Below, piece by piece: positions 1 through 60,905 of a DNA stretch of 60,905 bases (the first letter of the stretch is position 1; the number at the start of each line of letters is the position of its first letter). The notes below the pieces were generated by a model. That model had not been told where the DNA came from. It was given only the letters and a program-made list of their open reading frames with translations, and ran no database searches. The stretch is from Saccoglossus kowalevskii (Eukaryota; Hemichordata; Enteropneusta; Harrimaniidae), in the NCBI RefSeq assembly GCF_000003605.2, contig NW_003149765.1, positions 438,468 through 499,372 of the forward strand, read 5' to 3'. The translations under genes were made by a program, and so were the position numbers.

Positions 1-320
1 CGGTATTGTACTGGTAAATGCCGCCATTTGTTCAGTAACAATTTCTTGTGCAGTTGAACGTATTGCAGTACTGAGGATTTCTTGTGTGGAAGCTTCAGTC
101 GTCGTTGTTTCAAGAATGTCCGAAGTAATAGTAGGGGGTATTCCCTCTTCTGTTTCATGAATAGAATCCACTTGTGTAATTTGTGGTGTAGATTTGTCCA
201 TAAATGTTGAAAAAAGGCTTTTTGGCAAGGTTGTCAATTCTTCAGGAAGTATACTTCTTGGTGTGTATGTTTGACCAGTTGAGAAAAGGCTTGATATTTC
301 TGGTGACATTGTTGTCTTAT
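1..320 (-). CDS. Gene A exon 29 (partial): further PTS mucin stretch
   Basis: The acceptor TTTTCTAG is at 321-323 and the frame is open to the window edge. The 106 residues are rich in Thr, Ser and Pro ([45 protein letters not shown]), so the protein continues as mucin-like sequence after the SEA domain. The exon end lies outside the window. Confidence 0.8.
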
Positions 321-386
321 CTAGAAAACAGAAATGTTGTTTATAATATATTAACAAAATAATCGTGATGTCATTAATATTGTCGC

Positions 387-434
<48 letters not shown>

Positions 435-3400
435 ACTAATTAACTAATTATTATGTCAATTGTTAAGTGTGTGGAGAAAAATCATTATCTTCTACTCACA
501 TTCATATGTGATATTCTTTGGTAAAGCTGGTGAGCGAGTATCAAATGGAATTCTTTGAGATACCACGATTGTATGTCGTGCTATAACACTTCCTTTGCTG
601 GGAAAAAAAATTATACATCATGTGAGCTTGCATGGCAGAAGGCACAAAAAACAAAATAGAAACATTCCCCTTATCCGGTCACGTGTAAAAGTTATAATAT
701 GATAACCATTGAAAAGTGTACTTGTGATGCTTGATGTTGGGTTAAAAATCTACTTTGAACACACAGGTAAATCAGGTATTAGAAATAAATCTTCTGTTAA
801 TAATTGTGATAATGATACAGAAGGCATTCTGAACTACTTGATATAAACATGCCCACTCATGAACATGTATATAACATTATACAAAGCCAATTAATAAATG
901 TAATGTTCATTTGTATAAATGTTGTCACAATTATATGTGCCGATTGATACTACCCACCGGACCCACCTGAAGTGATTCATATACACACAAATAAATATGT
1001 CTTTCAGCATTTCGGAGACTGAGTATATATCATGAAGCTAAAACAAAAATAGAATGTACATTATCTATACACATTATATTTTAAAATAACACATTTATAT
1101 CGGTTGATAAGCGGTATATACATAACAATTAGATTAAATATCACTCAGCATGGTCATTAAAACTGTTATGATCTAACTCCAAATGTAGACAACTCTTTAC
1201 TGGTGGAGAATGGTATAGACATCACTATATCATCTTATAAAAAAATTCATAATAACCAAACCCATCACACACATCCCCACTCAACCCATACTCACGTTTC
1301 ATTAATAGACAGTCTATTTGCATGTGGTGTTCAAAAAACGATGATAAGCGGTATATACATAACAATTAGATTAAATATCAATCAGCATGGCCATTATCTA
1401 ATATTGAACTGGACCCAATTAAACAGACATGTATAGTTGGACTTAAGTTGATCATGATACAGTTAGTATAATATACCACATAGAATTATAAGGTGAGATT
1501 CACTAGAAAACTTCTATAAACCCAACAACAGTCGACCACGCTCTAACAAATCAAACTAATACAGAAATCATTTTGTAAACCAATGTGTTTTTCCGTTTAC
1601 TCCCCACTTTTTTTTCAATTATGTAGCAATATACAGTATTATATATTACTCAAATTAACATATTTCATTGTTATCCTACACCTGACAGTTGAAAATACAT
1701 TATCTTCATCGTCTACTATATCCATCCTTTTTGCATTCATAGCTGGTATGGTCTTGAACCATTTTATATAAAAAGAAGTGGAATCAAAACTCGAATAGCA
1801 ATGCATATTTCTACTTCACCTCCCCCAAATTACCGACAAACAAAGCTATAATAAGAAGAAAGACTGCAAAACGACACATGTGGGACAGAAGTGAATTGTT
1901 GCTATACTATAATACGCATTCTAAGTGCATCGGTGAGAAGATACACACATCTCAAATGATACAGACGACTTACAGGAACTGGTGAATCGTCGTTGAAATA
2001 ACATGTAAAAGTGTATTTGTTCAATTTGGTTACCAATTTGACAGTGTATCAGTCTGCAGTAGATTTAAAGGACACTTTCCAATGCACACTTGAGGGGGAT
2101 GATTGAAGTGATGGTACATTAGTCACGGACACCACCCACATTATGGATGGCACCATTCATTAAAAAGGTGGTTCAATGTTTAAAAAGGTATGCGAGATAT
2201 ATTTCACTTCAATCTTCAATAAATTAATAATCACATAAATATAGAAATAGTCACATTAGTCGATGCATGATACTTACAGTTTCTGTTATGTCATTTGCCA
2301 AATTAATGAACTGACATGATGTGCGATCACTTAGTCTATTATCCCAGTTTACATTAAAAATTTCCACCTCAGATTGATAGCGATAACCATCTTTGGTACA
2401 GTTTCTATATACATCAGTGCATGTTGCCTGTGTTGGTGATACTTCTAGTATATTTGGGGTGGTAGTGCTTTCGGTGATGTGTGGGGATGTTTTCAACTTT
2501 GAAGTTTCACTTTCAGTGGCTTTTATTACAGTTGTCCCTGAAATGTCGGCAGAGACATCAGTAGGTCCCTTTCTTGTTGGAATTGATATTGTACTGACAT
2601 CTACAAAGACACAAAGAATAATATTCTGCTACTAATGTAAAAATAAAAAAATCATATGTGTGTTGGGTGTGTTTACATTTATAAATAACTTTATAATGCA
2701 ACCTCTATAAATTATACATTAAAGGGGTATAATTATTTACTCACCACACTCGCATTTGAACCTAACTTCATAGTCTGCACATAACCCAAGGGCTTGTTGG
2801 TTATTAAAGCACTGAAGTCCCAAGAATGGAAAGCATTGAACAAACTGTCCTAGGATGAAACTAGGCGGTTCTAGTGTGTCGGAATTTCTACATTCAACAT
2901 CTATAGGATTTCTACAAAATTGATGAAAAATGCGTAGATTTGGCATTATTTCAAAGTCACCCTCAGTTGGACCACTTCCGGGTTGATACACATTCATCCA
3001 ATCTGTCCAGCCAGTCTTAATACATAGTGGAGGTTTTATCATTGGAATAGACACCGGCAACTCATAGGTGGACTCCACAATGGTAGATTTGTCTTCTGTT
3101 GATTCAGTAAGATGTATCATCGATTCCCTTGTATATTCCTTAGTTGTTTGGCCACCAGGAATAACATCTGTCACACTCACTTTTGGGTGTGTCAATGATG
3201 CAGCTGTGTTCATACCCATTGAGTCATCAACTGTGATTTGTGTTGCTTTTGTGGGCATTGTTGCTTCCTCTGTAGAGACTATGGAAGTTGCTGTCGGTGC
3301 ATCTGTGATTGTGGGTGATAGTGTGACAGTTTGTTCAGCAACTGTGTGCAGTGTTGGCATTGTGTGCACCAGACTATAGGTTTCCTCAACACCTTGAGTG

Positions 3401-6242
3401 GTCGGGATTTCAGTTATGTCTTGTTCAATGGATACCATTCCGTCTGCCACCTGTGTGGCAGCAGTGGAAACTACAGGTATTTCAGTCCTGGCTCTTGTAA
3501 CGTGAGGCGTGGGAGTTGCACTAGTGGCAATTGGTTCACTAGTAGACATCCCTTTACTTGTCAGTGTGTCTGCAATTATTCCTGAAGTTGTTTCCCCTTG
3601 TGCCACAGAGGTTATTGGCATCTTGGGTATAATAGTTTGATCAGTCGAAACAAATTCTATATCGGTGTTTACATCGTCGGGAGTAGAAGTGGTAGACTGC
3701 GTTGCTGGAGTTGATGGGAATATTGTTGTTGTCTTCTTGACAGGCATACTCCCAGGAGTCCCTTCAATTGGTGTTGACAGGGTTTCACTTGTAAACGTGT
3801 CAGCAATGATACCTGGCGTTGTTTCGCCTTGTACTTCAGAAAATATTGGCGTCTTAGATATAATAGATTGGTCAATAGAAACAGGGAATTCCTCTAGTGT
3901 GCTCCTTTCTTTCTCCGTGGTTCTAATTGTGGTTCTAACACTGTCAGGAAAAGAAGTAGTAAACTGCGTTGATGGAAATATTTTACTTGTCTTTGTGACA
4001 AGAGTACTTTCAAGAGTGTCTTCAATTGGTGTAGTGACTGGTGGTGAGTAAGATGCGGATGGATGTAGTTTTGCCGTGGTTGTTATCACGTGTGGCGTGG
4101 TTGATAGCGCAGTATCAGTGGTGACCATACCTTCTGTAGTAAGCAACATCGTAGCTGATGTACTGGCAAACGTCATACAAGGTTGACCTACCCAGTGAAT
4201 TGTGTGATTGAAGCAATAACTGAAAATAGAAAAAAAAGTACACAGGTAATCAGCGTGTATAGTTCGGTTCAGTGTAATTCACTGAGATATAATCAGTTCA
4301 ATGTTATACATTTTTATAAATAAATGTCATTGATAAATGAGCTTACCATGTCATGCATGCATCAGAACAAGATGGTATGGTTTGTCCGTCATAATATTTG
4401 ATATCGCCTATTTTCTTACAGTAGCATTGCGATTCGGGGATACACCTATTAGTGTCGGGTTCGTACACCTCATCTTCGGGACACAGACACCCCTCTATAC
4501 ATGGCTCCGTACATTCTAACTCATTGTACTTGTAGTAGTTATCACATGTTCTTGGACATGCCGTTATGCAAGGCTGGTATTCGCCGCAACCCTCACATTG
4601 CATAGCTGCGGTGTTTAAAGGTGAAATAATTATGACGTTATTGTGTCATACGTTAATGAGGTACAACGAATCAATCAAAGTCTAGAAATAAATACCTGTT
4701 TGAATAGTGGAGAAAAATGTTTTTGTCTGTTTTTTGGTTTTTTTCAATAAATATTATGAGGTTACTCAGAAAATAAGTCCGAGTGCATTGCACAGCGAGG
4801 GTATTGTCTCGACAATACGGCGACGATAAAGCAGAGTACAATTTATTATACACCTTCTGTGGAATAAAACGATAAAAAGGTCGAAATAGAGAATCTAAAC
4901 CTGCGCATTAAGTTGATCGCATTTCTGGTCCTTACTACATGTTATGATATTTTTTAAAGATATTTGTAATGTGAACTGCACAAATAAATTCATGTAAATT
5001 TGTGTCAGTATAGTTGCGTTCGATTATGCAAATTGTGAATACGTCATTGACAGCGCCTGGTGCCAAACTAGTTCTGAAAGCGTAAGCGATATTTTAGCCG
5101 ACCATTTCTTTCAAGTTGTTAATGTGCATTAATAAGTTTATTAGCAAAATGTCACAAGTTAGGTTCCTATACATCGTGCGCTTCGGCAGATATGCTCCGC
5201 GATATTATTTGCTATGTGATTTCATCTATCAAACGGAAAAGTCTCAGGTCAGACAAAGTAAAATAACCAAAATATTATAACTGCACGGAACTCAACATAC
5301 TTAAATCCGAATATAAGTTCGGTGGATGCCGTTAAAGGTAAAATAATCTTGTGGATGACTTTCTTTCAATGGTGAAATGGTTTTGAAAAATTATTTTGTA
5401 TTACCATAGATACAGCTCTATAATGGAACAATTATGTATATATTTATGTAAAAAAGTAGCCAATTCTGTGTCTATATCGGATGGGAAAACGTTGTATTTT
5501 TTATTTATCTAGTCTTTATTGGACTATTGCTGTATTGTATGAACCAAATTTATGTCGAGTTTACAAACTTCAAAGAAGATAAGTTGGAGTAATCGTCTTT
5601 TGATCTGTTTAGAGGTTATGGTATCTTGCCAATTGATTATATAATTTAATATTTTCTAGATATTTTTATTAAGCAAAGTAGTTAATTCAAAATAAATTCT
5701 TGTTCAGAGGGCAATAATACATGCAAGTCATACTATCATTACGACACATAATTATATAGCGAGCTACGAAAGTACTTAATACATACGGCACATTTCCTGG
5801 CTCCTCCATCTTATGGATACACCGTTCAGATTGCATTCTTGGGCATAGGTAGCTACAGCTGTACAGAAACATTCACAGTCACCTCCAGTGTTACAGGCAC
5901 ATGCGTCGAATACGCATCGTTCGTAATAGGGCTCGGGATCTACCTCAGTATGACAAGGGGCAAATGTATCCGATTTCAGTACACTGCATTGTCGTGTCGC
6001 CCATGGCCGTCGATGGGGAGCAAAGAAACACGAGTCATTTGTGTTATGTGTGTCTCCGCAGTAGGCGTAGAGTTTCCAACTGTCGCTGAACTCGATTACA
6101 TTCCCAGTTGGTGGTCCTCCAAACGGAGTTAAGAAATCGTCAGCTTGATTGCCGTTAAAATTTCCACACAGTCCTTCGACCTAGAAATAAAATTATACAC
6201 CACACCTATAACCATATTTTTCAATATAATGGGTTTAATGAA

Positions 6243-6277
<35 letters not shown>

Positions 6278-9200
6278 TAGACAAAGCAATAGGCGACCTG
6301 CACACTAGATTTAAACTTACAAGTCCTCTGTATTTGGGTTCCAGTCTGATATAAACTCGTGTACCCTTGTCCCAGATCAGAGTAATACCTTCTTCAACTT
6401 TAACGAATAAATACAATCCAGTCTGCCATATTACAAATTTTGAATCATCCGACACTGTTATAGGTCCGTCTCTCTGCAGTTGAACCGTTTCGTCTTTCTC
6501 CCCTCGCCTCACCGAAAACACTATTGTTTTGGAGCATGTAATACCGGTTGTGCTGCACAGTATGTTTTCACTGGTGATATTATACTGCAGGTATGGATTG
6601 TCTTTATTAGCCCGGGATAATACATATACACATTCACCGAAGAATTCAAACATTTTGCCATCGAAGGTCTTTGTATGCGAGTCGCCCCATGAAGAGCACA
6701 TACCAGGACATTCCTTCACGTCGCATTCCCATTGGTGTCCATTGCATACACTTAAAAAAAGGGGGGATATATAATTAACTGTGAAACATATATTGGCAGA
6801 ATTTGACTGATCTGTATTCGAATAAATTTGATAATTCTTACCATTTATTGCATTCAACGGTAATTGTATCTCCATTATCGTAACTCTGTCCACCGTGATG
6901 ACATGGACACTGTTCTGGCAGTATGCATCTATCACCTAAAGAGACAATAGACTGTTAAAATACGTGTTGATGTATTTTCAGACTACTGCGTATGTATAAA
7001 ATACTGTCCAATCTACCAAATGATATGTATTTGTTTTGAATTGGGGATCTGGTATTGAATAAATGCACGTACCGTCATAGACGTAGCCGTCAAGACATTG
7101 ACACCCACGCGCACAGGTCGCAGGAGTACATTCCTGTGGAAGATGCATATTGCTGCACGTTGTTACGCATGCGCTTTTACATGTAACAAGCCTCATGTTT
7201 TCACCACACACAGGAGGATCGCAGTCACCTACAATGCAATCCCAAACACCGTTGACACACGTGCTGAAATTAAAGGGTATAGAATATACTGTCTTGCTTT
7301 GTTTCTATTTAGAACACATTTATAAACATTACGATTCATCGCAAGTATCAAACACCACAATCTTAGCACCGTGCTGTGTTTGAGAAGGGTCACATGCAAT
7401 GTGCACAAAGACGGTCTTCAAATAGTATGACGTAAACTGTACATTATCAGTAAATGTCTAACGTTTAACATGAAAAGAGCCAATAAGTGCACACATTAAA
7501 ATACGAACACTGTTCTCTTCTTACCATGGTTGGCATACTGGCTGTATGGTTTGGCCAGGTGCATATAGCCTATCATTATACATACACGGGCATTCTTCTA
7601 CCGTCAAACAGCTACCATCGTAATTATACACCAAACCAGGGGGACAACTACATCCGGGTATGCAGCGATCTTCGCACGTTCTCTCAGTCAATATAGCCGG
7701 ACATGACGTTTGACACGATGGCCCACATTCCTGGTAAACTTTATTAATTTCACAAGATGTTCCTGTAATTGGAAACAGTGTCAAATTTAGTACCGACCGG
7801 TTTACGAAGAACCAAAACGTAGCAGCTCATTTCGTCAGAAATTGACATCCTATATCAGACATGGCCCCGGCCGATATAAACACGATGTTAGTTTTATTTG
7901 GACAGTGTTATTTATTTTGGGGGGTTTAATAGATCGGAATACATACGTGTGTCATAGTCTTGTGCACTTACCGCATTCAGGCACAACGTCTTTCCAAATA
8001 AGCACGTGACCTCTGTTTGAACACTCCATGGAATAGCTTGCGGCGACATTACAGAATAGTTCCGTCATTCCAACATCACCACCGTTACAAAGATCATACG
8101 TACAAATGAAAAAATATGATTCGACATCTACGGTAGCATGGCAGCCTATCGGTAATATAACAGAAGTTAAGGTTATTTAGATAATCCTGTGATAATTCTC
8201 ACAATGAAAAAGTGTTGCTGTAATTTTAAAGAGTATATTGGACATCATAGTTGTACCTGTAAACGGCGCTTCCCTTAGTTTCTGGCAGATGGTGTGCGCC
8301 TGTTCCCTGCGCTGGGTGTAAACATCGCAAGGATTATATGTAATCACGGGTGCTGGGTTCGCACAAGTACTCAAAAAGGTCCACTTCTCCGCAAACACAC
8401 CAGGCTGTTTTTCAATGTCTCCCTCTAGAGTCCAAAAATCATTCTATAAAAGCGACAGAGAAGCAAAACGCAAGATACGGGTCATTTTATACAAATATGC
8501 GACGTTCATATCACGACATTGCGATGAATATTGTGTCAAGTGAAGTAATTATCTATACTGAAACTACTCACTTCTTGGTTTTTGTCAAATGTGCCACACA
8601 AGCCACAGGTTTGATTAAACAAGTCGGGTGGCATATCTATATAGATCTGCGAACCGCCATTCCATAGCACAACAACGCCGACATCGAGAGTGACCTAAAA
8701 AATAAAACACGTTCATCTATAGCGAGATATGCATATATTATAATTGAACACCACAGAAAAGTCGAGATTTACGCTTCTTTTGGGCAGGCATTTACAATGA
8801 GAATATTGCAAATTACAAGAACTTTGATTTCTTTACTGAAACTGAAATATATTGCTCATCATGCGCAAAATTTGTAACATGGACAACAAAATATGTATTT
8901 TTTGTCGATACTGTATACCGGATTATGATTTATCATAAATTAAAAATGTTGTGTTAGCTAGATCAAATCAGATCAGATCATAATATTCAAATGTGTGCTA
9001 CACGAACAACGTTTTCTGTTAAACCATAATGATAAACCATAGCCAATGTATTTATCAGTATGCAGTAGCACGCAACAGTATTAAAGATTACGTCTTCTCA
9101 TTCATATTCCATTTTGACCATGAAATGGGCAAATAAAAATATAACATCTGTTATCTGTCCCAATTTATTTTTCTAAGTAATATAAAATTATAATGATGTT

Positions 9201-12200
9201 ATCTTATCAGAAGTGGCCATCTCTTTAACATTAATACATAATTTAACAACCTCGTTCTGACGGTTTAAAGTACTATAATGTAGTCAGAGTCAGCTGGCGC
9301 ACACGTGATAATAAAATATATACGGTATTTACTATATGGCGGCCGCCATCTTGAATGCAGCATAAAACTAAATAAGAGACAAGTTGTGAATCGCGTTTTT
9401 CAGATTCCTGCACATCTGGACAAAAACACCAATCTTTCACAGAAATACGATCCAATGGGATAATATTAAGCCAGCCGATAACAAAATTCGGTCGAATTCG
9501 TCGTTATTGTGTGGAAAAATCGCTTAAATACGAACACCTAATTACACGAAGAACATAGAACACTTTCCTGGGGTATTTGAAACCAAAAATTGTCATTCCA
9601 GCTCAGCAGCCAATCAGCGACGGCCTTACAGTCAGATGACAATTTCGGCCATTATGCCAGTGTCCGTTTGTATGATATAAAGCGTTCAAGCATACATACA
9701 TAAATGGACCTATATTATCAACATATTTTAAACGAGTGTAGGGATTTGTATTTGTTTACGACTTTTGGTACACTGTTTAGCCCACTTAGCCTTCATGGGA
9801 GAAATGCCATGATTAATGTTTAAAAAATATATATAATCAACTAGAAATTGTTCTACTCCATGCGTCGAAGCTTGACATAAATATGTCAAATAATGTGTAT
9901 TAACTTAAATGGCAATGACATCAATAATCATTTTGTGAAGTTCATAATCATTGCAAATTGTCAAGAGACAAAGCATGCGTGATTTTCATAGTTGATATGT
10001 TGATATTTGGCCACAATTCGTCGATTGTACGTGCGCAATAACCAAACAGCAATAATGCTCACCTGTTGGAATTCGTCCGAGATTTGCTCTATGTAGATGC
10101 CGGGGACTTCGAACGGTAAATCAATATTGTCCAGTTCTTCGCCATGAACTACCACAACCATATTTTTTGTCAGTTTAATATGTGAGTTATCATACGTGAT
10201 AATCAACGACCTAAAAATTCATTTATAAGTTAATTTTCATCCTAAACCAACCCACTTGTGAAAACAAACGTACAAACAATATATATTAAATATAGTACAT
10301 CATATAAAGTCATAAGTGGTATTTTACCTTGTACACGTGCCGCCAACAGAATGGCTCATGCGACTGCAGTGATGATTCTCCATACTGATGCTAAAGAAAG
10401 CCAGTCCGCGGTGTCTGTGTGTCGCTAATACATATGTGCACTCACCAACGAAGTTGTAACGACGGCCGTCGAATGTTTGGTAATGAACGCCCCCAATAAC
10501 TGAACACGTTCCTACAATCACAGAAAACAACAATATAAGCTAGATGAAAATCAATGTATAAGCAATCCAACAGTGCAATCAATATCTTAAAGTTAGCACA
10601 TCAAAATTAAACACATATATTTAACATTGGTTAATTATTAAATAATTATTTAATTAATTAAAACAAAACAATATTTATTACTGTTCGTATTACATTAAAA
10701 GGCGTGGCATGTTCGAATTCAATGTAAACAAACAATGTCTTTTACACGCGTCGTATACGTCGATATGATATCAATATCGAACAGGGTGCGATACGACGAG
10801 CACTGCCCTTTAAAAGTCAGAGTGCTATTATTATAGTAAATAGTGTGCGAGGCATACCTGTGCATATATCTGAAGTACAAGTCCATGTACCACCTTCACA
10901 GCGACTGAAAGGTAATCAGGCAGATTTGGGAATTTATATATGTATAAAAAAATACACCACGAACAAGTTTGGATTTACAGATATAAACCTAATTTACTTA
11001 GGGCAGAGTTTAGTACATTGTTTATAACTGTAAACCCCCATTTTAGAAATAGTGTTTTAGACTTGTACCACGAACAAAGTGAAACAATTGAAAAATTGCC
11101 AGTGTACAGCGATGAACTCCAGACGTTGCATCTCCAAGGTGCAACGCCTTGATTTACAATAACGGTTTACAAAATATTTACAGAAATAAACCAACGGCTA
11201 GAACAATGGGTCACATAACCGAAGTAGTATAAATCACTTTCTCATTTGCTATTTTAATGGTTATATTATTCAGAATTTTAGGATGAAATAAGTTTCAACA
11301 TCAATGAATGTGTATCAAAGCGCGGGGTAACATAAACCGGGCAGTAAATCATGATGTTTGAAAACAACTTGTTGATCAGAAATAAATGGCGTATTTGTAT
11401 TTTAGTGTTTCATTTATTGTGATATCGGATAAAACAATCCCCAGATTGGAGAGTGGAAGTTTAATGAAACCAAGCATTGTGAAATGACGAACTGATACAT
11501 TTAGAGTTAGTGCTTAGCTAATTCAACTTTATCAATATTACTAATATCTGTGCGGCTGTAACTACATTATTACGTAGATTGTCAATATGATGGTGAATCA
11601 CTAATCGATTTTAAAAAACAGGCAAACATTTTTTTCAAAAGTGTGTGTACTTATCGGCTTTATGTTTACAATAGATTTGTCAAGTTTTAATATGTCGCCT
11701 ACAGAGGATTAATTTTTAGTATAGAATACACTAAATCGTGGAGTATCAATCACATACTACTTGTCCAGGGCGGTTCCTGTCCGGGGTTTGAACTTGACAA
11801 ATAAATAATAGAAAAGCAAATGATTACCAAGTATTGCACCCATCATCTGCCTGGATCTCCGATCCAGTGGAGTATTCTCTGCCAGAATATTGGCATGGAC
11901 ATTGCTCTTGTGCAACGCACGTGTCGCCATGAAGCAGGGTGTTATCGGGACACTGACACCCATCCATACAATGGTTATGAAGGCATTGGTAGAATGTTTT
12001 CTTGCACGTTGAAGGACAGGAACTACCACACTGCTTATATATCATAGTGCCAGGACAAGTAACAGCTGTCATAAAATAAAATCAAAATGATAATTTCCAA
12101 ATTTCATTTTCAAATCATATAATATTATGTAATCTACAATGTTCTCTAGATGTGTTGATTTTGCAACAACAAACAACAAAGCTAACTTACGACATCTGCT

Positions 12201-15200
12201 CTGGTTTCGCCACTCCATTTCCACGACGTTATTACGTGCACATTCTCTGGCATATGCTTCGTAACTACTGCATTCACAGCCACTGGAGGCGTTGCATTTG
12301 CATACGTCCTCCCGACAAGCATTATAAAATGGAGTTGGGTCCACTGCCTGCAAAAATAATACACGGCTAACCCATTATTTGAGTTTTCCTGCATAAATTA
12401 CGGTGGAAAGCAACTTGACCCATACTCTAGCGGTCGAAAACCACCAGTACACAGCGTTCAACTTGGCCTTTGATCTTTTTTTTTCTTACCCAGAAATGAA
12501 TGTTTCACAATTCAAACGATAAGTGTCAAGCTGTGGCGACAATTCTGAAATACAATACTAGTACTTCGTCGGATTCAATGCGCTGGAGTAAATGTTTAAT
12601 AACATTTCATCAAAAACGTTCACAGCTTTTTCCAAATACATACTATACTTACACTATGACATACAGCAAAGTTAGATTCTGTCAGTTCTTTGCATAATTC
12701 ATCAGCATCCTCGACACGACCAGGATAAATGTGACAGTAAGATAGTTGATTACTGTCCTCGCATGAATCTGAAACGTGAAAGTTTCTTGTAAACGTTTTT
12801 TTTTTTATTTTGTTGGCATTGGTACAAACCATCAACCTATATATTATTGAAGTCTCGTTTATAAACGTGTTAAAGCAGAAGGGTCGTCACCTGCGACGAT
12901 AACAACACACGCAAAAAAACGCAAAGGCTCATGGGCAGACGCTTGTTTGTAAACAATGACAAGCTATGGCTATATGACGCATGCGCAGGTGACGACTCAC
13001 TCGATTTAACCTCGGCGTGTCTGCACACCGTGTACGTAGTTTTACTAAGAATGCTGCGTTAAAATAAATATATGGGAAACAAGATATCGAATTTTTTAAA
13101 TTCCCAACTTATGATCTATGCTCGTAACAAATATTTTAATATATAACAATTCATTTTGGTTTTTATTGCATCATTTCCAGCCAATCGCTAATTGAAGTTC
13201 GGGATCTACTGTTTTTTTATAATTGGTTAACACACCAATTTAAGGTAGAGATGCTGTTTACCTGACAGGTATTTTAATTAGTTAATTAGGAAACCAAGAT
13301 GACCTCCCTTGTCCACAAAACTATATATTTTCTGAAAGCTTATTGTGTGAATTTTAAAATTGTGTTAGTATTTTTTATGGAAACTGTAGTTTGAAATATG
13401 CACAAAAATGTGCTTTTTGGGTCAAAAGTGATTTAAAAAAAATAGCTTCTAAACCATGCTTCTGTTTCCTGTCAAAATTGGTGTATGGGTACATCTGTTT
13501 ACTATGAAGAAAGTGCCGTCTTGAAAACTGTTTACCAGTTGTCAATTTTGCAGGGCAGCAGCTCAAATTTCACTACTTCGAGTTATGCATGAGTTAACAC
13601 CCAGACTAGTTGTCTGTACGATTGTTGTAACACTGTTCAACCAAAAACAATGCCCGACGACGTTTTGAAGATAAACACATTGTCAATCATTTGTTAAAAT
13701 TTAAAAACAAAAGGTCAAAGCGTCTAGGAGCTATTTTTTTAAATTCTGGGATGTGCACTAAAATAAAGCTGAGATAATTGCTAATTTGCATAACAATTCA
13801 CTCAGTAAGAAGTTTGCTAATGCTCATATATAATTAAAATGGCTGTAACAGTTCCAAATTTAAACCTATTATAGTTATGTTAAAAGTTAAATATAGTGCA
13901 TAATATGGAGATCTCGTCATTTCTTTTTTTCACCATGTTTCTTTTTTTATTATTTATGTACAGCCTTGCTAAATCTTGCTAAGTATTCAAAAGAGAGAAT
14001 GTTTGCACCTGTTATCTATATTTTTAAATCGTTTTTTTTAGTATGTTCCACTATTCACAATTCTACAAAATTTTAACAATCTAAAGTCATGACTGTTTGG
14101 ATAATAAAAAGCAAAAAAAATGTCACTCCAAGTGCCCACGAACCTGCGTCTCTACCTTAAACCGCATATTATATGACTTACCATCGACGTCGTTCATTTT
14201 ATAAGAACGACCAAACAGTGATACGGAATCCACGACATCACCACGTATATCAGTCAAATCGTCACTGGAATCAGCATTGTATGTGCCACACAGTCCACAT
14301 GTTTTGTTTCGAAGGCTTCCATCAACCTGGATAAATATTGCTTCTTTACCGTCCCACCGCAGTGTGAAACCGAGTGCGCTGCTAATCACTATGTAATATG
14401 AGATTGTCTCAACGCGGAGTCCATCCATTGTCACCGGTAGCGGTACGTTATCCTCGTTTCTCGTCATCGCGAATCCAAACTCACCAAAGTTGAAATTATA
14501 TTCCATGTCGCTGACGTACAACGTAAGTGACCTCTTACAGTATTGAACATCGTGACACTCCGCTTTGTTGCGAATGTGAAGCTTAAACCTGTTTGTCTGG
14601 CATTCGCCGAGTAATAGATATGAACACGATCCATGGAAATCGTAGATGAGCCCGTCAAAGGTACGGTAGTGGTTCTGCCCCCATGTGAAGCAAAACCCGT
14701 CACCTATGAATGATAAAAGATGTTTTGAGACAAACTTTTAGTATGTTCCCTGTATGCTTTGTTTCAGCATTCACAATTTTTTTGAAGAAATTGCATGATA
14801 TTAAAATATTTAATATCAACTGGGAGATTACTAAGAAAATGCAATAAAGCTTTTTTGTTCGATAATTGATTTCAAAATTTAAAAAAGATTTTGTTTTGAA
14901 CAACACACAAAATAGTACTCGTTTCATGAAATAATGATTTATGTCAATGAGTACGTTTTCAATTATCTGTACATAAGCTCAGAGATCAATATACTGAATA
15001 CAATGCATTGTAGTGTATTGTGTTATATAACGCAATTCACCGTACATGTACACGTGCGTGGTTAATTATACCATTATAAAATGAATATTATGTTCTGTGT
15101 TGTCATAACCCGTATTACATAGCGATATCACCATTATCACGTACTCGTTATACTTCCTTCCATTGACCGTAGTTGTTGTGGGACGTACACGCCTACCGTT

Positions 15201-18200
15201 GGCGTCGGGGTCTCTGTAATATATAAAATAAATAAAAAAAAAACAATAAATAAATAAATTTAGCAGTCAATCAATTTTGGTACAACGAATGGATATAACA
15301 TTTAAAGTGACATCACCTGTGCAGACAACGTGAGCATTCGGTAGGTCTGGTGACCATAACATTGAGTCGAAGTCACATCTGTAAGTCGTCATTGTGCCGT
15401 ATGGAACTTTCAGTCCCGGAAGACATTGTAATGAACACAAGTAACCATCTTTATCCACTGTACAGCTGAATGAACCGTTAACTGGAGCGGGTGGCATGCC
15501 ACAAACAACTGTAAATTTACAAACATTACATGTTACAAATATCATGCTCATTAATGCAGAGAAGTCGCACAGGTTGTGTTGATTGGTATATTGAATGTGT
15601 AACATTGTGTGGATATTGAACGATATAACACAAATAATTAGTTAGTCTTAAAGAGTTTTTTTTTTAAATGAAATCCCCTTTCGTCTACATATTCAATCCT
15701 CATTAGCACTGCTGAAATGTAAAGAATATTTGCATAATGGCTTTGATTTATACTCCGGGAATTATTATTAGCATCATTCATTATTTCAGTATACTTATAA
15801 ATTACAGTGAATTACAAAATTACATTAAACAATATAGAATTAATGGCACTAAACGAATAAAACGAGTTAAAAGTATATATTACAATCTGTGAAACGGATG
15901 TAAATCTTAACCAAACATAATTTTTCAAATCATGTTGTCACTATTCTCTCACATACAACACATAGGTAACACACAATTATTTTGATATACACGGGCCACG
16001 GACACTACAGTCTCTAGCAAACACGATAAAGATACGAAGTGGCGAATCTTACAATGTTCGAGCACTTCTCACTGCGATACCACACCTGTTGTTAATACAG
16101 TAGACTATATTGAAAAATACACGGTTAAAAGACATAACGTGGTATACCTTGATCACAGTAGTTGCCGGTGAAACCTCGTGTACATTCACAAAGATATGAC
16201 AAAGTTTGCGGATGATTGGCACACGTAGCCCCGTTTTGGCAATCATTGGACTCACAATAATTCACAGATCCTGGAAAAAGATCATAGTTGATACGTTAGT
16301 TTCATTAAATGAAAACAACTCTTGTTAATATCGATCGTTAAATTAAACGTTCATACGAGGTATATAGCATTCGATGTGCACAGAAATTCGTGATCGTAGC
16401 TGAATATGAACGATAGATGGTTTAGTGGTTTTACCACAGTACGAAAGCAGTTTTTTGATCGATGCACTATTACATCATATGCACCCACCGTAATAACAAC
16501 CGTACAACTCTGCTCGTAAACACGCACTGCCCTCCCATGTATGTGGATGAATGCGGACATAACGAGCTATGAACGACTCTACCAGAACGTGTTTCTCTAC
16601 ACTAAACCTGTCCTGGTTTCCCTGAAACAACTGATAATACAAACATTAGTGTTAGGGGTCAATAATATGACAGTATCATGAACAATCGTGTTATTTCATC
16701 ATCCGCAATAATAACTGGATAGTTGACACAGTTATGCAGCAAATTATATTATGACATCGGTATGTATATATTATGACATAAACGAACAGACGGCAGTTTA
16801 ATTATTAAGACATGAAATGTGACATTAGAACGTTATTAATATCATTGGATGCCAGGCATCGAAGGCTTACTTTGACCACTCTGTCTGTTTTATAATCTCT
16901 GAAGTATCTTCCGTCATTGCTGTACGATAACTTGTAAGACGTGACCCACTCATCACCATCGCTCCTTCCCTGCGTTGCCACGCCAGTTACAACTTTAAAT
17001 GTGCCAAGGTCAATAGACAGCCACGGTTCATTGTCACTTGTCTCCGGACACCATGAGCCGAAGCCATGTAAACGACTACTAGAGGCAGGCTGGCTGAGCC
17101 TACTGGTAGACGAGTCAAAACTGTCGCTGCTGGCCACGCTTGTTTCTCCAAGTGCGTCGTTACATTCTACAAGAAAATGATGGACTGTATATTCTTATCT
17201 TGTAAAAACGTTGTATTATTTTTAGTTATGAAGAACAACTGGTCAAGCTGTGAGTGTTTAGCAGTTAGACTATTTGGAAATATGTGTCATAGATATGTTT
17301 TCAAACTTGACGACAATTGTATTAGTTTTTTGGCGTTTTATTTGTCTGTTATCGTATTTGATATGACTGATATGACTGACTAGAATGACGTAATCATATT
17401 GAGTTTAACATTTTGATTTCTACTAAGTTCTACTAATAGTCTAGTAGCACTGTTTGCCATAATATGTCATACCACGTGCATCAATAATGATACAAACACT
17501 ACTCGGTCTCATCAGTTGACCAATCGGAGCTTGTTTAAGAATGAGAACACGGATTGTCTTGTTCTACATGTTGATTGTTTGGTTCCCTGCGATGGAAGAA
17601 ATGCATGATGATTGGTGCATTTGCATATGTGTTGTTCCACATATGTTGTAATGTGATACACACTCACACTATAACATGCAGGCACACGTGAATATGTATT
17701 CGCCTGTCGTGTCGTATGTTCTACCAATAGAAAAAAGTAAACTGACCATAACAGTCCACAATCTCGTCATGTGGGTCCCAGGAGCCAACGTCAAGTGTAC
17801 AGTGGTACCTGGCATCAGCAAAACCATAAGGCGCAACAAAGCCACTATCACAATTGCTTCTACAGCTTCTGTGAACATAATGTACATTTCACGGTGAGGG
17901 GAGCATTGATGGAGGTATACACATGTATCAAAATAAGCAATTATTTTGTAGTAATATTTATAATATAGTCGTAGTTTTATATATTGAACATTTGAAAAAA
18001 AATTAAATGAACATATGACGGGTTTAATCATAATAATGTATTGTTTTCTTACACAGATATGTCTCCTCGTTGACTGCATATTAGCTCACCATTTCTTGGA
18101 CTTGGGAGTGACGGGCACAGCTTGTCTTCTGAAATTGCACATAATTCCAGACATTTAACACTTGCATATTTTAACTTGAATTATCTATTTTAAAGTACAT

Positions 18201-21200
18201 TGGTGACCAGGTGTATTGGCATCAATGTACACAGCTTCACGTTTCATAAATTGTGTAAGAAACATTTCAATTCACAATTCCTGATTCATATTTGTTTTCC
18301 AGAAAACAACATAATTGTGTCACAAAATAATAATGATATTGTCTATTGACAATGAATTAAATATATAGAATTACAAGTCTAAATGTCAAAACGCAATTCA
18401 TTTTGATTTTCTTTCATTTTGTTCCCCGGTGAGCTATTTTTCATTAAATTTTGTGAAAAGAAGAACAGAGATATACCATATATGTTTTTCGCCTATCAAA
18501 AACTAACATTGCCTAGAAGAGTCAGGAATAGTACTTCGTAAACTAGAAATCGAACGTGCTTGATATGAAAACACCGGAAATATATACGAAGCACAAACTA
18601 ATTGGTGATTAGAAACAGTTTGGGTTAAATATTTTATCATTTTTGATATATGGTAATCACTTATAAGTGCCTCAGTTATTGGCGAAATAGAACGCCCGGA
18701 CTATACTCTAATGTTCACTATACTCGGGTGTACACCTTACTCAAACAACACCCGCATTTAAATGAAATGAGTCAGTTCTAGCAGATATATCGCATGTATT
18801 GCATAAATTTGCTTATATTTTAACAGTTATGAATTACATATATATTGCGTGTCCATTAGATGGCCGGTCTAAAACGTCAATGACATCACTCGATGCACAA
18901 TAATTAACAATAATAGTATATATTTACAGTTTTATATTGAGGTGTAGTTGTAGCAACAACAAGCCCTCGTCAATGTATGTTGATGGGAGTGATATATGAG
19001 GTACTTGGGTTCACACTGTCCTATTTATTTTAATCACGAGTCTTGAAATGTTACTGTGTTTGAATTACTATTCGAGTGCTTGACGTCAAAACATGTCTGA
19101 TATGTCGAATTGTTGATTGTGTCCACAATTACTTTTAAATAAATATGTTTAGATACTATTTATGCGCTTATGTTTACGTATCATCGACTCGCATCACTGA
19201 AATTACAAACTTCATTTTCATGCGTATCATTTAAACCAATATTTTTGTCTCGACACAAACGAAATCTTTGAAAGAATGTTATTATGTAACAAACTCTATA
19301 TTGTACACTCATTGAATAATTGGCGTATTTCCAGTTGCATTTTTACGAGTTATGAAATACTTATGAAATAAATAAAAAGTAACTTGCGTAATCAATGATA
19401 AGTCGCTGCTCCACAACAATTTTCAGACATACACCTTAACTAGTACTGGTGTAATCACAAATGGAACAGCTAAAAAACGTGATTCGGTTAATGGGGAAGC
19501 TGTAGTATTTATAACATAATTTCAATTTAATTCTGAATAACAACAAAACAAACTATGTAACGACTTTTCACGAGATAATGTTAGATCTTAGAAAAAATAT
19601 AATACCCAATTGCAGATATTTTTGCAGGAGATTAATCTGACGTACGTTTTCGTCTCACTACAGCATATAGCACTGCTTCAACTCGTATATTCTGATTCAA
19701 CGGCTGACCCACATTCGTTAAATCGGTCGGTAAAAAGCGACAGTGCATGGTTTATTGTCTCATAAAACTATAAAGTACTATGACCGAGTGAATACATGTT
19801 TATCTATGCTGATATTAAACACCATTGTAACCCCTCCCACATACACCATTTGACCCTATGACGTTGAAGGAGTCCTCTTTTTATAACGAAAAAATAAGTT
19901 AAATACTTTTTTATAATGCCAGTCTCCCACATCTAAGTGTTATTTTTGTCATCGTGCAGAAACACGTGATGTCATTTTTATTACATCATCATCTTTATTG
20001 CTTCACATGGGACTTGTCATTGAGATCGTGTTTGGAAGAGGGTCAATGTTTGTTTATTGAAACATTGTCGCGTGTCTATCTCTTAAAGAATATGTGACAT
20101 GACCTCTGGTGTACTCTTTAATGAAAATAATGTGGGTGATTTTTAAACATCAATGTGTAATTGGCGCCATCAGGCAATAGATTATTATTGACATTCCATT
20201 CACGAGCCGACATAGAGAAATTTGTGACCGATAAATAGTTATTACGTTATAACTAAAAGTGAAAATTCTACGCTTAAATGTTAAACTCCAGAACATCTGC
20301 ACAGTGTATAGTTATTATGCATACTCTGTGTTTATATTCATATGGCTGCTTCGGCTCAAGTTAAAGCCACATATAGGTTAACCGCCGTCATTGACTACTA
20401 CCAAAAGCTTTTATTACGTCGAGTAAAATAGAATAAAACCTTATCGCATATATACTTATCTGTACACATAAATAGAACAACAGAGTATGATTTTCTTTAT
20501 CGAGCTTATGGTTTTAGCAATATCGCGCTATCACTATGAAAACAATGAGGATGGTACCAACTCGTATCTGTTACTGAAAGAATGTGAGCAAATATTAATG
20601 TACTTTACACGGAGCGTACAAGAATTACAGTGTTTGACATTGCGGGTATGAATGTATTGAATGAAATATGGATTTAGTTTACTACTTTTTCACTTAGGGG
20701 TTTGCCTCCCGGAGCAAGCAATAATGTTTTATAAGTCGGTATGTTTCGCACTCTGTCGTACACAGATTGAGTACAAAACGTTACATTCTCACCTTCTGCT
20801 CGTTTGTGTCGTTCTTGTACCTCACTGAGTTCTCTGCAAAAGAAATATATATATATATAATAGGTACTCTGCAGACGTGTTATTTGTAAGCAAATACAAT
20901 ACACTTTTCAGTATTTATGTTTTCCCTTGACATTATCATTATAGCAGTGTCAGTATCACTGGAATGCTCCAGTCATAACAAAAAATATTTGCCTTTTTGG
21001 TTTACGACGTTCAACCTCATTTCTTATCATAAATTTATATAAAGAATAGAAACAAACAATAGTCCGATTAAATCTGTTTTTGAATTCACTAAATTTCAAG
21101 CAAATTGTATTCTCATTGTATAATATAATTAAACCTTTTTATAGATCGCCATATACTGTATATTATATTTGACAATATGTCAAACAAATACATCTGTATA

Positions 21201-23176
21201 ATCTATGCGGATGAACGATTCAGAGAGCACGTGTTATTAACACTTTGGTCATTCTGTTATGGTACGTTGAATATTAAATGTTATTTATGGAAACCCTAAG
21301 CCATAACATTGTGCGTGTGCTTTCAATAATTAGGCAGTTGAGGCTTCACACTATTCAGAGCTCTGTCACAAGTGAAAAGTATTTAGAGAAATTTGTATAT
21401 AATAGAGCGTTTGATTCATGTGCCAACTATAAAACACCTATTATAATTGCAGTGTAAATTGTGCAAACGTTCATAATAAAATGGCTGAAACAATATTGAA
21501 ATATTAATTACAGAACTTTCGAAGAAATACTTTGATAATTTGAGTGATTTTCTACACTAAATTTAACTATTAAATATGACATTTTAACAAAACGTTTTAC
21601 AAGGTTCTGGTGCTCACGAAACTCCTGGTATAAAATATGATTAAAATGAAACACCGAAAGCAATTAAAATTGCTAGTTGCATTTTGGGATATAATCTCTC
21701 ATTAACTTATTACTAAAAACAGCAAAAAGATAATTAATAAATGGTTACTATTCATGTAGGCAGTACGGGGTCACCGTGCTGCTTTCGTGCATACTGTGCG
21801 GTATGTTTGAGAAAACAGCGTGTTATTTGTACATATTTGGTATGTGCATGTCTGTGCGAGGAAAGCGTGTCAGCACTAGTAACTGAACATTCCCGCAATG
21901 CGCCAATTATATTCATAAACTGAAACAGTGTTTGTATCTTGCCGAACAGTGCAGTACGCACTAATACTGACAACTATTAAATACATAATATATGATTGTA
22001 CATTTAACATTTACTACGTATAAATAAACAATTGAATTAGACTTATGTATAGGGCATTAAATCACATCCGAATGGGAATGTATGTACATTTATACAAGAA
22101 GGTTTTACGTTTTGGTACAGATTATCTAGAATCTGCTCTGTTACTTCGGGATTTTAAACTAGAAAAACTGTCTCATAATCCAATGAACTATGGGTAACCC
22201 AGAATAAAAAAAAATGATTACTTTATTTCACCAACAGTTCCAGATGTTATTACTTTGGTGAGTCTTTAAATTGTTAGGGTGTAGTAAAATTTTATCACCA
22301 GACTTGCACCCACCTCCTTTAGCGATGCGGGGGTCCCTCAATCACACAACTGAGATTAAGGCGATGTTCCACACGATGTATATTGTTACCATTTATTTGT
22401 GTAACAACTTAGGAATATTGCACAAAACTTTAAACACATTTTAAAGATTACATGGAGATTATGAACATTGGTTTGTTATTATGTATTTAAATTTGCAACT
22501 TATAAATAAACTCACATTTTGTGTTTTGAGTAATTTGGTTATATTTTGTAATTATTAGTAAGTATTAAGAATGGAACGATCTTTTCAGGTTGCGTAGTGT
22601 ATAACAAATCCACCTTGATATATATGTTGTTAGTTCAACTGTCACGTCCCGTCACAATAAAATTCTCAAAAACAGTCAATTACGATCATTTGGAAGATAC
22701 CGACATTAGCAATCCCTGAATTCGAAATGTCAAAATACGAGATGCGTTAGTCAAAATTCAATAGGTGATTTTCCGAACAATTGCGAGATCTCGCGAGATG
22801 CATGAAAGACGCGCGTCGAACGTCTGCCGCAAAAATCGAACGATTTGATTTTGAATTAGAATTTCTTTATTTCGCAGCTTACATTGACCGGCCGATCTTC
22901 GACAGAGGAATATGCTTCCGAATACCCTTACTTAATGAAATTGCCTTCATCAAATGTGGACAGCACATTATTAAGCATGGAAATGTCCCCGAAATACTTT
23001 CGCGTTGTCGAATCCCACGCGATGTTTGACGCGATACGACGCTATGACCTTTGTTTGTCCTGTTTTTACGTTCGATTTCACGCATAACGCGTGATACTCG
23101 CAGTGAACGGAAAATGGTCTATTGATTTATTTATATATATTATATTTACATATATATGTAAATATAATATATATAA

Positions 23177-23256
<80 letters not shown>

Positions 23257-23358
23257 GTGGACAGAGAAATTAATTAATTTCTCTGTCCACGTATGTAAAT
23301 CTGCTCTACAAACTCATCGTTTAGTATCGAGCACTACCACCTGGAATAATCGACTACC

Positions 23359-23413
<55 letters not shown>

Positions 23414-25473
23414 CAATTGAATTGTGACTAACGCATCTCGTATGCAAAAGTCGAATATGTCATGAAACAAATGTACTCAACATATTCTTAACTCCTGCAA
23501 ACTCCAAACATGGATTAGAACTTTGTATAAATAATCGCATAATACATATTAATAAAACTATATATATCCCATCACCCTATCTAGACTGTCACCTAATCTA
23601 CCCTACAACAAATGTGGCAGACGGGCGTAGCGGACTCGAAAGACGAAGGTTTATTCGTCCATGGTGGATGACATTCATTATTTTGAACCACTCCTACCCC
23701 CGCACGCTCCTCAAACTGCAAACATGTGTATACCGTAAATATACATGGGAATACGTCCATGTACTTCTACGAACTTAGTAAAGAAAGTATTGAAGCCAGG
23801 AAATACGATAATAGCGAAATCTGGTTAAAAGTGCAACTCGGTTAAACAATTTATGATTTGTTCGTTCAGTAATAAATTTATGATTCGCGGGTACTACGTT
23901 TAATATGTCAATAAAATCATTTGATCTAATTTCTAATGTACGTCAAACGGAAATCAGAAATCAATGTGTTTGACACTGCAGATAGTTCATAAAAATCGTC
24001 ATTATTTTCACACCATCTTCGCAAACACTTCAATAGTGTGAAAGTCCATCAGGTCTTAGATTTTAGGTGCGGCATACGTTTTATGTCGTAATCCTATCGC
24101 GATTTTAATAACACACTCACATACATTTCCGAACAGAACCTATGCGAGACGGGGTTGGTTTAACGACGTTGAAAGTAAATCCGTGGGAATGTTGACTTGG
24201 TATCGGCAAGTCAAGTAGAAGACGTACATAAACTTTAAGAAGTGTACAATAAATGTTATACGGGGTATTTCGCCTCGAGTTATCTCACTGATGTCTGGCT
24301 AGCGACGATCGGAAAGTGAACTCCCGCAAAGTTAGACGATCCATGACGAGATCTGAATGTAATGTGGCATATATATATATAGCCTTGCATTGGTAACATT
24401 ACTGGATCGAATTATCAAGTGGTTGATGGGGTAGATAATTCATTGATTCTAATTGGGTTAAAAATTGAAGATTCGAAGGAATTATATTATTATTTAATTT
24501 CCTGAATAGATTTATCTAGAAAATAGAAACCTGTAGTAGCTTAACCTTCAATCAGGAGTATGGAGGTAGACGGAACCACACATGTTACTTTTTCTTGTTA
24601 ACGATATATGATTGATGTCCGTTATGTAATAGTAAATGAGCATGATTTCTAGATGTGTAACACGTCATCGTAAGAGAGGGGCACATGCAGAACAAGAAAT
24701 AGAACAAATAATGATGATACAATTGCACACGTGGTGTGGGAGATTCCGGTTACGTAATAACATATGTCCACTTAGTGTGTGCATGAATTAACTGTTTTGC
24801 TGCGACAGTTATTTCATGGCCACACACTAGAGCTTGTTGCATCGGCTACCTCTAATAAAGTACAAACACTGACGACTGCAATATTGTGCAATATTGTTTC
24901 AACTGGAAGTACTTGAATCAAGTTAACAGCACTACTGACTATAACGCCACAATTAACACCGCAAACGTGCATATTCGGTCTGCGAAGCTCGTTATTTTAG
25001 TACCAAGCACCCACTTGAACGCATAATGCCACCTCGCAAGTTAAATTTATGTAAGATAATAATACATTACATATGCGGAGTAATTTTCATCGTGAACATT
25101 CGTGTGTTCAAACACATGAAAATAAAAGACAAAGATACTATTTACAGTTAATAAATATGGAATAATGACACTTGAATTTACCGAACGTATTCGTACATAA
25201 ATAATAAATATCGAGTCATGATTCAGAAAGCACTAAAACCGCGTGATCAATTGGATCTTAATTCAGTCACAGTGGTAATTACTTTGAAACATCGATCATA
25301 AGAATCCTTATGGCAAAACTCCATATGCTCGATATATACTTCATGTACGCCGTCATCCAATTAGTATTGTACAACACAACTTACCGTACATTGACTTCAC
25401 TGGCGGTCGCTACATCTATACGCAACAGAAGGCAGATAATAAGCAATAGATTGGATTGAATTGAGTTCATCAT
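1..25473 (-). CDS. Gene A: gel-forming mucin / VWF-like secreted multidomain protein (3' end outside window)
   Basis: 29 exons, read from high to low coordinate: 25473-25385, 20833-20793, 18128-18053, 17868-17747, 17166-16871, 16621-16489, 16270-16148, 15508-15317, 14703-14182, 12768-12653, 12347-12191, 12065-11828, 10904-10858, 10511-10328, 10210-10063, 8694-8572, 8443-8257, 8145-7972, 7762-7525, 7263-7073, 6935-6842, 6750-6321, 6180-5787, 4605-4347, 4219-2745, 2600-2278, 1037-967, 597-500, 320-1. All introns are GT-AG and all phases join, giving 2287 codons without a stop. Order: signal peptide, sushi, F5/8C, EGF, sushi, D1, D2, D', D3, PTS, WxxW, PTS, SEA, PTS. In mucins and VWF the D1-D2-D'-D3 region drives disulfide multimer assembly, and PTS stretches carry O-glycans. 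A secreted gel or clot-type polymer is therefore inferred. Insect hemolectin also combines VWD with F5/8C domains and is the nearest precedent I can name. The C-terminal end lies beyond base 1. Confidence 0.9.
386..434. repeat. (CTGT)n microsatellite
   Basis: About twelve uninterrupted copies of the tetranucleotide in intron 28 of gene A, 66 bases from exon 29. Confidence 0.95.
500..2600 (-). CDS. Gene A exons 26-28: PTS linker and SEA domain
   Basis: Exons 2600-2278, 1037-967 and 597-500 (about residues 2017-2181). Exon 26 opens with a Thr/Ser-rich stretch, then [23 protein letters not shown] starts an SEA-like fold ([20 protein letters not shown]). Exon 27 ([15 protein letters not shown]) supplies the second helix. 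Exon 28 supplies [12 protein letters not shown], the G-S-V cleavage-site strand. For exon 27 the acceptor GTTTTAG at 1038 is the one that keeps the frame; a nearer AG would not. SEA domains autocleave at G|SVVV in MUC1-type mucins. Extra Cys residues are present. The long introns (1038-2277 and 598-966) show nothing further. Confidence 0.72.
2745..4219 (-). CDS. Gene A exon 25: PTS mucin domain and WxxW (CysD) domain
   Basis: A 1475-base exon (about residues 1525-2017). It starts with [15 protein letters not shown], closing D3. About 350 residues very rich in Thr, Ser and Pro follow, with imperfect repeats around [18 protein letters not shown] and [17 protein letters not shown], a candidate heavy O-glycosylation region. 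From about residue 1925 comes a WxxW domain: GWTDWMN (C-mannosylation-type motif, codons at 2998-3009), a ten-Cys layout, and the end YEVRFKCEC. CysD domains in MUC2, MUC5AC and MUC5B interrupt PTS regions in the same way and affect gel mesh. The donor is G|GTGAG, phase 1. Confidence 0.92.
4347..4605 (-). CDS. Gene A exon 24: TIL domain of D3
   Basis: Residues about 1439-1525: [35 protein letters not shown] and CIPESQCYC, then [14 protein letters not shown]. The phases match the other TIL exons. It is the last compact Cys-rich unit before the mucin domain. Confidence 0.92.
4606..5786 (-). other. Intron 23 of gene A (1.2 kb)
   Basis: No exon or repeat was recognised; an AT-rich spacer between the D3 C8 and TIL exons. 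Confidence 0.5.
5787..6750 (-). CDS. Gene A exons 22-23: VWD and C8 of D3
   Basis: Exons 6750-6321 and 6180-5787 (about residues 1164-1439). The first has [27 protein letters not shown] and [16 protein letters not shown]. The second opens with [15 protein letters not shown], so the usual CGLCG of VWF D3 is EGLCG here. It then runs through [13 protein letters not shown] into a one-exon C8 ([17 protein letters not shown], then [16 protein letters not shown]). The D1 and D2 C8 domains are spread over two exons; here the C8 is joined to the VWD end. Confidence 0.93.
6243..6279. repeat. (AT)n(AG)n microsatellite
   Basis: A compound dinucleotide run inside intron 22 of gene A, between the two D3 VWD exons. 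Confidence 0.9.
6842..7263 (-). CDS. Gene A exons 20-21: D' region (linker plus TIL')
   Basis: Exons 7263-7073 and 6935-6842 (about residues 1069-1164). They open with [10 protein letters not shown] closing D2, followed by [33 protein letters not shown] and [18 protein letters not shown]. This is a TIL domain without a preceding VWD/C8, which is the definition of D' in VWF and gel-forming mucins. Its presence fixes the D1-D2-D'-D3 order. Confidence 0.9.
7525..7762 (-). CDS. Gene A exon 19: TIL domain of D2
   Basis: Residues about 990-1069: [36 protein letters not shown] and CLTVEECPC, followed by the spacer [14 protein letters not shown]. The length, Cys pattern and phase (1 in, 2 out) are identical to the D1 TIL exon. 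Confidence 0.92.
7972..8443 (-). CDS. Gene A exons 17-18: C8 domain of D2
   Basis: Exons 8443-8257 and 8145-7972 (about residues 870-990). NDFWTLEG closes the VWD. The C8 follows: STCANP...[37 protein letters not shown], and [17 protein letters not shown]. The split-exon structure resembles the D1 C8, with a phase-1 intron after APFTG. Confidence 0.9.
8572..10511 (-). CDS. Gene A exons 14-16: VWD domain of D2
   Basis: Exons 10511-10328, 10210-10063 and 8694-8572 (about residues 718-869). The first carries [23 protein letters not shown], the second the middle beta-strands ([25 protein letters not shown]), the third [15 protein letters not shown] and [13 protein letters not shown] with an intact CGLC motif. 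The 1.37 kb intron before the last exon (8695-10062) shows nothing else that I recognise. Confidence 0.92.
10695..10813. mobile_element. TTAA-flanked MITE, diverged copy
   Basis: Flanked by TTAA at 10695-10698 and 10810-10813. The right end reads GCACTGCCCT and the inner part (GTAAACAAACAATGT, ACACGCGTCGTATACGTCG, CAATATCGAACAGG) matches the element at 29657-29789. It lies in intron 13 of gene A. TTAA target duplication is the hallmark of piggyBac-type elements. No transposase is present. Confidence 0.6.
10858..10904 (-). CDS. Gene A exon 13: short Cys-rich linker (end of D1)
   Basis: A 47-base exon encoding [17 protein letters not shown], the C-x-C-x-G-x-W-x-C ending found after TIL/TILa in VWD proteins. 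It lies between an acceptor TTTCAG and a donor CAG|GTATG, and the phases (2 in, 1 out) fit both neighbours. Confidence 0.85.
11828..12065 (-). CDS. Gene A exon 12: TIL domain of D1
   Basis: Residues about 623-702. A trypsin-inhibitor-like Cys-rich domain with [25 protein letters not shown] and a CVAQEQCPC end. It is followed by the TILa-type spacer [12 protein letters not shown]. It ends in phase 2 and joins the 47-base exon 13. Confidence 0.9.
12191..12768 (-). CDS. Gene A exons 10-11: C8 domain of D1
   Basis: Exons 12768-12653 and 12347-12191 (about residues 532-623) form a C8 domain: SC...YCHIYPGR...CKEL...FAVCHS, then [17 protein letters not shown] and the end [17 protein letters not shown]. 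The conserved phase-0 intron falls just after the F-A-V-C-H core, as in the second C8 of this gene. Confidence 0.9.
12769..14181 (-). other. Intron 9 of gene A (1.4 kb)
   Basis: No exon was found. It contains a small inverted-repeat element at 12883-12996; the remainder is AT-rich. Confidence 0.5.
12883..12996. repeat. Short inverted-repeat element
   Basis: A perfect 13-base inverted pair (GTCGTCACCTGCG at 12883, its complement ending at 12996) bounds 114 bases in intron 9 of gene A. Likely a small non-autonomous transposon remnant. Confidence 0.45.
14182..14703 (-). CDS. Gene A exon 9: VWD domain of D1
   Basis: One 522-base exon (about residues 358-532) carries a complete VWD domain. It has [18 protein letters not shown] at the start (calcium-loop region), GSCSYLLL, the [17 protein letters not shown] strand pair, [15 protein letters not shown] with the CGLC motif, and a final [12 protein letters not shown]. 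In VWF and mucins the CGLC vicinal cysteines of D1 and D2 are linked to disulfide exchange during polymer assembly. The motif is intact here. Confidence 0.93.
15317..15508 (-). CDS. Gene A exon 8: sushi-like (CCP) domain 2
   Basis: A single phase 1-1 exon (about residues 294-358) that begins [16 protein letters not shown] and ends ...HVVCTG. The layout, including the V-P-Y-G segment and a Tyr-x-Cys before an acidic W-S-P segment, matches sushi domain 1 of the same gene. It is joined directly to the D1 exon; a possible extra exon near 15.1-15.2 kb was not accepted. Confidence 0.85.
16148..16270 (-). CDS. Gene A exon 7: EGF-like domain
   Basis: A single symmetrical phase-1 exon (about residues 253-294) with six Cys in the EGF pattern: [13 protein letters not shown], then [13 protein letters not shown]. 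No calcium-binding D-x-D/N-E start is seen. Phase 1-1 exons of this kind are easily shuffled between genes. Confidence 0.9.
16489..17166 (-). CDS. Gene A exons 5-6: F5/8 type C (discoidin) domain
   Basis: Exons 17166-16871 and 16621-16489 encode about residues 110-253, a complete discoidin domain: the family start [20 protein letters not shown], the hallmark [20 protein letters not shown], a YKLSYSNDG strand, and the ARYVRIHP...RAELYGC ending. Such domains bind lipids, glycans or collagens. No equivalent sits in front of D1 in vertebrate gel-forming mucins. The intron falls at phase 0 within the domain, and the domain is full length. Confidence 0.92.
17747..18128 (-). CDS. Gene A exons 3-4: sushi-like (CCP) domain 1
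   Basis: Exons 18128-18053 and 17868-17747 encode about residues 44-110. The segment opens with a C-P-x-L-P-x-P-x-N-G start, as sushi domains do, and has Cys spacing and GF-x-x-P-Y-G-F, YHC and WDP...VDC segments that closely parallel the second sushi-like domain at 15317-15508. The first exon must extend past an in-exon GTGAG to the donor at 18052 (GT|GTAAG) for the frame to continue. The exon 4 donor is the less common GTCAGT. Both copies carry extra Cys relative to a minimal four-Cys sushi domain. Confidence 0.75.
18129..20792 (-). other. Intron 2 of gene A (2.66 kb)
   Basis: No exon, RNA gene or clear repeat family was recognised in this AT-rich intron. Confidence 0.5.
20793..20833 (-). 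CDS. Gene A exon 2: microexon with furin-type site
   Basis: A 41-base exon with acceptor TTTTGCAG and donor AAG|GTGAG. It joins exon 1 (phase 2) and exon 3 (phase 1) and encodes [14 protein letters not shown] (about residues 30-43), including R-H-K-R, a match to the furin consensus RxKR. The segment is charged and probably helical. If cleaved, a propeptide of about 15-20 residues would be released before the first sushi domain. The exon is short but both splice sites and both phases agree. Confidence 0.65.
22758..23125 (+). mobile_element. MITE family X, copy 1
   Basis: About 368 bases with imperfect terminal inverted repeats (TCAATAGGTGATTTTCCG at the left; the right end complements to TCAATAGACCATTTTCCG). 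Over 90% similar by eye to copy 2 at 46678-47048, with small indels. It contains accidental open frames but nothing transposase-like. It lies in intron 1 of gene A. Confidence 0.75.
23125..23182. repeat. 58-base perfect palindrome
   Basis: Each side of the centre (between 23153 and 23154) gives 29 paired bases without mismatch. AT-rich, with the centre ACATATATATGT. It abuts the right end of MITE copy 1 on one side and a (TA)n tract on the other. Confidence 0.85.
23183..23254. repeat. (TA)n tract
   Basis: About 72 bases of alternating TA between two perfect palindromes. Likely cruciform-prone and length-variable. Confidence 0.9.
23253..23294. repeat. 42-base perfect palindrome
   Basis: The centre is TTAATTAA and the arms read ACGTGGACAGAGAAAT. 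All 21 pairs match. The mixed base composition makes chance origin unlikely. Confidence 0.85.
23361..23410. repeat. (AT)n tract 2
   Basis: About 50 bases of alternating AT, just inside the right arm of the outer inverted repeat. Confidence 0.9.
25385..25473 (-). CDS. Gene A exon 1: start codon and signal peptide
   Basis: Begins with two adjacent ATG codons and encodes about 29 residues: a short polar start, a hydrophobic core ([10 protein letters not shown]) and a small-residue region ending VATAS, a typical secretory signal peptide with cleavage probably near that Ala-Ser. The donor is G|GTAAG and leaves phase 2. The following intron is 4.5 kb. The first ATG of the pair is taken as the start; there is no in-frame signal further upstream that I can see. 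Confidence 0.8.
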
Positions 25474-25663
25474 TTCACATCGGTATCTAGTACACACGCG
25501 GGGTTACAACATCAAAGTCAACAGTTCATTTTCACCCAAATGGTAAATTCTACGAAAATGTGCTAAACAAAGATGTTATGCCTATGAACGTAAAGACGAC
25601 TGAATCACTGCATTTGGTATTGCCAACTAGGCACTAATGAATATGGAAATTACAAGACTGAGC

Positions 25664-25672
25664 TTTTTTATA
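25664..25672 (-). promoter_or_regulatory. TATA box of gene A
   Basis: On the minus strand the sequence reads TATAAAAAAG, a near-consensus TATA box, about 195 bases upstream of the gene A start codon. Transcription would start near 25640, leaving a 5' UTR of about 170 bases with no other splice site needed. The position and match are seen; the function is inferred. Confidence 0.45.
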
Positions 25673-25679
25673 CTGCAGT

Positions 25680-26906
25680 GTTCGGGATGGCCATCCCAAA
25701 TTACGTTATAAAAAAATGGTTCCTTAGCAATGCCGCCTACGTCGCCTGCTCCCAAGGTTGAGCACTGCCGTAATGGTCACCCACCACGTCATTCGACGTG
25801 ACCGGTCACATTTTACGACACCAAACAAATACTTTGGTTTTGTGCGTGCGATTCAAAATTTAACGATGTGTCCTGTAACTCCTAGTATTACATGATTATC
25901 AGTATTGCAATGGTTGCATGATAAAAAGTTCCATAATGAATGAATAAAAAAGGACGTAGAAACTCGTTGTTTAACGCCACTCTAACATTAGTATATAACA
26001 ATGTAACCTAATTATGCTTAATAATTTAGTACTATTATGGTTTAAATTTATTTTTTCTATAAAGTGTCCTTGGGGAGACCTTGAAATTGTTAAAGAGTAT
26101 TGTTTATAATAAGTTTTATGTTAAGTATATGTTTTAAAACACGGGCCTAACGGTTTAATATCTACCTTCTTAATAAAACATGTTGTCTTTGGAATATATG
26201 ATACTTGTATACACACATACACACTGATACATTTGCCGTCTCAAAGCAGTCATTTATCCAGAAAGAACTGTTGAAAAGAATGAGAATGAACCGATTAACG
26301 AAAAACGTACAATGCCAGTCACCATATGAATGAAAAAAACATGGTAAAATATAATTCTTAAATAAGTCAACTGTAAAATTAGCCTAGTTTGACCCTTTCT
26401 TATTAGAATCCATCAAATCTCTCGTACTGTAATTATCATCCTGTGCTTATCAATTTTGTTTTTTTTTCGAAAAAGGTGCATCCATAGTTCGTCTCGATTA
26501 ATGTAAGATTAAGTTAAATATCGATATAAATCGGCTACCTTAAGCTAACTGTGATAGATTTGTCGCCAAATGTCACCGAACTGCAGAACCTACCACAATT
26601 CAGAACGTGAATTCATTTTATTATCACTCGGTTGTCCTGGGATGGGACAGTTCAGTTATACGTCTAGTACGTGGGAAGACACACATCATGAGGTCATAAC
26701 CGTTCAGTACATATGTTTCTATTTATATAATGGTATCAGTTCGTCTAAAGCTATATTGATATTACATTGACAGAGAAAAATCGCGGTGATTAATATATTG
26801 CCGAAAATTTCCATGAGGATGGAATCAAATCTATACCATCAGTCTATCGGTGCATAAGCACGTACTCGTTAACTACGAACATACTAGTTCCGGTTCAGAA
26901 AGATTT
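25680..26906. other. Intergenic stretch upstream of gene A
   Basis: AT-rich sequence between the gene A promoter and the end of the gene D candidate. No convincing exon, RNA gene or repeat was found. A minus-strand AATAAA near 26620 could be a poly(A) signal but has no gene assigned. Confidence 0.4.
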
Positions 26907-26907
26907 A

Positions 26908-28768
26908 TTATCTTCTGGTGAAATGAACTCCACTGTTGTATGTTTCACACGTGGGCCAAGTTGATATATTTCTGTCTAGTAATTGAACGTATTTGGTGAT
27001 CATCATGATATGCTGACCTTTACCGTAATTAAAGATAAGATGTATGCATCCTAAATTACAAACGTTCAAGTTGTAACGACTTTCCAAAATTCTCAAACAA
27101 GTCTGCCGAACGAAAAAATCAACTTGGGATGCGTGTGCAGTCGCTGGCGGTTTGTTGTCTACTGACCCCAGTTCGCCAGAATAATTACATATTAGTTTTA
27201 CGACTTTTTTAAAGTGCGCCACGTACCAGATTTTTGCTGGTATGTGTATCTGCGTGCATAATATTAAGTCGTGGCGTAGAAAAGAAGTGTTGGTGATGAA
27301 TTATCGGTTTGGGACTAACATAAAAATGTTAAAATGCAAGCCAACCATACTAATGGGCAGCAAATATTCATTTTGTATTGTAATCTGAATATCTCGTTTC
27401 TCCGTTACACGCTGACATATCAAATGATATGGATTTACGTGTCACTCTTGCATCAACGACAATGCTAGTGTTATTTTGCATTTGGTTTAAATATGTATGC
27501 CCTTCAACTTGTATACACGTGTATCCTTTTCCTTGGATTGTCATTACAAATTGTCCAATATAGTAATTATTCTCCTGATTCACAACTATGACACATGTTT
27601 CTGAACTTCTGCATAACTATTTAGTAGGATTGTAAACCGCCTATATTAAAAATGAACATAAAAATGGCCCAGACCATATAAGAACCCCCATTTCAAATCC
27701 AAAAACACGAAAACGTTTACAAAATTCAAAAATAATTTTCAACGTTACATTCAAAATATCATCTAGGCCATCAGCTTGGGGGAAATGTAGGATGTGTCTC
27801 CCTTATAATTTATGAACTTTAAGTCTGTTAATGTAATTTCACGGAATATTCCAAATACATTAACTTAATATCCATAACTGAGCCTGTACGATGAATGTCA
27901 CACATGGATGTCACTTCAAACGTCAAATAAAGCTTAGATTTGAGGTGCAATCGACTAGTTCTAATTGATATAATGACGATTGACGTGGTATTAGAAACTT
28001 AACAACGAGGTATTGATGATGGGAATATTATTCATGAATATGAATAATGGGAATTGTATTTCATAACAAAAAACTAACACAATATTTTGGTCATTTTCTT
28101 GTTTGAACGTTAAAACGGCAGTAAACAATCTCCTACGATAAACCCAGCATTACCGAATCAGAAACTTCCCATCCGGCTTCCAGATTTGCAACATTAATCG
28201 GCATTCTTGAAAGAAACAGTCTAATTTAAAGTTTATTAAATATTTTCCAATGCATTTTTTTTAATTATTTTCGTCAACGATTTCTTGCCAATTCAAATAA
28301 TTATTTGTTTATATTGATACAATACAAACATATTATATTAACCAAGATATATTGACCATATTTTTTTAATTAGTCAAATCTAAGATTTAAAAAAGATGCA
28401 CTGGTAAGAAGATATTTCTTTATTAAATACTATAGATCAACAATTAATATTTTAAATTAGTACTTCCCAAAATATTCATCATATTAACCCAGTATGTCAT
28501 AGTAATTATGTATGAGTTGATGCTTGTCAATTTAACATATCAGTAATAAGTTGAGGTTACCTATCTTGTATAACGCTCTGACAAATACTGAAACACAAAC
28601 GCTAGTAAATCTATCTAAAAAGTATGCTTGACTGGAAAAAACGCTGTACTACTTACGAGTCAATATATTCTGATTGCCTTGGTTTGCCATATCAGCTATG
28701 ACATAAAAACTCTCATTGCACACCGCACTGATGCTTGGACTGACATGCGCCACCAAGTGGTAAAAAAG
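26908..28768 (-). CDS. Gene D candidate: unrecognised three-exon gene, 5' end not found
   Basis: Three minus-strand open stretches join in phase: 28768-28657 (acceptor GTTTTAG, donor C|GTAAGT), 27600-27409 (acceptor TTCAG, donor T|GTAACG) and 27236-26908 (acceptor ACCAG, stop TAA). An AATAAA overlaps the stop. They would encode about 208 residues with scattered Cys (AVCNESFYVIADMANQ; CVIVVNQENNYYIGQF; KLICNYSGELGS; WPTCETYNSG). No domain is recognised. The weak middle donor, the missing start exon and the poly(A) signal overlapping the stop all lower confidence. Alternatively exon 2 reads through to a TGA at 27368. It could be a small secreted protein, a decayed gene or a chance open stretch. 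Confidence 0.3.
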
Positions 28769-28769
28769 C

Positions 28770-29517
28770 TAAAACATGACATTTGTGAATGAATGTAGTC
28801 CTGGACGCTCTATAAACTTAAAAATGAATTAGTTCTTGGGCGTCTTACCGATTTTTTTATTTTTTTTGCAACGCGTATATTTAGTTCTACGTCTTTTTTT
28901 TAACATATTCCGTTCGGCAAGAATGGCATAGTTCCTTTTACAATTCGCCAAGTACTGCTTTTCGTCAAAAGAATTAGGTGTACCTCAAAAGTATGACACA
29001 TGTATACAGTTTGCTGTCACAGTAAATTTAAGTCTATAATATCCCCGCACTCGAGTTTTTGGTGGCAAATACAGTTTTCCGCTATAACTTGTGGTGCACT
29101 AGTTTTTTTGTTTTCACTTTTGGGGAAAGAGATCATATAAGTCTAGTTACACAACATATTTTCGTTATGTTTTTGTCATGTTCGTACGTCCAGTATTTCT
29201 GACGTTCTTGATCGTTTTCTTAAGCGAGTCAACAACTTAAGGGTCACGTGATCAAGTGGCTGCTTTCGTCCATAGAAACGAAAAATTTTCACTTACATAT
29301 AATGCTAGTTCTATTAAAAATCACATGTTCTTGATGTATATGCTGTACAAAAACGCCTCTGGTTTGTTTGAACAGTACTGCTTTTACCAAGTGTCTGTCA
29401 TGCGATGCCTTGAGCTACGAACAGTGGCATGAAGGTGTAAGAGCTATGTCAATAAAAACTACTTTGTAATTTGCAGTAACGCGATCAACGTTTTCTGTAG
29501 ATTTTTTTTCTGGCATG
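28770..29517. other. Intergenic stretch between gene D candidate and MITE copy 3
   Basis: AT-rich, with several T-runs. No supported feature. Confidence 0.4.
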
Positions 29518-30537
29518 TCAATAGCCCATTTTCCGTTCACTGTGAGATCCCGCGTTGTGCGTGAAAATGAATGAATAACCAGGACAAACAAAGATCATAG
29601 CAACAAAACATCGCGTGGGACAAACGCGAATTTTTTTTGGAATATTTCTACGCGTTTTAAAGAGCGGTGGTCGTCGCGCAGAGCGTGTTCAAATTTCATG
29701 TAAATAAACAATGTATTTTACACGCGTTGTATACGTCGCTATGAGTCCAATATCGAACAGGACACGGTGCGACGACCACCGCCCTTTAATGTACTATACA
29801 CATTGGATTATGAAGTAAAGTTATTTCAATACAATTTTCCCATTTTCAAAGATCAGCTTTTCGAAATTGGGCCCTAAAAACAGCCATGGCATGTCGTTGC
29901 TTACAGACAATCGCTAACTCATGAGCCTCTGGGTTTCAGCGTGCGGTTTTCCTCGTCGTTTAAGGTCTCAGGCCACTAATTAGTCTATCACATCTTATGG
30001 TTATTGTTAGCCAATGGATTTTCTATCACCGCGTTTAATCTGAACCGCGATGTATGAGGGCGTACTCCAATTTTGTCAGACATGTGTGTGTAGCTTTGTT
30101 AATTGACAAGTATCAGTGACCTGTGGATCTGGGCAACTCGCCATTAGACACTTCCAAACTGGGTGCGTTTCTTAGAATATTGAAATTAGAAAGACTGACA
30201 AATCTGTATGTTTTGTTTACATCCATTTAGTAGGAGTTTGAGCTGGCCAAAACGTGTTTTACTGGCAAGAATTCTATTACATACATGTGGTTTCAAAAAA
30301 TTAAAACAATAATTTGATCTTTGTAACTCTTTTTCGTGGGGAAATTCACCCAAACGTTAACATTGTCGACTATGGAGTTCTAATTAGTGGTGTGAGACCT
30401 TAAATCTTAATTCCCGTGCTTCCGCAGATGAGAACCTCGCCGCTTCAAAATCAAAAGGCTTGATTTTTGCAGCAGACGTTCGGTCTGCGCCTGTCACGCA
30501 ATATGCGATATCTCGCAGTGGACGTAAAGTCACCTAT
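29518..30537 (-). mobile_element. MITE family X, copy 3 (inverted and interrupted)
   Basis: The left end (TCAATAGCCCATTTTCCG..., then GGACAAACAAAGATCATAG and ACATCGCGTGGGA) is the complement of the right end of copies 1 and 2. The right end (TTTTTGCAGCAGACGTTCG ... CACCTAT) is the complement of their left end. The two ends are about 1 kb apart instead of 0.37 kb because a TTAA element (29657-29789) and about 670 further bases lie inside. Either a fuller family member or a nested insertion. Confidence 0.6.
29657..29789. mobile_element. TTAA-flanked MITE, intact copy
   Basis: TTAA at both ends (29657-29660 and 29786-29789) and near-perfect 17-base terminal repeats: AGAGCGGTGGTCGTCGC at the left, GCGACGACCACCGCCCT at the right (one mismatch). 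The 125-base element lacks coding sequence. The TTAA duplication is piggyBac-like. It is inserted in MITE family X copy 3. Confidence 0.75.
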
Positions 30538-30539
30538 AC

Positions 30540-31374
30540 TTTGGAGAGATTATAGGTCCATTGTGGAATTATGAACTAGTCTAGGGAAATCCTATATAGG
30601 CTTGATCAGAACATAGCATAATAGCCTATAACAAAAAGGACTACAATGCGCACCACCCAGACCTACTTCGGCATTTCAACGGAGTTGTATGCATGGTGTG
30701 TACTACCATGGAGAACATTACATACAGATCATTGTTCTGGTGGCACATAAGAATTAGTCGATTGTTTTATTAAAACTTTGATACATAAATGTTACTTTGT
30801 TTTCACATATCTTGCCATCTAATTACTGAGAATAACAACATGCTGAATACAATAAATATGCAGCCGAATTTACGGTTTTATTGGTTCTCTGTGAAACTTC
30901 CTGCTCATGAAAGGTTCTCGGGTCGTCTACACAAAGATGGTCTATAGTCTAATATTAGATTAGATATACTTATATTGAAAGTCCCACTATTTCAACAAAT
31001 GATAGACTGTTCCATTTTTTTCGCCATTCCAATGTACATACCTTCTAACAACAAAATGGTTAATAATTTCATAAGATAATATAAAATATTATACATCAAT
31101 ATTCCATTATTATATCCTGCCCGACAACACTATGAAACACCTTATTTCCATCGACGTCACACGTAATGCATATTGGTTTATATCATTGGAATATACACCA
31201 ACTGCGTTTTGAAAAAATAGCATCAAACAACGTTACAAACCTTACACTTTTATAATAACAAAGACCACCTTATACGAATGCATTTGAAGTTTTATTTACG
31301 ATTGGATACGTGAGAATTTGTACTCGACATTTCATCCATTTTGTTATAATCAAAATATACGAGTTGAGTTGAGT
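30540..31374. other. Intergenic stretch before the duplication
   Basis: No gene, RNA or repeat family recognised. Confidence 0.4.
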
Positions 31375-32470
31375 TGTTCCTCTTTAACCAGGCCAATCAT
31401 CAACTAACTTTACCCTGGGTATTCACTTTTGGTTTGCCTTAGCTCATTAAATTAATGAGTGTATTTCCACAGTGTACATGTGGTTTGTCCATTAATATAA
31501 TGCGTTGAATTCAGCTTACAGCCCACACCCACATAAGCATAATTGTTTACGTACAAACAAAATACCATTATTAGTCAGAATCGGTACATTTGAAGTAGAT
31601 GTATAGAGTAAGAGTGGATTAAAATGTAAAACGCGTACGGGTTCATACGTAGTCACGTTCTTTGCATTTATTTTTATTTATCATATTCTGTAAACTGAGA
31701 ATAAATAATGTTTGAATTGATTCATTGCATTAGAGTTTGTTTAAAAAACCAACCAGTTATCATTCGCCGCCTAATACCGGAAAAGGGTCGCAGACAATGC
31801 TCTTTGTAAAGATAATTGTTATTACAAAGTCATTGGATCGCCGACATGATAATCCACGATCTCACGTTTAGTTAGATGTGCTTCTATATAATTCAAAATA
31901 ACAAATGGTTAGAACGTTGTCGGTTTCCAATTCCAGTGTACACCGTACCGTCTAACAACGAAAAGTTGTCCATTGGAATTCTGAAATGAAAAATGTAAAT
32001 TATAATATACATATTGCCAAAATATATTTAAACAAATATTGAACATTTTATACTGTTAATTTAATTTCCTATTCCGGGTTAAAATATACTTATCACTGAA
32101 AAGCGTTTTTAATCAAGATAGACGATCAGAGTTACTACATATGTTTATATTTCTACTATAACCAGGTCGGTCGTTAACTCACTTTACCCTGGGTATTCAC
32201 ATTAGGTTTGCCTTATCTGATTATATTAATGATTGTAATTACACATTACACAGTGTTAATATTGGATAATGTATATGTACATGTGTTATATACATTAATT
32301 TAATGTGTTGAGTGCAGTGTATTCTACTGTATCCATCCGCCGACACATTGTTTACTGACAAACTACTTACCAATTTTTTCATAATCGGTATATTTGAAGC
32401 AGACTTTAAGTTGAATATAATGTGAAACTGATTAGTGTTCTTTTCAGTTTTTTTTATTTACCACACACTA
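31375..32470. repeat. Local direct duplication upstream of gene B
   Basis: Two diverged copies, about 31375-31690 and 32155-32470, share in order AACCAGG, CTTTACCCTGGGTATTCAC, GGTTTGCCTTA, an ATTAAT-rich part, AATCGGTA and ATTTGAAG. The spacing is 780 bases. The second copy ends about 330 bases before the gene B start codon. Confidence 0.6.
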
Positions 32471-32801
32471 TAAAAACAGTTCGAAAGTAGACGTCTATCA
32501 CTGGTATCCGCAGACGAGTTTCAGTAGGTACGTAGCTCTCTAATTAATATTTTCATGTTTTTGTTTTTTCAAGATTCATTTCTAGTTATAACGGTATTTC
32601 CCTACGAAATACTCAGTTAGATACTGTCGTTTCTTTCCCAAATAATCACTATGACAACCTGGCACGCCGTGCAAAGCCAACAAGTCATATACGTTAGTTG
32701 GCGGGTGAATAATGAAGTATATCACAGCTTGTTTTTTCCACAACGTACGACGTAGCCAATTATGATTTTATTTCCATGTATTACCTTTAATTTTCATAGC
32801 T

Positions 32802-32850
32802 ATGGAGCTGATACCATTTCTATGTTTGCTGTTCACAAGCATCATATTAG
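32802..32850 (+). CDS. Gene B exon 1: start codon and signal peptide
   Basis: ATG followed by MELIPFLCLLFTSIILG: a short hydrophobic signal peptide core. The donor G|GTAGGT leaves phase 1. The next exon begins AYATQNDC, so cleavage is likely near that Ala-Tyr-Ala. No strong TATA box was identified upstream. Confidence 0.8.
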
Positions 32851-35800
32851 GTAGGTTTATATACGTGTTCTGTAGCCTGAGCTTTTGTAATAAGCACCTG
32901 CACGCTGATTTGCATGTCAGTGAGTTTAATGCAACTTTCGGATTCTGGATAGAAACATTCACAGATAGCACATTTCGGACTATCACGTACATCCTTATTT
33001 TCGTTTTATTATGATAAGCTTTTATCTACCAATCACATTCTTGTAACGTGAAACTTTACCACCTGAACTTGGTCAATTTAAGTTTATGTCGTTATTCTTG
33101 TACCAGTAGTAGATATAAAGTTGTATGCAGCCTGTTTAGCCATATTGAACCCTAACCCACAACAGGAGTGCCAGAGAAAGAGCGTAGTCTATTCAATATA
33201 TTATTACTAGAAACTAGTATCGATAAATAATGCCAGTACTATTTATGTTACCCATTTAGCATACGCGACTCAGAATGACTGTGACCTCAATATCGACGGC
33301 ACATGCTTCTTTATGCCCGATGAAACACGGGGATGGAATGAAGCTCGTGCTGAATGTCAGCAACGCGGTGGTGACTTGGCTGTCCTGGAGAAGGTGAATG
33401 TACAGAGAGCCGTCAACAAACTTGCCAGAAGGTAATCACCTAGAAATATCATAACTCCTGTCAACCATTTCGATCCAGTGTTCTATAGTTAGTGTATATG
33501 CCATGTAATTACAACATTGTGATATTGTTTTAAAAGATTCCCTATTGGTTGAACAGTAAAACGCGATATGTCACTGGTCACTACATACCTAGATCCATTC
33601 TAGTTCGAACAAGATAAGCTTTTGCTAGAAAAATGTTGACTACTGTAACCAGAACAATAATGGCCATAAACATCCACAAATCTATATATTCGTAGAATGC
33701 ATTTGTCCTGACATTTTCGCTAACAGAGTTTTATCAATAGTTGTTTGAATTTGACAAACATAGAAGCAAATTCTCTTTAAAACCAACTCGTGCCTATTTG
33801 TAATAATAAGTAATAATGAAGCCGTTCTTACACAGTGTACAGTGAGAGTAAAAAATCGTGTCATTGTTTTGTTTTTTAAAAAAAGCCAAAAATTGTGTGT
33901 TTCTTATCATTTCAGAGATGTGGAAATTTGGATCGGTTTACGGGACCTGGCACTTGATGGTCAGCCATGTTGGATTGATTCAGAAATAATTTATAACATC
34001 AATAAAGCTTATCCTTGGGCAGCATCTGACGGAAACACGGATGACAAGGACTGCGTTTTAGCTGCGAAAAGCCCAAAACACGTGCTTGAGTGGCGGTATG
34101 AAAGCTGTGATGATGAACACAATTACTTGTGCGAAATTATGGGATCGGGTAAGTAACAACCCTTAAAAAAATCCGTTCTCGTTTAGCGGTTAATTGCAGT
34201 TTACAGGTATAATTTTTATTTAATTTTCAGACGATAACTATGCATTGAACTTGATTAACGAAGAAAAAAATAAAATCGAGTCTGCAAGACAGGTTGAGTT
34301 AGAAAGACCAGTGACGAAGATTTTAGAAATCAATACCGGTTTAGGTATGTGTTAAGTTAAATCGTAAGAAAAATATAATTGAAAATCGTATTGAAATATA
34401 TTTGCCGTCCGTTATGTCCATGATAAATAACACATTATTATCCATATTGTACATACCAGATCTATTCGAAGCTGACATCAAACTGAACGACGATGAGAGG
34501 CGAAGGAGAGACGAAGGATTGTCAATCATGGATGAGTAATTAATTTTCAAGTTTTTCGAACCAATTTGCATGAATGCAGCATGGAAATGGACACCCCCAC
34601 TAACAATCTGTTTAATTGTTTGTCTTTAGAAAACGTGGTGCGACGTTGAACAGTAACAGGTATTGGCCTGCTGCAACTGTTCACTATGTGTTCGACGATA
34701 ACTACTATAATCCTCTCAGTAAGTTGTTATCAAAACAAATTTATTGCGATGACGTAGTTTTGAGCTCTGTATCATGCATCTTGTGATTCTAACCAATTAC
34801 CAACTGTTATTATTCAACAGGCTATGCCAGTAAACAGGAAGTGAGGGCCGCCCTGGCTGATTTGGAATCTGTAACATGCTTGAACTTCGTTGAGGGGTAT
34901 GCGTATGACCACATACGCGTCGTCAATGAAAACGGGTAAGTGCAAATATTGGACTGACGTATCATTGAATGATTCGCGGTTATCTATTTTCTGTACGGGC
35001 GTGTATAGAGACTGAATGTTTGGTTTATTATCATATAAATATAATATTATTATACATCAGTCACCGTAACGCCGTAAGTTACAACGTGCTGCAATTTTGC
35101 GGTATCTTACGGAGTATTTTCATCCTACCATATAAGAAATGCGAATTCCAAATATGGAATGATTACGCGAGTAATCGTACTCTCATGATAATGAAATAAC
35201 GTGGCTGCTACCACGGTTTGACCATTCTCGCGCCAGAGTTTATTTTCGCTTCGAGACTCACGANNNNNNNNNNNNNNNNNNNNNNNNNNNNNNNNNNNNN
35301 NNNNNNNNNNNNNNNNNNNNNNNNNNNNNATTGGAGGAAAAGATGTATAATAATAAGGTTATTACGAAGACACCTCTAGGTATGCACTCAGACAGTACAC
35401 CGTCGATTACGTCGCACGCGTCGGTCGATACTGCCGCTGTACTGCCTTCGTGCATACTTCGAGGTATCCTCGTAATAACGTCATAGTATTTTGTATGGCA
35501 TATAGGGCACAATACTGAACAGTGAAATGCGGACAATATGTTTTTTTTATTAGTAATCATGTAATAAGCACCCATAAATGGCTAAGTAAATTCCAGCTCT
35601 GCCAGATGACGTGTTTTATTATTGTACGATGTTTATTTTGGATTCTCATCTCTGTATATTTGTTCATTGCATTTAGATGCTGGTCATATATCGGCAGGCA
35701 AGGAGGAACACAATATTTGTCACTACAAGATTCCTACTCTGCATCGTGTATATTCAGTGGTATTATTCAACACGAGTTTTTGCACGCTATTGGTTTTTGG

Positions 35801-38800
35801 CATGAACAATCTAGACCAGATCGCGCTAGCTTCGTTACAATAAACTGGGCAAACATTTTGCCAGGTAAAAAAAATACGAGAATGAACTGCTCGGAAATAG
35901 TAAAACTAGTACTACTGTGCACATATAGGATTTCTTTTTTATTCTGCCTCCGCTTTAAATTTAAATGTTTATTTAATTTTCTTGAGCAGGAGCCGAACAC
36001 AATTTCAACACGGAGGCAATGACAGTTCAGAACACGTATTACGACTTCGGCTCTGTGATGCACTACAGTTTATACGCTTTTGCTATCGATAGTAATATTA
36101 AAACAATAATTCCAAATCAAACACCAGTCATCACTCCAGGCCAGATAGTTAGCGTTAGTGTTACAGACGTCGCGGAAGTAATCGGACTTTATAATTGTTG
36201 TAAGTATACATAGTACAAATGTGTAGTTATATTTCTACTGAAACGTTTTTTTAAAAAGCGTAGTACGTACGTACGTACTATGTATTTCTATTGTTCGCGT
36301 CGTATTTACTTCGCACCGCCACGTGTGGATAATCGTCCTGTGCCCTTGCCTGTAGATATGGTAGTTCACGGAGGATGGTCTACTTGGAGTTCTTGGTCGA
36401 ACTGTCCAGTAACATGCGATGGTGGCCTACAGACGAGAACACGGCAGTGCAACTACCCTCCACCCTCAGTTAATCCACCCGGACTACCGTGCATTGGAGA
36501 CAGCTTGGAATATCGAGATTGCATGACAATACTGTGTCCATTGGAAATCGGCAAGTAATTTATTCTTACATGTTTTCGGACTCCCCGAATATTACTTGTC
36601 CTGTTTTAGAAGCTGTGCAATTAAAATTAAGATCCTAACACCATCCAACTATGAAGAAATAATTTCTCCATGGAAAACGTGCAAAAATACATATTATGAC
36701 TATAACCCATTTTTAACTCTTATTTCTCGTAAAATAGTATGGTAACCACCATTATGTTTCATAATCACATTTGCATCAAACTATACTACTAAAAACATGC
36801 AAACCTGCGTGAAGTACCCATGAACATTGAAGTACCATGTGTTACGTGTTATTTGATAAAACTCATTGATTAAACTTCGAACTATGTTTGTGTATTACAC
36901 ATTAGATTACCAACATCGAGGTTGCTGGTCTGACATGTATTTTCCATCGCTGTTGGTAACACTTGAATTGACAGGAAATCCATATTTAGACGGGAACTAT
37001 TGGTCGAGAAGCGAACCAGGCAGGGTAAGTGTTGTGTAAAACTATGGTTATTTGCATCCCTTTATTACTCTAGACATAATAACATATATATTTTCATTGC
37101 AATACAAGTAAATAACCTTTATGATTTGTTTGTATATACAGAAATGTGCGAGAGCAGCGGTACATGCTAACTATCAATACTTTGCTATGAGATTTGACGG
37201 GAGATGTTATGCCACCTCGAGTGCATGGCTGTATCAATCCCAGGGTGCATCAACGGACTGTGTGGAAGGATTTGGAACGACCAATGCTATCGATGTATAC
37301 GAAATTGAAGGTAATAATAGTGGCATCATAAAAAGTAAATGTTTAGAAACTGTAATAATGTTCAATTTGTACAAACTTGAACAACAATTCTATAGGTGTC
37401 GACTGGTTAATGCAGTGGGTGGAATAAACAGTCCTGCTTTGATTTTCGTTGGATAAAATTCCACACAAGGCAACCACCATTTCACATCACCGTTCTATGT
37501 ATTTGTACTGTTCTGTTCTGATATTTAGATATCCAAAAACTGTTGTGGTCAAAGTCATTTTAGTATTTGTTCTAATTTTATTATTTTTATAGATTGGGTG
37601 TGTCCCGATGGTTCGACTTACTACGGTTTCTGTTACTTGCCGCTCTCATTTACCCCACACGTCACCAGCTACTGTCCCTCGAGCCACTATTGTGTGACTA
37701 TTGGAGGCACTTCATACGCCCCCGTGTCGATATGCTGTAAACAGGGTAAGCTAGAATAGATATATATACGGACAAGACATAGTTGTTGAGTTGTCATGAT
37801 TCCTATAATGTTCATGTTGACTTTCTTTTGCAGAAATGTGTATCGACAACTGTGACGATTACATATATTCACGCGATTGCTGGTGTGACACCGCATGCGT
37901 ATACTACGGAGACTGTTGTTTTGAATATGCAGATCAATGTTCAGGTAAAAAAGCCTCAAGATATTATATTTGACAATTGCATAAATGGGTAGCTCGATGT
38001 TGATTTATTTTTTACTTGTATAAGCTATGTGTTGTGACATGCATTATTATATCACAATATTTTACACTGTAGGTCAGGACATCTGCTGGGCGTCAGGTGA
38101 TCCACATTATTATACACTTGATAATCTCTACTACGACTACCAAGGCGATTGTGACTACATCCTAACAAAAAGCAACAACAACGATTTTTCAGTTACTGTG
38201 AACAACGAGTTTCACAATTCCTACCCGCTTTCATGGACTAATGATATAAAACTGAATATTTATAATCACGTAAGATGTTAAAATATAATTATCATAAATC
38301 GAAACTGCAACTGTTAGGGATGACGTCAAAAGACCGATGTCTGATAAAAAAAACTTGCTTTTAAATTAGTTTGGGGGTGGGGGGGGTTGACCTCAAAAAT
38401 TACCATCCTACAAAAACGATTTTATTTTTTAATGAAGTCAAAAAAATCTTGGAGTATTTGTAGTTCGTTTCTTTTTCTATCCATGCATGTACAAAAATAA
38501 CAGAAAATGAAAAGAAAAAAAACACCCAAGACGAGAAAATGGTTTAGTCAGAGTCTAAATATGTGCGTCAAATGAGGTAAATTTCAGGGCATGGACCTAG
38601 AACCAACTGCTATGCCATACTACTGTCCGATTATCAATTTGTATTTAATGGTGAATATAGTCTGACATCATGATAAATATTTATCAATTAAGTTTCAGTG
38701 GGGGTGGGGTGGGGGCGGTGAAAAAACTGAAGGAATTAAGTTTTTTTTATCCTACATTGAACTTTTGATGTTGTCCCTATAGCTACATCAACAAGCCATG

Positions 38801-41658
38801 TATTTCTGCGCCATGTGTATATTTATTCGCATTTTCATTTTTACAGGAAATACGATTGCTGCCATATAAATATGCTACGGTTGATGGGTCGTTTGTCAAT
38901 CCACCTGTGACTGTCACTCAGTTTTTGAAAATTGAATTTGCTGGGTATTGGTTGGTGAGACACATTTAATTACAACTCGTCTTTTGATACTTTGATCGTA
39001 GTTTGATACTTTCAAGTAATTGTATTTATATATGGTCATGTACTATCATTGTTTCCCATGTTTTAAGATTGTAAGAACAGGTCATGGAATGATTATATAT
39101 TGGAACGGATATTCCACTGTCTATGTATATTTGTCAAACACACTACAAGGAGATGTAAGTGGTCTGTGTGGTAACTTCAATGGCAATCCTTCTGATGATT
39201 GGACCAAAGCAAACGGAGTATTGGTAATTATGATACGATCAGGTTAAACCAATCCGATTTACGAACGTAACGTATTCACCATACGTGTTTAATTTATGAA
39301 TAATGCTTTAATTTCCACAGACATCATCTGTTAACGATTTTGGCGACAGTTGGGCAGTGAGTGCAAACTGTGCCCCAGCACCGTCTAAGCGGTCAATTGA
39401 AGAACATTTTCAACGGAACACTGCCCAGGCAGAAGAAATCTGCAATGAGCTTTTTAACTCTGGTATTGTAAATTTAATAATATATCTCAGGCCTTTATTT
39501 TCCTGAAAACTGACTTATAACAATTTAACATAATTTGTAAGGTCAGATGTAATACAACATTTCAACTACTACTTTCATATATTTTTTTTCAGATAATATA
39601 CCGAGCTGTTCCGTTACACTTCCTGGTTACGAAGATGTTTTCAAACCCGCTTGTGAAATGGATGTGGCAGCCGCTTTACCTGATGATGACACTGGTGGAT
39701 GTGACCTTGTCGCCAGCTATGTTGATATGTGTCGAGGTGCTGGGGGAGAAATTGGTAACTGGCGATCTGGAACAGTGTGTGGTATGAGTGTACATATTTC
39801 TTATTTGTTGACACATTTCCTAGAATAAGTGACACTATAATAGTATGCATCTTCAAACATTCCACAAATGAATTAGGTAAAATTGTTGTTATGCAGAAAT
39901 TTCATGCGAAGACGGCAAAGTCTACAAGGCATGTGGCTCTGCTTGCCCTCCAACATGCGAGACCCCTGAACCGTTTGGTCCCTGTACGGAAGATTGTGTA
40001 GAAGGTTGTTTCTGTGCAAATGGTACTATCATGGACGAAGGTGGGATATGCAAGGCCCAAGAACAATGTGGGTGCTATTGGCTAGGCGTACTTTATAGGG
40101 TATGTGATATGTTGGTCTATGTTTAGACATATTCTCGAAAAATGGTTGTGTTGTTATAAATACTGACGCTAATTATGATTTTACGTAAATATGAGTTTGT
40201 AGGTTACATTATTATTCTGTGCTTCCAATGTTTACTTTATTTGTTATATGTTTACTTTTTTAGTTTGGTGAAGAGATGCCCAATAACGAAATATGTGCAT
40301 GTGATGATAGTAAGTACACGATTCAGTCATGTTTCACAAATAGGTTACATAACATTGCTAAACAAAATCAGATTATTTTGATTTGACCTATTTATAAAGT
40401 ATGAAATGGTGCCTGTTCATTTGTGCTTGAAACACGAGGAAATGATGTACATTTTGTCAGAATCTCGGTAGTAAAGAAATTAGATATCAAAGCAAAAGCT
40501 GCTCTGCTGTCTCCCACATGATCAGCTTATTAGCAGTGCGCACTACAGTGGCAGTGAAACTTCCATTTGATAATAACAAATTTATTTTCTGAATTAGTAT
40601 TTGTCTATGCATTTGGTTTTTACATTTGTGCTGATTATTTTGATTTGTGTTTTATGTATGCAAGATGCAAGATTCAATTTTATGGACTTCTATTACCAGT
40701 GATTAGGGTGATTTGTTTAGACGGTTTAACGCTTGCGGTGTGGATCGTTGGATCGTTGCTCCCGGGATTCCATCGAGATATACTTACATAACTCAGTGAA
40801 TCACAAGTCCTTATTGTGCTTCTGTTTTGTATTATGCAGTTCCTGATACTGTGTGTATTGGTTGCCGACATTTTGAAATAAACACCGATGAAGTGAATTT
40901 TGCGAAAGCAAAGACTATCTGTCAATCCCGAGGTGGGAGGCTGGCTAAGCTGGACACACAACCTGTCTTCAAGGAAGTACGCCAATTTATGTTTGCGAAT
41001 AACTATGAGGATGAGGTGTTTACTGGCTTCTGGTTCGGTCTGGATGATATCGACTCTGAAGGAGAATACGTCTGGTGTGATGGTACTTCTCTGGACGAGC
41101 AACTATTTACGAAGTGGGGTAACGGTCAACCGAACAACAACGTACAGAAAAACCCGGATGGTCAGGACTGCGCTCAGTTGTGGTAAGCCCCATTTAAGCA
41201 TGTTCGTCTCATGATATTTTATTATATAAATAGGATCCCAGATCGAATATTAAGCTCAAACCAGCCATATTACAACCAGCTATATTACTACCAGCTATAT
41301 TATTTTCAATTGGGTGTCTAAAGCGTGTTTTTGTTTTCAAATTTAAGGGCACACCATTTATTGACTTGGGACGATGAGTACTGTGGTGATAAGAAGGGAT
41401 ATATCTGTGAATATGGTAAGTGATACTATGCTGTATGTTCTCGTAATATATGGAATTTCTAATAGTACACTCAGAGCATATTTGGAACAAACACAAAACA
41501 GTCAGTGCTTTGGGATTAAGTGTAAGTGATTTTAAACAGTCTTCATGGAGCTGATATCATGTTTAGTTTGCATGAGCAGATGGTAATTGGGTAATTTGCA
41601 TAATGATGCTAATTCAGATTGTCTATATTTTTCAGATTACTGTCTGGATGAACAATAA
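32802..41658 (+). CDS. Gene B: secreted astacin metalloprotease with lectin, TSP1, somatomedin B and VWD-C8-TIL modules
   Basis: 24 exons: 32802-32850, 33260-33431, 33916-34148, 34231-34344, 34460-34535, 34630-34718, 34821-34935, 35677-35864, 35990-36199, 36356-36550, 36975-37024, 37142-37310, 37593-37745, 37834-37944, 38073-38269, 38847-38954, 39068-39223, 39321-39462, 39593-39781, 39897-40099, 40264-40309, 40840-41182, 41348-41415, 41636-41658. The sum is 3399 bases: 1132 residues and a stop, all junctions in phase. Astacins are zinc endopeptidases, secreted as zymogens. The flanking modules would bind glycans, matrix or VWD-type polymers. All introns are GT-AG except the one after exon 10 (GC-AG). 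The gene lies head to head with the mucin-like gene A. A role in processing or anchoring to mucus is inference. Confidence 0.92.
33260..34148 (+). CDS. Gene B exons 2-3: C-type lectin domain 1
   Basis: Exons 33260-33431 and 33916-34148 (about residues 17-152). Long-form CTLD: DCDLNIDGTCFF, WNEARAECQQRGGDLAVL, IWIGLRDLALDGQPCWID, KDCVLAA and EWRYESCDDEHNYLCE. The WIGL core and Cys framework are intact. The usual EPN/QPD and WND calcium/sugar motifs are absent, so calcium-dependent sugar binding is doubtful. Confidence 0.92.
34231..34535 (+). CDS. Gene B exons 4-5: linker and astacin propeptide with aspartate switch
   Basis: Exons 34231-34344 and 34460-34535 (about residues 152-215). A charged, probably helical linker (NEEKNKIESARQVELER) leads to DLFEADIKLNDDERRRRDEG. 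In astacin propeptides the Asp of FxGD/FEAD-type motifs occupies the zinc site in the zymogen; here it is Asp195. The RRRR run and the following EKRGA (exon 6) offer activation sites. Confidence 0.88.
34630..36199 (+). CDS. Gene B exons 6-9: astacin catalytic domain
   Basis: Exons 34630-34718, 34821-34935, 35677-35864 and 35990-36199 (about residues 215-416). The mature enzyme probably begins just after KR at 216-217 and continues RYWPAATVHYVF. CLNF, GCWSYIGRQGG and YLSL precede the zinc site HEFLHAIGFWHEQSRPDR: His315, Glu316, His319, His325 as ligands and catalytic base. The Met-turn SVMHY (Met369, Tyr371) is intact. The domain ends GLYNC. Length and motifs are those of an active enzyme. 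The intron 34936-35676 carries a 66-base assembly gap, but the coding frame continues across it without loss. Confidence 0.95.
35264..35329. other. Assembly gap (66 N)
   Basis: A run of N within intron 7 of gene B. The splice phases of the exons on both sides agree and the astacin sequence is continuous, so no coding sequence seems to be missing. Confidence 0.98.
35358..35479. repeat. Imperfect foldback next to the gap
   Basis: The arm starting GTTATTACGA at 35358 pairs with the arm ending at 35479, about 25 of the first 30 bases matching, and pairing continues inward (GACAGTACA). A 122-base hairpin element, plausibly why the neighbouring sequence failed to assemble. Confidence 0.6.
36356..36550 (+). 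CDS. Gene B exon 10: thrombospondin type 1 repeat
   Basis: Residues about 416-481: HGGWSTWSSWSNCPVTCDGG, TRTRQC, PCIGDSLEYRDC and LCP. The WxxWxxW ladder and six-Cys pattern are complete, with possible C-mannosylation and O-fucosylation sites. The only donor giving the right phase for the next exon is TCG|GCAAGT, a GC donor matching the GC-AG consensus. Confidence 0.92.
36975..37310 (+). CDS. Gene B exons 11-12: apple/WSC-like Cys segment
   Basis: Exons 36975-37024 and 37142-37310 (about residues 481-554). NPYLDGNYWSRSEPGRKC, then CARAAVHANYQYFAMRFDG, CYATSSAW and a final DVYEIEG. The C-A-x-A-A...Y-x-x-F-A-M...G-x-C-Y layout resembles PAN/apple and WSC-type carbohydrate-binding segments. The assignment is by pattern only. 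Confidence 0.6.
37593..37745 (+). CDS. Gene B exon 13: unassigned Cys-rich segment
   Basis: A phase 1-1 exon of 51 residues (about 554-605) with seven Cys: WVCPDGSTYYGFCYLPLS ... SYCPSSHYCVTI ... SICCKQG. The exon is well bounded (TTTTATAG acceptor, G|GTAAG donor). I do not recognise the domain; it may be a small disulfide-knot module. Confidence 0.8.
37834..37944 (+). CDS. Gene B exon 14: somatomedin B domain
   Basis: A phase 1-1 exon, about residues 605-642. Eight Cys in the somatomedin B pattern: MCIDNC, DCWCDTAC, YGDCCFEYADQC. In vitronectin and related proteins this knot binds protein partners. Confidence 0.92.
38073..39223 (+). CDS. Gene B exons 15-17: VWD domain
   Basis: Exons 38073-38269, 38847-38954 and 39068-39223 (about residues 642-795). 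CWASGDPHYYTLDNLYYDYQ and GDCDYIL start the domain. EIRLLPYKYATVDG and the WNGYSTVYVYL strand lead to [18 protein letters not shown]. The calcium-loop GDPHYYT and GLCGNFNG signatures are intact, with Ser in place of the first Cys of CGLC, as in many single VWD proteins. Confidence 0.92.
38373..38718 (+). repeat. Two G-rich tracts in intron 15 of gene B
   Basis: Runs of five or more G separated by single bases at 38373-38386 and 38700-38718, on the coding strand and so present in pre-mRNA. Possible G-quadruplexes. Confidence 0.5.
39321..39781 (+). CDS. Gene B exons 18-19: VWD end and C8 domain
   Basis: Exons 39321-39462 and 39593-39781 (about residues 796-906). VNDFGDSWAVSANCAPAP closes the VWD. 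A C8 follows: AEEICNELFNSG, CSVTLPGYEDVFKPACEMDV, GGCDLVASYVDMCRGAGG and NWRSGTVC. Confidence 0.88.
39897..40309 (+). CDS. Gene B exons 20-21: TIL domain and TILa-type tail
   Basis: Exons 39897-40099 and 40264-40309 (about residues 906-989). CEDGKVYKACGSACPPTC, CTEDCVEGCFCANG and CKAQEQCGCYWLGVLYRFGE, ending NNEICACDD. The TIL pattern and the following C-x-C spacer match those of gene A. Confidence 0.9.
40840..41415 (+). CDS. Gene B exons 22-23: C-type lectin domain 2
   Basis: Exons 40840-41182 and 41348-41415 (about residues 989-1126). FAKAKTICQSRGGRLAKL, FWFGLDDIDSEGEYVWCDG, KWGNGQPNNN, QDCAQLW, LLTWDDEYCGDKKGYICE. QPN and WDD take the place of EPN/QPD and WND, so calcium-dependent glycan binding is plausible, unlike CTLD 1. 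Confidence 0.93.
41636..41658 (+). CDS. Gene B exon 24: last codons and stop
   Basis: Acceptor TTTTTCAG; it encodes DYCLDEQ and TAA. A 22-base last coding exon that follows in phase (1) from exon 23. The 3' UTR runs on to the poly(A) signal. Confidence 0.75.
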
Positions 41659-41790
41659 CAATGAGTATACTACATTAATAACTCGGAAACTCACTTGCAT
41701 GCTAAATATATTATATAAATCACATTGTAACACTTAAATCAGGTAACCCTATTCATCAGGGTTATTTATCATGTAAAATGTTCGCTCTAT

Positions 41791-41796
41791 AATAAA
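41791..41796 (+). terminator. Poly(A) signal of gene B
   Basis: Canonical AATAAA 133 bases after the stop, followed by a GT-rich stretch (GTGTATTTTC). Confidence 0.75.
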
Positions 41797-41799
41797 GCT

Positions 41800-43900
41800 G
41801 TGTCATGAATTCTCGTGTGTATTTTCATTCATTTCCGGCAAGGTATTCTAAAAATGGTGGAGTGGACAAATTGCAATACACGAATGTCATCGGTTTTTAC
41901 CCTGATACGACAATGTATATTTATCAGTGACATACATGTTACGATGGACGTATAAACACTGAATCCAACACATTGACTTAGAATCGTATCAGATACTGAA
42001 TATATTTCTTCAAACGACAGTTTTATGACAGGGGCAGTAAAATTCAGATTACTGTGTCTGACATTGCATTGCCCTTTGTTTAATCTCATTATGGCATATA
42101 AAAGTGGTTGTGTAACCGAACAACTTCAACTCTGTAACTATCAAGAACATTTCAAAAAAAGCTGCTGGGAAAATGTTTAATTGTGTGTTATAATCGTGTG
42201 TCATACCTCATGTTTCAAATATGCTTGAAAGCCATGGATGAATCGAGTACGCTCAAGACGACAACATTTTTTGTATTTTATCATTCATAATATACAACGT
42301 ACGTACATCTATACACTCCCTATAGCATGTCTTCTTCATCCACATGGGAATAATATTAGAAAGGAAATTTGGCTCAGTTTAGTACTCGTTTGGAAAAATA
42401 ACTGTCCGTTATTACAATGGCCTAACAAATACTTAAAGCTTGCTAAAATGGTCGCAAATCTTAAAAATTGTGGTCAAATAAACAGATTGGTTGCTCGACC
42501 GTGAAAATGGGGGGGGGGCGCATACCTGTATAATTCTACTATGACGTAACCCCAGCATCGATGGTTTCTAAAGCCAGAAACTTCGAGGGAGAGATAGTTC
42601 TCAAACCACGGTATGTGTGAGGCGTTGTCATTTAGATTGACTACAGAATTATTACTGTCACTTGCACCTCCAATTGGTAAAGTGTGAGAAGCGCACACTG
42701 TTCGCAGTTTGGCAAAACTTCATGTTCTCATTGGTATTTGTGATATTATTTGTTTCTGCCATGTAGATAATTTTTTTGTTGACCTTTGATAGTTCTCACT
42801 ACTTGTCAGTGGGAATTTGGGTTCACGTCATTAAACTGTTTTATTTCAAAATTCCACACCACCACCACGTCGAAAAATATCTGTTATTGGCGAGGATGAT
42901 ATCAAGTGTAGATGAGCTGCGAGAAAGTGTCAGTTTCTCGCTCTAGTATACATTTGTTTGCAATTCATACTTTTCGGTGTAGCGATACTTTACGAACAAT
43001 ATTCCTGTACACTATATTTTGTTCACAAATTTATGTACAGCTCAATAAATTAATAGAAAATTACTTGTATATTTTGTATATGCAAACAAGATTCAACAGC
43101 ATTTTACAATTTGTGTCATTATAGTGCATATGTTTTCATTTCCAACAAATGTGTACTCTTGCACACTGAGCATAATTAACTAAAAATGAAAACAACGAAT
43201 AAGTAAATCATAATGATTATGACAGTGTAAACAGCTTTAGTAAACAATGCAACATTCAAATCCCAAACTGATTTTAAATTGTATGACGGTCCACCGACAC
43301 ACGGCGAGCTGAATATTCACTTGGAGCAAACAAATATTTTCTAATCAATTGTGATGTGTTCCAAATAAGAAGAAATATTTTATTTCTGCTTAATTACAGT
43401 AACTTAAGAGTTATTGTGCATTATGTTGATACATAGTGATGTATACTTACAGCTATGGCTTCAATATATACCGTGGACGATTTTGGCCCGATCGTCACCC
43501 GCACAAGCAACCGGAAAAAAGTTACCGGTGTTCGGTCGAACCGGGGTCGAACCCGGCCGTTAGAAAAAAATCGTCACTCCCGGAATAACCACTCAAAATA
43601 ACGACCAAAACTGGAACTATTTAAGCCATAATATAATCATAAAAATCATAGATGATTTTTGTTGCACATGACAATGATAAACTTACCAAAAAGCGGTGTT
43701 TTTCCGGTCGTTTCCATTGGTGTAATCTGCCATTTTATTTGAGTGTGTTCATGACCTGACGCTGACCGGTGACGTCATCAGGAGCGCTATAGAAGGAGGT
43801 CTGTGATTCGTTGACTAAACAAGTCAAATTGAAGGAGGTCTTGTTGAAATCTCGTTTATGGAAGGCCAATTGTTGTATTATTCATTAAAAATATGTGCAA
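41800..43900. other. Intergenic stretch after gene B
   Basis: AT-rich, apart from a poly-G run at about 42509-42519. It contains the isolated exon-like stretch described separately. Near 43530 a short GC-rich part contains GGTCGAACCCGG, which resembles a degenerate B box but has no tRNA around it. Confidence 0.4.
42526..42667 (-). CDS. Isolated exon-like open stretch
   Basis: The minus strand is open between an acceptor-like GGAG (upstream tract moderately pyrimidine-rich) and a donor CAG|GTATG. It reads ASDSNNSVVNLNDN, HIPWFENYLSLEVSGF and HRCWGYVIVELY. The composition is protein-like (Trp, Tyr, Asn) and both edges look like splice sites, but no partner exon was found. Exon of an unseen gene, relic, or chance. 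Confidence 0.2.
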
Positions 43901-43916
43901 GAATTTACATTCATAT

Positions 43917-44230
43917 TTAAACATTACATAGTTATATTCATAAAACCTTCATTTGTATTCGTAGAATCTCCATTTGTATTTGTAAAATCTCAATTTTAAA
44001 CGCTCCATTTGTATTCGTAATAAAATTTGCATTTTGTTTTGTGAAATTTGCATTTATATTCATAAAATCTAAATTTGTGTTCATGACTCACCTATTTGTA
44101 TTTGTAACAGAGGTGCTAAGTGGGCATAGAGGGCGCTGTTTGGTAGAAATGTATATTTGTGTTTGTAAAAACTACATCTTATATTCGTCAAACTCCATTA
44201 GTGTTTGTAGAATCATCTACGTATGCAACA
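43917..44230 (+). repeat. Degenerate 20-25-base tandem repeat
   Basis: Successive variants of CATTTGTATTCGTAAAATCT run through the segment with substitutions and small indels. A related unit in the opposite orientation occurs near 46100 (ATACAAATGGAGATCTTACG). Confidence 0.6.
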
Positions 44231-45129
44231 AGTGAACACATATGGCGCTCTTAGTTAATACGCGTGGATTCAACTAGACTTTTTTTTTGTGTAAAACAAA
44301 AAAGAAGTCCCAACTTTGCCAGTCTAGAATTCAACCTGTAGGTTTCAACATTTCGACGACCCATCCTGGTTTCCCAATTTTCAGGCGCAACAGGTTTTAG
44401 CCGTGGTTTGGCGTCATTTTTAATCCGAATAAGTCTTGAGCTTCGTTTGTCAGAGTACACTGCAGCGTATAGAGTATAGACCGGACCAACGGTACAGTGC
44501 AACCCTATAAAATAATCGTTTCTCTTTACGACGGCAACCATGAGTTTGCTTGATCGAATGTTATGAACTTATGGCAAAGTCCCTTTATCGATATTACGGT
44601 GACTCAGTTAAAAAATGATCAGGAAATACTGGATGTACGAACACATTGATGTGTGTGATTTCGTGCTATCAAGTTAGAACCCGACTCATGAATGCAAATA
44701 CCCAGAATTTATTTATTTTTGCAATAAATTGTACTTTCGGGCAATATTAGTTTGAATGGGGTCACCTGTCTAATTTTTGGAAATGATGGTTGTATTTTAG
44801 TGTCTAGTTGCCATTTGACAGTATTATATCGCCTTGGTGACATAGGCTGAACAAAAATCATACAATGTGAATGATGGGGTACTTTTTTGACCTCAACTAT
44901 TTCAAAAATTTGGGTTTTAAATCGTATCAAAACAATTTTTTTTAACAATGCGCTCTATAGAATTGTTCTGAAAATATCGATTTTTAAAAACTATTAGAAC
45001 AAGTACCTCAAAATACGTCACTGCAACACACAGAGTAATGTTATTTTATGGTAACATGATAGCTTCATGCATTTACTAATAAACCAATGAACATTGTCAT
45101 TATGAGTGGGGTTCTCCACAATACGATAT

Positions 45130-45470
45130 CGTCCAGCAGATTCTATAGCGCTAACATTATTATTACACAAGGTTTTCTAGCCAAAGTCCCTACCGTGCTG
45201 CGCGATTTCCTATGCCGCGTGCATGATATCATAACTCCCCATAATGTCACTGCTATCGTGACGTCCGCTTCCTATATTACAATACCATCGTGCAAGGCTT
45301 TCCTACCAACTTGAAGGTCTCTATTATGTCATCGTGTTACACGGTATCCTAAATGCGCTATATTGTGCACGGCAGTATAACATAGATTTCTACGCTAGAA
45401 TACTTATCGTGCAATGCTTCCATTTCTATATCCTGCTATCGTGTTGCAATTGTATTTCCTATCAAACACA
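45130..45470 (+). repeat. Degenerate tandem repeat with ATCGTGC and TTCCTAT units
   Basis: Recurring ATCGTG(C/A) and TTTCCTA(T/C) segments, roughly every 30-45 bases and strongly diverged. The open frame it contains is probably a by-product of the repeat. Confidence 0.4.
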
Positions 45471-46011
45471 TCAATACTTACACTCATATTTAATACTCGG
45501 TACATGATACTGCAGTTACGAAACTGGACAGAATGCACCAACATGTTACGCCGTTGACACCTGGCATCTTAGACGACTAATGAACTTCTTTAGTGATCTG
45601 AGGTGACACCGTGTCGCTTTTGGCCTGGCCGCTCGAAGCCGGTGACGGTGTTAAATTCAACTTAGTACCTTGATATTTGATTTATTGTTCACGATCCATG
45701 TGGGTAGGTGTCTAAAAATAAATAATGTCTAATCAGGTCAGGCGTTTTGTGTTACGTGATTTACCTTATATGATGACTTGTTTTTGAATACTGAAACAGA
45801 CAACTCTCGTATTTGGCTTAGACACGCACTTTGCCGTGTTTCCAAGACTCAGTTATTTTAGACCGACTCTCAGAGTGAAAGTGTGTATTATATGCCATTC
45901 TACATATGTATTCGTCATGTTCTGCATAAAGTTCTGCACATCCACCCACCGTTAGTCACGATACTCATTTCTGACAATGCGATGCATTATAGCTCACGAA
46001 ATTACTATAAT

Positions 46012-46033
46012 CTCAGACTAATATTAGTCTGAG
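46012..46033. repeat. 22-base perfect palindrome within a larger hairpin
   Basis: CTCAGACTAAT and its complement are adjacent. Outside it GCATTATAGCTC (from 45984) pairs with GAGCTATAATGC (to 46042). Confidence 0.75.
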
Positions 46034-46677
46034 CTATAATGCACAGTACTATGATGCATCTTCGCATAGTAGGTATACTGAATTACAAATACAAATAAGA
46101 GTTTAACGTATACAAATGGAGATCTTACGAATACAGAATTAATGGAGATAAGAGCCGTACATTGTGACCGCACAATACATAATATTCTTAAAACCATGGA
46201 AAGTCGTTCGGGACACCCGGTGGTGTTATGAAGAGCCCATAGAAATTTGATACTACCATCGGAAATGCAACCCGGAATTCTGTCAGTACCATTGGAAATG
46301 TATGGAAAGTCGTTTGTAAACCCTGGCGACCATAGTTACCTATTATATTCAAAATAAGACATTCCCAAAGGCTACAAAGGTGTTACGCTACATAAATCTG
46401 TTTATATATTAATATCATAAATTTATCGAGTGGGCATCAAACATATAAAAATACCAAAACCACGTGTCGACAAAGCAAATGATTCATTACTCACGTGACC
46501 TGCCATCTTGAATTTTTCAAGGTATAGTATCTTAGCTTACTGCCTCTATATATTTGTGGAGTGAGGGATGAACGGATACGAAATTGTGTGAGCAGACGAT
46601 GGCGTTCTGCATACATGTATGTTTGAAAGCACAATAACTGACTGTCATGACGTCATACTAACCAGCTACACTCCAGC

Positions 46678-47048
46678 TAATAGGTGATTTTCCGTACAAT
46701 TGCGAGATCTCGCGAGATGTATGAAAGACGCGCGTCGAACGTCTGCCACAAAAGTCGAACGATTTGATTTTGAACTAGAATTTCTTTATTTCGTAATTCA
46801 CATCGACCGGCCGATCTTCGACAGAGGAATATTGCTTCCGAATACCCTTACTTAATCGAAATTGCCTATCATCAAATGTGGACAGCACATTATTAAGCAT
46901 GGAAATGTCCTCCAAAATACTTCGCGTTTGTCGAATCCCACGCGATATTTGACGCCACTACGACGCTATGACCTTCGTTTGTCCTGTTTTTACGTTCGAT
47001 TTCACACATAACGCGTGATTCTCGCAGTAAACGGAAAATGGTCTATTA
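46678..47048 (+). mobile_element. MITE family X, copy 2
   Basis: Same orientation and layout as copy 1: left TAATAGGTGATTTTCCG, right GGAAAATGGTCTATTA. A few single-base indels and substitutions distinguish it. No coding capacity. Confidence 0.75.
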
Positions 47049-47049
47049 A

Positions 47050-49020
47050 ATACAAGGTGTATTTAGATACAGTGCCACCATCCTCGACCCACCCACAAAT
47101 TAGTCAAGTCGCACACACAATGGTGTGTGGTTTGTGTAGTACGTGTTAGCACAAATATTTTTGACTCACAAGCATTATCACCAGTAAAGAAATATCAAGA
47201 CAGGTGTGCTATGTATTACAAAATGAGTTATATGAAAAAAAAAAAAAAAAAGTCGTACAAAAATGTATTTAAATGCCAAATAATTTGTCACTGTAGTAAT
47301 TTATATATCCAAGTATGAAATAAGTCTCAAGATTGGAAAATTCAATTGTACAGTATTTGTTGACCACAGTTTATGAAACGTCAACTGGACGACTTTTATA
47401 ATATAGAAGTGTGTTCCCAGTACCGCTATAGTCCTACCGAACTTCCGAACAGGAAAAATATTTCGCTTATCACAAAATAGATGTGGGCGACGTTCTTACT
47501 GAAGTAAAAAAAATTAAGGTTGGAAACCCTTTTATAGTCCATCTTTTGATTCAGGTGTTGAAAGAAACTTGAAAAAAGACCCATTTTCGAAAATCTATTG
47601 CACAAAATATGATACACACCCATATAAACTACACAATAGTCGTATCCGCGGTCTATAAGCCATCAAAGGCGTCGATGTTGCTATGTCACTTGAAGTTTGT
47701 GTGGGCATTGTGGGTGTAGACAGTTTGGAGCATTTGAGTCAATCATTATTAAATATTATTAAATTGTTTATAAACAGAGGTAAAACTTTCTGCCTTCACC
47801 GTATGTGGAAAAGATAGTGTGGTGTCACAGTACTCGATTCGGATAAAGTCGATGTACAAAAATGTTTGCTTTATGGCGTTTTATCAATGCTTACTATAGC
47901 AAGGAGATATATCAAAATTTTGGTCCGTGAAATATGAACAAATAAGAATATACATGTAGTGACTTAAAATGTAGTTGTTCGTGTCTGAAGTATTAAAAAA
48001 ATGTATTATATTATTATATTTATTGTTTTGTTTTTCTCAAATGACGAATTGTACTCAGTAGCTTACATCGTGGTCTTTGGAAACCGCTTTCGTGCCATTC
48101 TATGTATAGTATTCAACAGCGTTTCAGATAGACACATTCAAATAATACAAAAATGATTAATTATAGAATTCTATATTTAATTCCCTCACAATTTATTAAA
48201 CACCATAATGCCTTCGATGAAGGTGCTTGTACAGCTACAGTGTAAGCTTTATCATTTTCTCCGACCGTGCTGGCTCCCGCTGTGGGTCTACTCCTTATTT
48301 CGATGAGCTTATATTTACCACATTTCATATCTTTCTCGTAATTTTAACAATCACTGGTCACTTATTCAAAATGAATAAGCTTGCTGATTGGATGTTGTTG
48401 AACTAGATTTTATTAATATCATTTGGAACTCATAGTCACGGTGATGATGACGAATCTTTTCTGGAATGATCAATTGGAATGATATCAATCATTTTGATTT
48501 ATGAACATTCATATTTATAAAAAATATATATATTTATAAAACATCCTCGGCTTTATACTTTCCACTGTATATTACGAAAATTATTATGAATACATTAATT
48601 TGGTGGTCGACTTCCGGAAGAGACAGGCGTGATGCATAATTGTAATGGTTATGACACCCTCTAGGATAATCACAAGTTCAAATTCTTTGTCGCAAAGCTT
48701 TGCATAACTTCTGAACAGTGCACGTTTTCATACAGCTAAAACTGGAACACGAACAGGCACAAAGAATGTGATAGCGCCATCTCGAGTACTCAATATATTT
48801 GTCATACTTATCAACGGTGGCGGCAGAATTATGTTAAGCTTTCGCCACACTTAGGGAGTCCAGATACGCGATATCGTATTACCAAGGCATCTAGGGCCCA
48901 CCCAGTTATTCATATCAAACTTCCTAGACTACTTCCTGTATTTATGATGTAAGTGATTCATTTAGAGATGAAGAGCAGAACGGGTGTGTGAACCGAAATC
49001 TTATTTCCGATAAAGTTTAC
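47050..49020. other. Intergenic stretch before gene C
   Basis: AT-rich with A/T homopolymers; no exon or RNA gene recognised. The last few hundred bases must contain the gene C promoter; no TATA box is apparent. Confidence 0.4.
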
Positions 49021-49021
49021 A

Positions 49022-49079
49022 ATGGCTGTCGCGTTAGGATTTAAACTTACCCGTGTTATTGGATTTCTGGCCGTTTTAA
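49022..49079 (+). CDS. Gene C exon 1: start codon and signal peptide
   Basis: ATG in the context TTTACAATGG. It encodes MAVALGFKLTRVIGFLAVL, a signal peptide with one basic segment and a hydrophobic core. Donor A|GTAAGT, phase 1. Confidence 0.7.
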
Positions 49080-52000
49080 GTAAGTACAGTCTATAAAATT
49101 GTATTTAAATCGTTGCCAGAAACCATCTTTCACAACTTAATGGGCTTGTTTATGTAAATCCACATTTGTAGTTGAAGTGAGACCGTTACCCCTCTTAATA
49201 CGGCTTTTTCCGGAGAAGCAGTCCGAGATCATGGTGTGTGTCTGTTGCGTTTTGGCTAGCGTTAGCAATGAAATAATGTGAAGAAAAAAATAGTTTCGTG
49301 AATTTGTGCTCAGAGACTCATAAACAGCTGATAAACATCTCTGACCGTGGCACCCGATCTACACATGTGGAAACCATTAAATACCATACTTATAGACGCA
49401 GAACAAGCGGCATCAAGGCCGAGGCAAATTGTACACCAGACGGTTGTATAACAGGACACACTATAAGGTCAGTTCTGACAGTTCAGGCCTGTTGAAAGTG
49501 AAGGCGTATCTTTGCTCTTGTATATACAGAATAAACTGTACATACTGAGTGATCCCACTGCGAGGACTGAAATGTAATACGGATGTTGGGTAGTTGAGAC
49601 AATGTGAGGCATGTTATTGATGACCTCAAGCCAATCGTATCACGCTGGAACTCTCATCTACTTGACACAATTGGAATTATAAGATGATAATTTTCTTTTA
49701 GCTTTAATGGTATATGTTGCTTTATCTTCTACTGACTTCAAACTGAGTTTACAGGAATTATAGCTGCAATATGGTCAATATTTTCTGAATCCTTTTTTTA
49801 AAGAACTTTATATTGTTTGTTTGTTTTTTGTCTGAATCAGACCTTCCAAAAAATTGACATAATGTTTAGGGAATTTTTAAGAACCCAATGACAGACCCAG
49901 AGATTTGTTTTAAACAAGGGAACTGTGACCTGTCTGATAGTAATTTTGGCTCCAGGGAAGCTATAAAATGCTCTGTTTTAACTTAGAATTATCAAAACTC
50001 CATACCCTGGTAGGGAAAACCCTATCTCCCCCACTGGTGGCGCCACTGAATTGCAGTGCTCCCTCTTGCAGTTTTTTCCTAGAGAAACCCCTGCATGTAT
50101 TTTATCATTTGTCGCCATGCCAACTGACTTTATCCATTGTCATGGTGATCTGCAAATATTATAGAGTTGGAATGCAACTTTAATTCAACTGGGATGTTTA
50201 TCAAAAAAAAACATGCAAAAATAATTAGCTCTAGCAAAACAATCAGTATGACGCAGAGACACTTAGTGAAATAAAAAAAATGATTTATCTACTTATGCAA
50301 ATTAAGTCTTCGTCTAATCTAACCAAGCATCATAATTAATCTTCTATTTCTCTGGCAATAAAATTGAATAATTTGACACTTCTAATGCATACCATATTAT
50401 TAATTGCAAAGCCCAAAATAATGAACAATATGACGTTGACTGTGAGTAGACGTACAGAAACAGTGTATCTCAAAAGCTTGCAACTATTTGGCTCCATCAT
50501 GTCCCTTATCTGGCTTTATATGCTTAGGCCAAATAAAATAAGCCATGTGTTATCAGTAACCTGACTCACCATTGTTTTCTAATAAATCAAACAGTTGTTT
50601 TTAATTTAAAAAAATGAATTATTTCTATGCAAATTATCTATTAGCTTAACTCACATAAACCTAAGAGTGTGTACTCATTGGAAAAGAATCAACTAAAAGA
50701 AAATAATCTATGCAGTATTCTTTTAGGCCAATTGTGCCTCATTATTTGCAGACAATCAACTATGTATATACATATTTATACATTTGAAAGTTCTTTAATA
50801 CTTTGATAATCATCTTACTTACTTCACCATAAAGCCATGCAACATAAATTTGAATTAGTATGGCATGACTGCTTATGTCTTGCCCCTTGTCATCTGCAAC
50901 ATGTGTTATAATGATAAATCAGAATCCAAGAGATCACAGAAGTCAAACAGTCTGTAACATTGTTTAACTCTCGATAGTTGAGATGTGTGACACCAAACTA
51001 TATAACTGCAGTAGTGACCTTTGACCTTAGTAAGATATTCTTAAAATATTCTTTATTTTTCATGTATACCAGTTAACAGTACAGAATGAATTTCATGTTA
51101 AAACAGTTTAATGTGATTGAAGTAGTTTTGAATGAAATTTAAGTGTTTGGTAATGACTGACACAAACCGCATACAGATGTATTATATCAATTAATTTCCA
51201 AATCGCCTTAAGTGCATGCTTGTTCCTGGTGTATATAACATATATTGAGCAGCAATGTTTGTTATTTATGTAATGGTTTGTAACAGTCGAAAATTACAGT
51301 TGTTTACAAAGGGTGAAACCTAATATCAAAGTGATGAAAGAACCATCTAACCATTTTAACCAGAAAGGAAAAAACAAATCTTCCTTCATTCCCAAATAGT
51401 AATTCTGTGCCATAAAAATTGGTTATCCAATTGCTGTTCTGCGAATTTCACACTTTTCCATTGTACTGAGTTACTGCTGGGAAATCGCCGCCATGGTAAC
51501 TGGTTAACCATGATATTGATTGGCTGATTTTCCAAATAATGGATGACATTTTTCACATGCACTATATTAAACTGATAGTTGCCATAGCAACGAGTATATG
51601 ATAGACTAATTCTTCATGAAATAAATATAAATAGTAATGGCACAATCTTAGGAGAAAGTCCAGATACTGTGGAAAGTGAGTACCTATTGTAGAGTAGGTG
51701 TCAGTTAACAAATAAGCTAAACATTTTGTGCTATTGTCTAAAAACAAAAAATTGATACATAGATTGAGTCCTTGGTGAAACACTCTACCTGCCAGATGGT
51801 AAAGTTCGTTAAAATATTTCTCACAATTTTTGATTCATTTAAAGTATAAGAGTTATATGTTCACAAAACTGAGAAACACTGCCAAAGAAAAAAAATATTG
51901 CACAAATTTTAAATTAAAAAAAATGTTCAGCATTATAAATAAAATATCAAACATCAGAATTTTCTAACCCATCTTATCCCATACATGTAGGTTACAAAAC

Positions 52001-55000
52001 AAAATATGATGAGATCTTGTTACCATAGCAACTAGTGGTGAATTTGTCAAATATTGTTCTTTTCATGGACTATTTTTGTGATCAATTAAGTAGTATGGTG
52101 ATAGGAAGTTTTTTATCTGGATTTGGGGGGAAAACAGCAGTTTATTCATTTATAATAGAGTCTAAAATTGTTGCGAACAGCAGGATGCGCATATAATTCT
52201 AATTATTCTTTTGTTTCTTATTGCAGTTACATTTTCACTACAGAATGAACCCAAAGAGTGTGAGAACTATTTTCAGTATATGAGACATCTTCTAGTGCGA
52301 TGTTTTATAAACTCCCCAAATAACAAATTATATATGCGTAATGATGCAGTCAGTCCTGAACTGGACGGTCCGCAGTGGATTATACAAATACCGGATGAAG
52401 GAGAAGATAGGGAGAGAGATGTGTACAAGGTAATTCCGACATTTTTAAGATGGTCTCTCTTCTTCATTTATTGCAAAATATTTTGTTTTTAAAAAAAACG
52501 GGAAGGATACTGAGTGCATGATTTAAATTAATGATTTGATATTGTGTTGAGTGAAAGCTAGATTCCATCAAATAAATAAATATAAAAAAAAAAAAAAAAG
52601 GTAGAAGAACTTGTTTCCAATTTTTAATGCCTGATTCCAAAATTAGTTCTGTTATAAGTTTTGTCTTCGAACTTTCAAATACCAAGTTACATGAAAATTT
52701 CCATGTTCATCCTTAAAAGATGAATGACTGGTTGAATCTAGCAACCAAAGACTATTCAGAGTAGGTCACCTACGTGCTCTATTCTTAGAGGGCTACATGG
52801 TAAATGTACATATACAAGTGTACTATGTACATAGTTAAATAAGAATGATTTTTAGGGCTTTATCCAACAAACGAATATTTATAAAAAAAATGTTTGACTT
52901 TGAAAATTTGTCAAAATACTGACTATCACTTCAAATAGAAATTTTACTCATGCAATCAACATAAAAATGTGAAGAACGCTATTTTCAGCGTGATGAATTC
53001 ACGTTTATTTTGAACCAACGTGTTGATTACAAAATAATGTTTTGAAGTTCCCATCTGAAATACAGTTGCCTTAAAACAGTCTTATCTTATCTCTCAGTTT
53101 TTTAGAAGCACTATAATGCACAGGTAATGAACACTTAGAAAATGCTAATTTTGATTGGTCAAGTTCATGATCATAATATGACAGCAGTTACTTTTGCTGA
53201 TGACAGTAGTTATTACTTCATTGAAAAAAAATGTCTTTGTTGATAGAAAAATTGAGTGTCATACATGGATCGCATATCAAAGCCTGGACGAACATGTTTG
53301 CTAAACGATAGCCATCACATCAATGAAAACAACTAACAGTCATGTTTCTGAACTCGTCACGGAAATCTTGGTGATTATTGATCCCAGTACAATCACTGTA
53401 ATGTACATCAGACATGGATATCTGCAGTGATGTCAGTAACACTACTGTCACATGTATTAGTTGAAATCAATAAACTTATTAGTATTAGTATGTATAATTA
53501 TTACCTTCCTGTTCAATTTACCTGATTTACGCCGATAACTTGTCAGGGGAGCACGATACGCGGCAATATTCATGAACTGATTGGTTTGCCAGGTTTACGT
53601 TCACTATATGACTATCTTATTGGAGTGAAAAACTTGCATTTTGTAGCGATTTCGCGTGATTTTTAGTCAAGCTTGTCGCGTTTTGAGACATTCGTTCTAC
53701 GATTGCGTAGTTCGTCAACCTGAATAATCTGAGAGTCGTGGGCTTTGCTGTGTGACGGCATCGTTTTGTTTAATTTTGTTACGTATTCTTTGTGTTTTGA
53801 CAGTATATTGACATATTGTGTACAGTGTATTTGTTGAAAGACAATGGTTTGACATAAATCTATACTCAAGCAGTGTGCAGCTCTGTGTGCAGCTCGTTTC
53901 AAGTGTTCTACATGTAATGCGAACTGGAGCGCAAAGTAGCGTATAGCTGGGCACAGCATGGCACAGGATGTTGTTGCAAAACTAATTTCTTCATCAGGCT
54001 GAAGCTGTTGAAATTAAGTTTATCAAAACTACCATGAAATTAAAAAGGCATTCATAATAAAACTTGTATATTTGTGTTCATACATGCATTCAGCTCTACA
54101 AGCGTAAACTGAAGTTTGCTATGATTGAGTGCTACAATTTCTGTTTTTAGATTTATTCGGTTTAATAATACAAATGTACACCCCAACAGCGGTAGACATA
54201 GTTTTAGAGACCCTCAGAGCCCATTGTCAACCTTGGTTTCGCCTTGATTGATAATGAGCTCTTCGGGTCACTAAAACTATACGTCCACCTCTGTTGGGGT
54301 GTACATTTGTATAATGTTCGAAAGAATTAATTACTCTAAGTTATTTTTTATATGTTTTACATCTGTGTTATGATTCTCTTTTTCAGATTGGTATTGCATG
54401 GGAGTATTTATTGAATAGTGGTTACGTATCAAGAAATCTAATGGAAGAACAAAATAATTTAACAATAAATATGGTCCATGGAAACCATTCAAATACTGTG
54501 CTGTCTATACAGGTAATTCAAGGATTCACACCACAATTAGAGAGTTTGTATACCAGGCATACATACTCTGGTGCACTAATGAGTGCTGATGTATTTTCGA
54601 CTCCTGTGTGCCAATGTAGCATGAAATAGATACCCTGTATGTACATGTATTTGTGTTGTTAGGGTTGCTGAAATCTGTGCATATTAATAGCATGATTTGC
54701 ATAAATTACTGAATTCTATTTGTTCTAACAGCTAACATAAGATTTCAATGAAACATGCTACATACTTTGGATACTAGTATGATTTGTGTGAAATCTGTGA
54801 ATATTATTTCTGATTTTGTTTAAAAATCAGTTAAGAAGAACTAACAGTATAGATTTTAATTAAAGAGATAGATCTAGAAGCTCTCAGATAATTCAAAACT
54901 CCATGTATATCAAATTAGCATATTACCATATTCAGCTACTCTTCCACTCTTCCATTTATATGTATCTACGTTTTCTGTTATTTTTATCAACTTCAATTCT

Positions 55001-58000
55001 GTGAATCATGCTGCTTTTGCAGCTTGCGTCTTGAATTACAATTAAAACCATCATCAGCTGACAAGTTTCTCATTTAGCGGCCTATATATATTTCCTATAT
55101 CGATTTCATGGCTCAAATCATTATCTCAGCTCAAGGAAGCTCTGTCTGATATATATATAAATATGATACCTTTAAGTCTTATGTAATTTTAAAAACTTGA
55201 GTATGGATAGTGTGTGAATTAAGTCAGCATGTCAATAACAACAGTTAACATGGAATGTCTAAAATGTAAGCACTCGCTGTGAAAAAAACTTGGTGCCACT
55301 TGATTCTTGGCTACAGTTTATGAATTATTGGGTTTTTATGTTATTTTAAGAAGCGCTGATGCTGTTGTATTAATGTCTAGGATTTAGTCTGAATGTTGTT
55401 GTTTTTTGTCAGTGAAGGCTTTTAGCAGGCAATGTGTTACAGCAAATCTCAGAAGTATTGGGGCAGCCAATTTGCAAACTCGCTAGCAAATTGGCTAACT
55501 GCTTGGGTTTTGACTAAACAGTAGGCTTTCGAATCTCGCTGGCGCCGTCTTGTGGTCACGCCCACTTAAAACGAATCTATATAACAGTAGGGGACGATCC
55601 TCATACTTTAGAAGCTATTCGGCAATGGTCTTACAGTTAGATGGCGATTTCAATTTCAAATATACCAGGGAAAGTGTTCTATGCTCTTCCGTATCCACAC
55701 AAAAACGCCGAATGAGGTCGATTTTTTCAGCGGTTGGCTTAATGTTACCCCAACGGATCGTTTGAGTGTGAAAGTTTGTTATTTTCTCCCTAGGAAACTG
55801 TTTCTCAACTTGTCTATTTAGTGTCAAGCAGTGTTCAAGAAGGTTAACCTCATATAATAAATATCGGTAGATTAATCTCATTAATAATATTATCACGCCA
55901 GCTGACTGTGGCCATTTTCGGGCTCAAATCAGTGGGGATCCAGACATGTACCAGCCTGAGGATGCGTAAAAACATTGCATGTCCCCTAGTGCAATATAGA
56001 CTCGCCAAGAGTGGACGCGATCACAAACCGGCGCCAACGAGATTCGAAAGCCAACCGTTTAGTCAAAACCCAAGCAGTTAGCCAATTCGCTAGCCAGTTT
56101 GCAAATTGGCTGCCCCAATACTTCTGAGACTTGCTGTAATAGTGGTGTGATAATATCTAATAACTAATATCTAATAGTGTAGCTAGTATTTCTCTTCTGT
56201 CTAGCACCCCTATACATGCAGTCCAAAAACGGGGACTCATGGATTGATTACTGTGCATACATCCGTGAGTCCTAGTGTGCATCCGTGCTGACTGGTGGCC
56301 ATTTTGTTTTAGGGAATACGGCTTTAGTGCCATATCTCTGACATTGCTTTGACTGATTACGTTCAGATTTTATATATTCATTATACATCATGTCATAGAT
56401 AAACAAATGGTATTGGTTCGACTATCTGATTCAAAATGGCTGAATGGTGGCCATTTTTGTGCTAAAAAATCATCAGAAAATCAAGCATTTCGATTCTGGC
56501 ATTCCATGTAAAAATCTCTGTCTTTTGTGGATGGATTTCGTTCAAACTTGGTACATACATAAAAGATTATGGGTCCCTGTTTATTTTGTTTTTCAGATTG
56601 GATTTAAAATGGCTGACTCACAGTCATTTTCTATTAATGAATGTGATTCTGACATACTTTGACTGATTATGTTCAAATTTTATATATTCATTGTAGATCA
56701 TGTCATAGATATACAGATGTATTGGACTATTGACTATGTGATTCAAAATTGCCCACTGGTGGCCATTGTTGGCTTGTTGTTTTCTTTTTGTACAGTTGTT
56801 AAAAACACAACTGCATTATTGTGCAAAATCCTGTGCTCAGTGAATTCGAAAAAAAAAAATATAAATTTTTTTATATTGTTTTCAAATTTGACATATTTCT
56901 GAGAAAATATTTTAAATAGTATTACTACATTCAGTGTCTGTTATGTGCATTTGACTGTATTCAATATATGGCATTTCTTCTATATTTGTTTGAGATACAA
57001 TACAACATTAAAAGGAAAAAAATAAGTAAAACACACAAAAAAATAAAACATTAAAATGGTTAATGGGGGAATAAAAATTAACAACAATTTATGACTAGGC
57101 TATCGATAGACAAATTTAGTATTTACAAATCTATTCTATGTCTCAATATAGGTCAAAGGGTATATGGTGATTACCTTGTCATGCAATGTATAGAAGATAT
57201 GTTAAATACTCTGTTTTCATGATATATGACAACATTTATTCAAAACTTTATGGACTTACTAAATATTCTATAGTTGGTAGACTTTATGTCAGCCAGAAAC
57301 AGACATAGCACAACACACTTAAGACAATTGATCATATTTTATTAGCTCCGCTGTCGACTTTGTCGAGCGGGGCTTATCATATGAATGATTGTCCGTGTCA
57401 ATGTTTTACTTTTTTCGACTTCTTCTTGAAAACTACAAGCCTGAATGCTTTGATACTTGGTGTATATGTACCTTGGGTAGACCTCTCTCAGATTTGTTCA
57501 TTTCATGATCATATCTTCAATTCTCTAATTTTGGTGAATATTTTTGTCTTTTTGGTAAAAAGTGATATTTTCAACTTCTTGTTAAAAACCGCAAGTCCAA
57601 TTGCTTTGAAATTACATATATAGGTACTACATGTGGACCTCTTTCAGATTTGTTCATTTTGTAATGATATCTTCAATTCTTTAATTTCGGTGAATATTTT
57701 TGTAATTTTTGGTAAAAAATGATATTTTCGACTTCTTGTTAAAAACCGCAAGTCCAATTTCTTTGATATTACATATATAGGTACTACATGCGTACCTCTC
57801 TCAGATTTGTTCATTTTGTAATGATATCTTCAATTCTCTAATTTTGGTGAATATTTTTGTAATTTTTATTAAAAAATGATATTTTCGACTTCTTGTTAAA
57901 AACCGCAAGTCCAATTGCTTTGATATTACATATTTAGGTACTACATGCGTACCTCTCTCAGATTTGTTCATTTTGTAATGATATCCTTAATTTTCTAATT

Positions 58001-60630
58001 TTGGTGAATATTTTTGTCATTTTTGGTAAAAAGTGATATTTTCAACTTCTTGTTAAAAACCACAATCATTTATGGTGAAAAATGATTTTGAATTCTTTTT
58101 GAAAACAGCAAGTCCCATTGCATTGATACTATATGTATTGTCCATTTTCCAATGATATCTTCTGTTCTTTAATTGAAATGTGCATTGCTAACAGCAGAGC
58201 TATCTCAGGCGACAGGCTGCTTGTTTTATATACATGATATAAAATTACGGTAAAATCTGTATTAGTAGTCACGACTTCTATTAAAATGGTAGATTGTAAC
58301 AGACGATATCCTTTCTCTTAGAGCATGTACGCATATGAAAAATGGTGAATTTTTGTTTGAAAAATTGTTCAAAAAGTATGCATGCGAGTTCTATTATGAA
58401 TGAGACTTCTAATACAGATATTACAGTATTATTAAGATATTCTGATTTGACTTTTTTAATCAAGACATTTAACACATCTTGATTTTGTATAGTAGTTTAA
58501 ACCTGTTGTATATTTTTCTTCCAAGGTACAACCAGTATTACCCGAAACTCAGCCAGGTGAACGAACGCTGTCGAACACATTCCAGTACAAATACACCGAC
58601 ATACCAGTTGTGTTCACAGTTCGCGCATATGACTACATCAACATTACGATGTCTCTCAGTAACTCAGTTCATCAACATATCCCAATTCTGAACATAGGGA
58701 ATTCCTGTCCAGGCTGTGTTGAGATGTGGTCAAGACTCTCAAAATCCAGCTGTGATTTTGAAAGCAATTATGATTGCCTAAATGCGTACTGGATATGGAA
58801 GACAGAATCAGAGGAGAACGAATCAGCCGGACTACAGTGTCATTCATTGAACAATCTCCTGCCCACCATGGCGCACAGATACAGTACTTGTTTTGGTGAG
58901 TGTTGTAAACCACAGTAAGGTCAAATGTCAAATTCCATTTCTTACTTGGGGGGTTGAATTCTAAAACCGGTTTAACCTTCAAGTCACATGATTATTAACT
59001 GACATTGATTTAGAAATAAATTTCCTACCCTAGATTTGTATAAAAAATTATTATTAGACTTGTAAATTATTTTTAAATTAATATCTGTAATGTTCCTCAG
59101 AACTATCTTTACCAGCTCTCATCCAACATTTCACTTACTGATATGATTTTAAGTATACGAAGGATTTAAGGATTGGATTGTTGTCCAATAAAATATCTAT
59201 AAATTGACATAATGCCAAGATGATGCATACAGCCTTGCCATTCAATTATATTTTGTACCAATAATCAACAAAATGAATTTTGTATGGTGACAGATATAAA
59301 TATGAGTTGTTAATTGCTGTTAGTTTATAATCAATTCTATAAACCATTGTTAGGTGACTTTACTATTTACACAAATACAATAGAATTAAAAGTTAAGCTA
59401 ATTATCCCATGCAAAGCTGGTAATAACCGGATCCACATGCTGTGTAATCCGCAGTCATAACTATTAGATGACACAATATCATGACTTTTAACCACAGTAT
59501 GTCGTTGCTTTCACTGATGCCAAAAATGCATGTATGTTGCATGGTAGGTGTAAATAAACAGGATGTATGCTGATATTGTGTAATCGTGTGTCACTTCGAT
59601 ATCCTAGTGTGATAATTGCTTTATTACATTTGTACTTATAGGTGTGTCACTATGATATGCCATAGTAAGATTACTTTTATGGGCGTGTCAAGTTGTTCAT
59701 TGCCTCAGTCTCAATCCATATATGTACTACTGTACAAGGCACAGTTATAGATAGGTTTCATCATCCCCCAAATATTTTAATTTTTCCCTTCATCAATATA
59801 TATACCACAGTTTGGTATTATTTTTAGAAAATGTGTTGGTGTTTAGAAATACATTGTATGGGTATGTTTGGGGCAATATACAATTTTTTTTTACTTAAAA
59901 ATGTTCTCTTTCTTGTTGATATACATAAATGAACACATTTAATAGCTATTTAAGATTTTTGTCCTAAAAAAGCAGATTTAAATATTATATATGATGTTAT
60001 GAGGTTATTATTATACATCTTTTCCTCTCAGGGATACATCATGTGAATGTCGAAATACAAAACATTTGAACAGAATCAGCGAACTTTCTTTGTGTGGAGT
60101 CCGGCCAAACCCTGGGGGCAGCCATGTTGTTTTTCATTATTAGAGAACGCGTAATATTCCATATTTGAAATTGGGATTTTCTAATATGATAGAATAAAAA
60201 TACCCTGTAAAATACCAAAACTACGACACTCTGTAACTTATGGTGTTACAATGACAGATGTATAATAGTGTTAAATATTGGTAGTTAACTTGCACATAAA
60301 AATTTATCTGAGCACCTAATATTTATGAAACAAGACAGGACTGTTCCATGGAAATTAAACCCAATTGTAGTACCGGTAAATAGATAACTAAGTCTTCATG
60401 AGATTATACTTTAAATATATTCTATACATATTCGTGTCTTGCACAGCACCACCAGTTATCGATTACGTCACCCCTAGTACAGCTGTTGTTATTGGTCAGA
60501 GTGTAACGTTGATTTGCACTGCTACTGGCAAACCAACTCCAGATATACATTGGTACAAAGAAGGACAAATGCTGACAACTTATTCAAATTATTATCATGT
60601 ACCAGATGTACAGGAAGAACATCTTGGCAA
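49022..60630 (+). CDS. Gene C: secreted or membrane protein with unrecognised ectodomain and Ig domain (3' end outside window)
   Basis: Five exons in phase: 49022-49079, 52227-52429, 54387-54512, 58526-58895 and 60447-60630, coding for about 313 residues before the window ends. A signal peptide is followed by about 230 residues with paired Cys and several N-x-S/T sites (NNLTIN, NHSNT, INITMS), which I do not recognise, then an Ig domain. The ectodomain stretch around VVFTVRAYDYINITMSL recalls the beta-sandwich of the FAMeT-like family; this is only a resemblance. A receptor or adhesion protein is the likely class. Introns are long (1.5-4 kb) and contain repeats and X-box motifs. Confidence 0.8.
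51578..51591 (+). promoter_or_regulatory. RFX X-box motif 1
   Basis: GTTGCCATAGCAAC fits GTNRCC-N(0-3)-RGYAAC exactly. It lies in intron 1 of gene C, 649 bases before exon 2. Confidence 0.4.
52019..52032 (+). promoter_or_regulatory. RFX X-box motif 2
   Basis: GTTACCATAGCAAC fits the same consensus, 195 bases before exon 2. A weaker third half-match is at 51487-51500 (GCCGCCATGGTAAC). Confidence 0.4.
52227..52429 (+). CDS. Gene C exon 2
   Basis: Acceptor TTATTGCAG, donor AAG|GTAATT, phase 1 in and 0 out. It encodes ITFSLQNEPKECENYFQYM ... LLVRCFINSPNNKLYM ... LDGPQWIIQIPDEGEDRERD. Two Cys and an acidic end; no domain assigned. Confidence 0.75.
54168..54312. mobile_element. 145-base MITE with long terminal inverted repeats
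   Basis: ATACAAATGTACACCCCAAC at the left is exactly complemented at the right end (54293-54312), and pairing continues with few mismatches to about 47 bases per arm. Located 74 bases before gene C exon 3. No open reading frame of note. Confidence 0.8.
54387..54512 (+). CDS. Gene C exon 3
   Basis: Acceptor CTTTTTCAG, donor CAG|GTAATT, phase 0-0, 42 residues: IGIAWEYLLNSGYVSRNLME and INMVHGNHSNTVLSIQ. It contains two N-glycosylation sites (NLT, NHS). No domain assigned. Confidence 0.72.
55437..56140. mobile_element. Foldback element with about 115-base terminal inverted repeats
   Basis: The left arm (from TTACAGCAAATCTCAGAAGT at 55437 to GGCGCCG near 55550) and the right arm (CGGCGCCAACGAGATTCG near 56028, ending GCTGTAA at 56139) pair over about 115 bases with roughly 10% mismatches. 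The 470 bases between them carry no transposase. It sits in intron 3 of gene C. Confidence 0.85.
56335..56770 (+). repeat. Diverged direct repeats with GGTGGCCATTTT boundaries
   Basis: TTTGACTGATTACGTTCAGA followed by TTTATATATTCATT occurs near 56347 and again near 56657. Between them lies a more diverged related unit near 56530 (GGATTTCGTTCAAACTTGGT). GGTGGCCATT recurs at 56293, 56447 and 56759. Confidence 0.6.
57342..58225 (+). repeat. Tandem array, 157-base unit, about 4.5 copies
   Basis: The anchor ACTTCTT(G)TTAAAAACC recurs at 57418, 57574, 57731, 57888 and 58045, spacing 156-157 bases. Units include GCAAGTCCAATTGCTTTGA and CTCAGATTTGTTCATTT. The flanks are GC-richer: GCTCCGCTGTCGACTTTG at the start and a partly inverted GCAGAGCTATCTCAGGCGAC at the end, suggesting a dispersed element with an internal array. 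Intron 3 of gene C. Confidence 0.85.
58526..58895 (+). CDS. Gene C exon 4: Cys-containing ectodomain
   Basis: Acceptor TTCCAAG, donor G|GTGAGT, phase 0 in and 1 out, 123 codons. VQPVLPETQPGERTLSNTFQ, then VVFTVRAYDYINITMSLSNS looks like a beta-sandwich edge. NSCPGCVEMWSRL, SSCDFE, YDCLNAYWIWK, LQCHSL and STCF follow, with six Cys in 60 residues. No family recognised. Confidence 0.85.
58900..60446 (+). other. Intron 4 of gene C (1.55 kb)
   Basis: No repeat family, exon or RNA gene recognised. Confidence 0.5.
60447..60630 (+). CDS. Gene C exon 5: immunoglobulin domain (N-terminal part)
   Basis: Acceptor CTTGCACAG, donor AA|GTAAGT. PPVIDYVTPSTAVVIGQSVT, LICTATGKPTPDIHWYKEG and the end DVQEEHLGK give an I-set-type Ig fold: first Cys in LIC, core Trp in HWYK. 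The D-x-G-x-Y-x-C segment must be in the next exon, outside the window. Confidence 0.9.
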
Positions 60631-60905
60631 GTAAGTGTTTCTTTTATCTCATGTTTCTGTACCATAAGATCTTACTAAAAATAATTGATGGGACAGTAAA
60701 AAATACACGCATTCTTTATACATGCACAACTTTTTGAACTCTCTAGGCCATTAACAATTATATTGAGTCGGATATTTTTAACTCCCTTGATCATCAACAA
60801 TTATATAGATCAGACTTTGAACTCCCTAGGCTATCACCAATTATATAGATTTCAGTATTGAATTCTATCTTTGTCAACTGTTGTATAAATATATTCATCT
60901 CCCAT
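60631..60905 (+). other. Start of intron 5 of gene C
   Basis: Contains three short diverged direct units around CTAGGC(C/T)AT(T/C)A(A/C)CAATTATAT (near 60745, 60790 and 60828). No exon before the window ends. Confidence 0.4.

Follow-up and report, generated by a model that had tools for sequence, protein, structure and literature searches.

Can an intact zinc protease and a mucin-type D assembly be parts of one secreted protein, and if so, what would the assembly do for the enzyme? We addressed this question in a 60,905-nucleotide stretch of the Saccoglossus kowalevskii genome (the window), in which an earlier note had described an astacin protease embedded between two C-type lectin domains (CTLDs) and a VWD-C8-TIL unit. 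Our own gene model and a Pfam scan of the whole protein, in which curated cut-offs were used for calls and matches at E up to 1 were inspected, confirmed the coordinates, strand, 24 exons and domain order given there. The gene (32802-41658, +) is phase-consistent and encodes CTLD, propeptide, intact astacin, TSP1, WSC, a Cys module, somatomedin B (SMB), VWD-C8-TIL and CTLD in a single frame with one stop at its end; the length of that frame is 1155 residues rather than the 1132 proposed. The features are as follows.

32802..32850 (+): exon 1, with the start codon and a signal peptide (MELIPFLCLLFTSIILA) judged by eye
33260..34148 (+): exons 2-3, CTLD1 (aa 18-152; Pfam Lectin_C stretch 40-147)
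34231..34642 (+): exons 4-6 (start), propeptide with FEAD motif and KR site ahead of the mature protease (model, motif reading)
34643..36199 (+): exons 6-9, astacin catalytic domain (aa 220-416; Pfam Astacin 2.5e-48)
35771..35803 (+): zinc site HEFLHAIGFWH (aa 315-325; motif)
36052..36066 (+): Met-turn SVMHY (aa 367-371; motif)
36356..36550 (+): exon 10, TSP1 (Pfam TSP_1 1.3e-8)
36551..36905 (+): intron 10 with GC donor, TCG/GCAAGT (gene model)
36906..37310 (+): exons 11-12, divergent WSC domain (Pfam WSC, window copy and family)
37593..37745 (+): exon 13, module of six cysteines (Lustrin_cystein, weak: 15.1 bits against a cut-off of 27)
37834..37944 (+): exon 14, somatomedin B with 8 Cys (Pfam 26.2 bits, cut-off 23.1)
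38073..39410 (+): exons 15-18 (start), VWD (aa 665-848; Pfam VWD 6e-30; PDB matches FCGBP, VWF, mucins)
38096..38107 (+): GDPH (aa 673-676), predicted Asp-Pro self-cleavage site (motif)
39411..39781 (+): exons 18-19, C8 (Pfam C8 1.2e-5)
39897..40309 (+): exons 20-21, TIL and shortened E-like segment (Pfam TIL 2.4e-10)
40840..41415 (+): exons 22-23, CTLD2 with QPN and WDD motifs (Pfam Lectin_C 4.4e-15, domain alone)
41636..41658 (+): exon 24, final 7 residues and stop (gene model)
41791..41796 (+): AATAAA poly(A) signal, 133 bp 3' of the stop (sequence)

The catalytic domain match, the intact HExxHxxGxxH and the Met-turn SxMHY identify the enzyme as an astacin (M12A). Its N-terminus is hydrophobic, and both the signal peptide and the propeptide motif were judged by eye; FEAD, which we take to be an aspartate-switch-like motif, is replaced by FEGD, FQGD or HEGD in the six paralogs with exon 5 modelled. 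No CUB, EGF, MAM or VWC domain appeared among the Pfam matches with E up to 1. Exons 11-12 had been described as apple/WSC-like, of which the WSC part stood, with matches in four of six family members (best 1.6e-6) and 16 bits in the window copy, below the cut-off of 27.8; apple/PAN was unmatched and was dropped in favour of WSC. A comparison of the WSC profile with solved structures returned no credible relative (best E 0.22). Somatomedin_B exceeded its cut-off only when exon 14 was scanned alone (1e-5), and went unlisted when the whole protein was scanned, even with E up to 1 admitted. Lectin_C matched above its curated cut-off in two stretches (7.7e-29 over the whole protein), and CTLD1 is 55% identical to the CTLD1 of one paralog (C370). 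C-type lectins that bind sugars in a Ca-dependent manner carry WND in the domain together with EPN or QPD; CTLD1 lacks EPN/QPD and WND, and CTLD2 shows no more than QPN and WDD. Each window CTLD also carries an extra cysteine (C92, C1091) absent from the compared paralogs, so an intermolecular bond outside the D assembly may exist.

Splice sites are GT-AG in 22 of the 23 introns, intron 10, 3' of TSP1, requiring a GC donor at 36551-36552. Read-through into this intron meets a stop after two further codons (in-frame TAA, 36556-36558), and a transcript that retained the intron would encode a protein ending directly past TSP1; ATTAAA is present at 36620 and 36869, both inside the intron. The donor is GT in all seven paralogs with exon 10 modelled, the modelling script having favoured GT. 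Intron 7 contains a run of 66 N (35264-35329), and the introns separating Cys module from SMB and SMB from VWD are 88 bp and 128 bp long, respectively.

Nine other loci of the genome were modelled exon by exon. Two (C2244 and C2076b) encode the full CTLD1-astacin-TSP1-WSC-Cys-SMB-VWD-C8-TIL-CTLD2 order with Pfam backing for most parts, SMB being below cut-off or unlisted, and two more (C48 and C2076a) retain most of it. With phase left free in modelling, the phases of the window gene are kept by 60 of the 68 exons modelled in four paralogs. Three family loci in antisense and three from other contigs with astacin, on both strands, gave no exon scoring >40, bar one of 42. Introns at domain junctions shrink to 82-149 bp in one copy or more, which leaves little room at those junctions for a promoter and signal-peptide exon. 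The earlier claim of a single protein with the CTLD-astacin-VWD-CTLD order is strongly supported, because this order recurs at other loci of the genome. In the same genome, cox1 is carried by contig C4830; AGA at a position of nad1 where Ser is usual, AAA where Lys is usual and ATA mostly where Ile is usual suggest a bilaterian invertebrate and argue against the echinoderm code.

Three further loci encode TSP1-WSC-Cys-SMB-VWD with no astacin within the 2.5-5.1 kb examined upstream. Judged from these sequences, the TSP1-WSC-Cys-SMB-VWD-C8-TIL-CTLD tail is a recurrent unit, present with the protease and, in the DNA examined, without it. Within the family, HQALH replaces HExxH in C2076c, and the zinc-motif Gly is Ser in C370, for which exons beyond 8 were not found in the 7.8 kb examined downstream; some copies may not be proteases, and some may not carry the tail. 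Two loci of another astacin branch (C451 and C1851) encode astacin followed by a GDPH-bearing VWD lacking C8 and TIL. This second pairing of an astacin with a GDPH-bearing VWD suggests that the combination is useful and not due to chance.

The D assembly of the window protein resembles those of FCGBP, having VWD-C8-TIL with GDPH and a supporting glutamine (Gln 688) 14 residues past the GDPH Asp, the same spacing as in FCGBP D10. GDPH was found in all 10 VWD starts read in the family and in astacin-linked VWD loci, comprising five of five with a full D assembly and astacin, three of three tails without astacin, and two of two astacin genes of the other kind with a VWD. The glutamine is present at +14 in nine of these VWDs, and is Met in C4071. 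Asp mutants of the FCGBP GDPH are uncleaved, the His mutant is inhibited and Q4094 mutants cleave partly, and cleavage at GDPH increases trypsin resistance (PMC10880436).

The protease had been proposed to lodge in a VWD polymer. Polymer-forming D3 assemblies are joined through the intermolecular cysteines C1099 (C8) and C1142 (TIL) of VWF, and we take Cys1132 and Cys1174 of MUC5AC to be their equivalents. The latter two make the intermolecular bonds of that mucin (PMC11933400). On alignment to 7zwh_D, the window protein has Gly at the C1099 position and a deletion at C1142, leaving the covalent mechanism unsupported, and a covalent VWD polymer was rejected; non-covalent docking of the protein to mucus or glycans is possible. 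The cysteines at C898- and C993-like sites of the VWD are both missing, as a pair, and two cysteines of the C8 region are likewise missing together. A gel-forming mucin gene is located on the opposite strand of the same window, and its C8 (5788-6177, minus strand) differs from the astacin gene, which has DVAAALPDDDTGGC at the corresponding stretch.

We give an even chance to the following explanation, namely that the gene encodes a secreted predicted zinc protease on a modular, monomeric, self-nicking and disulfide-held scaffold, tethered in a glycan-rich matrix or mucus. The proenzyme would be cut at the KR site to give the active protease, and the VWD would cut its own Asp674-Pro675 bond, the two chains being kept together by a Cys669-Cys800 disulfide, whose cysteines we place at the positions of the VWF disulfide C867-C996. 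By analogy with FCGBP D10, the nicked D assembly would be protease-resistant and could therefore sit next to an active protease. The assembly would stay unpolymerised and, together with the CTLDs, SMB, TSP1 and WSC, would hold the enzyme in the matrix or mucus, anchoring that would restrict the sites of protease action. Protease-less copies may act as structural partners or as competitors at the same binding sites, comparable to ADAMTS-like proteins versus ADAMTS.

Of the other explanations, the one that fares best, although we consider it unlikely, is a mucus-bonding or de-bonding enzyme, stored with an adhesive or mucous secretion in which its scaffold would keep it bound and which it would loosen, a role that has been proposed for an astacin-like protein in the de-adhesive cells of sea stars. 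An astacin-CUB protein of Asterias rubens is produced by de-adhesive cells and persists on the footprint; a lectin domain, vWF D, C8 and TIL all appear in the domain key for the footprint proteins (PMC9382459). The mucin gene within the window also favours this function, but gene neighbourhood is weak evidence, and the sea-star enzyme carries CUB and lacks the tail of the window gene. Less probable still is an immune or symbiosis effector, with lectins binding microbes, a protease acting on microbes or host pathways, and copy-number growth reflecting that role. The family is indeed multi-copy, with lectin domains divergent among copies; however, scaffold order is conserved, and by a pairwise measure dN was below dS in all four measurable copy pairs (0.25/1.02, 0.17/0.31, 0.19/0.68 and 0.23/0.89), a result that also speaks for the tethered-protease explanation. 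We hold out little prospect for a tolloid-like BMP/ECM-processing protease that cuts matrix or growth-factor antagonists and binds BMP regulators through a CV2/BMPER-like VWD-C8-TIL: tolloids are astacins, but the CUB, EGF and VWC domains were not found (Pfam scan, E up to 1). BMPER does share VWD-C8-TIL and GDPH (PMC10880436). The weakest alternative, a false joining by exon chaining of two adjacent genes, one for a CTLD-astacin-TSP1 protease and one for an SMB-VWD-C8-TIL-CTLD protein, is suggested by the GC donor, early stop and ATTAAA at intron 10 and by tails without astacin in the DNA examined, but is rejected as very improbable on paralog order and phase (two more full loci, phases mostly the same), the GT donor in seven of seven paralogs and the two short window introns.

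Returning to the tethered protease, we propose more tentatively, at somewhat less than an even chance, that these loci belong to an animal gene family not described before, whose proteins use a self-cutting mucin-type D assembly as a protease chassis. Two disulfide-held chains would be secreted, the nick would shield the chassis from its cargo, and sister genes without the protease or the catalytic Glu would provide matching scaffold or brakes at the same sites. If true, the family would exemplify directly how the D-assembly fold of mucus proteins can tether a protease, with natural scaffold pairs, enzyme-bearing versus enzyme-less, and, since self-nicking domain and protease share one chain, would offer a simple test for the purpose of GDPH self-cleavage.

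The earlier note knew of no named protease with VWD-C8-TIL and two lectin domains, which is consistent with the literature searched, where astacin with VWD-C8-TIL and lectins was not found, and with a 2023 review, whose astacin domain list, in the sections available, includes CLEC, PAN, SMB, TSP and VWF (Prosite PS50234) and lacks WSC, C8, TIL and a separate VWD entry (PMC9848320). In placozoans, astacins and a VWD-TIL-C8-PTS mucin are named as different proteins (PMC11452194), and the available portion of a study of new ECM domain architectures mentions TIL, C8 and VWD, with no metalloprotease, ZnMc or CLECT found there (PMC4224354).

The window protein resembles astacins of M12A (BMP1/tolloid, meprins, TSP1-tailed) as a secreted proenzyme with HExxHxxGxxH, Met-turn and C-terminal accessory domains, but differs in its CTLD before the propeptide and the WSC-Cys-SMB-VWD-C8-TIL-CTLD scaffold at its C-terminus, and from BMP1/tolloid in lacking CUB or EGF after the protease (Pfam, E up to 1). 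ADAMTS and ADAMTS-like proteins likewise comprise zinc proteases set on an ECM scaffold and relatives that have the same tail without the protease, but ADAMTS belong to another metzincin family and their tail is unrelated save for TSP1. Gel-forming mucins and VWF (D1-D3) share the VWD-C8-TIL order, whereas the window gene lacks C1099/C1142 equivalents, tandem D assemblies and a PTS region. BMPER/CV2 differs in having no protease, and VWC repeats where the window gene has TSP1-WSC-SMB; the likeness lies in its lone, partial D assembly, VWD-C8-TIL, which bears GDPH (PMC10880436). FCGBP, which has GDPH and forms no disulfide polymers (PMC10880436), provides the best PDB matches and shares GDPH, the D10-like Gln spacing and the finding of no polymer cysteines. 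Compared with FCGBP, the window VWD is without one cysteine pair that four paralogs have, the E domain is shortened, and a single D assembly is joined to a protease and lectins.

The gene at 32802-41658 (+) was rebuilt from splice sites and translation as 24 exons with introns of 82-741 bp, no internal stops and a protein of 1155 residues, and an AATAAA poly(A) signal lies 133 bp downstream of its stop. This agrees with the earlier note in its one continuous frame, exon number and domain order, and corrects its length of 1132 residues. Pfam-A models above curated cut-offs comprise Lectin_C (two stretches), Astacin, TSP_1, VWD, C8 and TIL; Somatomedin_B (SMB), unlisted in the whole-protein scan, exceeded its cut-off when exon 14 was scanned alone. 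The part previously described as apple/WSC-like can be assigned to WSC through family matches (four of six members, best 1.6e-6), the window copy itself being sub-threshold (16 bits; cut-off 27.8), and the six-cysteine module of exon 13 (Cys module) bears a weak likeness to Lustrin_cystein. The protease part has a complete zinc site, a Met-turn and the propeptide FEAD motif, with a KR site preceding GATLNSNRYWP, and the PDB matches of VWD-C8-TIL were headed by FCGBP (IgG Fc-binding protein), followed by VWF and gel-forming mucins. GT-AG borders were found at 22 of the 23 introns, the exception being intron 10 (36551-36905), a GC-AG intron with an otherwise good donor, GCAAGT; all seven paralogs with exon 10 modelled have GT at this donor, in a comparison where the modelling script favoured GT. 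If intron 10 is retained, a natural stop follows two codons past TSP1, with an ATTAAA close by, which makes a short soluble isoform conceivable.

The source genome comprises 572 Mb in 4830 contigs, the window being C3976:438468-499372 (C numbers denote contigs, with letters for separate loci on one contig, and L numbers denote loci or stretches). One of these contigs, C4830 (L030), is mitochondrial; nad1 and cox2 lie on one strand and cox1 on the other, and ATA falls mostly at what we take to be the usual Ile sites. A search of the genome for astacin returned 51 exon matches, including eight short loci (L001-L008), and 16 stretches around astacin matches were examined for other parts of the window protein: such parts adjoin astacin in nine, astacin stands alone in six and nothing was found in one. 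Nine loci were modelled by a script chaining exons on order, length, phase and splice sites, with exons 1 and 24 excluded. The complete order from the first lectin domain (CTLD1) to the second (CTLD2) is repeated in C2244 and C2076b, where the modelling did not find exons 2 and 4, and 2 and 23, respectively. Astacin, VWD, C8, TIL and TSP_1 are above cut-off in both models, as is Lectin_C, with two stretches in C2244 and a single one in C2076b; SMB falls under cut-off in C2244 (17.6 vs 23.1) and unlisted at E 0.01 in C2076b. The closest relative for WSC, SMB, VWD, C8, TIL and CTLD2 is C48, which keeps the order from astacin to CTLD2, exons 2-5 not being found within the 3.4 kb read upstream of its exon 6. 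Astacin, Cys module, SMB, VWD, C8 and TIL are present in C2076a, in which modelling found neither TSP1 nor WSC, and the C3981 model reaches the contig end after the Cys module. The closest N-terminal relative is C370 (L024, L027; CTLD1 55%, astacin 62%), which has HEIMHALSFLHE with the zinc-motif Gly replaced by Ser, no exon past 8 being found in 7.8 kb downstream. On the minus strand of C1345, L019 and L020 carry astacin followed by tandem TSP1-WSC-Cys units, with four and two TSP1, respectively, within 9.9 kb each; further WSC matches occur along this contig down to 317 kb. A different astacin, L005 (C724), has a WSC encoded in a single exon no more than 0.2 kb past its last matched exon, in contrast to the two-exon WSC of the window-gene family.

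The possibility that the window gene is in fact two genes is very unlikely on these models, as every domain junction past the signal peptide is spanned by a short intron in at least one copy. The shortest are 82 bp (CTLD1-propeptide), 94 (propeptide-astacin), 149 (astacin-TSP1), 99 (TSP1-WSC), 105 (WSC-Cys), 88 (Cys-SMB), 128 (SMB-VWD), 97 (VWD-C8), 85 (C8-TIL) and 98 bp (TIL-CTLD2), the TSP1-WSC and WSC-Cys minima coming from the C1345 loci, where repeats weaken the pairing (next shortest 184 and 216 bp). With phase unconstrained, 60 of the 68 exons modelled in four paralogs took the phases of the window gene on both sides, and the remaining eight deviate at the donor side only. The controls (three family loci read antisense, and a further three loci on both strands, the latter not random DNA because their contigs carry other astacins) gave no score above 40 except one of 42 for exon 7. 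Together with the complete order repeated in C2244 and C2076b, these phases and introns strongly support the single gene of the earlier note.

Parts of this architecture also occur apart from the protease. SMB and VWD were found together at at least 12 loci (the window gene, C48, C2244, C2076a, C2076b, C1619, C4071, C2793, and two each on C2164 and C4257), the VWD match of C2793 containing stops; locus counts are lower bounds, since two of the genome searches scored 117 of 385 and 40 of 707 candidates, while the astacin search and one other scored all. Astacin lies directly upstream at five of the 12, and the genome-wide astacin search found none on the contigs of the other seven. Three of these seven were read upstream (C4071, one C2164 locus and one C4257 locus), and each has the order TSP1-WSC-Cys-SMB-VWD, with no astacin, CTLD1 or zinc motif found in the 3.5, 5.1 and 2.5 kb, respectively, upstream of TSP1; a more distant or degenerate astacin may exist there. 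Among L001-L008, a second pairing was seen in L003 (C451) and L006 (C1851), where a same-strand VWD start with GDPH, the Asp-Pro self-cleavage motif, and Gln at +14 (SGDPHLRTFDGRPYSFQG, SGDPHMKTFDGRPYTFQG) lies about 0.8 kb or less from astacin. Both VWDs are completed in about 4 kb further downstream (L035 with L003; L034 with L006), and queries with the family's own sequences found no C8, TIL or CTLD2 in about 4 kb past the VWD starts. We infer that each is a single astacin-VWD gene lacking the rest of the D assembly, so the window architecture would not be the sole astacin-VWD union in this genome.

Simple-count dN/dS for four copy pairs was 0.25/1.02 (C2244-C3981), 0.17/0.31 (C2076b-C2076c), 0.19/0.68 (C1345a-b) and 0.23/0.89 (C2076a-b); synonymous sites were saturated for the window-C48 and window-C370 pairs. 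The highest ratio belongs to the pair with C2076c (L016, C2076:216000-225900), whose zinc site reads HQALH, the catalytic Glu replaced by Gln, and whose CTLD1 exon is 77% identical to its C2076b counterpart. This locus, modelled through TSP1, after which the examined stretch ends, is likely an inactive copy.

The earlier note proposed that the protease could lodge in a VWD polymer; as covalent bonding this is not supported, the equivalents of both VWF C1099 and C1142 being missing (opposite Gly and within a deletion, respectively; 7zwh_D numbering). MUC5AC dimer bonds involve Cys1132 (C8) and Cys1174 (TIL) (PMC11933400), which we read as the counterparts of C1099 and C1142. The VWD of the window gene also lacks both the cysteine of the C993 site and that of the C898 site, each present in the four aligned paralogs, and its C8 region lacks two together, which C2244 and C2076b have and C48 likewise lacks. 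Such paired absence fits the loss of whole disulfides. Counting against a simple picture, two extra cysteines, Cys92 in CTLD1 and Cys1091 in CTLD2, occupy a similar part of the fold and are absent from the compared paralogs; they could be free, or possibly form a new disulfide.

GDPH is present in the VWD of all five copies with astacin and D assembly, all three tails read without astacin and both genes of the second pairing. Gln follows 14 residues past its Asp in nine of these ten, the exception being C4071 with Met, as in one D assembly of FCGBP in the alignment. The window-gene VWD would accordingly be predicted to self-cleave, its two chains kept joined by a putative Cys669-Cys800 bond, presumably corresponding to the VWF pair C867-C996. 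In FCGBP D10, D4080 mutants were uncleaved, H4082N was inhibited and mutants of Q4094, 14 residues on, were partly cleaved; cleavage conferred trypsin resistance on the domain, and FCGBP did not form disulfide polymers (PMC10880436).

A gel-forming mucin gene occupies 1-18 kb of the window on the minus strand and extends beyond its left end, with the following parts:
16841-17167, minus strand, F5/8C
16146-16289, minus strand, EGF
15306-15503, minus strand, sushi-like, slightly under cut-off
14180-14704, minus strand, VWD
11827-12066, minus strand, TIL
6324-6746, minus strand, further VWD
5788-6177, minus strand, C8 with the VWF-D3-like cysteine cluster kept
4346-4624, minus strand, TIL
2740-4194, minus strand, after TIL, long Thr/Ser-rich stretch with Mucin2_WxxW
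The two VWD starts read in this mucin are GQNH and GDSH, in contrast to GDPH in the window gene. The window further contains an inverted repeat of 159 nt (55437-55595 and 55981-56139, 87% complementary), and at 57393-58065 four direct copies recur at a spacing of 156-157 nt; these are perhaps remnants of a mobile element.

The architecture, the family and the motifs can be read directly from the sequence; that the product is a matrix- or mucus-anchored protease is our favoured reading, at about even odds. Such a protein would be activated, self-cleave, become anchored and thereby have its protease spatially restricted. The earlier note knew of no named protease combining VWD-C8-TIL with two lectin domains, and this holds among the matches listed from the openly accessible literature, none of which describes the architecture by title and opening of the abstract; the comparison covered open literature rather than animal sequence databases, and there may be a relative that is annotated but nowhere discussed. 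A 2023 review of astacin domains names CLEC, PAN, SMB, TSP and VWF, and WSC, C8, TIL and a separate VWD entry are absent from its domain list (PMC9848320). The nearest functional parallel we met is in the sea star: an astacin-CUB protein of de-adhesive cells remains on the footprint there, and vWF D, C8, TIL and lectin domains occur among the footprint proteins (PMC9382459).
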